A stretch of 64,000 nt of DNA from the NCBI RefSeq assembly GCF_019431355.1, contig NZ_CP080269.1:5839001-5903000 (forward strand). Direction: 5' to 3'. This DNA comes from Paenibacillus sp. R14(2021). Lineage in GTDB: Bacteria > Bacillota > Bacilli > Paenibacillales > Paenibacillaceae. Position 1 is the first letter of the stretch, and every line of letters begins with the position of its first letter. The notes beneath the pieces were generated by a model that was not told the DNA's origin, made no database searches, and was given only the letters and a program-made list of their open reading frames with translations. Position numbers and translations under genes: made by a program. Below, one piece after another: positions 1 through 64,000 of this stretch.

Positions 1-878
1 TAGCGCTTATTTTTCTATTATTTCAATTAACCGCACCTATTCGCAGGTTAAACAAAGGTGTAAAGGCAATTGCCGCAGGAGCGTATGATCAACGAGTGAA
101 AGTGGGAGTAAACGACGAATTTGGGGAATTAGCACAAGATTTTAACAGGATGGCTGATGCTGTTTCCAATCATATTGAAACGATCAAAAAGGCGAGTGAA
201 GACAAAGAAATATTCATCAACAACCTCACTCATGAACTTAAAACCCCCATTACGGCTATCAAGGGATATAGCGTGTTTTTAAATCATGCCAATTATAATG
301 AGGAAGAAAGGAAAATGGCGGTCCAGTACATTCATGAGCATATTGCGCGGCTGGACGTCCTCTCAGGAAAAATGATGCAGTTGTTATATTTGAAGAGTGA
401 AGAGGTTGCCTTAGAACCCGTTGATATAGAAGATCTGTTTTCATATGTGATAAACATGGAGCGGCATCATCTAGAAGCAAAGCAGATGACGATTATACGT
501 GAGTGCTCGGCCGACGAAGTCTATGGTGATCAAGAACTATTGCAATCCTTGTTCATTAACTTAGTAGAAAACAGCATAAAAGCTTCCTCGTTCGGGGGGG
601 AGATCCAATTGAGAAGTTACCATTACGGCGAAAGCGTTGTGATTGAAGTCTTGGATTATGGAAGAGGCATACCTGAGAAGGATATTGCGAAAATTACAGA
701 AGCGTTCTATGTAGTGGACCGATCCCGTTCAAAAGAACTGGGTGGGCTTGGGCTTGGCTTATCCATTTGCAATGAGATCGCCCAGCTCCATCATGCGAAC
801 ATACAAATCGATTCAGAAGAAAATGAATATACAAGGGTCTCTGTTTATTTTACAACTCCATTACAACTTGAAGATTAG
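1..878 (+). CDS. Sensor histidine kinase, C-terminal part (5' end outside window)
   Basis: The reading frame is open to the left edge (codons in phase with position 3), so the gene begins before the window. What remains is the end of a membrane segment, a HAMP linker (from APIRRLNKG at about 36), a HisKA dimerisation helix with the phospho-acceptor His in LTHELKTPI (about 225-250), and a HATPase_c domain with N box (NLVENSIKAS), G1 box (DYGRGIPEKD) and G2 box (GGLGLGLSI). It would autophosphorylate on His and pass phosphate to a response regulator, which is not in the window and presumably lies upstream. The gene just downstream encodes an exported protein and may be a target, but that is inference. 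Family assignment is firm; the signal sensed is unknown. Confidence 0.93.
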   Translation, partial: ALIFLLFQLTAPIRRLNKGVKAIAAGAYDQRVKVGVNDEFGELAQDFNRMADAVSNHIETIKKASEDKEIFINNLTHELKTPITAIKGYSVFLNHANYNEEERKMAVQYIHEHIARLDVLSGKMMQLLYLKSEEVALEPVDIEDLFSYVINMERHHLEAKQMTIIRECSADEVYGDQELLQSLFINLVENSIKASSFGGEIQLRSYHYGESVVIEVLDYGRGIPEKDIAKITEAFYVVDRSRSKELGGLGLGLSICNEIAQLHHANIQIDSEENEYTRVSVYFTTPLQLED

Positions 879-947
879 TTCATAACGTGGCTCTATTATA
901 GTTGGTTTGTAGCTACGAATCACCAAAAATATTGGAGGTAATGAAGA

Positions 948-1454
948 ATGAGAAAAAAGTTTATCACTGCAGCAATGACTCTAGGAGTAGCAACCGTTCT
1001 GGTTGCAGGAAACGGCGTTATGACGACATATGCTTCTTCAAATGCTGATGCACAAAAGGTGCAGGTCATTGGCAAATATCAGCAGCCCGATATTGCTGGC
1101 CCTGGCTCATTGCAGGGGTTTCAAATCAAAGATTTGCCGGTGAACGAAAAGGAAGCGGTTGTAAGTGCGGAGAAAGCGATTCAAGAAAAATTTAAGGTTT
1201 CATTAAGTGGCTTTAAAATTTCCTATGATTTGGGCACCCGAGTAGACAGGGAAGGAACGTTCTATTTTGTAACCTTTGTAGATCAAACATACAATTATTC
1301 CGACGCCGAACTCATCAAAGCGAAGCAGGATTTAAAGGCAGGTAAAGATATCGGCATCAAGCAGAACGATATTTACGTTGCATTTGTAAACGCCAAAACC
1401 GGGGAAATCGATTCAATTGAGAATAATCCAACGGCACCAAAAGGAGCTAATTAA
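948..1454 (+). CDS. Small exported protein of unknown function
   Basis: Predicted 168 residues with a clear Sec signal peptide: a basic start (MRKKF), a hydrophobic stretch to about residue 25 and a likely cut after the alanine of TTYA (residues 26-29). The mature part is mixed alpha/beta, rich in Lys and Asp, with a final segment (VAFVNAKTGEIDSI) that resembles the strand-turn-strand of PepSY-like small exported domains. That likeness is weak and I do not assign a family. The start is supported by GGAGGT 9-10 bases upstream. It lies 69 bases after the kinase and ends at a strong terminator, so it is a single gene or the last gene of the kinase transcript. Confidence 0.7.
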   Translation: MRKKFITAAMTLGVATVLVAGNGVMTTYASSNADAQKVQVIGKYQQPDIAGPGSLQGFQIKDLPVNEKEAVVSAEKAIQEKFKVSLSGFKISYDLGTRVDREGTFYFVTFVDQTYNYSDAELIKAKQDLKAGKDIGIKQNDIYVAFVNAKTGEIDSIENNPTAPKGAN

Positions 1455-1486
1455 ATCACATCATCCTTGTAGTTTTTTGAGGACAT

Positions 1487-1529
1487 GAAACCTTGGGTCG
1501 TATAAGATTATACGACCAGAGGTTTTTTA
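1487..1529 (+). terminator. Rho-independent terminator
   Basis: Inverted repeat GGTCGTATA / TATACGACC around a short loop, extended by AAACC / GGTTT arms, and followed by a T-run. It closes the exported-protein gene. Confidence 0.85.
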
Positions 1530-1713
1530 TTATAGGTAAAACAGTCTGTCTGATAAGGACTTACAGCAACAAAGAAAACGATGTTAGAGTAGCTTAGAAA
1601 AGGAATATGCACGCTTTGTTGCCCGAAAACTTGCCGTTAAAGACAGCGCGGTGAACCTTACCACAAGTAACGGCAAGTTAATGAAAGGAGTTGAAAAGTA
1701 AATATTGCTTGAA

Positions 1714-1922
1714 TAATGGCCGGGAACGCCATCGGTCCCATTCGGATGTTTAAATATTTGCTGCTCAAAGCGATTTCCGATCTGTCCGACATCGACATCG
1801 TGGAGCGTTCGCGATACGATTTGTCGTTCAAATATTTCTTGAACATGGCGCCGGAAGAACCGGTCATTGGCTCTAGGCGAGGCGCTTTTCTTGTTTTCAA
1901 AGACGAAAATTTGGAAGCATAA
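1714..1922 (+). pseudogene. IS1182-type transposase, N-terminal fragment
   Basis: An open stretch of about 68 codons reads like the N-terminal (DUF772/InsH-type) domain of IS1182/IS5-group transposases: FKYLLLKAISDLSDIDIVER followed by SRYDLSFKYFLNMAPEEPVI. After this it runs into unrelated codons and stops; the DDE catalytic domain is missing, as is the usual N-terminal start. I see no terminal inverted repeats nearby. It is a dead remnant showing that an insertion sequence once lay beside the sigK fragment that follows. Family recognition is from motif memory, not a search. Confidence 0.7.
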
Positions 1923-2069
1923 GCTTGCATGTGTTGCAAACTTATGGGTTAAGTTACACACACACAAATTAACTGATTGATGTCAAGAAGGTTTCCCGTC
2001 ACGGCAGAAAGACCATCGACCTCGCCGATTGGCTTGCCAACAAAAACGTATCCATTTTCTTGCATCGGG

Positions 2070-2397
2070 TTGGCAACGTTTGCGGCCCGTTGTATCAAGA
2101 ACGAAATACTTATGCATCTCCGATCGCTCAAGAAAACCCGCAAGGACGTGTCCTTGCACGATCCAATCGGTACGGATAAGGAAGGCAACGAAATTACGCT
2201 TTTCGACATTCTCGGCACGGAAGCCGACGATGTGGCGGATCGGGTTCAATTGAAGATCGAGAAAAGCAAGATCTATAAGAACTTAGACATTCTGGGAGAT
2301 TGCGAAGGAACTCGGGATATCACGGAGCTATGTGTCGCGCATCGAGAAACGGGCACTAATGAAGCTATACCATGAGTTTTATAAGGCGAAGAAGTGA
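2070..2397 (+). pseudogene. sigK: Broken 3' fragment of sporulation sigma factor sigma-K (copy 1)
   Basis: From LATFAARC onward the translation follows sigma-K closely ([31 protein letters not shown]). After KNLDIL about 70 bases are missing compared with the second copy at 12417-12929, and the frame shifts; the conserved ending ([20 protein letters not shown]) continues in another frame to a stop at 2395-2397. There is no N-terminal part: homology begins abruptly at 2070, after sequence I do not recognise. It cannot make a working sigma factor. Over the shared first 225 bases I count about 25 differences from copy 2 by eye, so the two are not a recent duplication. Confidence 0.85.
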
Positions 2398-2423
2398 AGC
2401 GTAACCTGAAGGTACGAGGAGCA

Positions 2424-2467
2424 AAAAGAGGCTGGGATCGTTCGAATACGAAATCCTCAGCCTCTTT
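2424..2467. terminator. Terminator hairpin, probably bidirectional
   Basis: AAAGAGGCTG ... CAGCCTCTTT inverted repeat with T-rich flank on one side and A-rich on the other. It separates the rightward sigK remnant from the leftward iclR gene and can serve both strands. Confidence 0.75.
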
Positions 2468-2482
2468 CTTATGAACGGGGAG

Positions 2483-3238
2483 TTACGGTTTATAACCTAA
2501 TTCTTGTGACAGTTCTAAAGCAGTCTGCTTTAATTTCAAAATAAAATCGGAATGTTCGGAAGTATCGAGAACATCATTCATCGACACCACCGTCAACGCG
2601 GCTAGGATCGACCCGTTTAGATCAAATACCGGACAGCTAACTGCCGTGATTCCTGGCACTAGTGTTCCCGACGTTACGGCAAAGCCCTTGCGTTTAACCG
2701 ACTCTAGCTCCTTAAGCAACGGTTCCTGCAGCAGATCTGTTTTGAGCTCGCTTGAAATGAGGGATTGCGTTTTATTTTTTGGCAAATAAGCGCTGAATAA
2801 TCTTCCGGGAGCACTTTCTGTCACGCTAACCCTAGAACCAACTTTGATTCCTAAATTGATGGCCCGGTTGCTTTGTTCCCATCTGAGAAAGAAGGGACCG
2901 CTTTCCCCCCAAATCGCGAGCGCCACGGTCTCATTTAGCGCTTCCCTGAGCTTTGTTATGTAAGGTATGCAAATGTCTTGGATATCAAGTTGTTCAGATG
3001 CTTTCAGCCCGAGATGAATCAACTCCGTGCCCAATGAATATTTGAGATCTTGGCTTTTTTGAAGAAATCCTATTTTTGTAAAGCTCGTCAAATATTTATG
3101 AAGCTTGCTCTTGGATATGCCGCACAAAAAGGATATTTCCGTTGCAGTCAGTGACTTTCTTTCCTCAGAAATCTTCTTTAGGATACCCAATCCCAATTCA
3201 ACAGACTGGATACCATGGCCCTTTGGTTCCGTTGCCAT
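2483..3238 (-). CDS. IclR-family transcriptional regulator
   Basis: 251 residues: an N-terminal winged helix-turn-helix (about 10-70; ATEISFLCGISKSKLHKYL) and a C-terminal IclR effector domain (about 80-245; PGRLFSAYLP and TSGTLVPGITAVSCPVFD are typical). IclR proteins commonly control uptake and breakdown of small organic or aromatic acids, including quinate/shikimate-type compounds, by binding palindromes in divergent promoters. I chose the ATG at 3238 because AAAGGTGG lies 6 bases upstream; a GTG three codons earlier lies inside that ribosome site. It follows the MFS gene by about 20 bases on the same strand, so the two are co-transcribed. It probably controls itself, the transporter and the divergent operon from 5191. 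Confidence 0.9.
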   Translation of the reverse strand: MATEPKGHGIQSVELGLGILKKISEERKSLTATEISFLCGISKSKLHKYLTSFTKIGFLQKSQDLKYSLGTELIHLGLKASEQLDIQDICIPYITKLREALNETVALAIWGESGPFFLRWEQSNRAINLGIKVGSRVSVTESAPGRLFSAYLPKNKTQSLISSELKTDLLQEPLLKELESVKRKGFAVTSGTLVPGITAVSCPVFDLNGSILAALTVVSMNDVLDTSEHSDFILKLKQTALELSQELGYKP

Positions 3239-3258
3239 ATAATCCACCTTTCCACGTA

Positions 3259-4722
3259 CTAGTGCGCCAATTCATGATCATGATGAGGCTTATGAGCCAG
3301 CTTATGACCTTTTCCAGTGAAATGGAGGCCAATAGACAAGCATGCAAGGACTGCCGCAGCCATGAAAGCGATGAAGAAAAGGTCATGATAAGTCATTAAG
3401 AGAGATAGAGATTGTTCTTTCAGGTTATCACCTGCCGTGCCTGACTGCACCCTATCGTTAAGGTTGTGTGAATAATCGAAGTTCAAATACCATCCAGCCA
3501 ATAATATTACTATAACGTTTGCTAAAAAGCGAATGAATTGAACAGCAGTCATTCGACTGACCAAGTCGGGCAATGGACCTCCTAGTGCGGCGGCCGTAAG
3601 ACCCGAGCCGACCGTGATTCCAAGACCGCTCGATAAGAGCGTCAAATTGACAGCCATCATTACAAACGAAGAAGAGTCGTTCAAATATAACCATTGAATG
3701 AGAACAATAGCAATCGCTGCCGATCCGATTAGGCCGAGGAGACCGGGGCCGAATTTGTCGTAGAGCAATGTGCAGATGATCGCTGATATGGCTACGCCAA
3801 TAAACATAAATAGCAGCAAGGACAAGAGCTGGTTGTTTGAATGGATATGTATGATTCCTTGGACCGCCGGCAGACTGAGCGCCATGACGACGTTGCTGAA
3901 TACGGCCTTTAGTATGCCAAGCAGCGGTTTGGGGTGCATAATCAACTTCAAGGCAATAACAGGGTGACTAACCTTGCGCTGCGCGATTATAAAAAGAATC
4001 AGTGTAACAAAGGCGCCTCCGATTACGGCCCAGAGATTGCCCGGAGAACCAAACCATTGCTCGAGATGGTTGAAGGCTGCCAAGGCAGCTACCGAACAAA
4101 TCACGATCAGCGTTATTCCTGCGTTATCCCAATGCAAATGCTTGTTCTTCGAATGGTGCTCGTTTCGCAGGAAAATAGAGTTCAAGATGAATGCAGCCAA
4201 TGCTAAAGCAAATCCCAAATAAAAAATCCATCTCCAGTCTTGATAAACGACAGCTATGTTTCCGATCAACAAACCTGTAATCGCCGCTCCGAAAAAACCG
4301 CCTACAAGTACGGATAAGGCAAGATTTCGCTTCTCGATTGGGAAGGAAAGCAGCAGCATGGGGACCATAATCATGAGCATCATGCCCGTGCCCATCCCTT
4401 GCAGAAATCTGCCTAAAGACATCCATTGCTCATTGACGGAGCATGCAGCCGAGAGCGAACCAATCATAAAGAGAATCATAGAAACAGAGTAAGTGACCCG
4501 CACGCCTAATTGATGACGAAGCAAGGGCCCTAGCGGAATGAACAACATAAGGGCGATGATGCCGATTAGAGTCGGGCTGAATATCGCGTTTTTGCCAAGA
4601 TGAAATGAATGCTGGATAAGGCTTTGGCTGGGAATTAAAGCGCTATTCAACATGAAACCCGGCCCAATGGCCAGAACGGTTAAGATCGCATTTTTCCAAT
4701 GTTTTTGTAAGTTCATGTTCAC
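3259..4722 (-). CDS. MFS transporter, DHA2-like multidrug/metabolite exporter
   Basis: 487 residues of mostly hydrophobic helices (about 14 membrane spans), with the MFS loop GPLLRHQLGVRVTYS after span 2 and a motif C-like segment after GRFLQGMGTGMM. This size and span count fit the DHA2 drug:H+ antiporter group more than 12-span sugar importers. A His-rich cytoplasmic tail (HKPHHDHELAH) ends the protein. The start has GGAGGA 8-10 bases upstream. It is the first gene of a leftward pair with the IclR regulator and is transcribed away from the CoA-enzyme operon, so it may export a product of that operon or import its precursor. The substrate cannot be read from sequence. Confidence 0.85.
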   Translation of the reverse strand: MNMNLQKHWKNAILTVLAIGPGFMLNSALIPSQSLIQHSFHLGKNAIFSPTLIGIIALMLFIPLGPLLRHQLGVRVTYSVSMILFMIGSLSAACSVNEQWMSLGRFLQGMGTGMMLMIMVPMLLLSFPIEKRNLALSVLVGGFFGAAITGLLIGNIAVVYQDWRWIFYLGFALALAAFILNSIFLRNEHHSKNKHLHWDNAGITLIVICSVAALAAFNHLEQWFGSPGNLWAVIGGAFVTLILFIIAQRKVSHPVIALKLIMHPKPLLGILKAVFSNVVMALSLPAVQGIIHIHSNNQLLSLLLFMFIGVAISAIICTLLYDKFGPGLLGLIGSAAIAIVLIQWLYLNDSSSFVMMAVNLTLLSSGLGITVGSGLTAAALGGPLPDLVSRMTAVQFIRFLANVIVILLAGWYLNFDYSHNLNDRVQSGTAGDNLKEQSLSLLMTYHDLFFIAFMAAAVLACLSIGLHFTGKGHKLAHKPHHDHELAH

Positions 4723-4767
4723 ATTCCTCCAAATTGTTCACTATTAAGAAACTTGGTATATCTATAG

Positions 4768-4797
4768 TTGACATCATATTACCATAAGATGCATAGT
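4768..4797 (+). promoter_or_regulatory. Candidate promoter of the CoA-enzyme operon
   Basis: TTGACA at 4768-4773 and CATAGT at 4792-4797, spacing 18, facing right. It would give a leader of roughly 390 bases before the first coding signal at 5191. The overlapping AT-rich, partly symmetric bases 4755-4767 could hold an IclR site shared with the leftward MFS promoter. No experimental support. Confidence 0.4.
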
Positions 4798-4804
4798 AAA
4801 AGCG

Positions 4805-5190
4805 TTGTTCACAATTATTTCATAATGGAGGGACATCAAAATGGAAAATTGCGGAATCTGATACTGACTGTCCGTTTGTGCATAATAGCTGCCTGGAAGC
4901 CAGTCTGCTGCATGAGCCGAACCACCGGATATTCTAAGGGGAAGCGGCGTTTTGTTCGTGTTCTTATCGTTTCATTTGTCCTCCGTCTCTAGAAAATCTC
5001 AAATGCGTTTAATAGACGTGGTCTATGGCCCCTATGAGATTTTGTAATTAGACGTATAGAAGACGAGGGGAATATAGTTGTTACTGAAAAAACAAACCAG
5101 AGCGCTAAGACGTGGGAGCGGTTAGGAACTGGAATCGGTATCCTACTAGGCAAGAAAATAAGACAAGCTCTGGTAGAAGGAGAGCTAAAG
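4805..5190 (+). other. Long leader before the operon, no convincing gene
   Basis: About 390 bases without a supported protein gene. The only notable structure is an inverted repeat AAAATCTCA (4992-5000) / TGAGATTTT (5035-5043) enclosing a smaller ATAGAC / GTCTAT repeat. From 5038 to 5235 one frame stays open through the end of the leader and into the small ORF at 5191, but I see no ATG or ribosome site to start it earlier. Confidence 0.4.
4992..5043. repeat. Nested inverted repeat in the operon leader
   Basis: Outer arms AAAATCTCA / TGAGATTTT, inner arms ATAGAC / GTCTAT. There is only a short TTTTG tail, so it is not a strong terminator for the rightward strand. It could be an operator, an attenuator, or the terminator of something lost. 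Confidence 0.5.
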
Positions 5191-5235
5191 ATGGAAGATC
5201 GCGAATTCATTACGAAGAAGGTGCCGGCACGATGA
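5191..5235 (+). CDS. Possible 14-residue leader peptide coupled to the EPSPS-like gene
   Basis: ATG at 5191 preceded by GAAGGAGA (5176-5183, spacing 7), the best ribosome site in this stretch. It codes for MEDREFITKKVPAR and stops at TGA 5233-5235, which overlaps the ATG of the next gene as ATGA. The following gene has only a weak ribosome site of its own, so translation of this peptide may deliver ribosomes to it. The peptide has no obvious regulatory codon run. It could instead be the tail of a degraded gene, because the frame is open back to 5038. Confidence 0.45.
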   Translation: MEDREFITKKVPAR

Positions 5236-6578
5236 AGAGATTGAAGATTTATCCGCATGGCAGCGAGGTCAAAGGAAGCATTATTGTTCCGCCGTCCAAG
5301 TACCATCTGCATCGGGCTTTGATCTTCGGCTCTCTTGCCGAAGGCTATACGTCGATTGTTGGAAAATCGGGTGCTCTTCACATTCTGGACACGCTTCATT
5401 CGCTTAAGGATTTTGGAATTGCCATTCAGGAGACGGAGAAAGGCTACCGGCTCAAAGGCGGCGCGTATCGTCCGGTGGACGGGCGCATCCGGGTCGGGAG
5501 CTCAGGCTCGACGCTTCAATTCATGCTCGGCCTAGGCAGTTTATCCAGTGGTCGGGCTCCAATCTATAACGGTCATAAAGCACTGCGGGAAAGGCCGATC
5601 AAGCCGCTGCTCGAGGCGCTTGGCACGATGGGCGTTCAGTGGCAAGCTGAACATCACAAGATGCCTGTGACCATCCGGCCTAGTACGGTACTTGGCGGTC
5701 ACATCCGCATACCAGGCACGCTCAGCCAGTGGATATCGGGGCTGCTTATTCTTGCGCCATTCGCAGAACAAGATACCGTCGTCGAGGCACTTCCTCCGCA
5801 TAATGAAATGACTTATGTTCACCTGACGATCGGGATGCTCCGCGAATTCGGCATCCAAGTGGAGGAATTGGCAGGCGGCACGATGTGGAGGGTACCGGCC
5901 AAGCAGCGATACATTCCCAGCATGATCGAAATCGAGCCCGACCTGTCGTCGGCAGCGTTCCTGCTCGCATTAGCTGCGTTATTTCCTTCTGACATCGTGC
6001 TGCAAGGCCTTGCGCATGCAGGCACGCATCCGGAAGGACAAATCATCGATATTATCCGACAATACGGCGTCAACCTCGCAATCGACGAGCAAGCGGGCGG
6101 CTTGCGTGCGCGCCGTACAGACGGCAAAGCCCCGCAACAAGTAACGATCGACATGCGGCATATCCCCGATCTCATTCCGGTCTTGTCCGTAGTCGCCGCG
6201 CTCGCGAGCGGTACGACCACCGTCCTGCAAAATATCGGGCCGGGCCGGATGAAGGAATCCAATCGCGTGAAAGCGATGCTGCAGTTGAACAAAATGGGGG
6301 CGCGCATCAAGGAAGTCGGAGACGACCTCATCATCGAGGGAGTCGGCCAGCTGACGGGCGGCGCTTCGATCTCGACGTACAACGACCATCGCGTGCAGAT
6401 GGCGTTTACGCTCGCTTCGCTGCGGGCAACAGGCAATCCGAGCGAACTGACGTTTCCGAATGCCTATCGAATATCGTATCCCGAATTCTTCGATCATTTA
6501 GCGCTTCTTGGAATCGATACCGGATTGCAGAATGACTCGGATGAGATACGGATCGCGGAGGAGGCGTCGAACAAATGA
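5232..6578 (+). CDS. Divergent EPSP-synthase-family protein (AroA-like)
   Basis: 448 residues with the two-domain EPSP synthase (enolpyruvyl transferase) pattern. Kept: catalytic-loop Lys23 and Arg28 in PPSKYHLHR, RERPIKP (119-125), DLSSAAF, a DIPDL-type Asp in HIPDLIP, MKESNR, and YNDHR near residue 397. Changed: the Ser after the catalytic Lys is Tyr24, and the normally near-invariant N-A/S-G-T-x-x-R loop reads GSSGSTLQF (89-97), losing the Asn and the Arg that contact substrate and PEP in known enzymes. It lies in an operon of CoA enzymes, not aro genes. It is probably not the housekeeping AroA but a relative acting on shikimate or a derivative. The ATG at 5232 overlaps the preceding stop, and its own stop overlaps the next start (ATGA). 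Confidence 0.85.
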   Translation: MKRLKIYPHGSEVKGSIIVPPSKYHLHRALIFGSLAEGYTSIVGKSGALHILDTLHSLKDFGIAIQETEKGYRLKGGAYRPVDGRIRVGSSGSTLQFMLGLGSLSSGRAPIYNGHKALRERPIKPLLEALGTMGVQWQAEHHKMPVTIRPSTVLGGHIRIPGTLSQWISGLLILAPFAEQDTVVEALPPHNEMTYVHLTIGMLREFGIQVEELAGGTMWRVPAKQRYIPSMIEIEPDLSSAAFLLALAALFPSDIVLQGLAHAGTHPEGQIIDIIRQYGVNLAIDEQAGGLRARRTDGKAPQQVTIDMRHIPDLIPVLSVVAALASGTTTVLQNIGPGRMKESNRVKAMLQLNKMGARIKEVGDDLIIEGVGQLTGGASISTYNDHRVQMAFTLASLRATGNPSELTFPNAYRISYPEFFDHLALLGIDTGLQNDSDEIRIAEEASNK

Positions 6579-8164
6579 TAACGACCCAGACATCAAGACA
6601 AGATCTTCTATTCCTTAACCGGCTTGCCTTAGCGAACCCGGAGAGCAGCGCGGTCGTGGACTTATCCGATGGCGCATCTCCGATTCACATCACTTACGGA
6701 GAGTTGAATACGCTATCGGATCGTGCCGCCCAAGGGCTGCTGGATCTCGGCGTGCAGGAAGGCGAGAATGTCACCTATCTATTGCCGAACCGCTGGGAGT
6801 TTGTCGTCTTTACGGCAGCGGTATTGAAAATTGGAGCGGTTGCATGTCCGATGCTGCCGGCGATGAGAGAACGGGAAATTCCGTTTGTCGTCGGACGCGC
6901 GAAGAGCAAGGTGCTCGTCATTCCGGATGAATACCGGAATTTCCGATACGGTCGGCTTATTCAAAAGATTCGTTCCGAAATGCCGGATTTGCGCCATGTC
7001 ATCACCATTGAAGCGAACGATCCCAAGGAATTAATGAGCTGCCTGGGCGGGCTGGCGAGCCGGGAGCCTGACAGGGAATGGATCGAGCGTCGTCGTCCAG
7101 CCCCGAACGCGCCTGCTCAATTGCTGTTCACGTCGGGAACGACGGGCGAGCCGAAAGGCGTTATCCATACGCATCAAACGCTTAGCGATGCGTTGGCTGC
7201 CCATACTGAGGTACTCGGGCTGACCGGGAAGGATACGATCTGGGTTCCGTCGCCGATGGGGCATCAGACCGGACTATTGTATGGCATGATGCTTGCGATG
7301 TACTTAGGCGCCAAGCAGGTGTGCCAGTCCGTGTGGGATGTCGAAACCGCCCGTTCGGCGATCGAGCAGCACGGTGCGACTTTCGTGCAGGCCGCAATGC
7401 CGTTCCTGGCGGATATCACCCATGAGGATCGGCCGCCGCAGGGATTGAAAATCTTCGTCGCGACAGGCGCTCCCGTCCCCCGCAAACTAGCGGAGGAAGC
7501 GCGGCAACGGCTGGACTGCAAAGTTGTCGGGGGCTGGGGTTCTACCGAAACGTGCATGATCAGCATCGGCTCGGTCAAGCCATACGATGACAACTCCTGG
7601 CGTAAGGACGGGAAGGTCATCCCGGGCAGACAGATGAAGGTCGTCGATGAGGAAGGCCGGATGCTCCCGCCGGGGAGAGAAGGATTATTCAAAGTCAGGA
7701 CGACAGCGATGTTTACCTCGTACTTGGATCATCCGGAATGGTACGAAGCAGCTGTTGACGAGGAAGGCTTCTTCAACACTGGCGACTTGGCCATTATCGA
7801 TGAACAGGGCCACTTGAATTTGACCGGTCGCGTGAAGGACATCATCAACCGGGGCGGATTGAAGATTCCGGTCTCCGAGATCGAGAATCTTCTGTACCGG
7901 ATGGAGGGAATCGGTGACGCGGCGGTCGTCGGCATGCCCGATGCTCGCTTGAATGAACGGATCTGCGCCTATGTGTCGCTGTCTAATCCAGAAAGCGAAT
8001 TGACGCTGGCCGACGTGACCGCTTATATGCAGGCCCAAGGCGTCACCAAGTCCTATTGGCCGGAAAGATTGGAAATTTTGCCGGAAATGCCGCGTACATC
8101 CACGGGCAAAATTCAAAAGTACGTGCTTAGGCAATTGATTTCGGACAAGCTGCAGGCTGAATAA
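6575..8164 (+). CDS. AMP-forming acyl-CoA ligase (cyclohexanecarboxylate/aryl-acid type)
   Basis: 529 residues of the ANL superfamily. The ATP-binding motif LLFTSGTTGEPKG is near 182-194, GGWGSTET near 318-325, the hinge Asp region FNTGDLAI near 400, TGRVKDIINRGG after it, and the catalytic Lys is in TSTGKIQK near 508. It activates a carboxylic acid through an acyl-adenylate to the CoA thioester. The general look is of medium-chain or alicyclic/aryl acid ligases such as cyclohexanecarboxylate-CoA ligase; the exact acid is inference from its neighbours. Its ATG overlaps the stop of the EPSPS-like gene by 4 bases, pointing to coupled translation. It probably charges shikimate or a dehydrated derivative so that later steps occur on CoA esters. 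Confidence 0.9.
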   Translation: MITTQTSRQDLLFLNRLALANPESSAVVDLSDGASPIHITYGELNTLSDRAAQGLLDLGVQEGENVTYLLPNRWEFVVFTAAVLKIGAVACPMLPAMREREIPFVVGRAKSKVLVIPDEYRNFRYGRLIQKIRSEMPDLRHVITIEANDPKELMSCLGGLASREPDREWIERRRPAPNAPAQLLFTSGTTGEPKGVIHTHQTLSDALAAHTEVLGLTGKDTIWVPSPMGHQTGLLYGMMLAMYLGAKQVCQSVWDVETARSAIEQHGATFVQAAMPFLADITHEDRPPQGLKIFVATGAPVPRKLAEEARQRLDCKVVGGWGSTETCMISIGSVKPYDDNSWRKDGKVIPGRQMKVVDEEGRMLPPGREGLFKVRTTAMFTSYLDHPEWYEAAVDEEGFFNTGDLAIIDEQGHLNLTGRVKDIINRGGLKIPVSEIENLLYRMEGIGDAAVVGMPDARLNERICAYVSLSNPESELTLADVTAYMQAQGVTKSYWPERLEILPEMPRTSTGKIQKYVLRQLISDKLQAE

Positions 8165-8194
8165 CGGTCCTATCTTAGAGGGAGACGATACGAG

Positions 8195-9328
8195 ATGAAT
8201 GATAGCCAATTTCAACAGTTAAAAGCGGAGATCCGATCTTATGTGGACGGACGACTAAGGGAGCTGACACAGCGCATCGAAGAAACCGGGCAATGCGGTC
8301 CGGACGTCTGGCAGGAGCTTCGCGAGCGAGGCTATCTCCGATTGGCAGCGCCGGAAGCCTATGGGGGCTATGGCCTCAGCTTTACGCAGTATCTACAGCT
8401 GCTCGAAATGTTCTCGGAGTCGCACGGTTCGATCCGAATGATCGTTCACGTCATCAACGGCATTTGGCGGCCCGTCGATTTCCTTGCAAGCGAGGCGCAG
8501 CGGGAACGATTCGTGAAGCCGCTCGTGCGTGGGGAAATCACCGCTGCCTTCGCGCTGACGGAGCCGAATGCGGGCTCGGGAGCCGACATCGAAACGTCTG
8601 CCCATAAGGAAGGCGATACCTATGTGCTGAATGGGGAAAAGTGGCTCATTACGTTCGGGGATACGGCCGATTATTTGCTGATTTATGCCCGTATGGAAGG
8701 TACGGAGGGTTATGAAGGAACGTTGGCATTGCTTGTTCCTCGAACGGCCGAGGGCGTGGAAATTCGCGAGATGTCTTCGACCTTAGGGCTGACGGGAACG
8801 GGACATGCCCATATCGTCTTGCATGATGCGCGCGTTCCCGCGGATCATCTGCTCGGCAATGTCGGAGAAGGACTGGCCGGCGCGCTGAACGGGTTTCTGG
8901 ATCCAAGCCGGATCTGCGTCGGTATGACCTGCGTCGGTCTAGCGCAGCGCGCGTTCGATATCGCTGTCGAACGAAGCCGAGAGCGCGTCACGTTCGGTAA
9001 AGCGCTTAGCCAGCGCCAAGTGGTTCAGACGTGGATCGCCGAGATGGCGACGGACATTGAAGCGGCTCGTCAGTTGGTCATGTACGCGGGAAGGCTGAAG
9101 GACGAGGGAACGCTGACGCCTCCGCCGGCGTCGATGTCGAAGCTCTACGCGCTCGAAATGCTGCAGCGCGTTACGGATAAGGCGCAGCAGATTTGGGGGG
9201 GCATCGGTTACTTCAAAGGCTATGAGATCGAACGGATTTACCGCGACGCGCGCGCCCAGAAGTTTGAGGAAGGCACGGCGGAAATTCAGAAAGCGGTCAT
9301 AGCCAAGCATGTGCTGGCAGAAAGGTGA
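8195..9328 (+). CDS. Acyl-CoA dehydrogenase
   Basis: 377 residues, a normal length for the FAD acyl-CoA dehydrogenase family. It has the N-terminal helical domain, then FALTEPNAGSGAD (signature 1), the beta domain with GEKWLITFGDTADY, and the C-terminal helical domain with RVTFGKALSQRQVVQ and IWGGIGYFKGYEIER. The catalytic base is the Glu of EEGTAEIQ near residue 360. The start has AGGGAGA upstream of ATG 8195. It would remove or, with a suitable electron partner, add hydrogens alpha/beta to a CoA thioester; in this operon it likely acts on a ring substrate. No electron-transfer flavoprotein gene is present, so it must use one encoded elsewhere. Confidence 0.92.
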   Translation: MNDSQFQQLKAEIRSYVDGRLRELTQRIEETGQCGPDVWQELRERGYLRLAAPEAYGGYGLSFTQYLQLLEMFSESHGSIRMIVHVINGIWRPVDFLASEAQRERFVKPLVRGEITAAFALTEPNAGSGADIETSAHKEGDTYVLNGEKWLITFGDTADYLLIYARMEGTEGYEGTLALLVPRTAEGVEIREMSSTLGLTGTGHAHIVLHDARVPADHLLGNVGEGLAGALNGFLDPSRICVGMTCVGLAQRAFDIAVERSRERVTFGKALSQRQVVQTWIAEMATDIEAARQLVMYAGRLKDEGTLTPPPASMSKLYALEMLQRVTDKAQQIWGGIGYFKGYEIERIYRDARAQKFEEGTAEIQKAVIAKHVLAER

Positions 9329-9336
9329 ATGGGATC

Positions 9337-11319
9337 ATGAAACGATCATTACTGCTGGAGTCGGGACACATCGGTTCGCTTCATCTGAAGCACCGTATCC
9401 TGATGGGCGCCATGCATCTGGGTATCGAAGGCCGGCGGGAAACGCTGCCGCAGCTCATCTCCTTCTATCGGGAACGGGCCAGCGGCGGGGCCGAGCTCAT
9501 GATTACCGGCAATGTCGCCGTTCTTCCCGAAGGCGGGGGAACCGGCATGTTTTGCTTGACGGAGCCGGACCATCGGAAGCAGCTGGAAGAACTTGCGGCG
9601 GCGGTTCGGCAAACCGGCGGCCGCTTGGCGCTCCAGCTTGCCCATCGAGGGCGTTACGCCAGCAGCAAGGAGACTGGCCTTTTTCCATGGGCGCCAAGCC
9701 CGATCGCTTCTCGCCTGACGAAGGAAGTGCCGGCGGAGATGACAAGATCGGATATTATGCGCCTCAGAGACGCGTTCAGGGATGGTGCGGCGTTTGCCGC
9801 CGGCGCAGGTTTCGCCGCGATCGAGATCATGGGTTCCGAAGGCTATTTACTGAATGAATTCGTCTCGCCGCTGACCAATCGACGAAGCGATGAATACGGT
9901 CAAGACAGCGAAGGGCGCATGAAGCTGTGCCTTGACATTATCGCAGACATCCGAAGGCGGATCGGGGACGAGTTCCCGGTCATCTACCGCATCTCCGGGG
10001 ACGATTACATGGAAGGAAGCACAACGCGCGAGGAGACGCTGGAGCTGGCGCGGCGTTTGGAGCGTTGCGGCGTCGATGCGCTAAATGTCGGGATCGGTTG
10101 GCATGAATCCGCGATTCCGACGGTTGGCGCGAACGTGCCGCCGGGTGCTTTCGCATCGGTCGCCGCGAACATTCGCGGCGTTGTCACGATTCCTGTCATC
10201 GGAGCGAACCGGATCCATACGCCTGAGGTCGCGGAGCGGCTGCTTCTCCGCGGCGACCTGGATTTCGTCGCCCCGGCGCGCCCGTGGCTGGCGGATCCCT
10301 CTTTCGCGCGCAAGATCGCCGAAGGAGATCTTGCAGGCATGAACTTATGCGTTTCCTGCAATCAGGTCTGCTTGGATCACACCCTCGGGCATCCTCCCAA
10401 GCCGGTCGGCTGCCTTGTAAATCCGCGGACGGGTCATGAAGCGGAGGCTGTTCCGCCTTCTGCCGAGCTGAAGCGAATCGCGGTCGTCGGCGGCGGCGTC
10501 GCGGGGCTGCAAGCGGCATTAACGAGCGCGGAGCGCGGACACCAAGTAACCTTGTATGAGGAGACCGACCAGCTCGGCGGGCAGTTTCTGCTTGCATCCC
10601 GTATTCCCGGCAAAGATCAATTTCGCGAAACGATTCGTTATTTCCGTGTTGCGCTGCAGCGGCTCGGCGCAGATATTCGGATGGGAACCATGCCTACGCC
10701 GCAGATGCTGGAAGCGTTCGATCATGTCATCCTTGCGTCCGGCGTCCGTCCATTCGTGCCTGAAACGCTCGAAGGCGCCGATCTTCCGCATGTGTGCACG
10801 TATGCTGAGCTGCTCGCGGGAGCACGGCCGTTCGGCAAGAAAATCGCCGTTGTCGGAGGCGGAGGGATCGGCAGCGACGTCGCCCATTATTTGGCTGAGC
10901 GGACAAGCTTGCGGCCGGAAGAGACAGCTTTTTTCGCAGAGCGAGGCTTCGAGGCGCAGGCTCCGGTCGCACCTGTAATCACGCTTGTGTCTCGTTCGGA
11001 CAAAGCAGCGAAAGGCGTGGGTCCTACTTCACGATGGGTGCTGCTAGGAGAATTGAAGCGCCGCGGCGTACGGGTGCTGAAAGGTTATCGCTGCACAGCC
11101 ATCACGGCGGAGGGCATTTGGGTTGATAATGGAGAAGAGAAGCTGTTCGTGGAAGCCGATCAGGTTATACTCTGCATGGGCCAGCGCTCCAACATCGCGG
11201 CGGGCAATTCATCCTTCGCGCACGAGGCATTCGACGCGGTCGGCGGAGCGGCTGATTCGGCGGAACTTAATGCCGCAAGGGCGATTCGGCAAGCTTATGA
11301 GGCTGCTATCAGGTTGTAG
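9337..11319 (+). CDS. 2,4-dienoyl-CoA reductase-like flavoprotein (Old Yellow Enzyme/FadH family)
   Basis: 660 residues with the full FadH/BaiCD layout: an FMN TIM barrel (about 1-350), four cysteines for a 4Fe-4S cluster (CVSCNQVC near 338-345 and PVGCLVNP shortly after), an FAD Rossmann motif (VVGGGVAGLQAA near 384) and an NAD(P)H Rossmann motif (VVGGGGIGSD near 505). It passes hydride from NAD(P)H through FAD, Fe-S and FMN to conjugated enoyl-CoA double bonds. I prefer ATG 9337, which has AAAGGTG 9 bases upstream; a GTG at 9325 overlaps the previous stop (GTGA). In a shikimate-to-cyclohexane route this enzyme is well suited to reduce cyclohexadienyl-CoA intermediates. Confidence 0.9.
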   Translation: MKRSLLLESGHIGSLHLKHRILMGAMHLGIEGRRETLPQLISFYRERASGGAELMITGNVAVLPEGGGTGMFCLTEPDHRKQLEELAAAVRQTGGRLALQLAHRGRYASSKETGLFPWAPSPIASRLTKEVPAEMTRSDIMRLRDAFRDGAAFAAGAGFAAIEIMGSEGYLLNEFVSPLTNRRSDEYGQDSEGRMKLCLDIIADIRRRIGDEFPVIYRISGDDYMEGSTTREETLELARRLERCGVDALNVGIGWHESAIPTVGANVPPGAFASVAANIRGVVTIPVIGANRIHTPEVAERLLLRGDLDFVAPARPWLADPSFARKIAEGDLAGMNLCVSCNQVCLDHTLGHPPKPVGCLVNPRTGHEAEAVPPSAELKRIAVVGGGVAGLQAALTSAERGHQVTLYEETDQLGGQFLLASRIPGKDQFRETIRYFRVALQRLGADIRMGTMPTPQMLEAFDHVILASGVRPFVPETLEGADLPHVCTYAELLAGARPFGKKIAVVGGGGIGSDVAHYLAERTSLRPEETAFFAERGFEAQAPVAPVITLVSRSDKAAKGVGPTSRWVLLGELKRRGVRVLKGYRCTAITAEGIWVDNGEEKLFVEADQVILCMGQRSNIAAGNSSFAHEAFDAVGGAADSAELNAARAIRQAYEAAIRL

Positions 11320-11353
11320 AATTCGATGATATTCAGAAAGGGATGTGGGGGCA

Positions 11354-12136
11354 TTGTCAGCTTTGTTTCTTGGAAAAAAAGTACTAATCACCGGAAGCTC
11401 GCGAGGAATCGGACGAGCAACGGCGCTTGCATTCGCGAAGGAAGGCGCGGATGTGGCGATTCATTACCGCCGGGATGCGGAAGCCGCCCAAGCGACGGCG
11501 AATGAAGCGCGTGCGCTTGGCGTACAGGCACTCGTCTGCAAAGCCGAGTTGGAATCGCCGGCTGAGATTGACGGGATGTTCGACGAGATTACGAATACTT
11601 GGGGAGCGCTTGACGTCTTTATGGCGAACGCTGCGGCTACGGCGTTCAAGCCCGTAATGGAAACGAAGGATTACCATATCGACCGCACGTATCAAGTCGT
11701 TGTCAAGAGCGTTTTGCACGCTGTGCAGCGTGCGGTACCGCTAATGGAAGGAAGAGCGGGCCGCATATTGACGGTATCCAGTCTGGGAAGCCAGTTCGCG
11801 CTCCCCAATTATTCCACCATCGGTTCTGCCAAGTCGGCATTGGAGTCGCTGACGAGGTATTTGGCGGCGGAGCTGGGTCCGAAGGGTATCACGGCCAACG
11901 TTATTTCGCCCGGTGTGGTAGAGACGGATTCCGTGCGGTTTTACGCCAAGGATACCTTCGATACCTTTAAAACAAATGTGATCAGCCGCACGCCGCTCGG
12001 ACGGCTGACGCAGCCGGAAGATGTAGCCCATGTCGCTCTCTTCCTAGCTGCAGAGGCGGCGGGCTTCATTACGGGGCAGGTGCTTGGGGTCGACGGCGGG
12101 TTGACCTTGATCGCTTATGGTCCGGACGGACGCTGA
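11354..12136 (+). CDS. FabL-like SDR, probable enoyl-CoA reductase (ChcA-like candidate)
   Basis: About 260 residues with an SDR Rossmann fold: GSSRGIGRA near 13-21, NAAATAF in place of NNAG, VSSLGS, and SPGVVETD. The active-site spacing is Tyr153-x6-Lys160 (YSTIGSAK), the pattern of FabL-type enoyl reductases, not the usual Tyr-x3-Lys of ketoreductases. The following LESLTRYLAAEL also matches FabL. It therefore probably reduces an enoyl thioester, perhaps the last 1-cyclohexenylcarbonyl-CoA step. The start is uncertain: TTG 11354 has AAAGGGA 11 bases upstream, while GTG 11345 sits almost on that ribosome site. It is the last gene of the operon. Confidence 0.85.
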   Translation: MSALFLGKKVLITGSSRGIGRATALAFAKEGADVAIHYRRDAEAAQATANEARALGVQALVCKAELESPAEIDGMFDEITNTWGALDVFMANAAATAFKPVMETKDYHIDRTYQVVVKSVLHAVQRAVPLMEGRAGRILTVSSLGSQFALPNYSTIGSAKSALESLTRYLAAELGPKGITANVISPGVVETDSVRFYAKDTFDTFKTNVISRTPLGRLTQPEDVAHVALFLAAEAAGFITGQVLGVDGGLTLIAYGPDGR

Positions 12137-12353
12137 TGACAAACCCCGCATCGAAATCCGATCCGATGGTAGGGGATTACGCGTTGAACTTCTTGGTCAT
12201 TAAGTATAGGATTGTGTAAGATGCTAAAGGAATTGATCAATAGAGACCTGAGTTTTCTTGCGTTGAGCAAGTCAATGAATAGCAATGAAGCAACTACTAG
12301 AGCGATAAAGCATCAATCTGTTTCTTTTGCAAGTTAGGAATCATGTTCAAGAA

Positions 12354-12387
12354 TAAACCGATTACTGTTATTGCGGTAGTCGGTTTA
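12354..12387 (+). terminator. Hairpin ending the CoA-enzyme operon
   Basis: TAAACCGATTACTG / CGGTAGTCGGTTTA with a 6-base loop (a 14-base stem with wobble pairs). It is followed by an A/T-rich tract without a clean T-run, so termination may be partial. It lies between the SDR gene and the second sigK fragment. Confidence 0.6.
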
Positions 12388-12416
12388 GTTAATATTAATT
12401 TACATCGAGTTGTGTT

Positions 12417-12929
12417 CACATCGTCAAAAAATTCGACAATACAGGCGAAGATCTCGAGGATCTGATCTCCATCGGGACCATCGGATTAATCAAGGCGATC
12501 GAAAGCTTCCAGACCGGCAAAGGCACGAAATTGGCAACGTTTGCAGCTCGCTGCATCGAGAATGAAATACTTATGCATCTCAGGTCGCTGAAGAAAACCC
12601 GCAAGGACGTATCCTTGCACGATCCGATCGGCACGGACAAAGAAGGCAATGAAATCACGCTCATCGACATTCTCGGCACGGAAGCTGACGATGTGGCGGA
12701 TCGGGTTCAATTGAAGATCGAGAAGAGCAAGATTTACAAGAACTTAGACATTTTGGATGACCGGGAGAAGGAGGTCGTCGTAGGGCGGTTTGGACTCATC
12801 ACTGGTGGAGAAGAGCGGACACAGCGGGAAATAGCGAAAGAGCTGGGTATTTCGCGTAGCTATGTTTCGAGGATCGAGAAGCGGGCACTGATGAAGCTAT
12901 ACCATGAGTTCTATAAAGCTAAGAAATGA
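12417..12929 (+). pseudogene. sigK: 3' fragment of sigma factor sigma-K (copy 2), no N-terminus
   Basis: Starting abruptly at codons [16 protein letters not shown], the frame runs unbroken through sigma regions 2 to 4 ([57 protein letters not shown]) and ends at TGA 12927-12929. This is about 170 codons matching sigma-K. The N-terminal pro-sequence and start of region 1/2 are absent; upstream bases AATTTACATCGAGTTGTG may be a decayed trace of the preceding codons, but there is a frame break and no ribosome site. It is therefore a 5'-truncated copy, not expressible as it stands. In Bacillus, sigK is split by the skin element inside the IENE codons; here both copies contain the same 3' half. 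Confidence 0.85.
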
Positions 12930-13171
12930 GAGAATGTTTAATATGTTAATGATAAGTTGAATAGCTAAACTGGATGAAGCTATGTGCGCCCGATCCGCAG
13001 CTTTGTTACGATAGCATAAGATAAAAAATAATGATGAGGTGTATCTCGCACCAAAGTCCGCGGTTTCCGTGGATTTTTGCTATGTTGCGCCTAACCTACT
13101 GAAAATAACCCTGCTCTGCGAACTACTATCTGAGTATAGAAGCAGGATTAGAAGAGCAGGTGGGATAGGTA

Positions 13172-15226
13172 ATGGAGAGTAAAACAGATGAGAAAACGAA
13201 GAAAAGGCGGCATGGATGGACGAAAGCAATTGTCATGCTCGCTGTTGCAGGCGTACTCTTCGTTATTGTAGGATGGGGCGCTCTTCGTGTGATGGTGCAT
13301 AGGCAAGATATTTCACTGTTAGCCAAATCGCTCCCGGCAGAAACGGTCATCATGGACGATCAAGGGAAGCAAGCAAGCCGGATTGCACTTCATACGACGA
13401 TTGAACCGGTGAGCTATGAATCGTTGCCAAAACAACTCGTTGATGCTGTGGTTGCCGTAGAGGATAAACGATTCTTCGAGCATCACGGCACAGATTTATG
13501 GGGAATTGGACGGGCGCTGTTTACGAATATCTCGAACGGCAAGACTGTCGAAGGGGCGAGCACCATCACGCAGCAGCTTGCTAAGAACGTATTCCTGTCG
13601 CAGAAGCGGACATGGTCGCGTAAGTGGAATGAAGCGCTGCTCGCCAAGAAGATCGAAGAGACGTATACGAAGCAGCAAATCATGGAGATGTACCTCAATC
13701 AGATTTATTTTGGCGAAGGTGCATGGGGCATTAAGCGGGCGGCAAGCACGTACTTCGGGAAGAGCGTCGATAAGCTGACGTTGTCGGAAGCGGCTCTGCT
13801 CGCAGGAATGATTCGCGCGCCATCGGCGCTGACACCCTATAAGCATATGAAAGAGGCTCTAGAACGCCGTAATGTTGTACTCCAGCTTATGAGAGACCAA
13901 GGTAAAATCAGCCCAAGCGCCTATGAAACGGCAAGCAAGCTGCCGATTCGGCTTGACAGTGCCAAACCGAGCCGTGGTGAGGGGGTCAAATATCCTTACT
14001 TTGTCGATCAGATCATCCGAGAAGCTTCGGAGCAGTACGGGTTATCCGAAAATGATGTGCTGCATGGCGGATTGCGGATCTACACGACGCTTGATACGAA
14101 GATGCAGCAGGCAGCGGAACGCGTCTATGCCGATGCTTCCGTGTTCCCAAACAGCCGCGCAGATCAGCTCATTCAGAGCGGCGCCGTTCTTCTAGATCCG
14201 CGCGATGGGGGTATCAAGGCGCTGATCGGCGGCAGAGGAAGCCAGCCTTTCCGCGGATTCAACCGCGCGGTTCAGCTGAAGCGCCAGCCGGGCTCGACGA
14301 TGAAGCCGATCTCCGTGTACACGCCAGCCTTCGAACGCGGGTACGCACCGAGCGATACGCTCATGGACGAGCCGGTCAGCTTCGGCAGTTATGCGCCGAA
14401 GAACGCGGGCGGCGGGTACCACGGCGAGGTGTCGATCTACGAGGCGATCGTTCATTCTTACAACATTCCGGCAGTAGAACTGCTGAATGAGATGGGCATT
14501 GATGCCGGCATGGAGGCGGCAGGGCGGTTCGGGATCAAGCTATCGGATGCGGACCGGACGCTCGGTCTAGCGCTTGGCGGGCTGCAAGAAGGCGTCTCGC
14601 CGTTAGAGATGGCGGATGCGTTCAGCACGTTCGCAAACGATGGCGGGCGTTTCCCTGCACATGCCATCGTTCGCATCGAATCGGCGGATGGGGAGCTGCT
14701 GGCTGAGGCACCTCAACTGTCCGCGATAACGGTAACGGAACCAGCTGTGGCGAGGACGATGACATCCATGCTTGAAGGCGTCGTGCAAGAAGGAACAGGC
14801 GAAGACGCAGCTATAGAAGGCCGCCCAATTGCCGGCAAGACGGGCACGACTGAAATGCCGGGTACTGGCGGGAAAGGCATCAAGGACAATTGGTTCGTCG
14901 GGTACACGCCTCAGCTAGTCGGTGCGGTATGGCTCGGTTATGATCATACGGATTCTACGCACTATTTAACGACGACTTCCAAGGCAGCGGCCGCGGTTTT
15001 CCATGCGCTTATGAGCGATGCGATGAAAAACGAACCTGTGCTTCATTTTCCGCCGGCTCCTAGTCTGACGAAGAAGAATAAAGCAGTGGACGATAAGGAC
15101 GAAGAGGAGAAGCCGCGTGAGGAGAAGCCGCATGGCCCCAAGAAGCCGAAGAATGAACACAAGCAGCATCACGGAGATGGGGGGAAGCATGGGCACGGCA
15201 AGAAAAAAGGGAAGCATGAGGATTAA
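13172..15226 (+). CDS. Class A penicillin-binding protein (PBP1A type)
   Basis: 684 residues: a short basic cytoplasmic N-terminus, a membrane anchor at about 18-42, a GT51 transglycosylase (catalytic Glu in VEDKRFFEHHGTD, then EGASTITQQLAKN) and a transpeptidase with Ser in GSTMKPI, SYN in HSYNIPA and KTGTTE. It polymerises and crosslinks peptidoglycan outside the membrane. The last 60 residues form a low-complexity Lys/His/Asp/Glu tail (KKPKNEHKQHHGDGGKHGHG), which is likely disordered and possibly metal- or wall-binding. The gene is alone, with a strong terminator behind it. Ribosome site: AGGTGGGATAGG upstream of ATG 13172. Confidence 0.93.
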   Translation: MESKTDEKTKKRRHGWTKAIVMLAVAGVLFVIVGWGALRVMVHRQDISLLAKSLPAETVIMDDQGKQASRIALHTTIEPVSYESLPKQLVDAVVAVEDKRFFEHHGTDLWGIGRALFTNISNGKTVEGASTITQQLAKNVFLSQKRTWSRKWNEALLAKKIEETYTKQQIMEMYLNQIYFGEGAWGIKRAASTYFGKSVDKLTLSEAALLAGMIRAPSALTPYKHMKEALERRNVVLQLMRDQGKISPSAYETASKLPIRLDSAKPSRGEGVKYPYFVDQIIREASEQYGLSENDVLHGGLRIYTTLDTKMQQAAERVYADASVFPNSRADQLIQSGAVLLDPRDGGIKALIGGRGSQPFRGFNRAVQLKRQPGSTMKPISVYTPAFERGYAPSDTLMDEPVSFGSYAPKNAGGGYHGEVSIYEAIVHSYNIPAVELLNEMGIDAGMEAAGRFGIKLSDADRTLGLALGGLQEGVSPLEMADAFSTFANDGGRFPAHAIVRIESADGELLAEAPQLSAITVTEPAVARTMTSMLEGVVQEGTGEDAAIEGRPIAGKTGTTEMPGTGGKGIKDNWFVGYTPQLVGAVWLGYDHTDSTHYLTTTSKAAAAVFHALMSDAMKNEPVLHFPPAPSLTKKNKAVDDKDEEEKPREEKPHGPKKPKNEHKQHHGDGGKHGHGKKKGKHED

Positions 15227-15270
15227 TTCCTAAGGCGAAGAAGTGATCGACCAAAGCATGCAATTCCAGA

Positions 15271-15310
15271 AAAGGGAATGAACGGTGTTAATGCGTTCAT
15301 TCCCTTTTTA
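15271..15310 (+). terminator. Rho-independent terminator of the PBP gene
   Basis: AAAGGGAATGAAC / GTTCATTCCCTTT stem followed by TTTTTA. Confidence 0.9.
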
Positions 15311-15571
15311 TATTTTATTGCGCGATGAAAGGATAGAGATTTAATTTTTTAACGAACTGGCAGGAAAGTAAAGTGTGAATATGGAATATTATAGGCGGCT
15401 TGATATAATCATTAGGTTTTAAAGCAATAGAAATGGGAATATTTTATATCTCAACGATAAGGAACGAGAATTCAGCTCTGCTTCTTTCGGCAGGACAAAA
15501 ATGAAAACCCTTACATCCAGATCTGGCATGCAGGTTATGTGGTATCCAATTTGGAAAGGGGCATGAGGAGC
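15311..15571 (+). other. AT-rich intergenic region before the orphan regulator
   Basis: About 260 bases with no gene. TATAAT at 15404-15409 (GATATAATC) could be a -10 box but has no good -35 partner. I see nothing else. Confidence 0.4.
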
Positions 15572-17137
15572 GTGAAGCCAAAAGTTCTGATCGTCGACGA
15601 TGAGCCGTTGATTTGCAAGGGATTGAGGTTAACCATTCCCTGGGAGGAGTTGGGGGCTGAGGTGATCGGGGAGGCGTACAACGGGCTGCAAGCGCTCAAG
15701 CTGATGCAAGCGACGCCAGCCGATCTTGTGCTGACCGATGTGAGCATGCAGCAGATGAACGGGCTCGAGCTCGTACAGCAGCTTCATCGCGACGGTTCCT
15801 CAGCCAAGTTCGTCATGCTCAGCGACGATAAAGAATTCGACTATGTCCGCACTGCCATGCAGTACGGGGTGAAAAACTATTTGCTGAAACCGATCGATGT
15901 TGACGAGCTGACGGTCCTGCTTACCGGACTGATCGGAGAAATTGCCCGGGAAGCCGACGAACGGGCGGCGCGTAAGCTGGAAGCCTACTACCATTACCTT
16001 GTAGCCGAGATGATCGAGCATACGGGAGCAGCTGCGGCGCATTTGCCAGACCCGGATGTCCCTTGCTATTTCATTGTCAGCCGTATGTCGGATTATTGCC
16101 GCCTGGCAGCAGCGCCGGAGGAGCCGGACCGTCGACGGCTGCGCGCCGATTGGAAGACGTGGATGGAACAACGCATGCTTCAAGCCGGTGCGCCGAGCGT
16201 GTCGATTTTTCTACAGCGCAATGTACTGCTCACGGTCACTTTCGCCGAAGGTGCTAACGTAGAGGGATTACAATCTTGCCTAGGCGCGGGCATGGCAGTA
16301 ATGGAGGTGCAGGGCGGGTGCCAGGTGGAATGGGTCGCCTCCGAAGAGGCTCAGTCCTTTGCCGCTTTGAAGGAGGCGTTACCGCAGCTGGTTCGGCTGC
16401 TGCATTGCGGGAAGCAAGGCAAGGTGCAGCTGGACGGCGGGCAACTCGGTACAGTCGATACGGCCGCATTCCGTGACTATCCCAGGGAGACGGAAAAAGA
16501 ATTGCTGGACTTCCTGTTCCAGCATAAGGAGGAACAGATGAGAGCAACGGTGTGCAAGCTGTTCAATCTGTTTCAGAGCGAGAGAGCGAGTCTGCAGGAG
16601 TCGCTGCAGGTGTGCCATGAAATGGTCATGATGGTGAAACGCCGATTTCGCGAAACGGCTGCACTGAAGCAAATGGCGGCCCGGCTGCCGGAATTGAACC
16701 ATGGGGATATCGGCATGTACAACTCCTTCGAAGCGATTGAGCAGTTCTTCGTCGAGACGTTGACAACCGCGCTGCATTTGCTCCGAACGGCCAATCGCGG
16801 GAAAAACCGCTGGATTATCGAGCGTATCACCTCCTATATACGGAAGAATTACGTGCACGAGCTTAAAGCATCCGAAATTGCGGACATGGTGCGGATTACC
16901 CCGAACTACTTTAGCTCGATCTTCAAGCAGGAGACCGGCAAGTCATTCAACGCGTATGTCAACGAAGTGCGGATCGAGAAGGCCAAGGAGCTGCTGCTGG
17001 CGACGCCGGAGCAGGTCGGTGCAATCGCGCTCGCCGTGGGCTACAAGGAATATAAATATTTTGCCAACTTGTTCAAAAAGCAGTGCGGCATCATTCCATC
17101 GGAATACCGAGAAAAGAACTGGGACGAACTCGTTTAA
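15572..17137 (+). CDS. YesN-type response regulator with AraC output domain (orphan)
   Basis: 521 residues: a receiver domain at about 1-125 (VLIVDDEPLICKGL, phospho-acceptor Asp in VLTDVSMQQMNG near 56, Lys in YLLKPIDVDEL), a variable middle region, and an AraC-type double helix-turn-helix at about 415-515 (NYFSSIFKQETGKSFNAYVN, YKYFANLFKKQCGI). GTG 15572 is preferred because AAAGGGG lies 10 bases upstream; ATG 15563 is too close to it. Unlike the pair at 48306-51069, no histidine kinase gene adjoins it. It precedes a sugar ABC importer operon by 113 bases and probably activates it. Confidence 0.9.
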   Translation: MKPKVLIVDDEPLICKGLRLTIPWEELGAEVIGEAYNGLQALKLMQATPADLVLTDVSMQQMNGLELVQQLHRDGSSAKFVMLSDDKEFDYVRTAMQYGVKNYLLKPIDVDELTVLLTGLIGEIAREADERAARKLEAYYHYLVAEMIEHTGAAAAHLPDPDVPCYFIVSRMSDYCRLAAAPEEPDRRRLRADWKTWMEQRMLQAGAPSVSIFLQRNVLLTVTFAEGANVEGLQSCLGAGMAVMEVQGGCQVEWVASEEAQSFAALKEALPQLVRLLHCGKQGKVQLDGGQLGTVDTAAFRDYPRETEKELLDFLFQHKEEQMRATVCKLFNLFQSERASLQESLQVCHEMVMMVKRRFRETAALKQMAARLPELNHGDIGMYNSFEAIEQFFVETLTTALHLLRTANRGKNRWIIERITSYIRKNYVHELKASEIADMVRITPNYFSSIFKQETGKSFNAYVNEVRIEKAKELLLATPEQVGAIALAVGYKEYKYFANLFKKQCGIIPSEYREKNWDELV

Positions 17138-17197
17138 TTTTTCGGATATAATCGTAATTCTATGGATACCGAAAATTCCCCCTGCTATTTACAATTA

Positions 17198-17211
17198 AGA
17201 AAGCGGTTACA
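17198..17211. promoter_or_regulatory. cre-like catabolite control site
   Basis: AGAAAGCGGTTACA matches the CcpA consensus TGWNANCGNTNWCA at all but the first base. It lies 40 bases before the substrate-binding protein gene and suggests glucose repression of this importer operon. Confidence 0.55.
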
Positions 17212-17250
17212 TTCTAAACCGACTTCTATTGGTGTAGGGGGATTTTCCCA

Positions 17251-18606
17251 ATGCGCAAAAAGGGTAAGTCATTAATCATTGCACTCACCTCGATTACGGC
17301 AATGTCTTCCGTACTTTTCGGGTGCTCGAAGTCCGACTCGGAGACGGGGGACGCCGCGGATCCGGGCAAGAGCAAGGTAGAAATCACATGGCTTGTCAGA
17401 ACGGATCCGAACATGGTCGATTGGGAAAAAGACATGATCAGCGGATTCCAGAAAGAGCATTCGAATATTACGGTCAAGCTGGAGCAAATTCCGCAAGCAG
17501 AAATCGACCAGCGCTTAACAACAATGATCTCTTCCGGCAAAGTCCCGGATGTATGGTCCGCGAATTGGGCGAACTCCGGCTTTGCCACGTATAACAAGAT
17601 GGGTGCATTGCTTGACCTGACCCCGTACGTGGAGAAGGATGCAAGCGCATTAGCCGGTATTAATAAAAACATTCTGGACATTTACCGGATCGACGGCAAA
17701 ATTTACGGCGTTCCGATGCTTGCGATCGGCAGCTTTTTGTTCTACAACAAAGAAATTTTCGATAAAGCAGGCGTAGCTTACCCTCCGACCAATTGGGATG
17801 ATACGTCGTGGAACTACGAAGCGATGCGGGATACGGCCAGGAAGCTGTCGAGCGATATCGGAAATGCCGATAAGCAAGTGTTTGGCGTCTTTAACAGCAT
17901 GGCTCCAAACCTGCAAGCATGGGGCTTCGGCGGCGACTTCTTCAATCCGGACGCCTACACGAGCGCCGTCATGGGCGAGCCCGCGGTGCTGACGAATGCG
18001 GCGAATAAAGAAGCGATTCAATTCAACGTCGATTTGATCAACAAAGATAAAGTCGCGCCGAACCAAACGACGATCGATGCCGTGAACGCGATCGGCGACC
18101 CGTTCCTTACCGGCCGCGTGGCCATGGTTATCAACGGAGGCTGGGGCTTCTGGTCGTATCAGCCGGCCAAATTCAAGTGGGGCGTAGCTCCGATTCCGTA
18201 TCACGACGGCCGCAAAGTTCCGCTGTTCGTCGACCCGTGGAATGTCAGCGCGAAGAGCAAGCATCCGGCCGAATCGTGGGAATTTATTAAATATCTGATC
18301 GATCCGAAGAATGGCGGCAAGAAGTTCATGGAGAAGACGTCTGCAACGCCGGCCGACAATACGCTTGCCGAACAGTGGTATCAGCAAGTCGCCGATAAAA
18401 CAGGCATGAAGGCCGAAGACATCAAGGTGCTGAACGAAGGCGCGGTCAAGAACGGCCGCGAAGCTGATAACCATCTTATCGACAAATTCTCGGTCATCGG
18501 CAATACGATCAACCAGACGATATCCGGCGTATGGAACGGTCAGAAGAGCGTCGACGACGGGCTGAAAGAAATCGACACCAACCTCCGCTCGCTTAATCTG
18601 AAATAA
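17251..18606 (+). CDS. ABC sugar-binding lipoprotein (CUT1 type)
   Basis: 451 residues. The signal peptide with lipobox VLFGC (Cys about 25) makes it a membrane-anchored lipoprotein. The rest is a family 1 solute-binding fold: ITWLVRTDP near the start, PDVWSANWAN, a VPMLAIGSFLFYNKEIFDKA hinge region and SWEFIKYLIDP near the end. It captures a sugar or oligosaccharide for the two permeases that follow. The ligand is not known; the isomerase and oxidoreductase downstream suggest an unusual monosaccharide or inositol-like compound. The start is supported by AGGGGG upstream of ATG. Confidence 0.93.
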   Translation: MRKKGKSLIIALTSITAMSSVLFGCSKSDSETGDAADPGKSKVEITWLVRTDPNMVDWEKDMISGFQKEHSNITVKLEQIPQAEIDQRLTTMISSGKVPDVWSANWANSGFATYNKMGALLDLTPYVEKDASALAGINKNILDIYRIDGKIYGVPMLAIGSFLFYNKEIFDKAGVAYPPTNWDDTSWNYEAMRDTARKLSSDIGNADKQVFGVFNSMAPNLQAWGFGGDFFNPDAYTSAVMGEPAVLTNAANKEAIQFNVDLINKDKVAPNQTTIDAVNAIGDPFLTGRVAMVINGGWGFWSYQPAKFKWGVAPIPYHDGRKVPLFVDPWNVSAKSKHPAESWEFIKYLIDPKNGGKKFMEKTSATPADNTLAEQWYQQVADKTGMKAEDIKVLNEGAVKNGREADNHLIDKFSVIGNTINQTISGVWNGQKSVDDGLKEIDTNLRSLNLK

Positions 18607-18621
18607 AAGTTTGGCATATCC

Positions 18622-18664
18622 GATGAAAAGTTTCCTTTGGTGTCCGCCATCGGAAACTTTTTCA
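18622..18664 (+). terminator. Intercistronic hairpin, probable partial terminator
   Basis: AAAGTTTCC / GGAAACTTT stem followed by TTTTTC, between the binding-protein gene and the first permease. Such hairpins let the binding protein be made in excess over the permeases. A competing CCGATG / CATCGG pairing overlaps it. Confidence 0.65.
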
Positions 18665-18681
18665 AATAGGGGTGACGTCCA

Positions 18682-19629
18682 TTGAATTCAGCGGTTTCTG
18701 CAAGAACGCAAGCCCGAAGCGCGGGCAAGAAGAAAAGAAATTCGGAGCTCGCGCGGGAGGAACGAGCCTTTTGGCTGTTCATTTCGCCGTGGACGCTAGG
18801 CTTCCTGCTATTTACGGGCGGTCCGATTATCGCTTCTCTGTTTCTCAGCTTTGCGGATTATAATGTCGTCGACGCGCCGACCTTCGTCGGACTCCGGAAT
18901 TTTTTCGATTTGTTTCATGACAAGCTATTTTACAAGTCGCTCAGCGTTACGTTTTATTATGCTGTCCTGTCGGTACCGTTTACGATTGTTTGCTCGATGA
19001 TTCTGGCGCTGCTGCTGAACAATAAGATTAAGGGACAAGCCATATTCCGAACGCTGTATTATACGCCTTCAATCATTTCCGGGGTCGCGGTATCCTTCCT
19101 GTGGATGTGGCTGCTGAACCCCGATTTCGGCGTCGTCAATTCGCTGCTCAGCGATTGGTTCGGCATCAAGGGGCCGGGCTGGTTTACCAAGCCGAATACC
19201 GTTATTCCATCCATGGTGCTGATGCAGCTGACGGCGATCGGCGGTCCGATGGTTATTTTCCTCGCGAGCTTGCAAAGCTTGCCGTCCGACCTATACGAAG
19301 CCGCTTCGATCGACGGTGCGAATCGACTGACGAAGTTTTTCAAAATAACGGTTCCGCTCATTTCTTCGGTCATCCTGTTCAATGCGATCATCGGCATCAT
19401 TTCCTCGTTCCAAGTGTTCACGCAGGCTTATGTCATCACGAAGGGCGGGCCAGACTGGAATTCCTATTTCTACGTGCTGTATTTGTTTAATACCGCGTTT
19501 GCCCAGTTCCGAATGGGATACGCTTCCGCTCAGGCCTGGATTCTGTTCATCGTGATCTTCGTACTGACGATGCTTGCGCTCTTGGTGTCCAAGAGACTCA
19601 TCTACTACGAATACGACGATAAACGTTAA
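18682..19629 (+). CDS. ABC sugar permease, MalF type
   Basis: 315 residues, six predicted membrane spans, and the EAA loop for the ATPase (EAASIDGANRLTKFFKITVP). The start is TTG 18682 with AGGGGTG 8 bases upstream. It pairs with the next permease; no ATPase gene is present in the operon. Confidence 0.92.
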   Translation: MNSAVSARTQARSAGKKKRNSELAREERAFWLFISPWTLGFLLFTGGPIIASLFLSFADYNVVDAPTFVGLRNFFDLFHDKLFYKSLSVTFYYAVLSVPFTIVCSMILALLLNNKIKGQAIFRTLYYTPSIISGVAVSFLWMWLLNPDFGVVNSLLSDWFGIKGPGWFTKPNTVIPSMVLMQLTAIGGPMVIFLASLQSLPSDLYEAASIDGANRLTKFFKITVPLISSVILFNAIIGIISSFQVFTQAYVITKGGPDWNSYFYVLYLFNTAFAQFRMGYASAQAWILFIVIFVLTMLALLVSKRLIYYEYDDKR

Positions 19630-19644
19630 GGAGGAATCGTATTC

Positions 19645-20502
19645 ATGTTCCGAGAACGAAGAGTTAGTCATGGCGAGCTTGGCTTGGGCGGTAAAATCGT
19701 CGTCTATGCGCTTCTGTTTGCAGGTCTGCTGTTGTTCGCCTTTCCACTCTTTTGGATGATTACGACGTCGCTCAAGGAGCTCGGGGATGTGCATAAGCTG
19801 CCGATGAAATGGATCCCGAGTCCGGTCGAATGGAGCAATTATACGCAGGTCTTTCGCGATGCGCCGCTCGCGCGGTACATTGTCAACACGGTCATCTATA
19901 CCGCCGTCACCATGTTTGCCGTGGCGTTGTCTTCCTCGCTGGTCGCTTTCGGCTTCGCGAGATTGAAGGCGAGGGGCAGGAACGTGCTGTTCCTGCTCGT
20001 GCTGAGCACGATGATGATCCCGCCGCAAGTCACGATGATTCCGCAGTATTTGCTGTTTAATAAGTTCAATTGGATCGATTCGTACCTGCCGCTCGTCGTT
20101 CCGGCGTTCGGTGGCAGCGCCTTCATTATTTTTTTGCTGCGGCAATTTTATCTCGGCTTCTCGAAGGAACTGGACGATGCCGTGAAGATCGATGGAGGCG
20201 GCTACTTTACGATGTATGTCCGGATTATTTTGCCGTTGTCGATTCCTTCATTGGCCACGGCAGCCATACTCGAGTTTATGTATCGCTGGAATGATTTGAT
20301 CGGTCCGCTCATTTACTTAAGCGACGGGAGCAAATATCCGCTTTCGCTGGGGCTTTCGAACTTTACGGCCGCGTATGCCGCAACGCCTTGGAACTTGCTC
20401 ATGGCTGCTTCGATCGTGGCTGTCTTGCCGCCGCTGCTGCTGTTCTTCTTTGCGCAGAAATATTTCATCCAAGGCATTGTGATTACGGGCTCCAAGGGGT
20501 AA
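19645..20502 (+). CDS. ABC sugar permease, MalG type
   Basis: 285 residues, six predicted membrane spans, EAA loop DDAVKIDGGGYFTMYVRIIL, and the typical C-terminus FIQGIVITGSKG. It is the second half of the heterodimeric channel with the gene before it (15-base gap, AAGGAGGAA ribosome site). Confidence 0.92.
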   Translation: MFRERRVSHGELGLGGKIVVYALLFAGLLLFAFPLFWMITTSLKELGDVHKLPMKWIPSPVEWSNYTQVFRDAPLARYIVNTVIYTAVTMFAVALSSSLVAFGFARLKARGRNVLFLLVLSTMMIPPQVTMIPQYLLFNKFNWIDSYLPLVVPAFGGSAFIIFLLRQFYLGFSKELDDAVKIDGGGYFTMYVRIILPLSIPSLATAAILEFMYRWNDLIGPLIYLSDGSKYPLSLGLSNFTAAYAATPWNLLMAASIVAVLPPLLLFFFAQKYFIQGIVITGSKG

Positions 20503-20508
20503 TACGCG

Positions 20509-21717
20509 ATGAGGCTAACGCAGGATGTGAAGCAATTCGTTCACGTTCAAGGCGCGCTTCGGCTGCTGCTCGCAATGGTGCTTTACGGTATGGGCACGGG
20601 CATCCTGGCGCCGATGAACGCGATCTACATGCACGACCATATCGGCTTGTCCAAAGGGCAAGTTACCGTCGTGTACAGTGTGTCGTTATTGCTCAATACG
20701 GTGGTAACGATGTCCGTCGGCCTTGTCAGCGACCGGATGAAGCGTAAGAAGGGGCTGCCGATCGCCGCTTCCGTGCTTTGCATGGCTGGGCTGCTTCTGT
20801 ATATGCAGGCTCGGGATTTTGCGGGGACGTTGGTCGCGGTGAGCGTCGCGCTTGCCCCTTCCGGTTTGATTATGGGCCAGCTGTTCGCTATGGCACGGAA
20901 CCGTTTTGCCATTCATGCCGCCGACATTCAAGAGATGGCGCTTGTCTGGCTGCGCGCGGGTTTTAGCGTAGGGTTCTTCGGCGGGCTGCTGATGGGGGCC
21001 AATTTATTCCTGCTGTTCGGGTTCCATGGCGTGCTCGTCGGGAATTTGGCCGGGTACGCAGGCCTGTTCGTTATGCTGCTGCTTTACAGCGAAGTGACGA
21101 AGGCGGAGGCTGGGACGGCAGCCTCACCGGCTATTGCGCGCGGAGAGCCGTTTTCGATTTGGATGCTGGCCGCGCTGCTCCTGCTATTCTGCGCCGATGC
21201 GATCAGAGGTCTGTATTTGCCGCTAGTCGTCAATGGGCTGTTCGGCAAGCCGCAGGTTGCTTCGTACTTATGGAGCGCACAGGCGGTGTTCGAGCTGCTG
21301 CTCATGACGGTTACCGGCTATTGGGCGGTCAAATACGGCAGTAAGCCGGTCATGATTACCGGCGGAATCATGGCGCTCGCTGCTTATATCGTCTACGCGT
21401 GCGGCTCTCCTCTTGCAATGTTCTTTATCGTACAGCCGCTCTATTCGTACTTCGTGTCTATCTTGTACGGGGTAGCGATGGGCGTCGTGCAGCGCATGTT
21501 CATTCGCCGCACCGGCTTTGGTTCCAGCTTGTATGTCGCGCTGACGCAAGCGGCGTCTCTAATCGGCTATATACTGCCTACGATTATCCATGGCGTGTCG
21601 CCGCTCATTTTCATCCTGCCGATGATTCTCGTCGCAGGGTCACTGGCCGTCATGAGCTATCAACTCTATCAATCGAGGAGGATCAAGCAGCATGGAGATC
21701 AGCATTTGCTCTTTTAG
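20509..21717 (+). CDS. MFS transporter, 12 spans
   Basis: 402 residues with about 12 membrane helices and an MFS A-like motif after span 2 (GLVSDRMKRKKGLP). It starts 6 bases after the MalG-type permease with AAGGGGTAA as ribosome site and overlaps the isomerase gene by 26 bases, so it is firmly inside the operon. A second transporter next to an ABC importer could export a breakdown or overflow sugar, as sugar-efflux (SET-like) proteins do, or take up the free monosaccharide. I cannot choose from sequence. Confidence 0.85.
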   Translation: MRLTQDVKQFVHVQGALRLLLAMVLYGMGTGILAPMNAIYMHDHIGLSKGQVTVVYSVSLLLNTVVTMSVGLVSDRMKRKKGLPIAASVLCMAGLLLYMQARDFAGTLVAVSVALAPSGLIMGQLFAMARNRFAIHAADIQEMALVWLRAGFSVGFFGGLLMGANLFLLFGFHGVLVGNLAGYAGLFVMLLLYSEVTKAEAGTAASPAIARGEPFSIWMLAALLLLFCADAIRGLYLPLVVNGLFGKPQVASYLWSAQAVFELLLMTVTGYWAVKYGSKPVMITGGIMALAAYIVYACGSPLAMFFIVQPLYSYFVSILYGVAMGVVQRMFIRRTGFGSSLYVALTQAASLIGYILPTIIHGVSPLIFILPMILVAGSLAVMSYQLYQSRRIKQHGDQHLLF

Positions 21718-22525
21718 CTTTCATCGCTTGCTGGCATCGGGGCAGCAGGATATCTTTCAATATATCCGAGATTGCAGCATGCTCGGCTGCACAAGACTGG
21801 ATCCGTGGAACGCGCATCTATCGACAATCGAGCAGGGCGCCGACGTGCTTCATGCCGGCGCAAACCCGGGCGAGTCGCAGCATTTGTCGCCGACCGACGA
21901 TGCGTACCTGGAGGAAGTGAAGCGCGCGGCGGGCGAAGCAGGGCTTCCGTTCGGCTGTATCGCCGTAGACGGCGCGCACATCTACGAGGCGACGGAAGAG
22001 GCGCGTTTGCGCAACCGCGAGCGTGCGTACCGCTGGATTGCCGTCGCGGCGAAGCTCGGCGCATCTCAGATCCGAATCGATACCGGCGGTCCGGAGCAGT
22101 GGACGGAGGAGCAGTTCGAAATTACAGTAGAAGGCTACCGAGACGTGATCGCGCGGGCCAAGGAAGCGGGGCTTGAGGTCGTCGTCGAGAATCATTGGGG
22201 GCCGACGCTTCATCCTGCGAACGTCGTCAGACTGATGGAGGAGCTCCCGGAGCTCGGGCTTCTGCTCGATTCGTGGAACTGGGCCCATGGCAAGCAGGCA
22301 GATGGATGGCTGAGCTGCGCCAAGTATGCGAAGGTAACGCATGTGAAGACGTTCCATTTTACCGCCGACGGCCAGGAGCTGACGCAGAACGTTCCCGCAT
22401 TTTGCCGGTTGCTGAAGGACAACGGGTACGATGGCGTTTGGGGCGTAGAGAGCGTGCCGGGACAAGAGAGCGAGATCGAGGCTGCCCGTAAAACGATTGA
22501 ACTGATCAAGCGGTCGGTCGGTTAG
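21692..22525 (+). CDS. Sugar phosphate isomerase/epimerase (xylose isomerase-like TIM barrel)
   Basis: 277 residues of the AP-endonuclease-2/xylose isomerase-like superfamily. Metal-binding features include EVVVENHWGPT (Glu and following loop), LLLDSWNWAHGKQADGW (Asp and His), THVKTFHF and GVESVPGQESEIEA (last Glu). These enzymes isomerise, epimerise or dehydrate keto-sugars and inosose-like compounds with a divalent metal. The substrate is unknown. GAGGAGG lies before ATG 21692, and the gene overlaps the end of the MFS gene. Confidence 0.85.
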   Translation: MEISICSFSFHRLLASGQQDIFQYIRDCSMLGCTRLDPWNAHLSTIEQGADVLHAGANPGESQHLSPTDDAYLEEVKRAAGEAGLPFGCIAVDGAHIYEATEEARLRNRERAYRWIAVAAKLGASQIRIDTGGPEQWTEEQFEITVEGYRDVIARAKEAGLEVVVENHWGPTLHPANVVRLMEELPELGLLLDSWNWAHGKQADGWLSCAKYAKVTHVKTFHFTADGQELTQNVPAFCRLLKDNGYDGVWGVESVPGQESEIEAARKTIELIKRSVG

Positions 22526-22546
22526 GCCGATGAAGGAGGCTGATTC

Positions 22547-23647
22547 ATGGAACCCCAGCGTATAGGGATTATTGGCGTCGGGCAAATCGGCAAACAGCAT
22601 CTGGAGACGTATGCCAAGCTTCAAGGCGTGGAGGTCGTCGCCGCTGCCGACGTCAACGTGCAGGAGCTCGAGCGCACGGCTGACAAGTACGGCATCCGCC
22701 ATCGGTATACCGACTTCCGCGAACTGCTCGCGCGGGAGGATATCCAGGCCGTAGACGTCTGCCTGCACAACAACTTTCATGCGCCGGTCACGATCGCCGC
22801 CCTGCGAGCCGGAAAGCATGTGTACTGCGAGAAGCCGATCGCAGGGTCATACACGGACGGTAAGGCAATGGTCGATTGCGCGCGTGAAACGGGCAACATG
22901 CTGCACATTCAGCTTGGCACGCTCTATACGAAGGAAACCAAGGCTGCCAAAGCGCTGATCGCCGACGGCAAGCTTGGCAAGCTGTATCATGCCCGTTCGA
23001 TGGGCTTCCGCAGACGCGGCCGCCCGTACGTCGACGGTTACGGTGCCCCGACGTTCGTGAAGAAGGAAATATCGGCAGGCGGCGCACTGTTCGATATGGG
23101 TGTCTACCACATATCCCAGCTGCTCTATTTGCTCGACCTGCCAGTCGTTGAGCGGGTAAGCGGCAAGACTTATCAGGAGACGGACATGGATCCCGTTCGG
23201 CGCGAGGCCAGCGGTTACAGCGTAGAGGAGCTCGGTCTCGGGTTCATTCGTTTTGCTGGCGGCCTGACCATGGATATGATTGAGGCTTGGGCGATCCAGC
23301 TGAACGGGTTTGAGGGAAGCAGCATTATCGGCTCCCAAGGCGGCGTGCGTCTGTCGCCGTTCAGCTTTCATACGACGCTCAGCGATATGGATATGAACGC
23401 GACATTCGATCTGGACGCCATGGATTACAGGTGGCATCAGCTAAGGGAGAATCAGGATGCCTATGATTCGTCGCAGAGTCATTGGCTTGCGGCTCTTCAG
23501 GGCAGGGCCCAGCTGCTCCCGACGGCACAGATTGCCTTGAGTACCATGCTGATCAGCGAAGGGATTTACTTATCCGAGAAGCTGGGCCGGGAAGTGACAA
23601 GCGAGGAGATTGCGGCGGCTTCCGTCTCTACGGCGATTAAGCTGTGA
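22547..23647 (+). CDS. Gfo/Idh/MocA-family oxidoreductase
   Basis: 366 residues. The N-terminal NAD(P) Rossmann domain has [16 protein letters not shown]; the dinucleotide/substrate boundary carries the family motif [10 protein letters not shown] (catalytic Lys of EKP); the C-terminal sheet domain includes [20 protein letters not shown] (the conserved D-x3-H). It oxidises a hydroxyl of a sugar, sugar acid or inositol. It is the last gene of the operon, behind the isomerase, and the pair probably processes the imported compound. A strong terminator follows. Confidence 0.92.
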
Positions 23648-23717
23648 GCTTGGCGAATGTAAAGACGGCGACCGACAGCACCTTCAGTCTGAAATGAAAA
23701 CATAAGCTGCTTTCTTA

Positions 23718-23758
23718 TAAACTCCATCACCTACTACCATTAGTAGTGATGGAGTTTA
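23718..23758 (+). terminator. Rho-independent terminator of the importer operon
   Basis: TAAACTCCATCAC / GTGATGGAGTTTA stem with an AT-rich tail. Confidence 0.85.
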
Positions 23759-23816
23759 ATAATGAGTTTTACAAGGGGCCAGTATCTTAAGAGGCCGTAG
23801 ATAAGAAGCATGCTTG

Positions 23817-24518
23817 CTATTTTTTAGACATAGAGGCAAGTGCAGATTCATTGAATCCTTTGACGATTAGCCATACAGCAACTATCATTTCATTAGCAGC
23901 TACCGGTATCGCAAAAATAGCACCCCAAACAGAAACTTGTTCAATGACACCGAACATGACTAACAGGGCACAGAGAAAAATAAGTACGGAACCAGTCATA
24001 CCCAAGATGGGTATAAACCTGGGCAAGAGCCCGGATTTATAAAATATATAACTATACATCATCGTATTAATACCCAGCATGAAGTTGGGGCCAAGCAAAA
24101 ATGTCCAGTCATGTAGTGCTTTTAACGAAATACCTGAAGCTTGAAAAAATGCGGTATCCGCAGCTCCTGCTGCTACAAATTCCCGGCTTAAGGTCACGAG
24201 GGATAGCATGCTGATTACGCCGATCGTAATAATAATCGCTTCAAGAAATCGGAAGCAAACATGCCAAAGAGCAATCGTTTCATTATACTTTCTTAAAATC
24301 GGAAACATTGCAGTTGCAGTACCAATCGCTGAAACGACCAGAATTAACTCCATAACCGCTCCCAATATCACCTGGTTGGCATGTTCGGAACCGTTAATCA
24401 GGTAATCGGGACTGTTTAGGATTGGATTGTATAAAATAAGACCTATTATCGACGCAACGGCGGCAAGGATAAACAGTACGCCTACAATGAGTGCGCTCTT
24501 TCTGCTCGTAAAATTCAT
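23817..24518 (-). CDS. DUF4386 membrane protein
   Basis: 233 residues with about six membrane helices. The segments NPILNSPDYL, EFVAAGAADTAFFQASG and YSYIFYKSGLLPRFIPILG are characteristic of DUF4386 family proteins, whose role is unknown. Strong ribosome site AAAGGAGA. It stands at the left end of a leftward cluster that includes another small membrane protein and a YtrA-type ABC system; a functional link is unproven. Confidence 0.8.
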   Translation of the reverse strand: MNFTSRKSALIVGVLFILAAVASIIGLILYNPILNSPDYLINGSEHANQVILGAVMELILVVSAIGTATAMFPILRKYNETIALWHVCFRFLEAIIITIGVISMLSLVTLSREFVAAGAADTAFFQASGISLKALHDWTFLLGPNFMLGINTMMYSYIFYKSGLLPRFIPILGMTGSVLIFLCALLVMFGVIEQVSVWGAIFAIPVAANEMIVAVWLIVKGFNESALASMSKK

Positions 24519-24617
24519 TGGATTGTCTCCTTTATAATCGATTCATAAACGGCAGCAAAATCAAATCGTTCTTTCGTCTGATCCGAGGCAGCCACGGGAT
24601 GCGCTGTCCGGCTTCCC

Positions 24618-25019
24618 TCAGTGAAACCGATCTCCGTGCTTCTTAATATAGTGTGCGAACACAAAGCGCCAAGGAATGCCAAATGGAAAAATCAATACGA
24701 TCAAGCAGGCTGATGCCGTCGCCCAGGTTGATTCGTCCATTTGACCGGTGGACCACAGTGGGAGCGCAATGACGATCAGCCAGATCGACTTCCACAACAT
24801 TTCCCAGAGAAGCAAAGGCAGCATCTGCAGCGGATACCGCAACCCTAGAACGGACAAAGCCGAAAAAGCTGCCAGCATGCATTGGACCACGCCTTCCTTC
24901 AGTTCCCATGGCTGTTCGTGGTGGATGACTCCAGGCCATACCGTGATACCCAGCCCTACGACGACAAGAAGGTACAGCGCCCTCAGTGAATAAAGACGAA
25001 ACAACGAGACCTCTATCAT
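24618..25019 (-). CDS. Small membrane protein of unknown function
   Basis: 133 residues with four predicted membrane helices (around residues 10-28, 47-64, 70-88 and 98-118) and a basic end (HYIKKHGDRFH). AAAGGAGTGA precedes the ATG. I do not recognise the family. It lies 41 bases after the ABC ATPase gene on the same strand and could be co-transcribed with it. Confidence 0.65.
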   Translation of the reverse strand: MIEVSLFRLYSLRALYLLVVVGLGITVWPGVIHHEQPWELKEGVVQCMLAAFSALSVLGLRYPLQMLPLLLWEMLWKSIWLIVIALPLWSTGQMDESTWATASACLIVLIFPFGIPWRFVFAHYIKKHGDRFH

Positions 25020-25060
25020 TCAGATCACTCCTTTAATCAATGATTATTATTTAATCGTAA

Positions 25061-25750
25061 TTAGACATACGTCTTCTTCATCCACTCTGTAATCCCAAGT
25101 CCCTCTGATTCGTGTAACTCCTCGACCTCTTCCATCCTAATCAATGACCCGTCTTTAATGGCGATAAAGCTATCTAATATCGATTCGATTTCAGTTATCT
25201 CATGGCTCGTCATAACTAGCGTCTGAGATTCCAAGTTGACATAGGAGAGCATTCCCTTAACGATAGATTGCCGCACCATCGGATCAAGTCCAGATAACGG
25301 TTCATCCATTAGTATAAAAGGCACTTCCCTGGCTAGCGTGAGCGCGATTTTTAACCGGCCGCGATGTCCTAAGGAGAGATCCCTGATTTTCTTATCCGAT
25401 TCTAGGTGCAATTCCTTCATGATTTCTTCAGCCTTAGCTCTATTAAAGTCAGGAAATTGCGAAGCCTGGAAAGTCAACGCTTCTTTGACCGTGAATAGGG
25501 TGTAGAAAGAATCATGGTCCGATAAGTAAGCAACGAGCTTACTCATTCTTCTGCTCGCAATCTCTCCATAAATAGTTACCGATCCACTCGTCGGATGCGA
25601 TAGTCCCGCCATAAGCTTTAATAGCGTGGACTTTCCGCTGCCGTTTTCGCCAACAATGCCAATAATTTTGCCCAAAGGCAATGATAAAGAAATGTCCTTA
25701 ATGACAGCGCGATTCTTATACATCTTTGAAACATGAGACAGTTCTATCAT
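25061..25750 (-). CDS. ABC transporter ATPase (YtrB/BcrA type)
   Basis: About 230 residues: Walker A GENGSGKSTLLK, signature LSLGHRGRLKIAL (LSxGxxxR variant), Walker B FILMDEPLSGLD, H-loop VMTSHEI. The ATG at 25750 is preferred since AAGGAG lies 9 bases upstream; an in-frame ATG at 25759 overlaps that site. It begins right after the GntR stop. With the permease gene at 26136 it forms an exporter or cell-envelope stress ABC system like YtrBC, usually induced by wall-active compounds. Confidence 0.9.
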   Translation of the reverse strand: MIELSHVSKMYKNRAVIKDISLSLPLGKIIGIVGENGSGKSTLLKLMAGLSHPTSGSVTIYGEIASRRMSKLVAYLSDHDSFYTLFTVKEALTFQASQFPDFNRAKAEEIMKELHLESDKKIRDLSLGHRGRLKIALTLAREVPFILMDEPLSGLDPMVRQSIVKGMLSYVNLESQTLVMTSHEITEIESILDSFIAIKDGSLIRMEEVEELHESEGLGITEWMKKTYV

Positions 25751-25751
25751 G

Positions 25752-26129
25752 TTACGCATCTCCTTTATCTATTTTGTTTAAGAAGTCTTGTAGTCCCGAA
25801 ATGATTTCATAGGAGCTGTATCCCATTTCCTGCATAACCTGGACAAATGATTGGATCTGCTCCATTTTCAAATTCCCTCGTAGTTGAATGAGGCGATCCT
25901 CTTGTTCGGTGACGAAGGTACCTTGACCTCTTCTCGTTTCCAAAATTCCTTCACGCTCCAATTCGCTGTAAGTGCGCTGAACCGTATTCGCGTTGACGTT
26001 GTAGGATATCGCCATATCACGGACAGATTGAAGCTTTTGGCCTGCCTTTAACTCTCTGCTTACAATCTGTCGATTGATCCGATCTGCCAATTGCAGATAG
26101 ATTGGTTTTGAAGTATTAAATTCGTCCAT
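25752..26129 (-). CDS. GntR-family regulator, YtrA subfamily
   Basis: 125 residues: a winged helix-turn-helix (about 8-75; PIYLQLADRINRQIV, NANTVQRTYSELEREGI, RRGQGTFV) with only a short helical C-terminus, the hallmark of the YtrA group. It sits between the permease and ATPase genes of the ABC system and should repress them by binding the TGTAC/GTACA site at 26896-26915. Confidence 0.92.
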   Translation of the reverse strand: MDEFNTSKPIYLQLADRINRQIVSRELKAGQKLQSVRDMAISYNVNANTVQRTYSELEREGILETRRGQGTFVTEQEDRLIQLRGNLKMEQIQSFVQVMQEMGYSSYEIISGLQDFLNKIDKGDA

Positions 26130-26135
26130 CCATCG

Positions 26136-26870
26136 TTACACCTCAACTTTTTTATCGATGATCCATGCACTCAAATAAAAGAGTCCGATGATAATAATAA
26201 AGTGATACAGATATTCGCCCGCATAGGCAGGAATAGGATCTATCGCGAATGTCGGAAAATTCATCTCTAAACTTCCCCATTGCATCAAATGCTTATAAAC
26301 GTTAGTGGAATCGAAAAGGGCACCGATCCACGCCGGCAGGATAACAGCTCCAATAAGTGCTAACCAAGTCAAACGCCCAATTCGATATTTAAGCGCGTGG
26401 TAAAGCGACCATAAAAAGATCACCCAGACACCAATCATGACGGAGAGCATAATAACATGTATGAAAATCAACAATCCCGCCCTCCAAGTATCCGTCCAAT
26501 GCGCCTCAATTAAACGAAACCTTGAGATAATCAACATTCCTGCCATTGCATACAGAACCACTAAGGAACCAACAGTCATGACAATCCCATTCAAAATCTT
26601 ACTTATGAGTAAGGAGACGGCCGATCGAGGATTATGCAGCCAGAGGTGCAGCTGACCTGCCTCGGTCTTTAAACTGATCAATAATAGGATGGGAAGATAA
26701 AGAACATGGAGCACAATTGCAGCCAACAAGGGTATAAATGGATATAAGGTTTCACCACCCGCTACTAACAACGCTACTAATAAAATCAAGAGGTTAATGA
26801 CAAGCCCGACGAAAAAAAAGGTTCTTGTTAATCGAAAATCCTTTTTGAAAAAAGCTGTCCACGAAGCCAA
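26136..26870 (-). CDS. ABC transporter permease (YtrC/ABC-2 like)
   Basis: 244 residues with six predicted membrane helices and no periplasmic-type domain. It is the first gene of the leftward YtrA-type operon, starting at TTG 26870 after AAGGGGAG; the GntR gene follows after 6 bases. Residues LWLHNPRSAVSLLISKIL resemble the coupling region of ABC-2 type permeases. Substrate unknown. Confidence 0.8.
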   Translation of the reverse strand: MASWTAFFKKDFRLTRTFFFVGLVINLLILLVALLVAGGETLYPFIPLLAAIVLHVLYLPILLLISLKTEAGQLHLWLHNPRSAVSLLISKILNGIVMTVGSLVVLYAMAGMLIISRFRLIEAHWTDTWRAGLLIFIHVIMLSVMIGVWVIFLWSLYHALKYRIGRLTWLALIGAVILPAWIGALFDSTNVYKHLMQWGSLEMNFPTFAIDPIPAYAGEYLYHFIIIIGLFYLSAWIIDKKVEV

Positions 26871-26895
26871 TGCAATCTCCCCTTACATCACATAT

Positions 26896-26937
26896 TGTAC
26901 TAATGTAATGGTACACTAATTCATTAATTCATGTCAA
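26896..26937 (-). promoter_or_regulatory. Promoter and YtrA-type operator
   Basis: On the minus strand TTGACA (26937-26932), an 18-base spacer and TACCAT (26913-26908) form a promoter. An inverted repeat TGTAC-N10-GTACA (26896-26915) covers the -10 box, the place expected for a GntR/YtrA repressor. Confidence 0.6.
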
Positions 26938-26958
26938 TGGATATTAAGAAGCCTTGCC

Positions 26959-27018
26959 AAATGAACCTATTCGAATTAATATAAACATATTGAATACCAA
27001 AAGAACATAAATGAACCT
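26959..27018 (+). promoter_or_regulatory. Direct repeats before kduI, candidate DeoR operator
   Basis: AAATGAACCT occurs at 26959-26968 and 27009-27018, with a related AAGAACATA just before the second copy. DeoR-type repressors often bind spaced repeats. The binding protein could be the one encoded at 27902. Confidence 0.35.
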
Positions 27019-27035
27019 AAAAGGAGAATTCAATC

Positions 27036-27869
27036 ATGGATATGCGTTATGCCTCCCATCCCAATGAAGTAAAAATGTTCGATACCACCCGTCTGCGTGA
27101 CGAGTTTCTAATCGAGCAGCTGTTCGCCCCTAATCAACTTATACTTCGTTACTCCCACGTCGATCGTTTCATTATCGGGGGCGTCGTTCCGGTTAACGAA
27201 CCTATTAAACTGGAAGCGGATCCGGCTGCGATCGGTGCGGCAACATTCTTGGAGCGCCGCGAGATCGGTATTATCAACATCGGAAACACGGGCACGATTA
27301 CGGTGGACGGCGAAACGTACGTTATGGAAAGCAAGGACTGCCTGTATGTCGGCCGCGGCGCGAAAGAAGTGATCTTTGCCAGCGAAGATGCAAGCAAGCC
27401 GGCCCGATATTATTTCAACTCCGCTCCTGCTCACCAGACGTACCCGACGGTGAAGGCCGCGATCAGCGAAGCGTCCCCGAACCACTTGGGCAGCCAAACC
27501 AACTCCAATGAACGTACGATTTACCGCTACATTCATACCGGAGGCATTCAGAGCTGCCAGCTTGTTATGGGCATGACCTTGCTCAAGCCCGGCAACATGT
27601 GGAATACGATGCCGTGCCATACGCACAATCGCCGTTCCGAAGTATACCTCTACTTCGACATGCCCGAAGACGGCGTCGTCTTCCACCTGATGGGCGAGCC
27701 GGACGAGACGCGCCACATGGTCGTCCGCAACGAACAGGCGGTTATCTCGCCAAGCTGGTCCATTCACAGCGGCGTCGGCACGAGCAGCTATACGTTTATT
27801 TGGGGCATGGCCGGCGAGAACCAAATTTTTGAGGACATGGATGCCGTCAACATGAAGGATTTGAAATAA
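27036..27869 (+). CDS. kduI: 5-keto-4-deoxyuronate isomerase
   Basis: 277 residues, full length for KduI, with the double beta-barrel cupin fold and metal ligands in MPCHTHNRRSEVYLYF (His-x-His and Glu) and the late His of PSWSIHSGVGTSSY. It converts 5-keto-4-deoxyuronate, released from unsaturated pectin or other uronide products, to 2,5-diketo-3-deoxygluconate (DKI to DKII). Strong ribosome site AAAGGAGAA. It is the first gene of an operon with deoR, kduD and kdgK that covers the steps to KDPG. Confidence 0.96.
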   Translation: MDMRYASHPNEVKMFDTTRLRDEFLIEQLFAPNQLILRYSHVDRFIIGGVVPVNEPIKLEADPAAIGAATFLERREIGIINIGNTGTITVDGETYVMESKDCLYVGRGAKEVIFASEDASKPARYYFNSAPAHQTYPTVKAAISEASPNHLGSQTNSNERTIYRYIHTGGIQSCQLVMGMTLLKPGNMWNTMPCHTHNRRSEVYLYFDMPEDGVVFHLMGEPDETRHMVVRNEQAVISPSWSIHSGVGTSSYTFIWGMAGENQIFEDMDAVNMKDLK

Positions 27870-27901
27870 AGCCAAATGACACGCGAAAGTAATGAATCCG
27901 A

Positions 27902-28678
27902 ATGAACGTCATACGAAGATACGAGAAAATCATGGAGCTGCTGCTGGCCGAACGGGAAGTGACGGTCGCGCGGCTCACCGAGCTGTTGCAGGTGACGGGG
28001 AAGACGATCCGGGAAGACCTCGCGAAGCTGGAGGAGAAGGGACTGCTGACGCGCATCCACGGCGGCGCGGTCCTTGCGCAGGAGAATCAGCTCGGCATTC
28101 TATCGCCGAAGCAGACGGTCGTGCCGAATGAAGCGGAGCGTCTGGAAACGGCCGCTGCGGCCGTCGCACTGATCGAGCCGCAAGACGTGATCGCCTTGGA
28201 CGGCGGCCGGACGACACTGGAAATCGCGAGAAGACTGCCCGATCGGCCGCTGACGGTGGTGACGAACGATTTGCTCATCATCGCGGAGCTTGCCCGCAAA
28301 GAGCAGATTCGCCTTGTTGTGCCTGGCGGCTATCAGTACCGGAACATGCTGATCGACACCGAAGCGGAAGCTTACATTCGCAGGCTGAATATTTCCAAGG
28401 CGTTCCTATCCGCGACTGGCGTTCACCTGGAATACGGCTTCACGATCTACGCCGGCGAGTCCGTCTCGCTCAAACGCGCCTTGCTGGAAACGGCAAAAGC
28501 CTCATATGCGGTGGCTGATCATCATAAGTTTGGGCAGGCGGCATTGTTCACCTTCGCCAAACTCGGTGAAGTGAAAGCGATCATTACGGATTCGGGCATC
28601 TCATCCGAGACGGCAGAGTTGTTTCGGCAAGAGGGAACGCGGGTCCTTATACAAGGGAGTGGAAATCATGAGCTTTGA
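27902..28678 (+). CDS. DeoR-family transcriptional regulator
   Basis: 258 residues: a DeoR helix-turn-helix (about 1-60; ARLTELLQVTGKTIREDLAK and RIHGGAVL) and a sugar-phosphate sensing domain like ribose-5-P isomerase/NagB (VIALDGGRTTLEIARRLP, VVTNDLLIIAELA, ISKAFLSATGVHLEYGFT). It lies between kduI and kduD and most likely controls this operon in response to a keto-deoxy sugar phosphate. The ribosome site at ATG 27902 is weak, so a slightly different start is possible. Confidence 0.9.
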   Translation: MNVIRRYEKIMELLLAEREVTVARLTELLQVTGKTIREDLAKLEEKGLLTRIHGGAVLAQENQLGILSPKQTVVPNEAERLETAAAAVALIEPQDVIALDGGRTTLEIARRLPDRPLTVVTNDLLIIAELARKEQIRLVVPGGYQYRNMLIDTEAEAYIRRLNISKAFLSATGVHLEYGFTIYAGESVSLKRALLETAKASYAVADHHKFGQAALFTFAKLGEVKAIITDSGISSETAELFRQEGTRVLIQGSGNHEL

Positions 28679-29417
28679 TTTAACGGGTAAAACGGCGCTG
28701 GTTACCGGCACGTCCGGCGGGATCGGCCAAGCGATCGCTGTAGGACTAGCCGAAGCGGGCGCATCCATAGTGGCAGTTTCCGCATCGAACAGTAATGAAA
28801 CGGTCGGCATCGTGCGTGAATTCGGAGGCAAGATCGAGCAAATCTCGGCCGATTTAAGCCATGCGGACGGCCTGGAGGCTGTGTTCCAAGAGGCGTTGGC
28901 GTTCTTCGGCAGTATCGATATTCTCGTAAATAATGCGGGAACCATTCGCCGGGCGCCGGCCGCTCAGCACGCGCGTGAAGATTGGTACGATGTCATCGAT
29001 ATCAATCTGCATTCGGTGTTCTTCTTTTGCCAGCTTGCAGGCAATCACATGATCGAAAGAGGCAGCGGCAAAATCATTAATATCGCTTCGCTGCTCAGCT
29101 TTCAAGGCGGGATTAACGTTCCCGGTTATACGGCCAGCAAACATGCGGTCACCGGTATCACAAAAGCGCTGTCGAATGAATGGGCGAGCAAGGGTATTCA
29201 AGTCAACGCCATCGCACCAGGTTATATCGATACTCGCAATACGGCGCCGCTTCTAGCGGACGAGAAGAGAAGCCAAGCCATTCTCGAGCGCATCCCTGCA
29301 GCCCGTTGGGGCAGTCCGGAGGATTTGAAAGGGCCGGCGGTCTTTCTCGCTTCATCGGCTTCCGATTATGTGAATGGCCACGTCATGTGCGTGGACGGCG
29401 GATGGATGGCTCGATGA
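28668..29417 (+). CDS. kduD: 2-dehydro-3-deoxy-D-gluconate 5-dehydrogenase (SDR)
   Basis: 249 residues, classic SDR: GTSGGIGQAI, NNAGTIRR, Ser in IASLLSFQ, Tyr-x3-Lys in GYTASKHAV, APGYIDTRNT. The NNAGTIRRAPA and YIDTRNTAPL segments are typical of KduD, which reduces 2,5-diketo-3-deoxygluconate to 2-keto-3-deoxygluconate. ATG 28668 overlaps the end of the DeoR gene by 11 bases and has AAGGGAGTGG as its ribosome site. It works directly after KduI. Confidence 0.93.
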   Translation: MSFDLTGKTALVTGTSGGIGQAIAVGLAEAGASIVAVSASNSNETVGIVREFGGKIEQISADLSHADGLEAVFQEALAFFGSIDILVNNAGTIRRAPAAQHAREDWYDVIDINLHSVFFFCQLAGNHMIERGSGKIINIASLLSFQGGINVPGYTASKHAVTGITKALSNEWASKGIQVNAIAPGYIDTRNTAPLLADEKRSQAILERIPAARWGSPEDLKGPAVFLASSASDYVNGHVMCVDGGWMAR

Positions 29418-30373
29418 CGCCAACGCGACATTTGGATGTGGTAACGTTCGGGGAAAGCATGGGACTTTTCTTTCCTGAAGGCGGGGGAGGACTGAATCAA
29501 GGGAGAACCATAATGCAATCGTTCGGCGGGGCTGAAAGCAACGTTGCGATCGCCCTTGCCCGGCTTGGCTGCAAGCCGGGCTGGTTCGGGCTGCTGGGCG
29601 AGGATCCTCTCGGACACGCGATCCATCGTACGATTCGGGGCGAAGGCGTAGATGTCAGTCAAGTGCGTTTCGTCGAGGAAGCTCCGACGGGACTGATGCT
29701 GCGCGAACAGACGCGAGGCCAATTATCCGTTTATTATTATCGCCGGGGTTCGGCGGCAAGCCTGCTGACGGCCGCCGATTTGGACCCTGCTTATATCGCA
29801 AGCGGAAATATCCTTCATATTACAGGCATCACGCCAGCTCTAAGTCCAACCTGCGCAGAGGCGGTGTTCGAAGCCGTAAGAATTGCGAAGGCGGCGGGCG
29901 TGAAAGTAAGCTTTGATCCCAATATGAGGTTCAAGCTGTGGACATCCGAGCAAGCGAGGCCGGTTTTTCTCGCGTTGGCCGAGCAGGCCGATTATTTCTT
30001 GCCTGGTTACGATGAACTGAAGCTGATGTACGGCAGCGATCAAGAGGATGAATTATTGGAGCATGTCAGAGCGCTTCCGGGAACAACCGTGATTAAGAGC
30101 ATCGCGAATCATAATCTGCTGCTGTCGCGGGATGAAGAAATCCGCATTCCCTTCGAATCCGTTGAACGGGTCGTGGATACCGTGGGCGCGGGCGATGCGT
30201 TTACCGGCGGTTTCCTAGCAGGAATCACGAAAGGATTGTCGCTCGAGGATGCCGTACGTCTTGGCGGACTTGCCGGCGCGCTTACCGTTCAGCAAGAAGG
30301 AGACTGGGAGGCCTTGCCCTTCTGGAAAGAAGTGGATCAACTTTTGGCCGGTTCAGGGTCTATCGAACGATAA
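29414..30373 (+). CDS. kdgK: 2-keto-3-deoxygluconate kinase (PfkB family)
   Basis: 319 residues of the ribokinase/PfkB family: FGESMGLFFPEG near the start, GGAESNVAIALARLG, and the ATP/catalytic motif DTVGAGDAFTGGFLAG near 255-270. YYYRRGSAAS is usual in KDG kinases. It phosphorylates 2-keto-3-deoxygluconate to KDPG. The ATG overlaps the kduD stop (ATGA). The KDPG aldolase gene that would finish the path is not in the window. Confidence 0.93.
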   Translation: MTPTRHLDVVTFGESMGLFFPEGGGGLNQGRTIMQSFGGAESNVAIALARLGCKPGWFGLLGEDPLGHAIHRTIRGEGVDVSQVRFVEEAPTGLMLREQTRGQLSVYYYRRGSAASLLTAADLDPAYIASGNILHITGITPALSPTCAEAVFEAVRIAKAAGVKVSFDPNMRFKLWTSEQARPVFLALAEQADYFLPGYDELKLMYGSDQEDELLEHVRALPGTTVIKSIANHNLLLSRDEEIRIPFESVERVVDTVGAGDAFTGGFLAGITKGLSLEDAVRLGGLAGALTVQQEGDWEALPFWKEVDQLLAGSGSIER

Positions 30374-30393
30374 AGAGATGAAGTAGGAGCAGG

Positions 30394-30660
30394 ATGTCCA
30401 TCTTCATCTTCCAGGCGGCGTGGGACGAGTTCCGATCGCCAAGATGCTCATTTCCAAGAAATGCTCAAGACGCCCCCGCTCGGCCTGCTGTTCTGCCAAG
30501 GCCAGTTCACGACCGATTGGGGCGTAATGGGCGCGGTGATGACGACGACCTTAAGGCTGCCGATGCTGCGGCTCTATTTGCTGTTCAGCGAGTAGGTCGA
30601 GAATGCGCTAGATCGCCGGGTCGACCGTCAGAGGCTAGTTAACGGCCTGATACCCGATAA
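30394..30660 (+). pseudogene. Decayed ABC sugar permease gene (C-terminal part)
   Basis: Pieces of a MalG-type permease can be read across two frame changes: MSIFIFQAAWDEF, then KMLISK, then MLKTPPLGLLFCQGQFTTDW followed by GVMGAVMTTT and LYLLFSEYVENAL. In working permeases these form the last two membrane spans (QGQFTTDWGV then LYLLFQ). The rest of the gene is gone. It stands 20 bases after kdgK and suggests that the uronide operon once had its own importer. Confidence 0.75.
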
Positions 30661-30947
30661 TACGACCCATGTTAATCCCCACTCCCCCCCGATTCTCGTT
30701 GTCGATCTGCCTTAACAGCCATAATTGTAAGCAAAAATCAAATGATTCGCAATTTATGCATTCCGCGACCTTCGTAGTCGAAATCTAAAATTTGAAAGGT
30801 GCGCTTTGCCAACAAACAATGCTAATATGAGAGATGCGGCCTGAAGCGTAAAGCGGAAAAAGGAAGTGCTTAATGAGTTCAATGAACAATTGGGGCAAGG
30901 TTCCTTACCGGCATGCAAAACGCTGTTCGATATAGGAGGGGTTGCAA
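30661..30947 (+). other. Intergenic region before the membrane AraC regulator
   Basis: About 290 bases with no gene or clear promoter that I can support. The only firm signal is AGGAGGG at 30934-30940, the ribosome site for the next gene. Confidence 0.4.
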
Positions 30948-33206
30948 GTGCCGCAAAATTGGTATTTTCGTTTGTTGATTTCGTATTTCCCGGTTTTTTT
31001 GTTCACGATCTCGATTCTGATCTTTGTTTCATTCATCGTGGTCAACGATATTTCCCGTTCGGAAACGGAGAAGGCGGATAAGATATCTACCGGCTATACA
31101 GTGGACAGCGTGAATCGCATCTTTCAAGAAGCGGAAATGACTGTATTGAACGAAGCGGCAACGAACAGAAACTACGTGCAGTTTTTGGATATGAATGCGT
31201 TAAACAGTGATTCTTTTGTCGCCTACAACGTTGTGAACAGCGTGCGGACGATCGAGAAGAACAATGCATTCATCGACTCGATTTATCTATTTCGTATTTC
31301 AGATCGTACTGTATTGACATCCAGCGGGATCAAGGATCTCGATTCGTTTAGAGACCGGAGCTTTGTTAGGCAAGCGTTAGGGAACGCGAAGTACAGAGGA
31401 TGGTCTGCCGTTCGGGAACTTCCGGGAAATAGTGAAGACAAGCGGGTAAAGGTAATCTCCATGTACAAGCAGACGCCGTTGCCCTTCGGCACCGAAGGAC
31501 TGCTTGTCATTAATGTAAGCGAGCACGAAATCGGCAAATTCATCGATCAAACGGTTAATCATCAGGTGTCGTTCCTACGGGTAGCTGATAACAGGGGAAA
31601 TGAGATTTATCCTAGCGATGTCAGAGGGGATGACGGAGCAAGCGGCAAGGTGCTGACGGCGATGCATTCAGCTACGCTGAATTGGGAATTTGAAAGCGGT
31701 ATCAAAGCAGGGCAGCTATTCGCATGGGTATCGGTTATTTCCTATGTTTGGGTGCTGATCGCTCTTTTGACTGTGGCTTTTGCCATATTTTACTTTATTT
31801 ACGTGACCCGGAAGAATTACAAGCCGATCCAGCTCATGATGAGGAGAATACAGGCGGTGCAAATTCGCGGGGAAGGCAGCTCGAACAAACGGGACGAGCT
31901 GTCCCTGATTGATCATGCACTGTCCAGCCTGATCGATCAAACGACGGCATTCGAAAAGGAACACCGCGAAAATTTGCTTGTGAAGCGACGTCAGCTTTTT
32001 CTCGATCTGATTGGAGGCGAATGGTCCGAAAGCATGCATCAACGGCTGCAGAAGCTCTCACCGCTGGCCGGCATGCAAGAGGAAGCGCAGTACATCGTCG
32101 TCGTTGCGGAAATAAACCGGTATGACGAATTTCAAAGCTTCTATTCTTCCGGCGATCAGAACGTGTTGAAGTTCGCGCTGATGAACGTACTTCAGGAGTT
32201 GGCACGAAACGAAAATTTGCACGGCTGGGTGGAATGGATCAACGGTAACCGCTCCGGCATCATTTTGAAAGCTTCGGAAGAAGAGCATGTAGTGAAGGAA
32301 AGGATCCTTGCTGCGGTGGACAACAGCCGCAAATGGGTGGCTGAACATCTTCGAATTTGGTTATCCTTTGGAGTAGGCTCAACCGTCACGGAGCCGGGCG
32401 TCATGAACCAATCGTACAAACGTGCGCTTTCCGCGCTTGAGCATAAGCTGTCGCTAGGGAAAGACGCCGTTATTATGAGCGACGAATTGCCGAGTAACAC
32501 CGCGCCGGAAATGTTTAAGTATTTGCAGTTGATTGCCGATTGCGTTCAGGACTTCAGGATGACGAGTGACGGCTGGCGTCAGCGCCTTGAGCAAATGTTC
32601 GCCATGCTCATTGCCGATGGGCTGCGGGACGAAGACATCCGAACCTTGCTTCAAGCGCTGTTGCAGATGCTCGGACGCGAGCTTAAGGATTTGTCGGAAG
32701 GCCTTCGCGAGCATTTTACCGGAGACAATGCCGTCAAATGGCAGCATCTGCTTAGAAATGCGTCAACGCTTGGCGAGATGCAGTCCGTGCTGCTTGATTA
32801 TTTGACCGATATCTACCGCACCTATGTCGCCGTATGCGAAACGAAAAGCCACCGAGCGATGATTGGAGAAATGAGAAGCTATATCGTCGAGCATTTTGCA
32901 AACCCGGATTTATCATTGAAACATTTAAGCGACCGTTTTCAAATTTCGGGCAAATACGCCAGCCATTTATTTAAGATCGAATTCGATATGAAATTCGTTG
33001 ATTTTCTTGTTCAGCTCCGTATGCAGCGCGCCGAGGAACTGCTCTTCGAGACGGAGGAATCCGTTCAGTACATTGCGCTTCAAGTCGGTTACGCGAACTC
33101 CATTACATTCGGAAGAGTGTTCAAACGGGTAACGGGTGTCACCCCAGGTGATTTCCGCAAGCTGAAAATGCGCCCTTCCGCAGCCCATTCCTTATCCGTT
33201 GAATAA
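30948..33206 (+). CDS. Membrane-anchored AraC-family regulator with extracellular sensor
   Basis: About 752 residues: membrane span at about 8-32, an extracellular Cache-like domain (about 33-260), a second span (about 258-285; WVLIALLTVAFAIFYFIYV), a linker (TRKNYKPIQLMMRRIQAV), a cytoplasmic middle domain and an AraC double helix-turn-helix (about 650-745; LSDRFQISGKYASHLFKIEF, VGYANSITFGRVFKRVTGVT). It senses a signal outside and binds DNA directly, a one-protein version of a YesMN pair. GTG 30948 is chosen for AGGAGGG 7 bases upstream over TTG 30942. It precedes the importer operon at 33485 and probably activates it. A close relative starts at 62651. Confidence 0.9.
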   Translation: MPQNWYFRLLISYFPVFLFTISILIFVSFIVVNDISRSETEKADKISTGYTVDSVNRIFQEAEMTVLNEAATNRNYVQFLDMNALNSDSFVAYNVVNSVRTIEKNNAFIDSIYLFRISDRTVLTSSGIKDLDSFRDRSFVRQALGNAKYRGWSAVRELPGNSEDKRVKVISMYKQTPLPFGTEGLLVINVSEHEIGKFIDQTVNHQVSFLRVADNRGNEIYPSDVRGDDGASGKVLTAMHSATLNWEFESGIKAGQLFAWVSVISYVWVLIALLTVAFAIFYFIYVTRKNYKPIQLMMRRIQAVQIRGEGSSNKRDELSLIDHALSSLIDQTTAFEKEHRENLLVKRRQLFLDLIGGEWSESMHQRLQKLSPLAGMQEEAQYIVVVAEINRYDEFQSFYSSGDQNVLKFALMNVLQELARNENLHGWVEWINGNRSGIILKASEEEHVVKERILAAVDNSRKWVAEHLRIWLSFGVGSTVTEPGVMNQSYKRALSALEHKLSLGKDAVIMSDELPSNTAPEMFKYLQLIADCVQDFRMTSDGWRQRLEQMFAMLIADGLRDEDIRTLLQALLQMLGRELKDLSEGLREHFTGDNAVKWQHLLRNASTLGEMQSVLLDYLTDIYRTYVAVCETKSHRAMIGEMRSYIVEHFANPDLSLKHLSDRFQISGKYASHLFKIEFDMKFVDFLVQLRMQRAEELLFETEESVQYIALQVGYANSITFGRVFKRVTGVTPGDFRKLKMRPSAAHSLSVE

Positions 33207-33212
33207 AAGCCC

Positions 33213-33239
33213 AAAAGCCCGGTATTCCGGGCTTTTTTT
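33213..33239 (+). terminator. Rho-independent terminator
   Basis: AAAGCCCGG-TATT-CCGGGCTTT stem and T-run directly after the AraC regulator gene. Confidence 0.92.
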
Positions 33240-33288
33240 ACTGACTAAGCAAGGCTGTGCTTTGGAAAACGACAAATAGTTTATATCG

Positions 33289-33302
33289 GGAAAACGGTTG
33301 CA
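33289..33302. promoter_or_regulatory. cre-like catabolite control site
   Basis: GGAAAACGGTTGCA fits TGWNANCGNTNWCA except for the first two positions. It lies about 180 bases before the binding-protein gene, in the 278-base gap that otherwise holds no gene. Confidence 0.4.
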
Positions 33303-33484
33303 TGCAGGACCTGAGTGGTCATTCAGATAAACAGTTTGCTGTTTGGAAACTGGTTTATTGCCGTAGATTTAAACAGCATGCGATACTACGAACATCCGAA
33401 CCAGACAAGGGCGGCAGGGGCAGCAAACCTGCAGCGACGCGATCCGTAATTCGGAATTCATTAAAGCGAAGAGGGGTTGTAACA

Positions 33485-35125
33485 ATGGCAAACCAAAACA
33501 AAAGAAGAAGATTTGCGGTGCTCATGCTTTCGCTCACGGTAATCTGTTCAGGTATGTTGTCCGCATGTTCCTCGAATTCAGACAAGTCGAATTCGGCAGG
33601 GGATACCAAGGCAGGCACCGAAAATACGGCCAAAGGCGACAATACGGCCAAAGGCGATCCGGCAATACTCAAGGTTGAAGTATTCGACCGTGGTAATTCT
33701 CCTTCAGGCAGCAGTGTAACCAACAACTTCATGACCAATTGGGTACAAGACAATTTCGGTAAGCCGAACAATATTGACGTACAATACGTTCCGGTGCCGC
33801 GTTCGGAAGAAATACAAAAACTGAACGTACTGATGGCAAGCGGCGGCGACGTTCCGGATATCGTGTTTACGTACGATGAAGCAACATTCAACCGCTATGC
33901 GCTGCAAGGCGGCTTAACCGACCTGGCACCTCTGCTCGACCAGTACGCCCCGAACCTGAAGAAGTTTCTGGGTGACGACACGCTGAGCTTTGGACAGATC
34001 GAAGGCAAACAGTTCGCAGTTTCGGCGAAACGGGTGGATCTTGGCAAATATGCTTCGTACATCCGTCAGGACTGGCTGGATAAGCTAGGCCTGCCTGTAC
34101 CGAAGACGACAGATGAACTGTACCAAACGCTTCAAGCATTCAAAACGAAGGATCCAGGACAAACCGGCGGCAAAACGATTCCGCTCGGCATGACGATTGC
34201 GCCGGCCCAAATCGATCCGCTGATCTGGTCGTTTATCAAGCCGTTGACGGAAGAGCAGCGCTATACGCTCACCCAGAAGCTTGGCTCCAATGATTTCCCG
34301 ACGCTGCTTCCGGGCTTCAAGGACGCGCTGAAATTCATGAACAAGCTGTACAACGAAGGGCTGATCAGCAAAGACTTCAGCCTTGACCAAGACAAGAAAC
34401 AGCTTAACCAAGATATTACTACCGGCAAAGTCGGCTTCTTCAGTGAAGACATTCCGGGCGTGTACGCTGCGGACTCAATCTACGCGACGCTGCAGAAAAA
34501 CGTGAAGGGCTCCGTTATAACTCCGGTAGACGTTTACTCGGACGAGACAGGACATCATCCAAAACCGGGCTATGCTCCAATCGGCCTCTACCTGATGATT
34601 CCGAAATCGAGCGAGCACGCAGTGGAAGCGCTCAAATATCTGGACTGGATGGCTTCGGACAAAAACCTCTTCACCATGCAAAATGGTTTCGAGGGAGAGC
34701 ACTACACGCTTAAAGACGGCGTTCCGATGGCCATCGAAAACCAATCAGAAACGGCAAAAGCTAAAGTCTATAACTCTGGCGACATGGCGATCATTTCTAA
34801 CGGCAAACAGCTCGGCGACCCCGTGAAAAATCATGAAGCGACTGTACTAGGTCTTGCACCGGCGTATCAGAATGATGCCCGTACGATGATAAAACAGGCG
34901 GAAACAGACATGATCATGCCGATTCATTTCAACAAGCCGATTCAATCCGAATCGAAGTACGGAACAGCCTTGGAGGATAAATATAAAGAATTTATCGTGA
35001 AGACGGCGGTTGTGAAGCCGGACAAATTCGACAGCACCTTCGATTCGATCATGAAGGATTACATGTCGAGCGGCGGTCAAGCGATACTGGACGAACGTAC
35101 GGCTGCTTATAAAGCACAGAAATAG
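33485..35125 (+). CDS. ABC oligosaccharide-binding lipoprotein (LplA-like)
   Basis: 546 residues: a signal peptide with lipobox MLSAC (Cys near 31), a Thr/Asp/Lys-rich spacer with two copies of TAKGDNTAKGDP-like repeats, then a long family 1 solute-binding protein (IVFTYDEATF, YIRQDWLDKLGLPVPKTTDE, KYLDWMASDKNLFTMQNG). This LplA type pairs with LplB/YtcP permeases and usually binds plant-wall oligosaccharides. ATG 33485 follows GAGGGGTTG. The open frame extends upstream to 33257 but without a signal peptide there. The downstream GH105 suggests an unsaturated uronic acid oligosaccharide. Confidence 0.92.
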   Translation: MANQNKRRRFAVLMLSLTVICSGMLSACSSNSDKSNSAGDTKAGTENTAKGDNTAKGDPAILKVEVFDRGNSPSGSSVTNNFMTNWVQDNFGKPNNIDVQYVPVPRSEEIQKLNVLMASGGDVPDIVFTYDEATFNRYALQGGLTDLAPLLDQYAPNLKKFLGDDTLSFGQIEGKQFAVSAKRVDLGKYASYIRQDWLDKLGLPVPKTTDELYQTLQAFKTKDPGQTGGKTIPLGMTIAPAQIDPLIWSFIKPLTEEQRYTLTQKLGSNDFPTLLPGFKDALKFMNKLYNEGLISKDFSLDQDKKQLNQDITTGKVGFFSEDIPGVYAADSIYATLQKNVKGSVITPVDVYSDETGHHPKPGYAPIGLYLMIPKSSEHAVEALKYLDWMASDKNLFTMQNGFEGEHYTLKDGVPMAIENQSETAKAKVYNSGDMAIISNGKQLGDPVKNHEATVLGLAPAYQNDARTMIKQAETDMIMPIHFNKPIQSESKYGTALEDKYKEFIVKTAVVKPDKFDSTFDSIMKDYMSSGGQAILDERTAAYKAQK

Positions 35126-35214
35126 AAAAATCGTCAATTTGACGGGAGCAAGCGGCGGAGCGATGCCTTATGGCGGAAGCTCCGCCCGTGCGTCCCGCTG
35201 CAGAGGAGGTCACC

Positions 35215-36120
35215 ATGATGATCGCGACAGCATATTTACGCAGATACTGGCAGCTTTACGCGCTCCTTTTGTTACCGCTCGCGTACATTATCGTTTTCAA
35301 ATATGGACCGATGTACGGCATTCAGATCGCTTTTAAAGATTTCAACTTCTTTCAGGGCATTGGCGGCAGCAAGTGGATCGGGTTCGACGCTTTCAAAGAA
35401 GTGTTCCATATGCATGATTTCTTCAAAACGCTGCGAAATACGCTTATGCTGAACTTGCTCGATCTTGTCGTCTCGTTTCCGGCCCCGCTCATCCTTGCAA
35501 TTATGCTTTTCGAATTAAGAACGGTTTGGTTCAAGAAGTTTTCGCAAACGATTCTGTATATTCCGCACTTTATTTCCTGGATCATTATCGGCGGCATTGT
35601 CTATCAAGTATTCGGAACGCAATCCGGCATGATCAATAACATCATCACATCGCTTGGCTTCGATGCAATTCCCTTTTTGACCGATAAATACGATTGGCTG
35701 GTCACCTATTTGCTCGTCGGCGTGTGGCAGAGCGCAGGGTGGGGCACAATTATCTATCTGGCGGCTTTGACCGGCATTAACAAAGAACTCTTCGAGGCGG
35801 CGGAAGTTGACGGCGCGGGTAGAATGAAACGGATTTGGCATATTACGATTCCTGGAATCAAACCAACGATCGTCACGCTGCTCATCATCAATCTCGGTAA
35901 TATGATTTCCATTGGCTTCGACCGGCCTTATGTTATCGGCAATGCGGCAGTACGCGATTTTTCCGAAGTGCTCAGCACGTTCGTGTACCGGATAGGCCTT
36001 GAATCCGGACAGTACACGCTGGCAACGGTCGTTGGTTTCTTCCAAGCGATCGTCGGACTGGTTTTCGTGCTTGGGGCGAATTATGCATCCAAGAAGCTTA
36101 CCGATGAAAGCATTCTATAA
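35215..36120 (+). CDS. ABC permease, LplB type
   Basis: 301 residues with six spans. KYGPMYGIQIAFKDF in the first loop and the EAA loop EAAEVDGAGRMKRIWHITIP are typical of LplB. Start at ATG 35215 (or the adjacent ATG 35218) after GAGGAGGT. It forms the channel with the next gene. Confidence 0.93.
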   Translation: MMIATAYLRRYWQLYALLLLPLAYIIVFKYGPMYGIQIAFKDFNFFQGIGGSKWIGFDAFKEVFHMHDFFKTLRNTLMLNLLDLVVSFPAPLILAIMLFELRTVWFKKFSQTILYIPHFISWIIIGGIVYQVFGTQSGMINNIITSLGFDAIPFLTDKYDWLVTYLLVGVWQSAGWGTIIYLAALTGINKELFEAAEVDGAGRMKRIWHITIPGIKPTIVTLLIINLGNMISIGFDRPYVIGNAAVRDFSEVLSTFVYRIGLESGQYTLATVVGFFQAIVGLVFVLGANYASKKLTDESIL

Positions 36121-36152
36121 CTTCGATTTTTTTGCGGAAAGGAACGAATGAC

Positions 36153-37025
36153 ATGGGAGAAAGAGCCGCCAATCGGCTTTTCGATACATTCAACTTCATC
36201 TTTTTAACGGTATGCGTACTTGTTTGTCTGGCTCCGTTTGTTCATATTATTGCGATCTCGCTAAGCTCCAGCCGGTCGATTGTATCGGGTGAAGTCAGCT
36301 TATTTCCGATTGAAATCAATTTCGAAGCGTATGCCCGCGTGTTTTCCGATACGTCGATGATTCGCTCGCTCGGTTTTACCGTTCTGCTGACCGCTTTGTT
36401 TACGGTGCTCTGTATGTCGATGACGATTGCGGCGGGTTATCCGTTGTCCAAGACGAATCTGAAGGGCCGTAAATCGATTATGGTGATCATCATGATTACG
36501 ATGTTCTTCAGCGGCGGCGTCATTCCTGAGTATATCCTGGTGCGTAACCTGCATCTGCTCGATACGATTTGGGCGCTGGTACTGCCTGGCATGATTAATC
36601 CGTTCTACTTAATCATCTTGATTTCGTTTCTGAACGGCATTCCGACAAGCTTGGAGGAATCGGCTGAGATTGACGGCAGCAGTCACTTTAACACGCTGTT
36701 CAAGATCATTTTGCCCTTGTCACTTCCGGTTATCGCTACGCTGAGCCTGTTCTATGCGGTAGGGCGCTGGAACGGCTTCACGGATACGCTCATGTATATC
36801 ACGAGCCCGAACATGTATCCGCTTCAGCTGAAGCTGTATCAGCTTATCCAAAATAACATGATCAGCGATCTGATGCAGATGGAAGGAACACAGCGGGTGA
36901 TGACACAGCCGGAGAGCTTGAAATCGGCCAGCGTTATCTTCGCGACAGTTCCGATCCTGATCGTATATCCTTGGCTGCAGCGCTATTTTGTAAGCGGCGT
37001 TATGCTGGGAGCTGTGAAAGGTTAA
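36153..37025 (+). CDS. ABC permease, YtcP type
   Basis: 290 residues with six spans, EAA loop EESAEIDGSSHFNTLFKIIL and the family ending YFVSGVMLGAVKG. ATG 36153 is preferred, with AAAGGAACG upstream; TTG 36132 is also in frame. Partner of the LplB-type permease; no ATPase gene nearby. Confidence 0.93.
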   Translation: MGERAANRLFDTFNFIFLTVCVLVCLAPFVHIIAISLSSSRSIVSGEVSLFPIEINFEAYARVFSDTSMIRSLGFTVLLTALFTVLCMSMTIAAGYPLSKTNLKGRKSIMVIIMITMFFSGGVIPEYILVRNLHLLDTIWALVLPGMINPFYLIILISFLNGIPTSLEESAEIDGSSHFNTLFKIILPLSLPVIATLSLFYAVGRWNGFTDTLMYITSPNMYPLQLKLYQLIQNNMISDLMQMEGTQRVMTQPESLKSASVIFATVPILIVYPWLQRYFVSGVMLGAVKG

Positions 37026-37061
37026 GCTTTGCTTCGAATGATAAGGCAATAGGGGGAACAC

Positions 37062-38030
37062 ATGGGCGCATCAAAAGGAGCGTATTCCTTTTCGACCTGC
37101 TGGAACATTAAAAGGCATGCCGTCGGAAGGGAAATGGCGGATGAAATACGGGCGCTCGGGTTCCACCGAGTGGAGCTGAACTATAACGTGACGAGGGAAC
37201 ACTTGCGGACGATCGAACCGATGATCGAGCGTGGAGAGATCGGCGTTTCGAGCGTACACAACACGTTCCCGCATATCGAAGATCCCGACTACGGAACCGA
37301 CTCGGTCTTGCTGGGCTTCGATGACGAGGAGAAGCGGAGGCGGGCAGTGGATCTGCTGGTTCAATCGGCGGAGTATGCGAACCGTTACGGGGCCAAAGCC
37401 GTCGTCGTCCATCCAGGAGAAGTTCCCTTTGATTATAACATTGACGAAACGTTGAAGGGCATTTACAAGGAGCAGGGGCCCGATTCGCAAGCTTACCGGA
37501 AACTGTGGGATCAAATGCTGGACCGGCGGGAGTCGCTCAGCGGTCATTATTTGCGCCGTATTCAGCATAGTCTCGAGGAGGCATGCGAACGGATTGCCGC
37601 CAAAGGATGGGATGTTGCGCTTGGCATCGAAACCCGTTCGCGTTGTTATCAGATGCCGACGCTCGCAGAAGCGAAGACCATTATCGACAGCATGAAGGGC
37701 GCGCCGTTATATTTGTGGTACGACATCGGCCACGGCATGATGATGGAGCGGATGGGGCTGTATGACAACGCAAACGAGGCAAACGCAATGAAGGATGATA
37801 TCATCGGCGTTCATATTCATGAGACGATCGGTCTATCCGACCATTACTGCCCTTACGTTCACAGCAAGGACGATTCCTATTTTGACCGGTTTCTCGCTAT
37901 TATCGACCAGGCGCCAATCAAGGTTTATGAGCTGAAGGCAGCGTGCAGGCCGGAAGAAATCGAACAATGCCATGAGCAGATTGTCGGCAAAATTGAAGCG
38001 CGCAAAGGGCTGATTGGAGGAGAGAAATGA
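37062..38030 (+). CDS. Sugar phosphate isomerase/epimerase-like TIM barrel protein
   Basis: 322 residues of the AP-endonuclease-2/xylose isomerase-like superfamily: IRALGFHRVELNYN near the start, SSVHNTFPHIED, KAVVVHPGEVPFDYNI, VALGIETRSRCYQMPT, YLWYDIGHGMMMERMG and GVHIHETIG carry the likely metal ligands (Glu, Asp, His). It would isomerise or epimerise a sugar released by the enzymes beside it. AGGGGG ribosome site. Its stop overlaps the next ATG (ATGA). It is distinct in sequence from the similar gene at 21692. Confidence 0.82.
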   Translation: MGASKGAYSFSTCWNIKRHAVGREMADEIRALGFHRVELNYNVTREHLRTIEPMIERGEIGVSSVHNTFPHIEDPDYGTDSVLLGFDDEEKRRRAVDLLVQSAEYANRYGAKAVVVHPGEVPFDYNIDETLKGIYKEQGPDSQAYRKLWDQMLDRRESLSGHYLRRIQHSLEEACERIAAKGWDVALGIETRSRCYQMPTLAEAKTIIDSMKGAPLYLWYDIGHGMMMERMGLYDNANEANAMKDDIIGVHIHETIGLSDHYCPYVHSKDDSYFDRFLAIIDQAPIKVYELKAACRPEEIEQCHEQIVGKIEARKGLIGGEK

Positions 38031-39766
38031 TGTCCGTATTTAATACGTTAATTGGGTTGAACGATTCATTGGCTGCGCTCGGCATCGACAATCAGGTGCG
38101 AGACGCGAACAGCCGTTATTTCGGGGGCGTCGTTGATCCCGGAAGCGGCATCGCATGGCCGAACCACACGAACGGAACTCCGGCAGTCATGGGCTATTGG
38201 GCGGCCGCGATCGTTAACCCCGCATCGCGCTATTATCGCGATGCGGACGTGCTGCATAGCTTGGCAATTGCTGCCGATTATATGCTGCGGATGCAGCATG
38301 AGGACGGGACGATCTCGCCGGGGTGGACGAATTATCATTCGCCGCCGGATACGGGTTTCGTCATCGTTTGCTATGCCCAAGCCCTCCTGCTGCTGGAAGA
38401 CAGCAATTGGCAGCCGCTTGAAGACGTTATCGCCGCGATGCGGCTCTTCCTGGAACGTACGATTCCCGCCATGCTCACCGGCGGTATCCATACCCCGAAT
38501 CATCGATGGGTATTATGTGCGTCCCTTGGATTCCTGAAAGAAATTTTCGGTCTGCAGGAGGCCGGGCAGCGGGCGGAGGAATGGCTTGCGGAAGGTCTCG
38601 ACTGCACGCCGGACGGCGAATGGACCGAACGCAGCAACGGCATTTACAATGCCGTCAGTGACATTATGCTCATTCATGCCGCTAGACTGCTTGGCAAGCC
38701 AGAGCTGCTTGATCAGGTACGCCGCAACCTTCGGATGATGGTGTATCTGGTTCATCCGACCGGCGAGGTCGTCACCGACTACTCCGGACGCCAGGATTTC
38801 GGCCATATGCACACACTGGCGGGTTATTTCATCGCTTATCGGATGATGGCCGTTCTCGACAAGGATCCGGTATTCGAGGCAATGGCTGAGCTGGCCGGTG
38901 AATCGCTTGTGCATCACAACGAGCTGCCGAACAATGCTTTGCTTACTCTTTTGCTTGAACCGGCATTCCGGGAAGCATCGGTGAAGCCTGCCGAGCTGCC
39001 AACCCACTACAGGAAAGTGCTGGGAAATGAATTTCCGCGCAAGACGTATTTGGCGGCAATGGATGCGGCCGGACATGGCGGCCAGATTAAGCACAGCCGG
39101 CTGCATCCAGATTTCGGCGCACCGGTCGCTAGAATTCGAAGCGGCGCGACCAGTGCGACCATCATGACAGAGACGCCGTCATTCTTCGCGCTCCGTCACG
39201 GCAAAGCCCGTTTGCTTGGCGTTCAGATCGGATCGAGCTTCGAGCCGGGCGTGATACCAATGAGCGAGCTGACTGCCGCCCCGGATGGCTGGGAGCTGTC
39301 GGCCGTTCAGGAGAAAGGGTATAACGGACCGGTGCCGAAGCCGCTGCTGCCCGTTTCAGCAAGCGAAACGGTCAGCCCATGGTATCTGCTTCCGCACCAG
39401 CACCGCCCAGCAACGCATACGAAGGCGATGCCTGTCCGCGTCGAAGCGACTGAATTGGCAGACGGCTGGAAGCTGCGGATCATCGCGGAAGAACCGGCCG
39501 ATGTGGTGACACAAATCGCACTCGTCTTCGGCGATGAAGGGCGATTCGCTTCCGGGACGCTTAAAGCCGTCGATGCGCATGCGAGCTTCTGGCTTGACGG
39601 CACTGTCCGTTATGAAAATGGGGACGACTGGATCGAAGTGACGGGAGCGGCTCATGAGCACTGGTCGCAATCGATCCGGAATGCGGCGTATCCAACCGGC
39701 TGCAAGACATTGCTTATTAACGTGATGACTCCGTACGACCATACGATAACGATACGACTTTCTTGA
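38027..39766 (+). CDS. Unrecognised large protein, probable alpha/alpha-toroid carbohydrate enzyme
   Basis: 579 residues, no signal peptide. The first 330 residues are helical and rich in Trp, His and Tyr, with repeating helix pairs (HSLAIAADYMLRMQHEDG, PGWTNYHSPPDTGF, TGGIHTPNHRWVLCASLG, RSNGIYNAVSDIMLIHAARL, TDYSGRQDFGHMHTLAGYF), as in lyases and hydrolases built on an alpha/alpha barrel. The last 250 residues look like beta-sandwich. I do not recognise a named family; the layout recalls heparinase/chondroitin-AC type lyases or GH88/105 neighbours. It is translationally coupled to the isomerase gene and followed by the GH105 gene, so it probably acts in the cytoplasm on the imported oligosaccharide. 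Confidence 0.6.
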   Translation: MMSVFNTLIGLNDSLAALGIDNQVRDANSRYFGGVVDPGSGIAWPNHTNGTPAVMGYWAAAIVNPASRYYRDADVLHSLAIAADYMLRMQHEDGTISPGWTNYHSPPDTGFVIVCYAQALLLLEDSNWQPLEDVIAAMRLFLERTIPAMLTGGIHTPNHRWVLCASLGFLKEIFGLQEAGQRAEEWLAEGLDCTPDGEWTERSNGIYNAVSDIMLIHAARLLGKPELLDQVRRNLRMMVYLVHPTGEVVTDYSGRQDFGHMHTLAGYFIAYRMMAVLDKDPVFEAMAELAGESLVHHNELPNNALLTLLLEPAFREASVKPAELPTHYRKVLGNEFPRKTYLAAMDAAGHGGQIKHSRLHPDFGAPVARIRSGATSATIMTETPSFFALRHGKARLLGVQIGSSFEPGVIPMSELTAAPDGWELSAVQEKGYNGPVPKPLLPVSASETVSPWYLLPHQHRPATHTKAMPVRVEATELADGWKLRIIAEEPADVVTQIALVFGDEGRFASGTLKAVDAHASFWLDGTVRYENGDDWIEVTGAAHEHWSQSIRNAAYPTGCKTLLINVMTPYDHTITIRLS

Positions 39767-39787
39767 TTTGGATGAATCATAAACCAG

Positions 39788-39826
39788 TCAAAGTTCCACG
39801 GGCACGAATGAGGCCGGTGGAATTTT
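39788..39826 (+). terminator. Weak intercistronic hairpin
   Basis: AAAGTTCCAC ... GTGGAATTTTA imperfect stem between the unrecognised enzyme and GH105 genes. It could tune expression; there is no long T-run. Confidence 0.35.
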
Positions 39827-39847
39827 ACAATAGGGGGAACAATAGAG

Positions 39848-42091
39848 ATGGCGGCATATTTGGAACGGCGCGAAAGCATTCGCTACTGGATGGGTGACGA
39901 TGACCGCGGCATGCTGACAACGCTCGCGAACCGCTACGTCGGCGCGAACCCGGAGGTGCCCTTCGCGTACCGGGCGTTCTCGGAATCAGGCATTCTGCAG
40001 ATGGAGGATGGGCTGTTCGATCTTGACCTGTCATGGCGGCTGACGGATGCGAAGCAGGACGATTACGTCTATGCGTTAGGACGCGTTTGGAGCGATGACG
40101 AAAGGTCGATCGATTCCGCTATGATGCCTCTTGGACCGATCCGCCTGTATGTGAACGAAACGCTGCTATACCGGTCCGTCGTGGTTGACGAGATGAAGCC
40201 GGACGCAAGAGTCGTCATTCCGCTGCTGCTTCGCAAAGGCTGGAATACGATCGTCATTGAGGCACGCAAAACAAGATCGGGCTTCGGCTGCCGTTTCGGA
40301 GCGGAAGAAGCAAAAGTGCGCATTCTACATGTACTGTCGCCTTTCGAGGGGCGTTCTGGAGCCGCGGGATGGATTTATTCGGAGCCGACCAAGGAAAGAC
40401 GATTTGGAGAGAATGGTCTCTTCCCGGATTTCGACAGCCTTGAAGAAGAAAGCGGTCTAGGCTGGCTTCCCGCTTCGAAGCATAGCCAAGAGGACCTGGT
40501 AAAGCCGAATTGCGAACGCCTATTTGGCCTGCCCCGTCAGCCTGCGGCGGCATATGCCTGGTCTAAGCTCGAAACGACCTCACCGGTCGAGCGGGCCGTA
40601 TGGGAAGTCAAGGCGTTCGGCCCGACGACGGTCTGGTTGGACGGAGTACCGATCATAGAGACCGACGAGGGCGGAGCATTCCGCGTGGAGAAGTCCATAA
40701 CGGCGGGAGAGGGCAGCGTTCTGGTGCGGACGGTTAGTCGTTCAGGCGGCTGGGGCTTCGAGCTTGATGTGACATTATCGTCCGGTAAAGTGGCATTTCA
40801 ACTGCCGGTAATCGTTCATGGCGCCTCCGGCCCATGGCTGTATGCAGGACCGCTCTCGCAAGACGTCGAATTGGAGCCTTCCGAAGTGCAGTCCATGAAG
40901 CGGTTGTTCGACCGAGTAGACGAGGATGGCCGGCCAATCGGTCAGACCTATTGGTATCTCGACGGCCCAAGGCAGCGCGTACGTCCTTATTACGAGAATG
41001 CCATGCTTAGCAATAAATGGACGACCGGCTCGGCAACGAACTACGGCAGATGGGATTATCCGCTGGGCGTTACCATGTACGGATTGCTGCGTACCGCCAA
41101 GGCGCTCGGACGCCTCGATATCGAGCAATACGCGAACAGGCATATTTCAGCCTGTACCGATATGTACGCCTATTCGCTTTGGGATCGGAAACAATACGGC
41201 TTTCCGTCCGTTAATCATCAGCTTGTGCTGATGAAGATGCTCGACAACTGCGGCTCGTTCGGCTCCGCGATGCTGGAAGGGTACTTAACCGGGGGCAATG
41301 CGGATGCGAACAGTGCCCGAATCGCCGAGATGATAGCGGATTTTATCTTGAACCGCCTTGAACGCAGGGAAGACGGCGCATATTACCGCTTGTGTGAGGG
41401 TGAATATTCGGCGGATACGCTTTGGGCTGACGATCTGTACATGAGCACGCCTTTCCTGATGCGGTACTTTAAACTGACAGGCGACCGCCGTTATGCAGAC
41501 GATGCGGCGAAGCAGTTTCTGCTGTTCAAAGACTATCTATTCATACCGGAGCACAGCGTGATGTCGCATGTGTTCGACTTCAAATACGGGGAAGCGACAC
41601 GCATTCCTTGGGGGCGCGGCAACGGATGGTGTCTGTTCTCGCTCTCTGAGCTGTTGGAATCGCTGCCGGAGGATCATGCCGACCGGCCCGCGCTGCTGGC
41701 ATTTTTCCGTGAAATGTGCACCGGCGTTGCCGGTCTGCAAAGCGAATCGGGGCTGTGGCACCAGGTGCTGACGCACCCGGACGCTTATGAGGAAGCGTCC
41801 TGTACAGCCATGTTTGCGTATGCCTTTGCAAGAGGGGTCCGTTTTGGCTGGCTGGAGGATAGCGGCAAGTTCACCTTGGCGGCGCAGCGCGCTTGGCAGG
41901 GGCTGACCCAAGAAGCGATCGACCGCCAGGGGAATGTGCACGGCGTATGCAGCGGGTCGAGGTACGCTTTTACGGCGGACTACTACAAATACGATCTGTT
42001 GACGGTTGTCAACGATAATCACGGAATCGGCATTATGATGCTCGCAGGTGTCGAAATGGACCTGCTGGAGAAGCATTTACAAAACGTCTAA
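39848..42091 (+). CDS. GH88/GH105-type unsaturated uronyl hydrolase with N-terminal beta domains
   Basis: 747 residues. The C-terminal half (about 385-745) is an alpha/alpha-barrel like YteR/GH105: RWDYPLGVTMYGLLRTAKAL, ADDLYMSTPFLMRYFKLTGD with the catalytic-type Asp near 526, RIPWGRGNGWCLFSLSELL and GLQSESGLWHQVL. These enzymes hydrate the terminal unsaturated galacturonic or glucuronic acid left by polysaccharide lyases and release the 4-deoxy-keto-uronate used by KduI. The N-terminal 380 residues are beta-rich and much longer than in YteR (about 370 residues in all), perhaps an added sandwich for substrate binding. No signal peptide, so cytoplasmic. AGGGGG ribosome site. Confidence 0.85.
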   Translation: MAAYLERRESIRYWMGDDDRGMLTTLANRYVGANPEVPFAYRAFSESGILQMEDGLFDLDLSWRLTDAKQDDYVYALGRVWSDDERSIDSAMMPLGPIRLYVNETLLYRSVVVDEMKPDARVVIPLLLRKGWNTIVIEARKTRSGFGCRFGAEEAKVRILHVLSPFEGRSGAAGWIYSEPTKERRFGENGLFPDFDSLEEESGLGWLPASKHSQEDLVKPNCERLFGLPRQPAAAYAWSKLETTSPVERAVWEVKAFGPTTVWLDGVPIIETDEGGAFRVEKSITAGEGSVLVRTVSRSGGWGFELDVTLSSGKVAFQLPVIVHGASGPWLYAGPLSQDVELEPSEVQSMKRLFDRVDEDGRPIGQTYWYLDGPRQRVRPYYENAMLSNKWTTGSATNYGRWDYPLGVTMYGLLRTAKALGRLDIEQYANRHISACTDMYAYSLWDRKQYGFPSVNHQLVLMKMLDNCGSFGSAMLEGYLTGGNADANSARIAEMIADFILNRLERREDGAYYRLCEGEYSADTLWADDLYMSTPFLMRYFKLTGDRRYADDAAKQFLLFKDYLFIPEHSVMSHVFDFKYGEATRIPWGRGNGWCLFSLSELLESLPEDHADRPALLAFFREMCTGVAGLQSESGLWHQVLTHPDAYEEASCTAMFAYAFARGVRFGWLEDSGKFTLAAQRAWQGLTQEAIDRQGNVHGVCSGSRYAFTADYYKYDLLTVVNDNHGIGIMMLAGVEMDLLEKHLQNV

Positions 42092-42119
42092 TCGATCATC
42101 ATGTAAAGGGGTGGCCAAC

Positions 42120-43115
42120 GTGCATAAGGGAGAAGAGGCAGGCTTGACCGCTGGAATAGACGTCGGAGGGACGAAAACGTTGATTTGCATCGCCGGCGCA
42201 AGCGGTCAAATCCGATTGAAGAAAAAAGTGGCGACGCAAAGGGAAGCGGACCCCGATCGTTTCTTCAACTGGTTGTTTGATGAATTGAACGATTTGTTGT
42301 CGGAAGATGGAAGTGATATCGAACGATTGACGGGAATCGGAATCGGATTTCCGGGCGTCATAAGCAAGGATGCGGGAGTCCTGAGCGGCGCGCCGGCCTT
42401 TGGTTGGCCCGCCGTGGATATCCGGCCGGTCATCGCGCATTACTACAAGGGTCCCGTGTATCTGGATAACGACGTCAATTTAGCTGCGCTGGGCGAGCTT
42501 TGGCAAGGCTCGGCCCGCGGCATGAAACATGTGGCGCTTGTGACGGTGGGGACCGGAATTGGAAGCGCGTTGATTCTGAACGGGGAGCTGTACGCCGGAG
42601 CTGATGGGGCGTCCGGTGAAATCGGCAATTGGATCGTGGATGCGGACGCCGAGACTGATGGCATGGAGAACGACGGGGAAGCTTTCGGTCCCTTCGAGAA
42701 GGCGGCGTCGGGCACCGGCATCGGGGAAGCCGCCCGCAAGTATTTTCGTGTAACCGATAGAAGCTCGAAGGTACTGGATCTGGCGGGCGGACAAGCGGAT
42801 GGAATCGACGCCAGGCACGTACTCCAGGCGGCAGCCGAAGGGGACGAATCGGCACTCAGCATCATGGAGCGGCCGTTAAGCTGCATGGCAGTGGTCATCG
42901 CCAACATGGTATCCCTTCTTAATCCCGAGGTGGTCGTACTGGGAGGAGGCGTGGTTGATTCTGGCGATTATTATATCCATCAGGTACGCGAAAGAGCGGC
43001 AAAGCTGACTCCGAATCCGATCCGCATCGTGCGAGCCGAACTGGGCAACGAAGCCGGCGCCATAGGCGCCATTCGCGCAATTAAAGGCATGATACGCACA
43101 AGAATGGACACGTAA
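42120..43115 (+). CDS. ROK-family sugar kinase
   Basis: 331 residues: phosphate-binding GIDVGGTKTLICIAG at about 10-24, catalytic Asp in LDNDVNLAALGELWQGSA, VTVGTGIGSALILNGELY, and EVVVLGGGVVDSG near the end. The zinc motif CxCGxxGCxE typical of ROK glucokinases is missing; that stretch reads DAETDGMENDGEAFGPFEK. It phosphorylates a hexose or derivative in the cytoplasm. GTG 42120 is preferred with AAAGGGGTGG upstream. Last gene of the operon. Confidence 0.9.
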   Translation: MHKGEEAGLTAGIDVGGTKTLICIAGASGQIRLKKKVATQREADPDRFFNWLFDELNDLLSEDGSDIERLTGIGIGFPGVISKDAGVLSGAPAFGWPAVDIRPVIAHYYKGPVYLDNDVNLAALGELWQGSARGMKHVALVTVGTGIGSALILNGELYAGADGASGEIGNWIVDADAETDGMENDGEAFGPFEKAASGTGIGEAARKYFRVTDRSSKVLDLAGGQADGIDARHVLQAAAEGDESALSIMERPLSCMAVVIANMVSLLNPEVVVLGGGVVDSGDYYIHQVRERAAKLTPNPIRIVRAELGNEAGAIGAIRAIKGMIRTRMDT

Positions 43116-43242
43116 TCATGCCGGGGACCCGGCTAAGTTGCTCACCGCCCGCATGCTCGGGCGAACTGGAGATCGCAGAGGAAACGGGCTGGATTTCGGA
43201 GCTCGTAACGTCCAGCGGCTTGAGCTCCAGTTCTTAATAGGG

Positions 43243-43277
43243 AAACCCAACGTCTTGACAAAGACGTTGGGTTTCTT
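43243..43277. terminator. Terminator between convergent genes
   Basis: AAACCCAACGTCTT / AAGACGTTGGGTTT perfect 14-base stem with a 4-base loop and TTTC tail. It closes the ROK gene and, on the other strand, the cupin gene. Confidence 0.9.
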
Positions 43278-43293
43278 GGCGATCTGTAGAGAT

Positions 43294-43767
43294 TTATTTG
43301 CTATAGACAATAGGGGGTCCCACGACGCTTACTTCATATTTTTTCGCTAGCTCAATAATTTCCTCCATTGACTTTCCTTGAACTTCCTTAAAGATAAGTT
43401 CATCGCCCGGAGGCGTAAACATAATCGACATGTGCAGATGCGTGTCGCCTATATTTAAGAATGCATGGGGCGTACCTCTTGGAACGACAAGGACATCACC
43501 TGCTGCTGCATTAAATTCTTTCCCGTCGACATGGAAACGAGCTTCGCCCTCTAGTATCCGGAAGATTTCGTCTGCCTTATGGTGAATGGCGACCGGTCCG
43601 TTCCCTTGCTTGGGGGCCATGCGAAGATCGAACACAGAGTATTCGTTATTCACGTCTTTACCGTGAACACGATAAGCAACTTGTTCTCCCGGGAGTACAT
43701 CGAACCATTCCATTTCTTCATGGCTATGATGAATGCCATGGCGTTTCGTATCTTGAGGCGTTGTCAT
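43294..43767 (-). CDS. Cupin-domain protein
   Basis: 157 residues with one cupin barrel: IHHKADEIFRILEGEARFHV (metal His/Glu) and GDVLVVPRGTPHAF (second motif). AAAGGAGAG before the ATG. Small cupins of this kind include dioxygenases, isomerases and quercetinase-like proteins; nothing here decides. It lies convergent with the ROK operon and 130 bases from the LysR gene. Confidence 0.85.
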   Translation of the reverse strand: MTTPQDTKRHGIHHSHEEMEWFDVLPGEQVAYRVHGKDVNNEYSVFDLRMAPKQGNGPVAIHHKADEIFRILEGEARFHVDGKEFNAAAGDVLVVPRGTPHAFLNIGDTHLHMSIMFTPPGDELIFKEVQGKSMEEIIELAKKYEVSVVGPPIVYSK

Positions 43768-43900
43768 CGTTCACTCTCCTTTTTACCTAAAATTATTTAT
43801 TCTATAATTAGGACTTTCACATACTAGCATTTTTTTGTTTGACTTGTCAAAACTTTAAATGATGTGTCTATGGCAGCGATTTGCCCAAAGAGACGATTAG

Positions 43901-44809
43901 TTATTCAGGATCGGTCTCGTAAGCGTAATGATCCAATACGAATGATTTAAACATTTCGGCGGGTAAGTTTAAATCCCGATCTTTATTTACAATAATGCCA
44001 TGGGTGGAGAAAATCCCCGGGTTTATAGGCAGCAATTGAAAGTTACCTTCAGCGATTTCTTTTTCCGCTGCTACTCTTGGAATGAGCGCAAAGCCTATAC
44101 CGCACTCTACGGCTTGTTTAATCATTTCAATACTTGGATATTGAATAGCACTGCTTGCTTCTACGCCAGCCTCATCTAGAACCTTGATGGCATGCGTATG
44201 AATTAAACAACTGTTTCCGAAGCTGATCACAGTTTCACTGTTTAGCACCTTCAAGCCGTCCGTCTCCACTTTTCTCGTCATTTCATCTGAGGCAATAAAA
44301 ATCAATTCTTCCTGCAGCATAGGGTAAAAATGAAGGTCATCCCTCTGGGGATTTCGAGGAACAATGCCAAAATCAACAGCATGCTGCGAAACATCGTCAA
44401 TAACATCCTGATGATATCCTGTTTTCACTTTGAAATTAACCTTCGGATATTCAAGCTTAAACTGTTGGATAAGCGGAGACATTCTCGTCACAAAAAAAGA
44501 TTCATGCATACTTAGGCCAATCGTTCCTACTGGCTGCTCCGATTCATGCATAGCTTCTTCTAATGTCAGCCCTAAATGTACAAATTGATGGGCGAATTTA
44601 GCGAGCTTTAAACCAGCTTCTGTCGGTTTTACGCCTCTTGATAAACGATGGAACAGCTTTTGTCCACATGCTCGTTCCAGCTGCTGAATATGGTTTGTAA
44701 CCGTAGATTGAACATAGCCTAATTTCTCTGATGCACGATTAAAGCTTTTTTCCTCCATCACCGCAAGGAACGTTTTGAAAAATCTCCCCTCTAACAAATC
44801 AATCATCAT
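43901..44809 (-). CDS. LysR-family transcriptional regulator
   Basis: 302 residues: helix-turn-helix at about 5-65 (SFNRASEKLGYVQSTVTNHI, QLERACGQKLFHRLSRG) and a substrate-binding co-inducer domain (GTIGLSMHESFFVTRMSPLI, CGIGFALIPRVAAEKEIAEG). ATG 44809 is chosen because GGAGGT lies just upstream; the frame continues to 44863. Divergent from ilvB but about 460 bases away, with the T-box leader between, so a role in ilvB control is possible but unproven. The cupin gene downstream on the same strand may be its partner. Confidence 0.9.
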   Translation of the reverse strand: MMIDLLEGRFFKTFLAVMEEKSFNRASEKLGYVQSTVTNHIQQLERACGQKLFHRLSRGVKPTEAGLKLAKFAHQFVHLGLTLEEAMHESEQPVGTIGLSMHESFFVTRMSPLIQQFKLEYPKVNFKVKTGYHQDVIDDVSQHAVDFGIVPRNPQRDDLHFYPMLQEELIFIASDEMTRKVETDGLKVLNSETVISFGNSCLIHTHAIKVLDEAGVEASSAIQYPSIEMIKQAVECGIGFALIPRVAAEKEIAEGNFQLLPINPGIFSTHGIIVNKDRDLNLPAEMFKSFVLDHYAYETDPE

Positions 44810-44949
44810 TCTGACCTCCACTAGGTATCGAGTTTCGGAATAACGGGTATTGAATCTCTTCATAACCCAAATAGCTTACTCCATGATAACATAACGTATA
44901 AGCAGTCAATAAACTTTCATTAGAGATAGAAGCTCTCTAAATATTCCCA

Positions 44950-45247
44950 TGTGATGAAGAGAATAGAGTACAAGGGCTCTTACGTTCAGCGAGCAAAGGA
45001 TTTGGTGAAAGCTTTGCCTTAAACCCTTGTACGGTCATCTCCGAGCATTTGAGTGAAAGCCTGGGTTGAGGCGCCTTAACTCGGTCATAAGCTCAAACGT
45101 TTGGCATACGTTATCATGCTAGAGGTCATAGTTTGACTTCATGAGGCTGGAAATCATGAGATTTCCGGTGAATCTGGGTGGTACCACGAAAGCTCCTTTC
45201 GTCCCTAATTGCTGATTAACATCGCAGTTGGGATGAAAGGAGTTTTT
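44950..45247 (+). promoter_or_regulatory. T-box riboswitch leader of ilvB
   Basis: The core T-box GGGTGGTACCACG is at 45176-45188. Stem I is visible as GTACAAGGG (about 44967) pairing with CCCTTGTAC (about 45019), with GATGA/TCATC below it. The terminator is AGCTCCTTTCGTCCC (45191-45205) / GGGATGAAAGGAGT (45230-45243) plus TTTTT, overlapping the antiterminator as expected. Uncharged tRNA binding would allow read-through into ilvB. Given the genes, the specifier should be a branched-chain codon; GTC and ATC (in CGGTCATCTCC near 45028) are candidates, but I could not fix it. Confidence 0.9.
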
Positions 45248-45274
45248 ATGATATGCAAAATGGGAGGAAAAACG

Positions 45275-47020
45275 ATGGAAAAGATGGAGGAACAACGTTC
45301 GAAGCATGAATGGCTTAGTCGGGTAATGAAGAACGATACGGTAACAGGATCGGAGGCACTCGTCAGAAGCCTGCTCATTGAGGGTGTCGAAACGGTTTTT
45401 GGGATTCCTGGAGGAAGCACCTTAAACATTTACGATGCGATTCATGATTTTCCAGGGTTCCAACATATTTTAGCTCGTCATGAACAGGGAGCCATTCATG
45501 CTGCAGACGGCTATGCGCGCGCTACGGGAAGAGTGGGGGTTTGCTTTGCAACTTCGGGACCTGGGGCAACGAATCTCGTTACGGGGATCGCGACGGCTAA
45601 TATGGATTCTGTCCCTTTAGTTGTCATTACAGGTAATGTCTCGACGGCTCTAATCGGCACAGATGCATTTCAGGAAGCGGATATTACCGGCATCACCATG
45701 CCGATCTCGAAGCACAATTATTTAGTTCGCGACGTCAACGAGCTGCCGAAGATTATCCATGAAGCCTTTCATATTGCTTCTACTGGACGCAAGGGCCCGG
45801 TGCTGATCGATATTCCAAAGGACGTAACGAGCCAGAAGATGATCTTCCAATATCCCGTGAACAAGCCTGAGATTCGGGGATATCGCCCGGATATCGACCC
45901 GAATGTAACCCAAATCGAAAAATTACACGCGGCTATCGCGAAAGCCGAACGTCCTGTCATTCTGGCTGGCGGAGGCGTTATCTATTCGGACGCTTCCAAG
46001 GAATTACTCGAATTTGTAGAGAAAACCGGGATACCTGTTACGACGACATTGCTTGGTTTAGGTGGATTCCCAAGTGCGCATGAATTATGGATGGGCTTTC
46101 CGGGCATGCATGGAACCTACACAGCCAATAAAGCCTTGCAAAATTGCGATCTTCTCATCAGTATTGGAGCGCGCTTTGACGACAGAGTAACGATGAAAAC
46201 AAGCGGATTTGCTCCTAAAGTGAAGACCATCGCGCATATTGATATCGATCCAGCCGAAATTGGGAAAATCGTTGAAACGGCCATCCCTTGTCTCGGCGAT
46301 GTGAAATCCGTGCTTCAACAGGCTAACCTTCATGCGCAGCCGGTACATGCGGAAGCATGGCTGACAGAGATTCAAGAAAACAAAAAAATGTATCCGCTTC
46401 GGTATACGGATTCGGAAGTCACGTTAAAACCGCAATTCGTCGTTGAAATGATCAGCGAAACGACGGGCGGCGAAGCGATCGTCACGACGGACGTTGGCCA
46501 GCATCAAATGTGGGCTGCACAATTTTATCAATTCAAGCATCCCCGTTCACTAATTACCTCAGGTGGACTTGGAACAATGGGCTTTGGTTTACCTTCGGCG
46601 ATCGGGGCACAGGTAGGTAACCCAGACCGGCTTGTGGTGTCCTTTAATGGCGACGGCGGGGTTCAAATGAATGCACAAGAGCTTGCGATTTGTTCCATTC
46701 TTAACATTCCCGTGAAAATCGTCATTATGAATAATCAGGTCCTCGGCATGATACGGCAATGGCAGGAGCTTATTTACGATAATCGTTTTAGTCATATGGA
46801 CCTCTCCGGCAGTCCGGATTTCGTAAAGCTGGCAGAAGCCTATGGCGTTAAAGGACTCCGCGCAACAAATAAAGAAGAAGCTCGTGAGGTGTGGAAAGAA
46901 GCGATGGAAACACCTGGACCCGTGCTGATTGATTTTGTTATCAGTCAGGAAGAGAATGTTTATCCAATGGTTACTCCGGGTTCCACGATCGATGATATGA
47001 TTATGGGGGATGAAAGATGA
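45275..47020 (+). CDS. ilvB: Acetolactate synthase large subunit
   Basis: 581 residues of the ThDP-dependent family: GVETVFGIPGGSTLNIYDAI with ARHEQGAIHAADGYARATG (the catalytic Glu), TSGPGATNLVTGIATA, the FAD/middle domain, and GDGGVQMNAQELAI ... MNNQVLGMIRQWQE (ThDP-Mg site). It joins two pyruvates, or pyruvate and 2-oxobutyrate, in valine/leucine/isoleucine synthesis. ATG 45275 has GGGAGG upstream; the open frame reaches back into the leader without a start signal. The stop overlaps ilvN. Confidence 0.96.
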   Translation: MEKMEEQRSKHEWLSRVMKNDTVTGSEALVRSLLIEGVETVFGIPGGSTLNIYDAIHDFPGFQHILARHEQGAIHAADGYARATGRVGVCFATSGPGATNLVTGIATANMDSVPLVVITGNVSTALIGTDAFQEADITGITMPISKHNYLVRDVNELPKIIHEAFHIASTGRKGPVLIDIPKDVTSQKMIFQYPVNKPEIRGYRPDIDPNVTQIEKLHAAIAKAERPVILAGGGVIYSDASKELLEFVEKTGIPVTTTLLGLGGFPSAHELWMGFPGMHGTYTANKALQNCDLLISIGARFDDRVTMKTSGFAPKVKTIAHIDIDPAEIGKIVETAIPCLGDVKSVLQQANLHAQPVHAEAWLTEIQENKKMYPLRYTDSEVTLKPQFVVEMISETTGGEAIVTTDVGQHQMWAAQFYQFKHPRSLITSGGLGTMGFGLPSAIGAQVGNPDRLVVSFNGDGGVQMNAQELAICSILNIPVKIVIMNNQVLGMIRQWQELIYDNRFSHMDLSGSPDFVKLAEAYGVKGLRATNKEEAREVWKEAMETPGPVLIDFVISQEENVYPMVTPGSTIDDMIMGDER

Positions 47021-47532
47021 AACGTCACACGATCTCTGTTCTTGTAAACAACCATGCGGGTGTATTACAGCGCGTTGCTGGCTTGTTCGGACGCCGCGGC
47101 TTCAATATCGATAGTATAACGGTAGGCCAGTCAGAAGAACCTGGATTGTCTCGTATGGTCATTGTGACAACCGGGGATGATAAGATGCTCGAACAAGTGC
47201 AAAAGCAGCTGAATAAACTCATCGATGTAATTCAAATTGTTGAATTAAGCGCTTATCCGTTGGTTGACCGCGAGCTTGCACTTATCAAAGTAAGTGCGGT
47301 GTCCAATGTAAAGCCGGTAATCTTAAGTATGGTTGAACCCTTTCGTGCTTCGATCGTCGATATTGCAGTGGATAGTCTGATCGTTCAAATTGTTGGAGAT
47401 TCAGATAAAATTCATTCCATGATTGAGCTGCTGAGACCTTACGGCATCTTGGAACTTACCCGTACAGGTTTGACGGCTATGGCGCGCGGCGTGTTCCTGG
47501 ATGATGCACTTCCTATTATTGAATATGAATGA
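47017..47532 (+). CDS. ilvN: Acetolactate synthase small (regulatory) subunit
   Basis: 171 residues: an N-terminal ACT domain (HTISVLVNNHAGVLQRVAGL, RRGFNIDSITVGQSEEPGLS) that binds valine, and the C-terminal domain of IlvH/IlvN (RELALIKVSAVSN, LELTRTGLTAMARG). The start overlaps ilvB by 4 bases (ATGA). The ilvC-leu genes that often follow are absent; a terminator comes next. Confidence 0.95.
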   Translation: MKRHTISVLVNNHAGVLQRVAGLFGRRGFNIDSITVGQSEEPGLSRMVIVTTGDDKMLEQVQKQLNKLIDVIQIVELSAYPLVDRELALIKVSAVSNVKPVILSMVEPFRASIVDIAVDSLIVQIVGDSDKIHSMIELLRPYGILELTRTGLTAMARGVFLDDALPIIEYE

Positions 47533-47598
47533 CTGAGACAACGTGGTTGCTCCTAGGGGTAACAACGCTGTGACATTCTCCTTGGCACGAGCTTCAAT

Positions 47599-47643
47599 CA
47601 AATAAACCGATTACCGGCATGACGGTGATCGGTTTATTTGTCG
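47599..47643 (+). terminator. Rho-independent terminator of ilvBN
   Basis: AAATAAACCGATTACC / GGTGATCGGTTTATTT stem with a short loop. The stem is A/T-rich at its base and can act on both strands. Confidence 0.85.
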
Positions 47644-47671
47644 TTCGGTAGAGTGGGATATGCAATAAGCG

Positions 47672-48130
47672 CTAAGTCGATTGCCGCGTCAGACGCCCAC
47701 TCGCCGTCTTGAAGCCGACGTTAATACGGTCCCACCCATTGACAGAAGCGATTAGGAAGCTCAGGTCCGACAGCTCCTTTTCCGATAATTGCTCGCGAAC
47801 GCGGTCGTAGACGTCGTCGGACACGCCTTGATCGGGAAGCTTGGTTAAGATTTCGCTCCATGTCAGTGCGGCTCGTTCCCGCGTTGTAAACAGATTTGAA
47901 TCCTGCCAAGCCGAGATCTCATTAAGGCGAAGCTCGCTCTCGCCATGGATAGCGGCCTGCTTGACGTGCATGTCCAGGCAAAAATCGCACCCATTTAATT
48001 GCGAAATCCGAATGGAAACGAGATCGATTAGGCTAGCTTCAATTGTGCTTCCAATCAATTCGTTGGTGAACGCCAAAAACTTCTTGAAGAGCTGGGGGGA
48101 TTGCTGAGCGAAATTTACACGTTGTGTCAT
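47672..48130 (-). CDS. AhpD/carboxymuconolactone decarboxylase-like protein
   Basis: 152 residues of the CMD superfamily. The redox motif Cys-x2-Cys with a following His (GCDFCLDMHVKQA) is intact, as in alkylhydroperoxidase AhpD-like proteins that reduce peroxides or act as thiol peroxidase partners. LTWSEILTKLPDQGVSD is typical of the family. ATG 48130 has AAGAGAGG upstream; the frame extends to 48238 without support. Divergent from the kinase at 48306. Confidence 0.88.
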   Translation of the reverse strand: MTQRVNFAQQSPQLFKKFLAFTNELIGSTIEASLIDLVSIRISQLNGCDFCLDMHVKQAAIHGESELRLNEISAWQDSNLFTTRERAALTWSEILTKLPDQGVSDDVYDRVREQLSEKELSDLSFLIASVNGWDRINVGFKTASGRLTRQST

Positions 48131-48231
48131 CGCGATGCCTCTCTTTATTGTAGGATTTACGATACTATGACCCAGAAATAAAACGAGATTGCAGCTCATA
48201 TTGTGACAAGCACAGGATGCTAGAAAATAAT

Positions 48232-48260
48232 GCCACAACTAGAAGCAATACTGGTATAAT
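48232..48260 (+). promoter_or_regulatory. Candidate promoter of the YesM/YesN pair
   Basis: Extended -10 box TGGTATAAT (TATAAT at 48255-48260) with a poor -35 (GCCACA at 48232-48237), 45 bases before the kinase start. Confidence 0.5.
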
Positions 48261-48305
48261 AGCGGCAACAAATCTGTCGAGCTGGCTGCTCAGCGGAGGC
48301 TGCTT

Positions 48306-50069
48306 ATGAATTTCATTCAACGCTACGTGTTTCTTCCTTCCTTGAAAGGACGGCTGATCGTGATTCTGATTATCGCTGCGGTCATTCCGAGTCTGCTTAC
48401 GGGGTATATTTCCTATCGCTGGATCTATGTCGTGCAGACGCAGAAGATCGAACGTGATTGGGTGGCTAAAGTGTCGCGGGATCGGGACGAATTGGATCGA
48501 AAGCTGGAGGAGCTCGGAAGGGTGTCCCAGCTGCTTGATGTCGAAGGCGGCATTGGCCGGGAGGTCGTGCAATTCATATCGAGCAAAGATTCCTTCGAGC
48601 GGTCCGTGCTGTACCGGAACATCTCCCAGTCGATGGCGAACGTCAACTTTTCGAATCCGAATGTCGGCGTGATGTTTTTCTATGCGCCGGATCTCGAAGA
48701 GCCGCTGCTGTTCCCCAATACAAACGCGAAATTAACGTTTCGCCCGCAAGCCTTGCCGGTCTTCTACAAACAAAAGCTCTTTACCTTCTTCGGGCCCTAT
48801 CCGTCGCTTGATTCCGGGGAACGCAAATATCCGGTATTCTCCTTGCTGCGCAAGCTGCAGTACGGTCAAGGCCAATATCTGTATGCCTACATCGAGACGA
48901 ATATCACGGGACTAGAAGACATGTTCGCGCCAAGCGGCGGTTCCGTTGCAGAGAATCCGAATGCGCCGGTGTATCATGTCTTAACGGATCCGAACGAGAA
49001 AATCATTTACAGCACGTTGAGCGCAGAAGCTCCTGCCGGTATCCGATACGAAGATTTTGAAACCGCATACAAGATCTTCAGTGCCGAGGGAAGCCACGGC
49101 TGGACCGTCGTGCAGCTGATTCCGAAAGCTTCGTATAACAGCGAGTTAAACCGATGGTTGAGAGAATTCGGCTTGTTTGCCTCGTTGTCGCTCCTGCTGG
49201 GCATTTTCCTCGCCTGGCTCATATGGCGAATGGTTTATCGTCCGATCCGCATCATCAACAAGGAAATTACGCGGTTTAGTTATAACCAGTCGTTGACCAA
49301 CGTGTCCGCCACCGGTCTGACGGAGTTCAACCGAATCTTGACCAACTTTCAGCAGATGAGCCGGAGGATCGCGGAGCTGATTACGGACGTGGAGGAGAAA
49401 GAAAAACGTCGGGGACAGCTGGAGGTAGAGAAGCTGCTCGTACAAATCAACCCGCATTTCCTGCACAACACGCTCAATACGATTCAATGGCTCGCCCGCA
49501 TGCAGGGACAGACGAACATTTCCAAGCTTGTATCCGTGTTCACGAGAGTGCTGCATTATAATCTCGGCAAGAAGAACATGGTGGTGACCGTCCGAGAGGA
49601 AGTCGAAGCGATACGGGATTATATCGAGCTCCAGAATATCCGCTACGATCACTCCTTCAACGTTCGGGTTGAAGTCGATTCGGCCCTGCTCGAGCTGCCC
49701 ATTCCACGGTTCATCCTGCAGCCGATCGTGGAAAATGCGCTCTATCACGGCTTCGATGCGGACGAGGGCGGCGAAATCGACGTCGTTATTTACCAAGAAA
49801 ACGGATTCTTGTTTCTGCGGGTACAGGATAACGGGCAAGGCATTCCGGAGGATAAATTGGCGGAGCTGCTGGATCAGCGCGAGTCTTCGAACAAGTCGGG
49901 CCTTGGCATTGGGCTGCGCTATGTGAAACAAATGCTCGCCGTTTACTATGGCGGCTTGGCAGCCTTGAAGATGGAGAGCAAGCAAGGGAACGGGACGGTC
50001 ATATCGATTCGGCTGCCCATTGACAAGACAGGAGGGTTCGGCATTGATTCAAGCGCTGATCGTGGATGA
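48306..50069 (+). CDS. YesM-type sensor histidine kinase
   Basis: 587 residues: membrane span at about 18-38, an extracellular sensor region (about 40-285), a second span (about 290-312), a HAMP-like linker, a His_kinase domain with the phospho-acceptor His in [19 protein letters not shown] near 385, and an ATPase domain ([31 protein letters not shown]). It likely senses a sugar or its binding protein at the membrane and phosphorylates the regulator encoded next. CGGAGG ribosome site. Confidence 0.94.
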
Positions 50070-51069
50070 TGAACATTTGGTGCGCAAAGGCTTGAGACTG
50101 CTGTTTCCTTGGCAGAAGTACGGGGTTGAAATCGCCGGGGAAGCAGCCAGCGGCGAGAAAGCGATGCAATTTCTACGAAGTAACCCCATCCAACTATTGA
50201 TGACCGATATTACGATGCCCGGCATGTCGGGACTCGAGCTGATCCGCCAAGCGCAGCAGCATGATGCTGCCATTAAAGTGGTCATTCTGACATGCCATCA
50301 GGATTTCGAATACATCCAAGAGGCACTGCGCATGGGCGCGGTTGATTACATCGTCAAAACTCAGCTGGAGGAGATGGATCTGGATCAGGCATTGGAACGA
50401 ATTGTCAAGGCCGTGCGGACGGAATCGCCCAGCCCGCGGCAGAGCGGCTCGCACGCATCAGCAATCAAGCAGATCGCCGAGTCGGCGGGCAGCGTACTGT
50501 GGGTGATGGACGACGACAGGTTCGAATCGCTGCTTGAGTCGATCCGGCTACAGGAGCTTGACGCCGGGCAGCTCCGGGACATGTGGCATTTCGCCATGGA
50601 TCGTTGGCAGCTGAGCTTTCCCATGTTCGATTGGCAGGATGACGCAGGCGAGGTCGCTATCGATACATACGGCATGGAGGAGCAGCTGCAGAAGCTGCGA
50701 ATTCGCCTGCAAGCTTGGCTGCGCCGTTCTGCGTATTCCGAAGAAATTATTCAAGCGATTGTCCGGGCTGTCAGCCGGATCGCGGAGCAGCCGGTGGCGC
50801 ATGTGAAGCAGGGCGAAGTGAGCCAATGGGTCAACTTAAGCAAAAATTACTTCAGCACGAGCTTTCGCGCAATCACGCGCATGACGTTCAGCCATTTTCT
50901 TCAGACCATCAGCGTCCGCGCCGCCCAGGAGCTGCTCGTCTCCACCAATCATCCCGTCTATTGGATTGCTGAACGGTGCGGATTTGCAGATCAGCGGTAT
51001 TTCAGCAAAATGTTCAAGGAACAGACCGGGCTGCTTCCGAGCGAGTACAGGCAGAAGCATACGAAATAG
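50044..51069 (+). CDS. YesN-type response regulator with AraC output domain
   Basis: 341 residues: receiver domain ([13 protein letters not shown], Asp in [13 protein letters not shown] near 55, [13 protein letters not shown]) and a C-terminal AraC double helix-turn-helix ([39 protein letters not shown]). The switch Lys is present in the IVKTQ motif. TTG 50044 with AGGAGGG 7 bases upstream is the best start and overlaps the kinase gene by 26 bases. It probably activates the importer and glycosidase genes that follow. Confidence 0.92.
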
Positions 51070-51304
51070 CGTGCATGGGAACGCCCAGCAGGAAGAACGG
51101 AGATTTCCGCCGGCTTTCCGCTGGTTTTTTTTCGCTGCATGTAGACTTTTTTCTGCGTAAGGTGGGAGGATGATTGGCGGACGATAGGATAATGCGGAAA
51201 ATTCCCTTACTTCGCTTGGAATTCCGTCACTCACGTCAGCGGCCCGCCCGTTGCTATAATTTGGTTGAAAGTTAGACACTGAAGACAAGGGGTTGAATGG
51301 CACG

Positions 51305-53029
51305 ATGAAACGACAACAGGTCATGGTGATTCTACTCTCGTTCGCGCTTCTATTGGCGCTCGCGGCTTGCAGCAGCGGCAATAACGAGAACAACGGGAAC
51401 ACGGGGAACAAAGGAACGAACGGGAACACTTCCGCAAACGCCGGCAATGGCGGTAGCTCGGCGTCTACAGGCGACAATGGGGCCGCATCCGACGATGCAG
51501 CAGCCCCAGCCGATCCGCTCGGCAAGTACGAAACGCCGATTGAAGTGTCCGCGGTGCGCCCGATTTCGGAGGGCACCAAGTTTGGCGAAGGCGAGGCGAT
51601 CGACAACAACGTCTGGTCGCGCGCCTATGCAGATCAGCTGGGCATCAAAGTCAACTATTTATGGACGACGCCTGCCGCGCAGTATGACCAGAAACTCAAC
51701 ATCGCTATTGCTTCGAACGATTTGCCCGACATTATGCCGGTGAACGCGGCCCAATTGAAACGGATGGTAGACGACGATCAAGTGTTGGATTTGACCGATT
51801 TGTACGAGAAGTACGGATCCGAATTGACGAAGAAACTGCTTAGCGAAGACGGCGGCAACGCGCTCAAGTCCGGCACGTTTAACGGGAAAGTATATGGGCT
51901 TCCCAAAATGAATTCCGGGCTTGGACAGACGGATGTACTGTGGGTGAGAACGGACTGGCTGCAGAAGCTCGGCCTATCCGAACCGAAGACGATGGACGAC
52001 GTACAGAAAATCGCCGAAGCCTTCGTCAAGGGAGATCCCGACGGCAATCGTAAAGCGGATACGTACGGGCTTGGCGCCACCAAAGATATTTTCGGCTTCT
52101 TCGGCGCATTGGAAGGCTTCTTTAACGGCTATCACGCGTATCCGAACATTTGGATTAAGTCAGACACAGGCAAGCTTGCTTACGGAAGCGTGCAGCCGCA
52201 GACGAAAGCCGCGCTGCAGAAGCTTCAGGAGATGTATAAGAACGGCCTGATCGACAAGGAATTCGGCACGAAGGATGCCACCAAGGTGAAGGATGCCGCC
52301 AATGCGGGCAAACTCGGCTTGTTCTACGGCTACTTCTGGAACGCCGGTTGGCTGCTTGACGGCAAGAAGACGAATCCAGCTATGGAGTGGAAGCCGTTTC
52401 CATTGCCTTCGGTTGATACGGAACCGGCGCAAGCGCAGGTGCCGTTCGCAATCAGCACGTACTACGTCGTGAAGAAAGACGCGAAGAATCCAGAGGCCGC
52501 CATTAAGCTGCTGAACTTCGACTTGGAGAAGCTGTGGGGCAAAACGGCCGAACCCGAGGTCTACAACGCCGACAAGAACGGCAACGCGGTATTCGAATTC
52601 GCCTTGCTGTACGGGGAGGCGCCGCGCAAAAACCTCGATGCACATCTAAACGTGGTGAAGGCACTCGATGCGAAGGATCCTTCATCGCTTAATGCCGAGG
52701 AGAAAAGCTATTACGACAAAATCGTCTCCTATCGCGGCGGCGACAACAACTTCTGGGACAGTGAGAAAATGTACGGCCCCGAGGGATCGCTGGCTGTTAT
52801 CGAGGGCTATGCCAAAGACGGCGCGCATAGGGACGATGCGTTCTACGGCGCACCGACGCAAGGGATGACGGATAACAACGCAACGCTCAGCAAGCTGCAA
52901 TTGGAAGCCTTCACGCGGATGATTATGGGAGGCTCCATCGACGAATTCGAACAGTTCGTCAGCCAATGGAATTCGCTCGGGGGCAATGCGATAACGGATG
53001 AAGTCAATGCGTGGCAGGCGTCTCAATAA
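51305..53029 (+). CDS. ABC oligosaccharide-binding lipoprotein (LplA-like)
   Basis: 574 residues: signal peptide with lipobox ALAAC (Cys near 22), a long Asn/Gly/Ser/Thr/Ala linker (NENNGNTGNKGTNGNTSANA), then the solute-binding fold (PDIMPVNAAQLKRMVDDDQV, WVRTDWLQKLGLSEPKTMDD, TYYVVKKDAKNPEAAIKLLN). It feeds the two permeases behind it. The glycosidases downstream suggest galactose-, glucose- or fucose-containing oligosaccharides. ATG 51305 lies 12 bases after AAGGGG; TTG 51293 is in frame but too near. Confidence 0.92.
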   Translation: MKRQQVMVILLSFALLLALAACSSGNNENNGNTGNKGTNGNTSANAGNGGSSASTGDNGAASDDAAAPADPLGKYETPIEVSAVRPISEGTKFGEGEAIDNNVWSRAYADQLGIKVNYLWTTPAAQYDQKLNIAIASNDLPDIMPVNAAQLKRMVDDDQVLDLTDLYEKYGSELTKKLLSEDGGNALKSGTFNGKVYGLPKMNSGLGQTDVLWVRTDWLQKLGLSEPKTMDDVQKIAEAFVKGDPDGNRKADTYGLGATKDIFGFFGALEGFFNGYHAYPNIWIKSDTGKLAYGSVQPQTKAALQKLQEMYKNGLIDKEFGTKDATKVKDAANAGKLGLFYGYFWNAGWLLDGKKTNPAMEWKPFPLPSVDTEPAQAQVPFAISTYYVVKKDAKNPEAAIKLLNFDLEKLWGKTAEPEVYNADKNGNAVFEFALLYGEAPRKNLDAHLNVVKALDAKDPSSLNAEEKSYYDKIVSYRGGDNNFWDSEKMYGPEGSLAVIEGYAKDGAHRDDAFYGAPTQGMTDNNATLSKLQLEAFTRMIMGGSIDEFEQFVSQWNSLGGNAITDEVNAWQASQ

Positions 53030-53065
53030 TAAGGCGCAGCCTGCGTACAGGAAGAGGCGATTGGA

Positions 53066-53962
53066 ATGAAGCGCAAGCTATACGGCGAACTGCCTTTCCA
53101 TCTGATGATTTTGCCGGGCGTCGTATTGGTATTCATCTATTGTTACGTGCCCATGGCCGGAATCGTCATGGCATTCGAGCGGCTCGTTCCTTCCAAGGGG
53201 ATGTTTCATTCCCCTTGGGTGGGATGGAAGAACTTCGAATACATGATGCATATGCCGGAGATTTCAACTGTGATCTGGAATACGGTCTTCATCGCCATCA
53301 TGAAGATGGCCGCGGGCGTCGTCGTACCCGTGTCGTTCGCGCTGATGCTGAATGAAGCCCGCAGCCGGCTGTTCAAGCGGAGCGTGCAGACGATCATATA
53401 TTTCCCGCATTTTCTTTCTTGGATTATCTTAAGCGGTCTGCTGATCGACATCCTCTCGCCATCCACGGGGATCGTGAATGATCTGCTTCGCAATATCGGC
53501 ATCAAGGAGGTTTATTTCCTCGGGGATGCCCGCTGGTTCCCGTACACCATGGTCATGTCCGATACGTGGAAGGAATTCGGTTACGGGACGATTGTTTATC
53601 TTGCCGCGTTAACCGGCATTAATCCCGCCTTGTACGAGGCTGCTGCACTGGATGGCGCCGGAAGGCTGCGTCAGACGCTCCACGTCACGCTGCCGGGTCT
53701 GCTTCCGATGATCATCTTAATGTCTGTTCTAAGTCTCGGAAATATCTTGAACGCGGGGTTTGAACAAATATTCAACCTGTATAGTCCTCAGGTCTACCGG
53801 ACCGGGGATATCATCGATACGCTGGTTTTCCGAATCGGGCTTGAGAATGCGAATTACGGCGTCGCCACCGCCGTGGGGTTATTCAAATCGGTCGTCTCGT
53901 TCGGGCTGATCGGAGCATCGTACGTACTCGCCTATCGATTGACGAATTACCGGATCTTTTAG
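53066..53962 (+). CDS. ABC permease, LplB type
   Basis: 298 residues, six spans, CYVPMAGIVMAFERL in the first loop and EAA loop EAAALDGAGRLRQTLHVTLP. First permease of the third importer in this window. Confidence 0.93.
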   Translation: MKRKLYGELPFHLMILPGVVLVFIYCYVPMAGIVMAFERLVPSKGMFHSPWVGWKNFEYMMHMPEISTVIWNTVFIAIMKMAAGVVVPVSFALMLNEARSRLFKRSVQTIIYFPHFLSWIILSGLLIDILSPSTGIVNDLLRNIGIKEVYFLGDARWFPYTMVMSDTWKEFGYGTIVYLAALTGINPALYEAAALDGAGRLRQTLHVTLPGLLPMIILMSVLSLGNILNAGFEQIFNLYSPQVYRTGDIIDTLVFRIGLENANYGVATAVGLFKSVVSFGLIGASYVLAYRLTNYRIF

Positions 53963-53978
53963 GAAAAGTGGGTCTGCT

Positions 53979-54863
53979 ATGAACAACGATACATCCTGGG
54001 GAAGACGAACCTTTGTTGCGCTGAATTATTTCATTCTGGCAGCCGTCGCTGCCGCATGCTTGCTGCCGATCGTGAACGTGCTGGCACTATCCCTCAGTAC
54101 CAGCGCCGCCGTCGGCTCGGGACAGGTCAAGCTATGGCCCGTCGACTTCAACCTGAACTCCTATGCATTCGTGCTCGGCAAGCCGGAATTCGGCCGCGCG
54201 TTCATGATTTCGGTGCTGCGCGTGGCGGTCGGCGTACCCTTGAACATGCTGCTCACGGTCCTCATTGCATACCCGCTGTCCAAGGAACGCAGGGATTTTC
54301 GGTTCCGCGGGCTGTATGCGTGGTATTTCGTGGTGACGATGCTGTTCAGCGGCGGGCTGATTCCCTGGTACATGACGATCAAAATGACCGGTATCATTGA
54401 CACCTTCTGGGCGCTCATTCTGCCTGGCGCGGTACCGGTCATGAACGTCATCCTGCTGCTCAATTTCTTCAAATCGCTGCCTGACGAGATCGAGGAAGCG
54501 GGCCTTATGGACGGCGCGGGCCGGTGGCAGGCGCTGTGGCGCATCGCCGTGCCGCTGTCCGCTCCGGCAATCGCGACCTTGACGCTGTTCTGTATCGTTA
54601 ACCATTGGAATTCCTGGTTTGAAGGACTGATCTTGATGAACCGTCCCGAGAACTATCCGCTGCAAAGCTATTTGCAAACGGTGATCGTGAACCGCGATCT
54701 GTCACTGATGTCGGCCGTCGACATCACGAAATGGTCCATGATTTCCGACCGGACATCGCGGGCGGCTCAGGTGATCGTCGCTTTGCTGCCGGTGCTGCTC
54801 GTGTACCCGTTTCTGCAGAGATACTTTGCCGACGGCATCGTTATGGGCAGCGTGAAGGGGTAG
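53979..54863 (+). CDS. ABC permease, YtcP type
   Basis: 294 residues, six spans, EAA loop EEAGLMDGAGRWQALWRIAV and ending YFADGIVMGSVKG. Pairs with the preceding permease; 16-base gap, AGGAAAAG ribosome site. Confidence 0.93.
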   Translation: MNNDTSWGRRTFVALNYFILAAVAAACLLPIVNVLALSLSTSAAVGSGQVKLWPVDFNLNSYAFVLGKPEFGRAFMISVLRVAVGVPLNMLLTVLIAYPLSKERRDFRFRGLYAWYFVVTMLFSGGLIPWYMTIKMTGIIDTFWALILPGAVPVMNVILLLNFFKSLPDEIEEAGLMDGAGRWQALWRIAVPLSAPAIATLTLFCIVNHWNSWFEGLILMNRPENYPLQSYLQTVIVNRDLSLMSAVDITKWSMISDRTSRAAQVIVALLPVLLVYPFLQRYFADGIVMGSVKG

Positions 54864-54905
54864 CGCACAAGATACAAATCAACCATCAGAACGGAGATTA
54901 CGCCC

Positions 54906-57503
54906 ATGTGGAAACTCACATCACCTTATCAGAAGCTTACGCTTTCCGTCTATCAGGATCATGAAGAAGGTCTCTATTATTCGCTCGAAGCCGGCGAGCG
55001 CACAGTAATTGCGCAGTCCAGGCTGGGCATGGCGACAAGCCTAGGCGATTTGCTCAGCGGCTATCGCTTTGTCAAGCGCGAGGAAGCCAGCATCTCGGAG
55101 CGTTACTCGCTGCCCGTCAGCAAGAAAGCAGTCTATAGCAATGAAGCCAACGAGCTTATGCTGCTTTTCGAGGTCAATGGCTTGGATGCGGCGCTATGCT
55201 TCCGCTTATTCGAGGACGGCCTAGCCTTCCGCTACACGATTCGCGGCGAACACCGACAGCCCCTTCGCATCTATGGGGAATATACCGATTTTGCCTTTCC
55301 CAAGACATATGGCGACATGTGGCTGCAGGATTGGGTGAATACGTACGAAGGCACGTATAACCGCTGCAGCTGGGAGACGGCGGGAAGAAGAGATTACGGC
55401 ATGCCGGCGCTCTTGCACAGTGCCGAAGACAGCAGGTGGGTGATGATTACCGAAGCGGGTATTCTGAACACGGGCGGCAGCTATTGCTCCAGTCATTTGC
55501 AGACCGAAGCGGCAGGCCGGATGAAGATTGCTTTCGCGCCGGAGCAGCTCGAGCCGATGAAGGGCGAGCTGCCCTTCGAGACGCCATGGCGCATCGTCAC
55601 CGTCAGCGAGTCGCTGGATGAATTGGTGAACAGTACGATCAATTACAACCTCAATCCGCCTTGCGATTGGGAAGACACGTCTTGGATCAAGCCTGCCCGA
55701 AGCATCTGGTCCTGGTGGGCATTCGAGAATGGCGCGCAGCTGTACAGCGAGCAGAAGCGATACGTGGATTTTGCCGCGGCGATGGGGTTCGAGGCGATTA
55801 CGGTGGATGCAGGCTGGGATGACAGCTGGGTGAAGGATCTGTGCGATTATGGGCGCGAGCGGAACGTGGATGTCTGGCTGTGGTCGGATATGCAGGCGAT
55901 CGACACGCTGGAGAAGGCGCAGGAGAAGATTCCGCGCTGGGCGCAGTGGGGCGTCGTGGGCTTGAAGGTGGATTTCTTCATGAACGACTCCCAGCACACG
56001 ATGTGGCAGTACAACATGATTGCGGACATCATGACTGCGCATAAGCTCATGATTAATTTCCATGGCAGCACGAAGCCGGCCGGCGAAGGAAGAACCTACC
56101 CGAACATCATGACGGCCGAAGGGATTCTGGGGCTGGAGCATTACAAGTGGAGCGGCTTGCCGCATGCCGTGCATAACTGTACCGTTCCTTTCACCCGCAA
56201 CGTTGTGGGCCCGATGGATTATACCGTAACCGGTTTCTCCAACGTGAACCGCAACACGACGCAGGCGCATCAATTGGCGCTCGCCGTCGTCTTCGATTCC
56301 GGCGTACAGCATTTTGCCGATTCCATCTATACGTATGAACCGTGGATAGGGACGGAGTATATTCGCAGGCTGCCTGCCAAATTCGATAGCGTCAAGGTGC
56401 TGTCCGGCTTTCCGGGCGATCATGCGGTGCTGATGCGCAGCGTGGAGCGGGAATGGTTCGTAGGCGGCATCGTGACCTCTGCTCGGAGCGTGACCGTGCC
56501 GCTCGATTTCCTTCCCGATAATCAGTACCGGGTGGAAATCTTCAGAGACGGGAAGAACGGGGATACGCTCAAGAAAGAAGTCCGTTTCCTTACCAATAAA
56601 GACAGCTTGTCCCTGCAGGTCTTGGATAACGGCGGCTTCTCCCTGTACATCAGCGACGCGGAGCTCCCGCTCAAATCGGGCGTTCACGGCGGCTACATGG
56701 ATGCCGACGCCCAAACTTATTCCTCGCTTGCCGCCGTTCTACATGGGACCGCGGACAGAACGGACTGCGAGAATGCCATGGAAGGAAGCGCGGTTCGCTT
56801 GGGCAGCAGCGGCGAACTCATCTTTGGCGGCATTACGGCTGACCGGGAAGGCAGGCATACGCTTCGCTTGTTCTATCTCTCCGCACAACCAAGCAGCCTT
56901 CATGTGAGCGTTAATGGCGGCGAGCCTCAGATGTTCCGCCTGGAATCGTCCGGCGGCGACGAAGTGGTTCGGACCTCCGATATCGTCGTGACGCTGAAGA
57001 AGGGGAACAATACGATCTTACTTCGGCGATCTGGAGCGGATGATCCTGCGCCTATCATCGATCGCGTGAGAATCATCGGATGGGCGCCGCATAAGGATAC
57101 CTATTATTCGGCTGAGGAAGGGATTCTTGCGGGTGGCGCCTCCCTCTGTCATGTCGATGCGTCCTCAAGTCTGCAGAAAGCCGTCGGAATCGGCCGCGGC
57201 GGCTCACTAACGTTCGATGCTGTCATGGCGGATGCTGACGGCGACTATATCCTTACCCTTGATTACTATTCCGGCGAGAACAGGGCGCTGCTCATTGCGG
57301 TAAACGATGAGCCATCTATTCGTTCCGTTCTCTTTAATACAGGCGGTTGGGGGCCGGCCCGCTGGGATATCTCCGGCATCAAGGAGGTGAGAATCCGGCT
57401 GAGGAAGGGAGCGAACCGTATCAAGCTTTATCACGATGAGGAGCTTGCCCCCGAGGTCGGGCGAATTGGCGTACGGCTGGAAATGCTGGAGGTCAAATCA
57501 TAG
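54906..57503 (+). CDS. Glycoside hydrolase family 97 with two C-terminal CBM35/6-like modules
   Basis: 865 residues without signal peptide. N-terminal beta-supersandwich at about 1-250, catalytic barrel at about 255-530 (SIWSWWAFENG, EAITVDAGWDDSW, VGLKVDFFMNDSQHTM with the nucleophile-type Asp of retaining GH97 enzymes, INFHGSTKPAGEGRTYPNIM, NVVGPMDYTVTGF), a linking sandwich, then two similar beta modules at about 620-740 and 745-863 resembling CBM35/6. GH97 enzymes are alpha-glucosidases or alpha-galactosidases; the presence of an Asp nucleophile in VDFF rather than an inverting base points to the alpha-galactosidase-like retaining group. It lies directly after the importer and probably works in the cytoplasm on imported sugar. 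Confidence 0.9.
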   Translation: MWKLTSPYQKLTLSVYQDHEEGLYYSLEAGERTVIAQSRLGMATSLGDLLSGYRFVKREEASISERYSLPVSKKAVYSNEANELMLLFEVNGLDAALCFRLFEDGLAFRYTIRGEHRQPLRIYGEYTDFAFPKTYGDMWLQDWVNTYEGTYNRCSWETAGRRDYGMPALLHSAEDSRWVMITEAGILNTGGSYCSSHLQTEAAGRMKIAFAPEQLEPMKGELPFETPWRIVTVSESLDELVNSTINYNLNPPCDWEDTSWIKPARSIWSWWAFENGAQLYSEQKRYVDFAAAMGFEAITVDAGWDDSWVKDLCDYGRERNVDVWLWSDMQAIDTLEKAQEKIPRWAQWGVVGLKVDFFMNDSQHTMWQYNMIADIMTAHKLMINFHGSTKPAGEGRTYPNIMTAEGILGLEHYKWSGLPHAVHNCTVPFTRNVVGPMDYTVTGFSNVNRNTTQAHQLALAVVFDSGVQHFADSIYTYEPWIGTEYIRRLPAKFDSVKVLSGFPGDHAVLMRSVEREWFVGGIVTSARSVTVPLDFLPDNQYRVEIFRDGKNGDTLKKEVRFLTNKDSLSLQVLDNGGFSLYISDAELPLKSGVHGGYMDADAQTYSSLAAVLHGTADRTDCENAMEGSAVRLGSSGELIFGGITADREGRHTLRLFYLSAQPSSLHVSVNGGEPQMFRLESSGGDEVVRTSDIVVTLKKGNNTILLRRSGADDPAPIIDRVRIIGWAPHKDTYYSAEEGILAGGASLCHVDASSSLQKAVGIGRGGSLTFDAVMADADGDYILTLDYYSGENRALLIAVNDEPSIRSVLFNTGGWGPARWDISGIKEVRIRLRKGANRIKLYHDEELAPEVGRIGVRLEMLEVKS

Positions 57504-57522
57504 TCATTCGGAGGGATAAGTA

Positions 57523-60500
57523 ATGTTCATGCGGCTACTGAAAGGGCTCGTCATTGCTTCTTTATTGGTTACAGGATTCTTCTCGTTTCACGTTGCGAAG
57601 ACTTTCGCATCCGCGGTCACCATCTCGCAGACCGGAACCGTCGTAACGGCGACCAATGGCACGTTAACCATCACCTACGATCTCTCGACAGGCAGAGGAA
57701 ATTATAACGCAGGCTCCACGGCCATCATGAGCAGCTTCTACTCCGATTACGGGGTTACGGGCAGTTCGACGCGGATCAGCTCGTACGATGCCGGAACGCG
57801 AACGGCCAGCTGGAGCACGATCGGTACGGACGGTTACGGCACCAATGGCAAGAAGCTCACGATTACGAATACCTTGACTGCCGGCACGACGATTATCCTG
57901 AATATCACCATGTACGAGGATAAACCTTTCATTCTGACTAGCATGACCGTCAACAAAAGCATCTCGCAGAGCCTCAACTTCATGGAACCGATCGCGGCGC
58001 AAAATCTCGACATCGGCACGGGCTCGGACAAACGAATCTATACGACCCCATACAGCAACAACTTCGATTTTGGCGTTGCCCCGGTCAATGATTTCGGCAG
58101 CAGCGAGAACGGCTTCGACCGTCCGTTCGGTTCCACATTGACGTGGTCGCCCTTCAACGGAACGAGCTACTGGGTGGCCGCAATGTTCGATAACACGAAC
58201 AAGAAAGGCTTCATTGCAGGCGCCGCTTCCACGCAGAATTGGAAGAGCATGCAGTATCTGAAGCAGGCGACGGCCGCGAACGGACCGCTGACCGGCTTCT
58301 CGGTCTACAACGCCGGCGGCAGCCAAAGCGGAACCTCCGTTTCTTCGGATAAGTTCTTCCTCGGCTACTACAATGATTACCGCGACGGGTTGGAGCAGTT
58401 CGGCAGCGCCTATGCCGTCTCGGAGCCGAAGCTCGCGTGGAGCGGAGACGTTCCAGTCGGCTACAACAGCTTCTACAGCTTCTACGACAAGCCGTCCGTC
58501 GACGCGATGAACGCGACGATCGACTATTATGCCGCTTATCTGAAGCCGCTCGGCTACACGTACATGAATTTGGACTGCTGCTACGCCGGACCGACGGGAA
58601 CGAAGACGACGGCAGACTTCCTCGCTTTCGCGAATTACGTGCACAGCAAAGGCATGAAGGCCGGCAACTACAGCTCGCCGTTTGGCATCTATGAACCGCT
58701 AACGAATACGGTGCCGGGCGCGCCTTCGTACACGTTTAACGATATCGCGCTGAAGGACAGCAGCGGTGTGCCGATTAAATCCTACGTGAATTCCTACATC
58801 GTCGATGCCACGCATCCCGGCGCCCAAGCTTACCTGGCTTATTTGATGAACGATTACTTCGTCAACGCCGGCATGGATTACGTCAAGTTGGACTATTTAG
58901 ACCTTGGCATGTTCGAAGGGAACCATTATGATTCCACGAAAAACGGCATACAAGCGTACCGGATCGGCATGGGGATCATCCGCAATACGGTATTGGCTGC
59001 CCCGCGGGCGATTTACATCGACGCATCGATCGCTCCGCTGCTTCCTTCCGGCTATACGCACGGCAGGAGGTCCGGCGTGGATACGACGATTCCGCTGCAA
59101 AACAACTTATATCCGGGCATCGAACGCCAGGCGCTCAACTCGGCCGCCTCTTGGTGGACGAATGGGACGCTGTACCAGCATAACGACCCGGATATGGCCA
59201 TTCCGGAGAATATCGCGAACGGCTTCGGTAAATTCAGCGGAAATTACGGCAGGCTCTTAACGACCGTGGATATCCTCGGCGGCGGTCATCTGATTATGGG
59301 GGATAATACGCCGTTTCTCGCGGAGGATCGGATCGCTCCTTTCCTTAATCCGGCCCTGATCAGTATCGCCAAGAAGGGGATCGCGGCAAGGCCGGTAAGC
59401 ATGACGAATTACTACCACAAGCTGGAGCATTCGCCGCCGCTCATCTACTTGACCGATACGAACGGCGATAAGATCGTCGGCATGTCCAACTGGAACATGA
59501 CCGCCACGGCCTCAAGGACGGTAACCTTTGCCGATCTCGGATTAAGCCCGACGACCACCTATACGGTTACGGAGCTTTACAGCGGCACGAAGCTGGGTAC
59601 GTTTACCGGCAGTTATTCCCGCACTCAGCAGCCCGGCGAATCGGTCATCCTGCGCATATCGACGACGGCTTCCTCGCTTCCGGCGCCTGCGGCCAACCTG
59701 GCGCTCGGCAAGACGGCAACCGCTTCGACGGTATATGGTACGGGGTATGAAGCCGCTAAAGTAACGGACGGCGATATCGGAACACGGTGGAGCGCGGACG
59801 GCAGCTCGTACAATAATCAGTGGGTCGAAGTGAATTTCGGCAGCGCGACCAGCGTCAACCGGGTCGTCTTGAAGGAATACGGATACGGGGCCCAAGACTT
59901 CAAAATCAATACGTATGCGCTTCAATACTGGAACGGCACGAGCTACGTGAATCTGACGAAGGGCTTCACCGTTGGGGATATCAAGACGATCGATTTCCCT
60001 ACGGTGTCCACGACCAAGATCAGGCTGTACGCCGCGACGTCGAACTTCATTCCGTCCGTGAATGAAATCGAAGCTTACAATGTCACCGGCAACACTGGCA
60101 GTATCATCGATCAGGACGACAGCGGTGCGGCGTATTCTTCCTATTCGGACATACGCGCAGGCGTGCAGCGCATGCAAACGTTCCAGCTCACGCAGTCCAG
60201 CTTGCCTCGCATTGATTTCTATCTGTACGAGAGCTATGTGAACAAAGTGCCCGAGGACAATCTGTACATCGATATCGTCCAGCTGGATGCCAGCAATAAC
60301 CCGGCAGCGAAGCTGTTTACGGCGGCTCTTCCGCCGAACAACGTTCCGGGCGTACCGACGCCTTACGCGGTCTATCCGAGACTGACGGGTCTCGATACGA
60401 CCAAGAAATACGGCATCATCGTTCGTTCCCCAGCGACGATCGACGACGGATCGACGAGCAACAAGTATGGCTTCGCGTACAGCGACAGCAATCCGTATGC

Positions 60501-60594
60501 CAGCGGGTTCGAGAGACTATCGACCAACGGCGGCACGACGTGGACCACGGAGAACAGCGGCAGCAGAGATTTGATCTTTACGATTTACAAGTAA
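57523..60594 (+). CDS. Secreted clan GH-D (alpha-galactosidase-like) glycosidase with CBM32 domain
   Basis: 1023 residues: signal peptide at about 1-29 (ending FASA), N-terminal beta-sandwich (about 30-295), a TIM barrel (about 300-600) with MNLDCCYAGPTGTKT, GMKAGNYSSPFGIYEP, MDYVKLDYLDLGMFEGN (nucleophile-type Asp) and SWWTNGTLYQHNDPDMAI (acid/base region) as in GH27/GH36. Next are a C-terminal sheet domain, a CBM32/F5-8C domain at about 727-852 (KVTDGDIGTRWSADGSS, VNRVVLKEY) and a last unassigned beta domain at 860-1023. It works outside the cell or at the wall, releasing galactosides or similar sugars. CGGAGGG ribosome site. It is the only clearly exported enzyme in the window. Confidence 0.87.
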   Translation: MFMRLLKGLVIASLLVTGFFSFHVAKTFASAVTISQTGTVVTATNGTLTITYDLSTGRGNYNAGSTAIMSSFYSDYGVTGSSTRISSYDAGTRTASWSTIGTDGYGTNGKKLTITNTLTAGTTIILNITMYEDKPFILTSMTVNKSISQSLNFMEPIAAQNLDIGTGSDKRIYTTPYSNNFDFGVAPVNDFGSSENGFDRPFGSTLTWSPFNGTSYWVAAMFDNTNKKGFIAGAASTQNWKSMQYLKQATAANGPLTGFSVYNAGGSQSGTSVSSDKFFLGYYNDYRDGLEQFGSAYAVSEPKLAWSGDVPVGYNSFYSFYDKPSVDAMNATIDYYAAYLKPLGYTYMNLDCCYAGPTGTKTTADFLAFANYVHSKGMKAGNYSSPFGIYEPLTNTVPGAPSYTFNDIALKDSSGVPIKSYVNSYIVDATHPGAQAYLAYLMNDYFVNAGMDYVKLDYLDLGMFEGNHYDSTKNGIQAYRIGMGIIRNTVLAAPRAIYIDASIAPLLPSGYTHGRRSGVDTTIPLQNNLYPGIERQALNSAASWWTNGTLYQHNDPDMAIPENIANGFGKFSGNYGRLLTTVDILGGGHLIMGDNTPFLAEDRIAPFLNPALISIAKKGIAARPVSMTNYYHKLEHSPPLIYLTDTNGDKIVGMSNWNMTATASRTVTFADLGLSPTTTYTVTELYSGTKLGTFTGSYSRTQQPGESVILRISTTASSLPAPAANLALGKTATASTVYGTGYEAAKVTDGDIGTRWSADGSSYNNQWVEVNFGSATSVNRVVLKEYGYGAQDFKINTYALQYWNGTSYVNLTKGFTVGDIKTIDFPTVSTTKIRLYAATSNFIPSVNEIEAYNVTGNTGSIIDQDDSGAAYSSYSDIRAGVQRMQTFQLTQSSLPRIDFYLYESYVNKVPEDNLYIDIVQLDASNNPAAKLFTAALPPNNVPGVPTPYAVYPRLTGLDTTKKYGIIVRSPATIDDGSTSNKYGFAYSDSNPYASGFERLSTNGGTTWTTENSGSRDLIFTIYK

Positions 60595-61167
60595 GCGCCC
60601 GGACGGAAAACATCCACGAGAAGGCACTGAAATGGGACATCAATAGGACCCGTACTATGGATGTCAATGGCTCGGGATAAATCGCGCATCATTTCTATTA
60701 ATTGCTCCCCATACGGTAGACGGGTGAATAATAAAACCTGGTGCCGTGAGGGGAGCTATTTCCCTATGCTCAGGTAATAACGGAATCGTATCGAGGGAGT
60801 TAAATGAATGCAGCGTAAACCAGTCCGTTTAAGAGGACTGGTTTTTTCTATGATCATTTGCATTCACATCCTGCCTTTTTTGCTAATGGTTAACTGTTAC
60901 GCTATTGTTTCATGGATTATTTCGCGGACTTCTCCTTTTTCGGCCTAAGCGGTCGAGGCGAAAATAGTAAAGTGCTTACACAATGAAGGAAAAATGTGAA
61001 CTTATTGAAAAAATCCCGTTGAGTACGTCCAATGCCGCGTTTATCCTAATTCTGCATAGGTATTATTGAAGGAGTGAGCAAGCGTCTTCGTCAGTGGCTT
61101 CAATCTCGGCCAATATTGGAACAAAGGCCCGCAACGGACGTTGTATGGCACCTAAGGAGGATGTACG
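60595..61167 (+). other. 573-base intergenic region with terminator
   Basis: No gene found. A pair of inverted arms GCTCCCC (about 60701) / GGGGAGC (about 60757) encloses a G/C-rich loop, and a terminator lies at 60817-60848. The last 320 bases before the fucosidase are AT-rich with no promoter I can defend. ACCTAAGGAGG at the end is the fucosidase ribosome site. Confidence 0.5.
60817..60848 (+). terminator. Rho-independent terminator of the GH97/GH-D operon
   Basis: AAACCAGTCC / GGACTGGTTT stem with a T-run (GGTTTTTTC). It marks the end of the transcript that starts at the importer and separates it from the fucosidase gene. Confidence 0.9.
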
Positions 61168-62544
61168 ATGAGCGATACCTTACTAGAAGTAGAGAATGGC
61201 GTACATAACTACAGCAGCGAATCGGAATGGGTTAAGCCGGAGGATCCGATTACGCTGGAAAGACTGGAATGGTTCAAGGATCAGAAACTGGCGCTTATGA
61301 TGCATTGGGGGCCTTATTCCCAGCTTGGCCTGGTAGAATCGTGGACGCTGAGCGATGAAGACGGAGATTGGTCCAGAAACGACGTCGATTGGACGAATGA
61401 TTATGAAGAGATGAAACGGGAATATTTTGCGCTAAACAAGACATTTAATCCCATCCGCTTCGAGCCCGCGAAATGGGCGGAGGCGGCTTTTGAGGGCGGA
61501 TTTAAATACTTGATCTTTACGACCAAGCATCATGATGGCTTCTGCATGTGGGACACGCATACGACGGATTACCGGATCACGGGCAGCGAGACACCTTTTC
61601 ATGCGCATCGATACGCCGACATTTGCAAGAACGTCTTCGACGCGTTCCGCGATAAGGGGCTCGCGATTGCCGCTTACTTCTCCAAGGCGGATTGGAACAC
61701 GCCCTATTATTGGGCTCCGGGTATGAAGAGAGGCCGTCACATGTGGCGTGGTCCTTCTTACGACCCGCAGGAGCATCCGTGGCTGTGGGAGAAATTCGTA
61801 TCGTTCACGCATGAGCAAATCATGGAGCTGATGACCCGCTATGGTAAAATAGATATTCTATGGCTGGATGCCGGATGGGTGAGAGAAGGCGGCAGGGTCA
61901 GTCAGGATATTCGCCTTGGCGATGTGCTGGAGCGTGCACGCCGAATGCAGCCGTGGCTGCTCTCAGCCGACCGGACCGTGGGCGGTTCTTACGAAAACTA
62001 TGTCACTCCGGAGCAAACGATTCCGGACCGTCCGCTGCATGTGCCCTGGGAAAGCTGCATTACGATTGGAACGTCGTTCTCGTTCGGATATGAAGATCAA
62101 TATAAATCTGCCCGCCAATTGGTTCATATCCTGATGGAAGTGGTCGCCAAGGGCGGAAATCTAGCCCTGAACGTTGGACCGCAGCCGGATGGCAGACTTC
62201 CGAAGGGCGCCATTAAGAGCATGAAGGAGCTTGGCGGGTGGTTAAAGGTGAATGGGGAAGCAGTATACGGCACGCGTATTTGCGCGCCTTACTTCACGGG
62301 CGAGTGCGCCTTCACGCGAAAAGGCGACACCGTATACTGCACCTATTTATATGACAGCGAAATTTCGCAGGTATCCGAGCACATCTCAATCCCCTATACG
62401 GATGCGGTTGAAGCGATCGAGCTTGTCGGGACTGACGAACCCTTGCCCTTCAAGCGGATCGGCACTGGACTCACGCTGCAGCTTCCGGCAAGTCAGCTGA
62501 ACGGGAAAGCGCCGATCGCGCACGTATTCCGTATTCGATCCTAA
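61168..62544 (+). CDS. GH29 alpha-L-fucosidase
   Basis: 458 residues: RLEWFKDQKLALMMHWGPYS near 31-50, FKYLIFTTKHHDGFCMWDT near 112-130, and KIDILWLDAGW with the nucleophile Asp near 232, all GH29 hallmarks. The C-terminal 100 residues form a beta domain. No signal peptide, so cytoplasmic action on imported fucosides. GGAGGATGTACG before the ATG. It stands alone between a terminator and the next regulator gene, and may belong to the same regulon as the operon upstream. Confidence 0.93.
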   Translation: MSDTLLEVENGVHNYSSESEWVKPEDPITLERLEWFKDQKLALMMHWGPYSQLGLVESWTLSDEDGDWSRNDVDWTNDYEEMKREYFALNKTFNPIRFEPAKWAEAAFEGGFKYLIFTTKHHDGFCMWDTHTTDYRITGSETPFHAHRYADICKNVFDAFRDKGLAIAAYFSKADWNTPYYWAPGMKRGRHMWRGPSYDPQEHPWLWEKFVSFTHEQIMELMTRYGKIDILWLDAGWVREGGRVSQDIRLGDVLERARRMQPWLLSADRTVGGSYENYVTPEQTIPDRPLHVPWESCITIGTSFSFGYEDQYKSARQLVHILMEVVAKGGNLALNVGPQPDGRLPKGAIKSMKELGGWLKVNGEAVYGTRICAPYFTGECAFTRKGDTVYCTYLYDSEISQVSEHISIPYTDAVEAIELVGTDEPLPFKRIGTGLTLQLPASQLNGKAPIAHVFRIRS

Positions 62545-62555
62545 GCGTGAGGCAT

Positions 62556-62569
62556 TGAAAGCGGTTACG
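62556..62569. promoter_or_regulatory. cre-like catabolite control site
   Basis: TGAAAGCGGTTACG matches the CcpA consensus at all but the last base, 10 bases before the -35 box below. Confidence 0.55.
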
Positions 62570-62578
62570 ACGGTAGAA

Positions 62579-62608
62579 TTGCTGGGGTATATGGTGTAAA
62601 ATTATATT
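62579..62608 (+). promoter_or_regulatory. Candidate promoter of the last regulator gene
   Basis: TTGCTG (62579-62584) and TATATT (62603-62608) with an 18-base spacer, 43 bases before ATG 62651. Confidence 0.45.
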
Positions 62609-62650
62609 TTCAAAGATTCATTCACCAAAGCGAATGACCGGGGGGATAAA

Positions 62651-64000
62651 ATGAGCAGCAGCTGGTTTCAAAAATTGCTTTTATCTTATCTACCTGTGTT
62701 TGTCGTGGTGGTCACGATCTTGTTCGTCGTTTTCTTCCTAACGCTAAGCGAGCAGAATCGCAAAGAAGCGCTGAAAGCCAACGGATTTCTTGCGGAACAA
62801 GAAGTCCGTTTTACGGACAATTCCTTGAAGACGATCGATTATCAAGTGTTACGCGATACGCTTTCTTCCGCAGAGCTGAAGCGGTTCTTTGGCACGGATA
62901 GCAGCGACGTGTATGGCAACATTCAAGCCAACAAGCTCATCAATGACTGGAAACTCAATTACCCGATTATCGACTCCGTTTATTTTATCCGATTGAAGGA
63001 CCGTTTCGTCTTAGGGGACGGATCGGGACTGCAGTCGGACTTTATGGATAATGCGTTCATACGCCCCTATATCGAGCAACGAGCGGCAGCCGGCAAATGG
63101 TCGGGAAAGCGAAGCTATAAGCCGTATGAAGCATCGGAGCGATCGGATGTCATTTCCCTGGTGCAGGGGTACCCGCATTTTACGATGAAGAAAAAAGGCT
63201 TCGTGGTCCTTAATGTCAGCTTGTCCAAACTGAAACAAACCCTCTTACCGATGTATAATCCTTCGCTTACGTTTGTTCGAATCAGTGATAACCAGGGCGG
63301 CATCCTGATGGATGACAAAGCTGTCAATCCAGGGGAACGAAGCGTCCTGTCCCGGTATGTTTCCCCCTATACCGGATGGGTGTTCGAAAGCGGTCCGGCT
63401 AACGGAAGGTTGTCACGGCTTGCTCTCAATTTCTACAGTATTTGGGTCATTATAGCCGTTGCCGTCGTGCTGCTTGGCGTTGTCTGGGTCGTTCATGTCA
63501 CTCGCCGGAATTATAAGCCGATCAGCCAATTGGTATTGCTAATCCGAACAAGTGCTTTGATTAAGCCCGACATCGGTCAGCCCGGCAGTAATGAATTCGG
63601 GTTTATTCGCGGGGCGCTGGAACATCTGATGGAGGAAACCACGAGAACGAGGGTGAAGGACGAGAAAACGATCATCTTACAGAAGAAGCATCGGTTCCAA
63701 GAGACCGTAGAAGGTACCGCCCCGGTTCGCGAAACGGAATGGCAAACGGATTTGATTGCTTTCCACGTGAAGCCGGCGGGATCGCTAGCGTTCATGCTCG
63801 AGCTGGAAATCGATCGGTATCCACAGTTTACCGCTGGTTACCATCATCAAGATCAATCGATACTCAAATTCGTTGTTTCGAGCGTTACCCAAGAGACAGC
63901 GGGTCAGAGCGACGCTTCGACGTGGGTGGAATGGGTCACGGATCGCAGGCTTTCCGCCATTGTATGGGTGCCAGACGAAGCGGACGGCGCCCAGCTGAGC
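62651..64000 (+). CDS. Membrane-anchored AraC-type regulator, N-terminal part (runs off window)
   Basis: 450 codons to the right edge without a stop. Layout as in the regulator at 30948: membrane span at about 10-38 (LPVFVVVVTILFVVFFLTL), an extracellular sensor domain (about 40-255; TRVKD-type linker later), a second span at about 262-285 (YSIWVIIAVAVVLLGVVWVV), then VTRRNYKPISQLVLLIR, closely matching VTRKNYKPIQLMM of the other protein. The AraC DNA-binding end lies beyond the window and is inferred from that likeness. ATG 62651 has GGGGGGAT upstream. A cre-like site precedes it. It probably controls another sugar operon to the right. Confidence 0.85.
   Translation, partial: MSSSWFQKLLLSYLPVFVVVVTILFVVFFLTLSEQNRKEALKANGFLAEQEVRFTDNSLKTIDYQVLRDTLSSAELKRFFGTDSSDVYGNIQANKLINDWKLNYPIIDSVYFIRLKDRFVLGDGSGLQSDFMDNAFIRPYIEQRAAAGKWSGKRSYKPYEASERSDVISLVQGYPHFTMKKKGFVVLNVSLSKLKQTLLPMYNPSLTFVRISDNQGGILMDDKAVNPGERSVLSRYVSPYTGWVFESGPANGRLSRLALNFYSIWVIIAVAVVLLGVVWVVHVTRRNYKPISQLVLLIRTSALIKPDIGQPGSNEFGFIRGALEHLMEETTRTRVKDEKTIILQKKHRFQETVEGTAPVRETEWQTDLIAFHVKPAGSLAFMLELEIDRYPQFTAGYHHQDQSILKFVVSSVTQETAGQSDASTWVEWVTDRRLSAIVWVPDEADGAQLS

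Follow-up and report, generated by a model that had tools for sequence, protein, structure and literature searches.

Alicyclobacillus is the classical producer of omega-cyclohexyl lipids, and the genus is known above all for fatty acids with a cyclohexyl tip. In A. acidocaldarius DSM 446, omega-cyclohexane C17:0 was reported at about 51% and omega-cyclohexane C19:0 at 33% by a study which cites De Rosa 1972 for the origin of these acids from shikimate (PMC3035248). Sulfobacillus is another group with omega-alicyclic lipids, and its genomes are reported to carry genes for such lipids and a shikimate source (PMC4378227). In the phoslactomycin locus of Streptomyces, genes for a ligase (plmJK), a CoA dehydrogenase (plmL), a cyclohexenylcarbonyl-CoA reductase (ChcA) and an NADH:FMN oxidoreductase (plmM) lie next to one another (PMC5852498), and S. 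avermitilis could be made to synthesise doramectin with a gene cassette for cyclohexanecarboxyl-CoA (CHC-CoA) and a phoslactomycin loading module (PMC6164871). In the opposite direction, ring degradation by the bad-ali set involves AliA, AliB, BadK, BadH and BadI (PMC9795900).

Here we compare with these systems a five-gene operon of Paenibacillus sp. R14(2021), located in a stretch of 64,000 nucleotides (NZ_CP080269.1, positions 5,839,001 to 5,903,000) that we call the window. The genes are named J, K, L, M and ChcA, and positions given without a contig are those of the window.

Results

Organization of the operon and its flanks

Reading of the ORFs showed five co-directional, tightly spaced ORFs on the + strand between positions 5232 and 12136 (Table 1), which agrees with the tight five-gene operon of the preliminary description. 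The start that it had assigned to the operon, 5191, was abandoned, the ATG at this position being in a different frame from J and the common start of the orthologues being 5232. Genes J and K overlap by 4 bp, as do L and M, while gaps of 30 bp and 25 bp separate K from L and M from ChcA; translation of M could begin at GTG 9325 or at ATG 9337. The families first proposed for all five proteins were borne out by Pfam and NCBIfam profile matches. M combines the Oxidored_FMN and Pyr_redox_2 domains and ChcA contains adh_short_C2, with FabL (NF005975) as its best NCBIfam match; neither of the two reaches a curated equivalog cut-off. As described earlier, inspection by eye of the ORFs at positions 1-18000 revealed no aro gene, enoyl-CoA hydratase or thiolase, and no dedicated dehydratase is visible.

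Table 1. Features of the operon and of its divergent upstream neighbours in the window.
Feature	Position	Strand	Basis of assignment
J, EPSP-synthase-like, 448 aa	5232..6578	+	PF00275 E=3e-70; own clade; EPSPS fold
K, AMP-forming acyl-CoA ligase, 529 aa	6575..8164	+	AMP-binding; best NCBIfam model TIGR03208
L, acyl-CoA dehydrogenase-family, 377 aa	8195..9328	+	best matches AcrC, CarC 6fah
M, 2,4-dienoyl-CoA reductase-type flavoenzyme (FMN, 4Fe-4S, FAD), 664 aa	9325..11319	+	PDB 1ps9 E=6e-140
ChcA-like SDR, FabL type, 263 aa, GTG start	11345..12136	+	FabL top in NCBIfam; 3oic top in PDB
IclR-family regulator, divergent	2483..3247	-	PF01614/PF09339
DHA2-type MFS transporter, divergent	3259..4722	-	PF07690
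Divergent intergenic region, presumed promoter region	4723..5231	.	position only

The best NCBIfam match of the IclR protein is the PcaR/PobR family, under the cut-off. An IclR gene of 90% identity also adjoins copy 1 of P. glycinis, and no IclR homologue was found beside the second copy of the cassette in the same genome (see below). No MFS homologue was found beside that second copy either, nor beside the other Paenibacillaceae copies except P. glycinis copy 1, where the alignment (L016 10783-11265) is partial and covers query residues 322-482 only; this MFS gene may be a remnant. The IclR protein is a possible regulator of the window copy, with which the MFS transporter is loosely associated.

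Two partial copies of a sporulation sigma-factor gene, assigned by eye to a sigK-like family, bracket the block formed by IclR, MFS and the cassette, at positions 2070-2397 and 12531-12929. Their segments are 90% and 83% identical, and the C-terminal half of the downstream copy is still in frame. A short transposase-like fragment, also recognised by eye, lies at about 1718-1922, upstream of the first sigK-like remnant.

Conservation of the cassette

A second complete cassette was found in the same genome (C1 3,146,439-3,153,344), with 77-93% protein identity between the copies and a G+C content of 62% vs 58% for the window copy. The dN/dS ratio between the two copies was ~0.05-0.14, which indicates purifying selection. 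Within our sample of 149 Paenibacillaceae genomes, J was present in six and M in the same six, with eight cassettes each, and the order J-K-L-M-ChcA was kept in all eight. The distances between J sequences correlated with the corresponding distances for K, L, M and ChcA, with Spearman coefficients of 0.86-0.96.

A scan of named genomes for J with exact peptide patterns, the results of which are therefore a lower bound, added at least further Paenibacillus and Cohnella species, Sporolactobacillus sp. THM7-7, two Alicyclobacillus genomes and two MAGs. The gene order in Sporolactobacillus sp. THM7-7 is identical to that of the Paenibacillaceae cassettes, and one of the two MAGs (L032) has J, K and L only, on the stretch available. 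The recurrence of the order in Paenibacillaceae and Sporolactobacillus, with copies under purifying selection, shows that the set did not arise by chance, and the five genes form a real unit. Since the flanks vary from locus to locus, the five genes seem to have travelled together as one block. The gene-neighbourhood survey suggested in the preliminary description thus found the EPSPS-like gene conserved beside the CoA-ester genes.

Comparison with the Alicyclobacillus locus

A single locus of A. acidocaldarius DSM 446 contains orthologues of K, L, M and ChcA, with identities of 55, 58, 54 and 58%, respectively, and with the catalytic residues conserved. It differs from the Paenibacillus operon in that its genes are divergent, J is missing, and a DAHP synthase gene and a set made of a second ligase, a second dehydrogenase and a Zn-ADH are present. 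Across the 59 Alicyclobacillales genomes M is either clearly present (24 genomes) or clearly absent, and the neighbourhoods of 21 of the 24 were read. In all 21 loci K and L are oriented opposite to M and ChcA, and in 19 of them a DAHP synthase gene ends the K-L side, adjoining (J)-K-L. DAHP synthase is the entry enzyme of the shikimate pathway; the call was made with NF006421 in two representatives (465 and 450 bits, cut-off 335). Besides these loci, in a Clostridiales MAG (L033) the five genes are succeeded within a few kb by two further genes, one plsX-like (below cut-off) and the other fabF (above cut-off).

Taken together with the lipids of Alicyclobacillus, these neighbourhoods strongly indicate that the substrates of K, L, M and ChcA are ring acids derived from shikimate, although the function of the Alicyclobacillus locus is itself deduced from context and chemistry. 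On the strength of the A. acidocaldarius orthology we assign the operon to the shikimate-derived CHC-CoA kind.

J is present in only five of the 59 Alicyclobacillales genomes; most Alicyclobacillus loci do without it, so that J is not needed everywhere. Two genomes without J (A. acidocaldarius DSM 446, G154, and G155) have only three EPSPS-family genes each. The J-bearing lineages are scattered across the K and M trees, a distribution which points to repeated loss of J, with regain possible. A second ligase, a second dehydrogenase and a Zn-ADH were located within 20 kb in 16 of 16 loci lacking J vs one of the five J-bearing genomes. Shared descent may explain much of this pattern, and the idea of the Zn-ADH as a strict substitute for J is weakened, since that one genome, J-bearing A. 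mengziensis (L134), also has a Zn-ADH nearby.

Comparison with the Streptomyces cassettes

AnsJ of the ansatrienin cassette is also EPSPS-like. By published gene names, not by sequence identity, ansJ-M/chcA and plmJK-L-chcA-M have a set of predicted functions equal to that of the Paenibacillus operon. Unlike these cassettes, the operon stands alone in Bacillota with no PKS recognised nearby, has separate genes for J and K and runs in the order J-K-L-M-ChcA. In tblastn searches of plasmids with J and L, the two Streptomyces matches to J that were examined were rejected as unrelated aroA-like genes, one near arsenic genes and the other beside asnB and an adenylation-domain gene. An aroA-like gene on a Streptomyces plasmid (L037 14944-16254) is accompanied by a gpmI-annotated gene near arsenic-resistance genes and possibly belongs to an organoarsenic natural-product locus.

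The EPSPS-like protein J

J passed the cut-off of TIGR01356 (aroA) marginally, with 291.6 bits against 287.25; with only 4 bits to spare, automatic annotation would probably name it aroA. The EPSPS family of the genome consists of the canonical AroA at C1:1775232, three MurA-type genes and the two J genes, and J forms a clade of its own, separate from AroA. Its predicted structure has the EPSPS fold (pLDDT 72, which is moderate, the model being used for the fold only).

Active-site residues were compared in E. coli numbering, leaving out two MurA-like rows (A. acidocaldarius 2818k and L103) that look misread. We take S23, S169, S197 and N336 to be shikimate-3-phosphate (S3P)-binding sites, K22, G96, R124, Q171, R344, R386 and K411 to form the PEP site, and D313 and E341 to be the catalytic residues of EPSPS. 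J resembles AroA in its fold, in most of the PEP-site residues (K22, G96, R124, Q171, R344 and R386) and in D313 and E341. It differs from AroA in the S3P contacts, with S23Y, S169L and S197E in 14 of 14 J sequences and N336 replaced in all 14 (by P in all but one, which has H). The K411I substitution of the PEP site is likewise found in 14 of 14, as are D49H and R100Q; isoleucine at 411 is also seen in some sampled AroA-like sequences. Some of the true AroAs in the sample vary at positions 197 and 336 and none at 169. The loss of the S3P contacts suggests that the usual binding of shikimate-3-phosphate is unlikely for J.

Signatures of K, L, M and ChcA

The best model for K, the cyclohexanecarboxylate-CoA ligase TIGR03208, gave 450 bits, below its cut-off of 792. 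The best matches of L are reductive members of its family, the acryloyl-CoA reductase AcrC in NCBIfam and the caffeyl-CoA reductase CarC (6fah) in PDB, and E358/E359 of its FEEGT motif are kept in 25 of 25 sequences; judged from these features, L probably acts as a reductase. M keeps the 4Fe-4S cysteines (C342/C345/C349/C363) and the catalytic Tyr and His (Y174 and H260) of the FadH 2,4-dienoyl-CoA reductase in 25/25 sequences, and ChcA keeps the catalytic and cofactor residues of the FabL enoyl reductase, with S146, Y156 and K163 (Y-x6-K spacing) in 25/25. What sets M and ChcA apart from FadH and FabL is their operon context. The signatures of the four proteins would suit a pathway in which the acid is activated and the ring dienoyl- and enoyl-CoA are then reduced step by step.

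Discussion

Our comparisons make it highly probable that the cassette turns shikimate or a near intermediate into CHC-CoA, most likely a fatty-acid starter for FabH. The preliminary description had read the operon as a route from shikimate to CHC-CoA, and our results support this reading as far as CHC-CoA, since the four genes from K to ChcA have their orthologues in an A. acidocaldarius locus that includes a DAHP synthase. Ring hydroxyls would be lost in alternation with reduction of the resulting double bonds: J would set up, or itself catalyse, the first elimination from the shikimate ring, K would form the CoA thioester, and L, M and ChcA would reduce successive dienoyl- and enoyl-CoA intermediates, ChcA carrying out the last alpha,beta-reduction to give CHC-CoA. 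We infer the order of these steps, the reaction of J and the final product in the organism. The genome has two FabH genes over the cut-off, and we give slightly better than even chances to the use of CHC-CoA by FabH as a starter for omega-cyclohexyl fatty acids in this organism.

For J, we tentatively consider a PEP-dependent enolpyruvyl transfer to unphosphorylated shikimate or to a later ring intermediate, in a pocket altered by S197E, S169L and N336P and with pyruvate as the leaving group, although as a specific mechanism this is improbable. Enolpyruvylation, and not a dehydratase, would then drive the dehydration, and the Alicyclobacillus strains lacking J would use another route, perhaps the set of second ligase, second dehydrogenase and Zn-ADH.

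A different end product is possible because no gene beside the Paenibacillaceae copies names a sink. The operon could make CHC-CoA itself or the CoA ester of a partly reduced or hydroxylated ring acid (cyclohexenecarboxyl-CoA, dihydroxycyclohexanecarboxyl-CoA) for a specialised metabolite and not for fatty acids, which we regard as unlikely while giving it appreciable weight. In Paenibacillaceae the copies are isolated, their contexts are unrelated, and we recognised neither shikimate-pathway nor fatty-acid genes next to any of them; a second copy would suit a specialised use. We also found no report of omega-cyclohexyl fatty acids in Paenibacillus in the open literature, which is weak evidence. 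Against a specialised product, the operon has every reductive enzyme of the A. acidocaldarius locus, with intact catalytic residues, and when the ORFs around the copies read were looked over by eye, none was recognised as a PKS or NRPS gene.

The catabolic alternative, an IclR-regulated and transporter-linked operon for the degradation of cyclohexanecarboxylate or a related acid, is very improbable. The divergent IclR, PcaR/PobR-like though below the cut-off, and the MFS transporter would suit an imported ring acid, as would the top ligase model of K, and the ligase and acyl-CoA dehydrogenase of bad-ali degradation belong to the same superfamilies as K and L. However, the IclR/MFS pair is missing from most of the other copies and recurs, with the partial MFS, only beside one P. 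glycinis copy; in Paenibacillaceae J and M always occur as a pair; and the bad-ali set has no EPSPS-like or dienoyl-reductase gene (PMC9795900) and no counterpart of J, M and ChcA. The absence from the genome of BadI, the ring-cleaving hydrolase, also makes ring catabolism unlikely; genome-wide, the only match to BadI was a crotonase that scored 90 bits against a cut-off of 467.6 and lies beside a carboxyltransferase-like ORF. That J is an ordinary second AroA beside four genes of an unrelated fatty-acid or xenobiotic-reduction set, as its narrow pass of the NCBIfam aroA cut-off could suggest, is scarcely credible given the canonical AroA elsewhere in the genome, the separate J clade with altered residues in all 14 members compared, and the way in which J distances parallel the distances for the other four genes of the cassette.

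With CHC-CoA retained as the preferred product, the operon would represent a compact, movable five-gene source of this CoA ester in Paenibacillaceae, and the comparison points out an orthologous locus in A. acidocaldarius that contains a DAHP synthase of its own. As a polyketide starter, for example in doramectin and phoslactomycin, CHC-CoA is of recognised value. Because J is patchily distributed and has an altered EPSPS active site, the first dehydration of shikimate, a step that has been unclear, becomes directly testable. In this organism, ring-tipped fatty acids or a related metabolite are the probable output of the operon.
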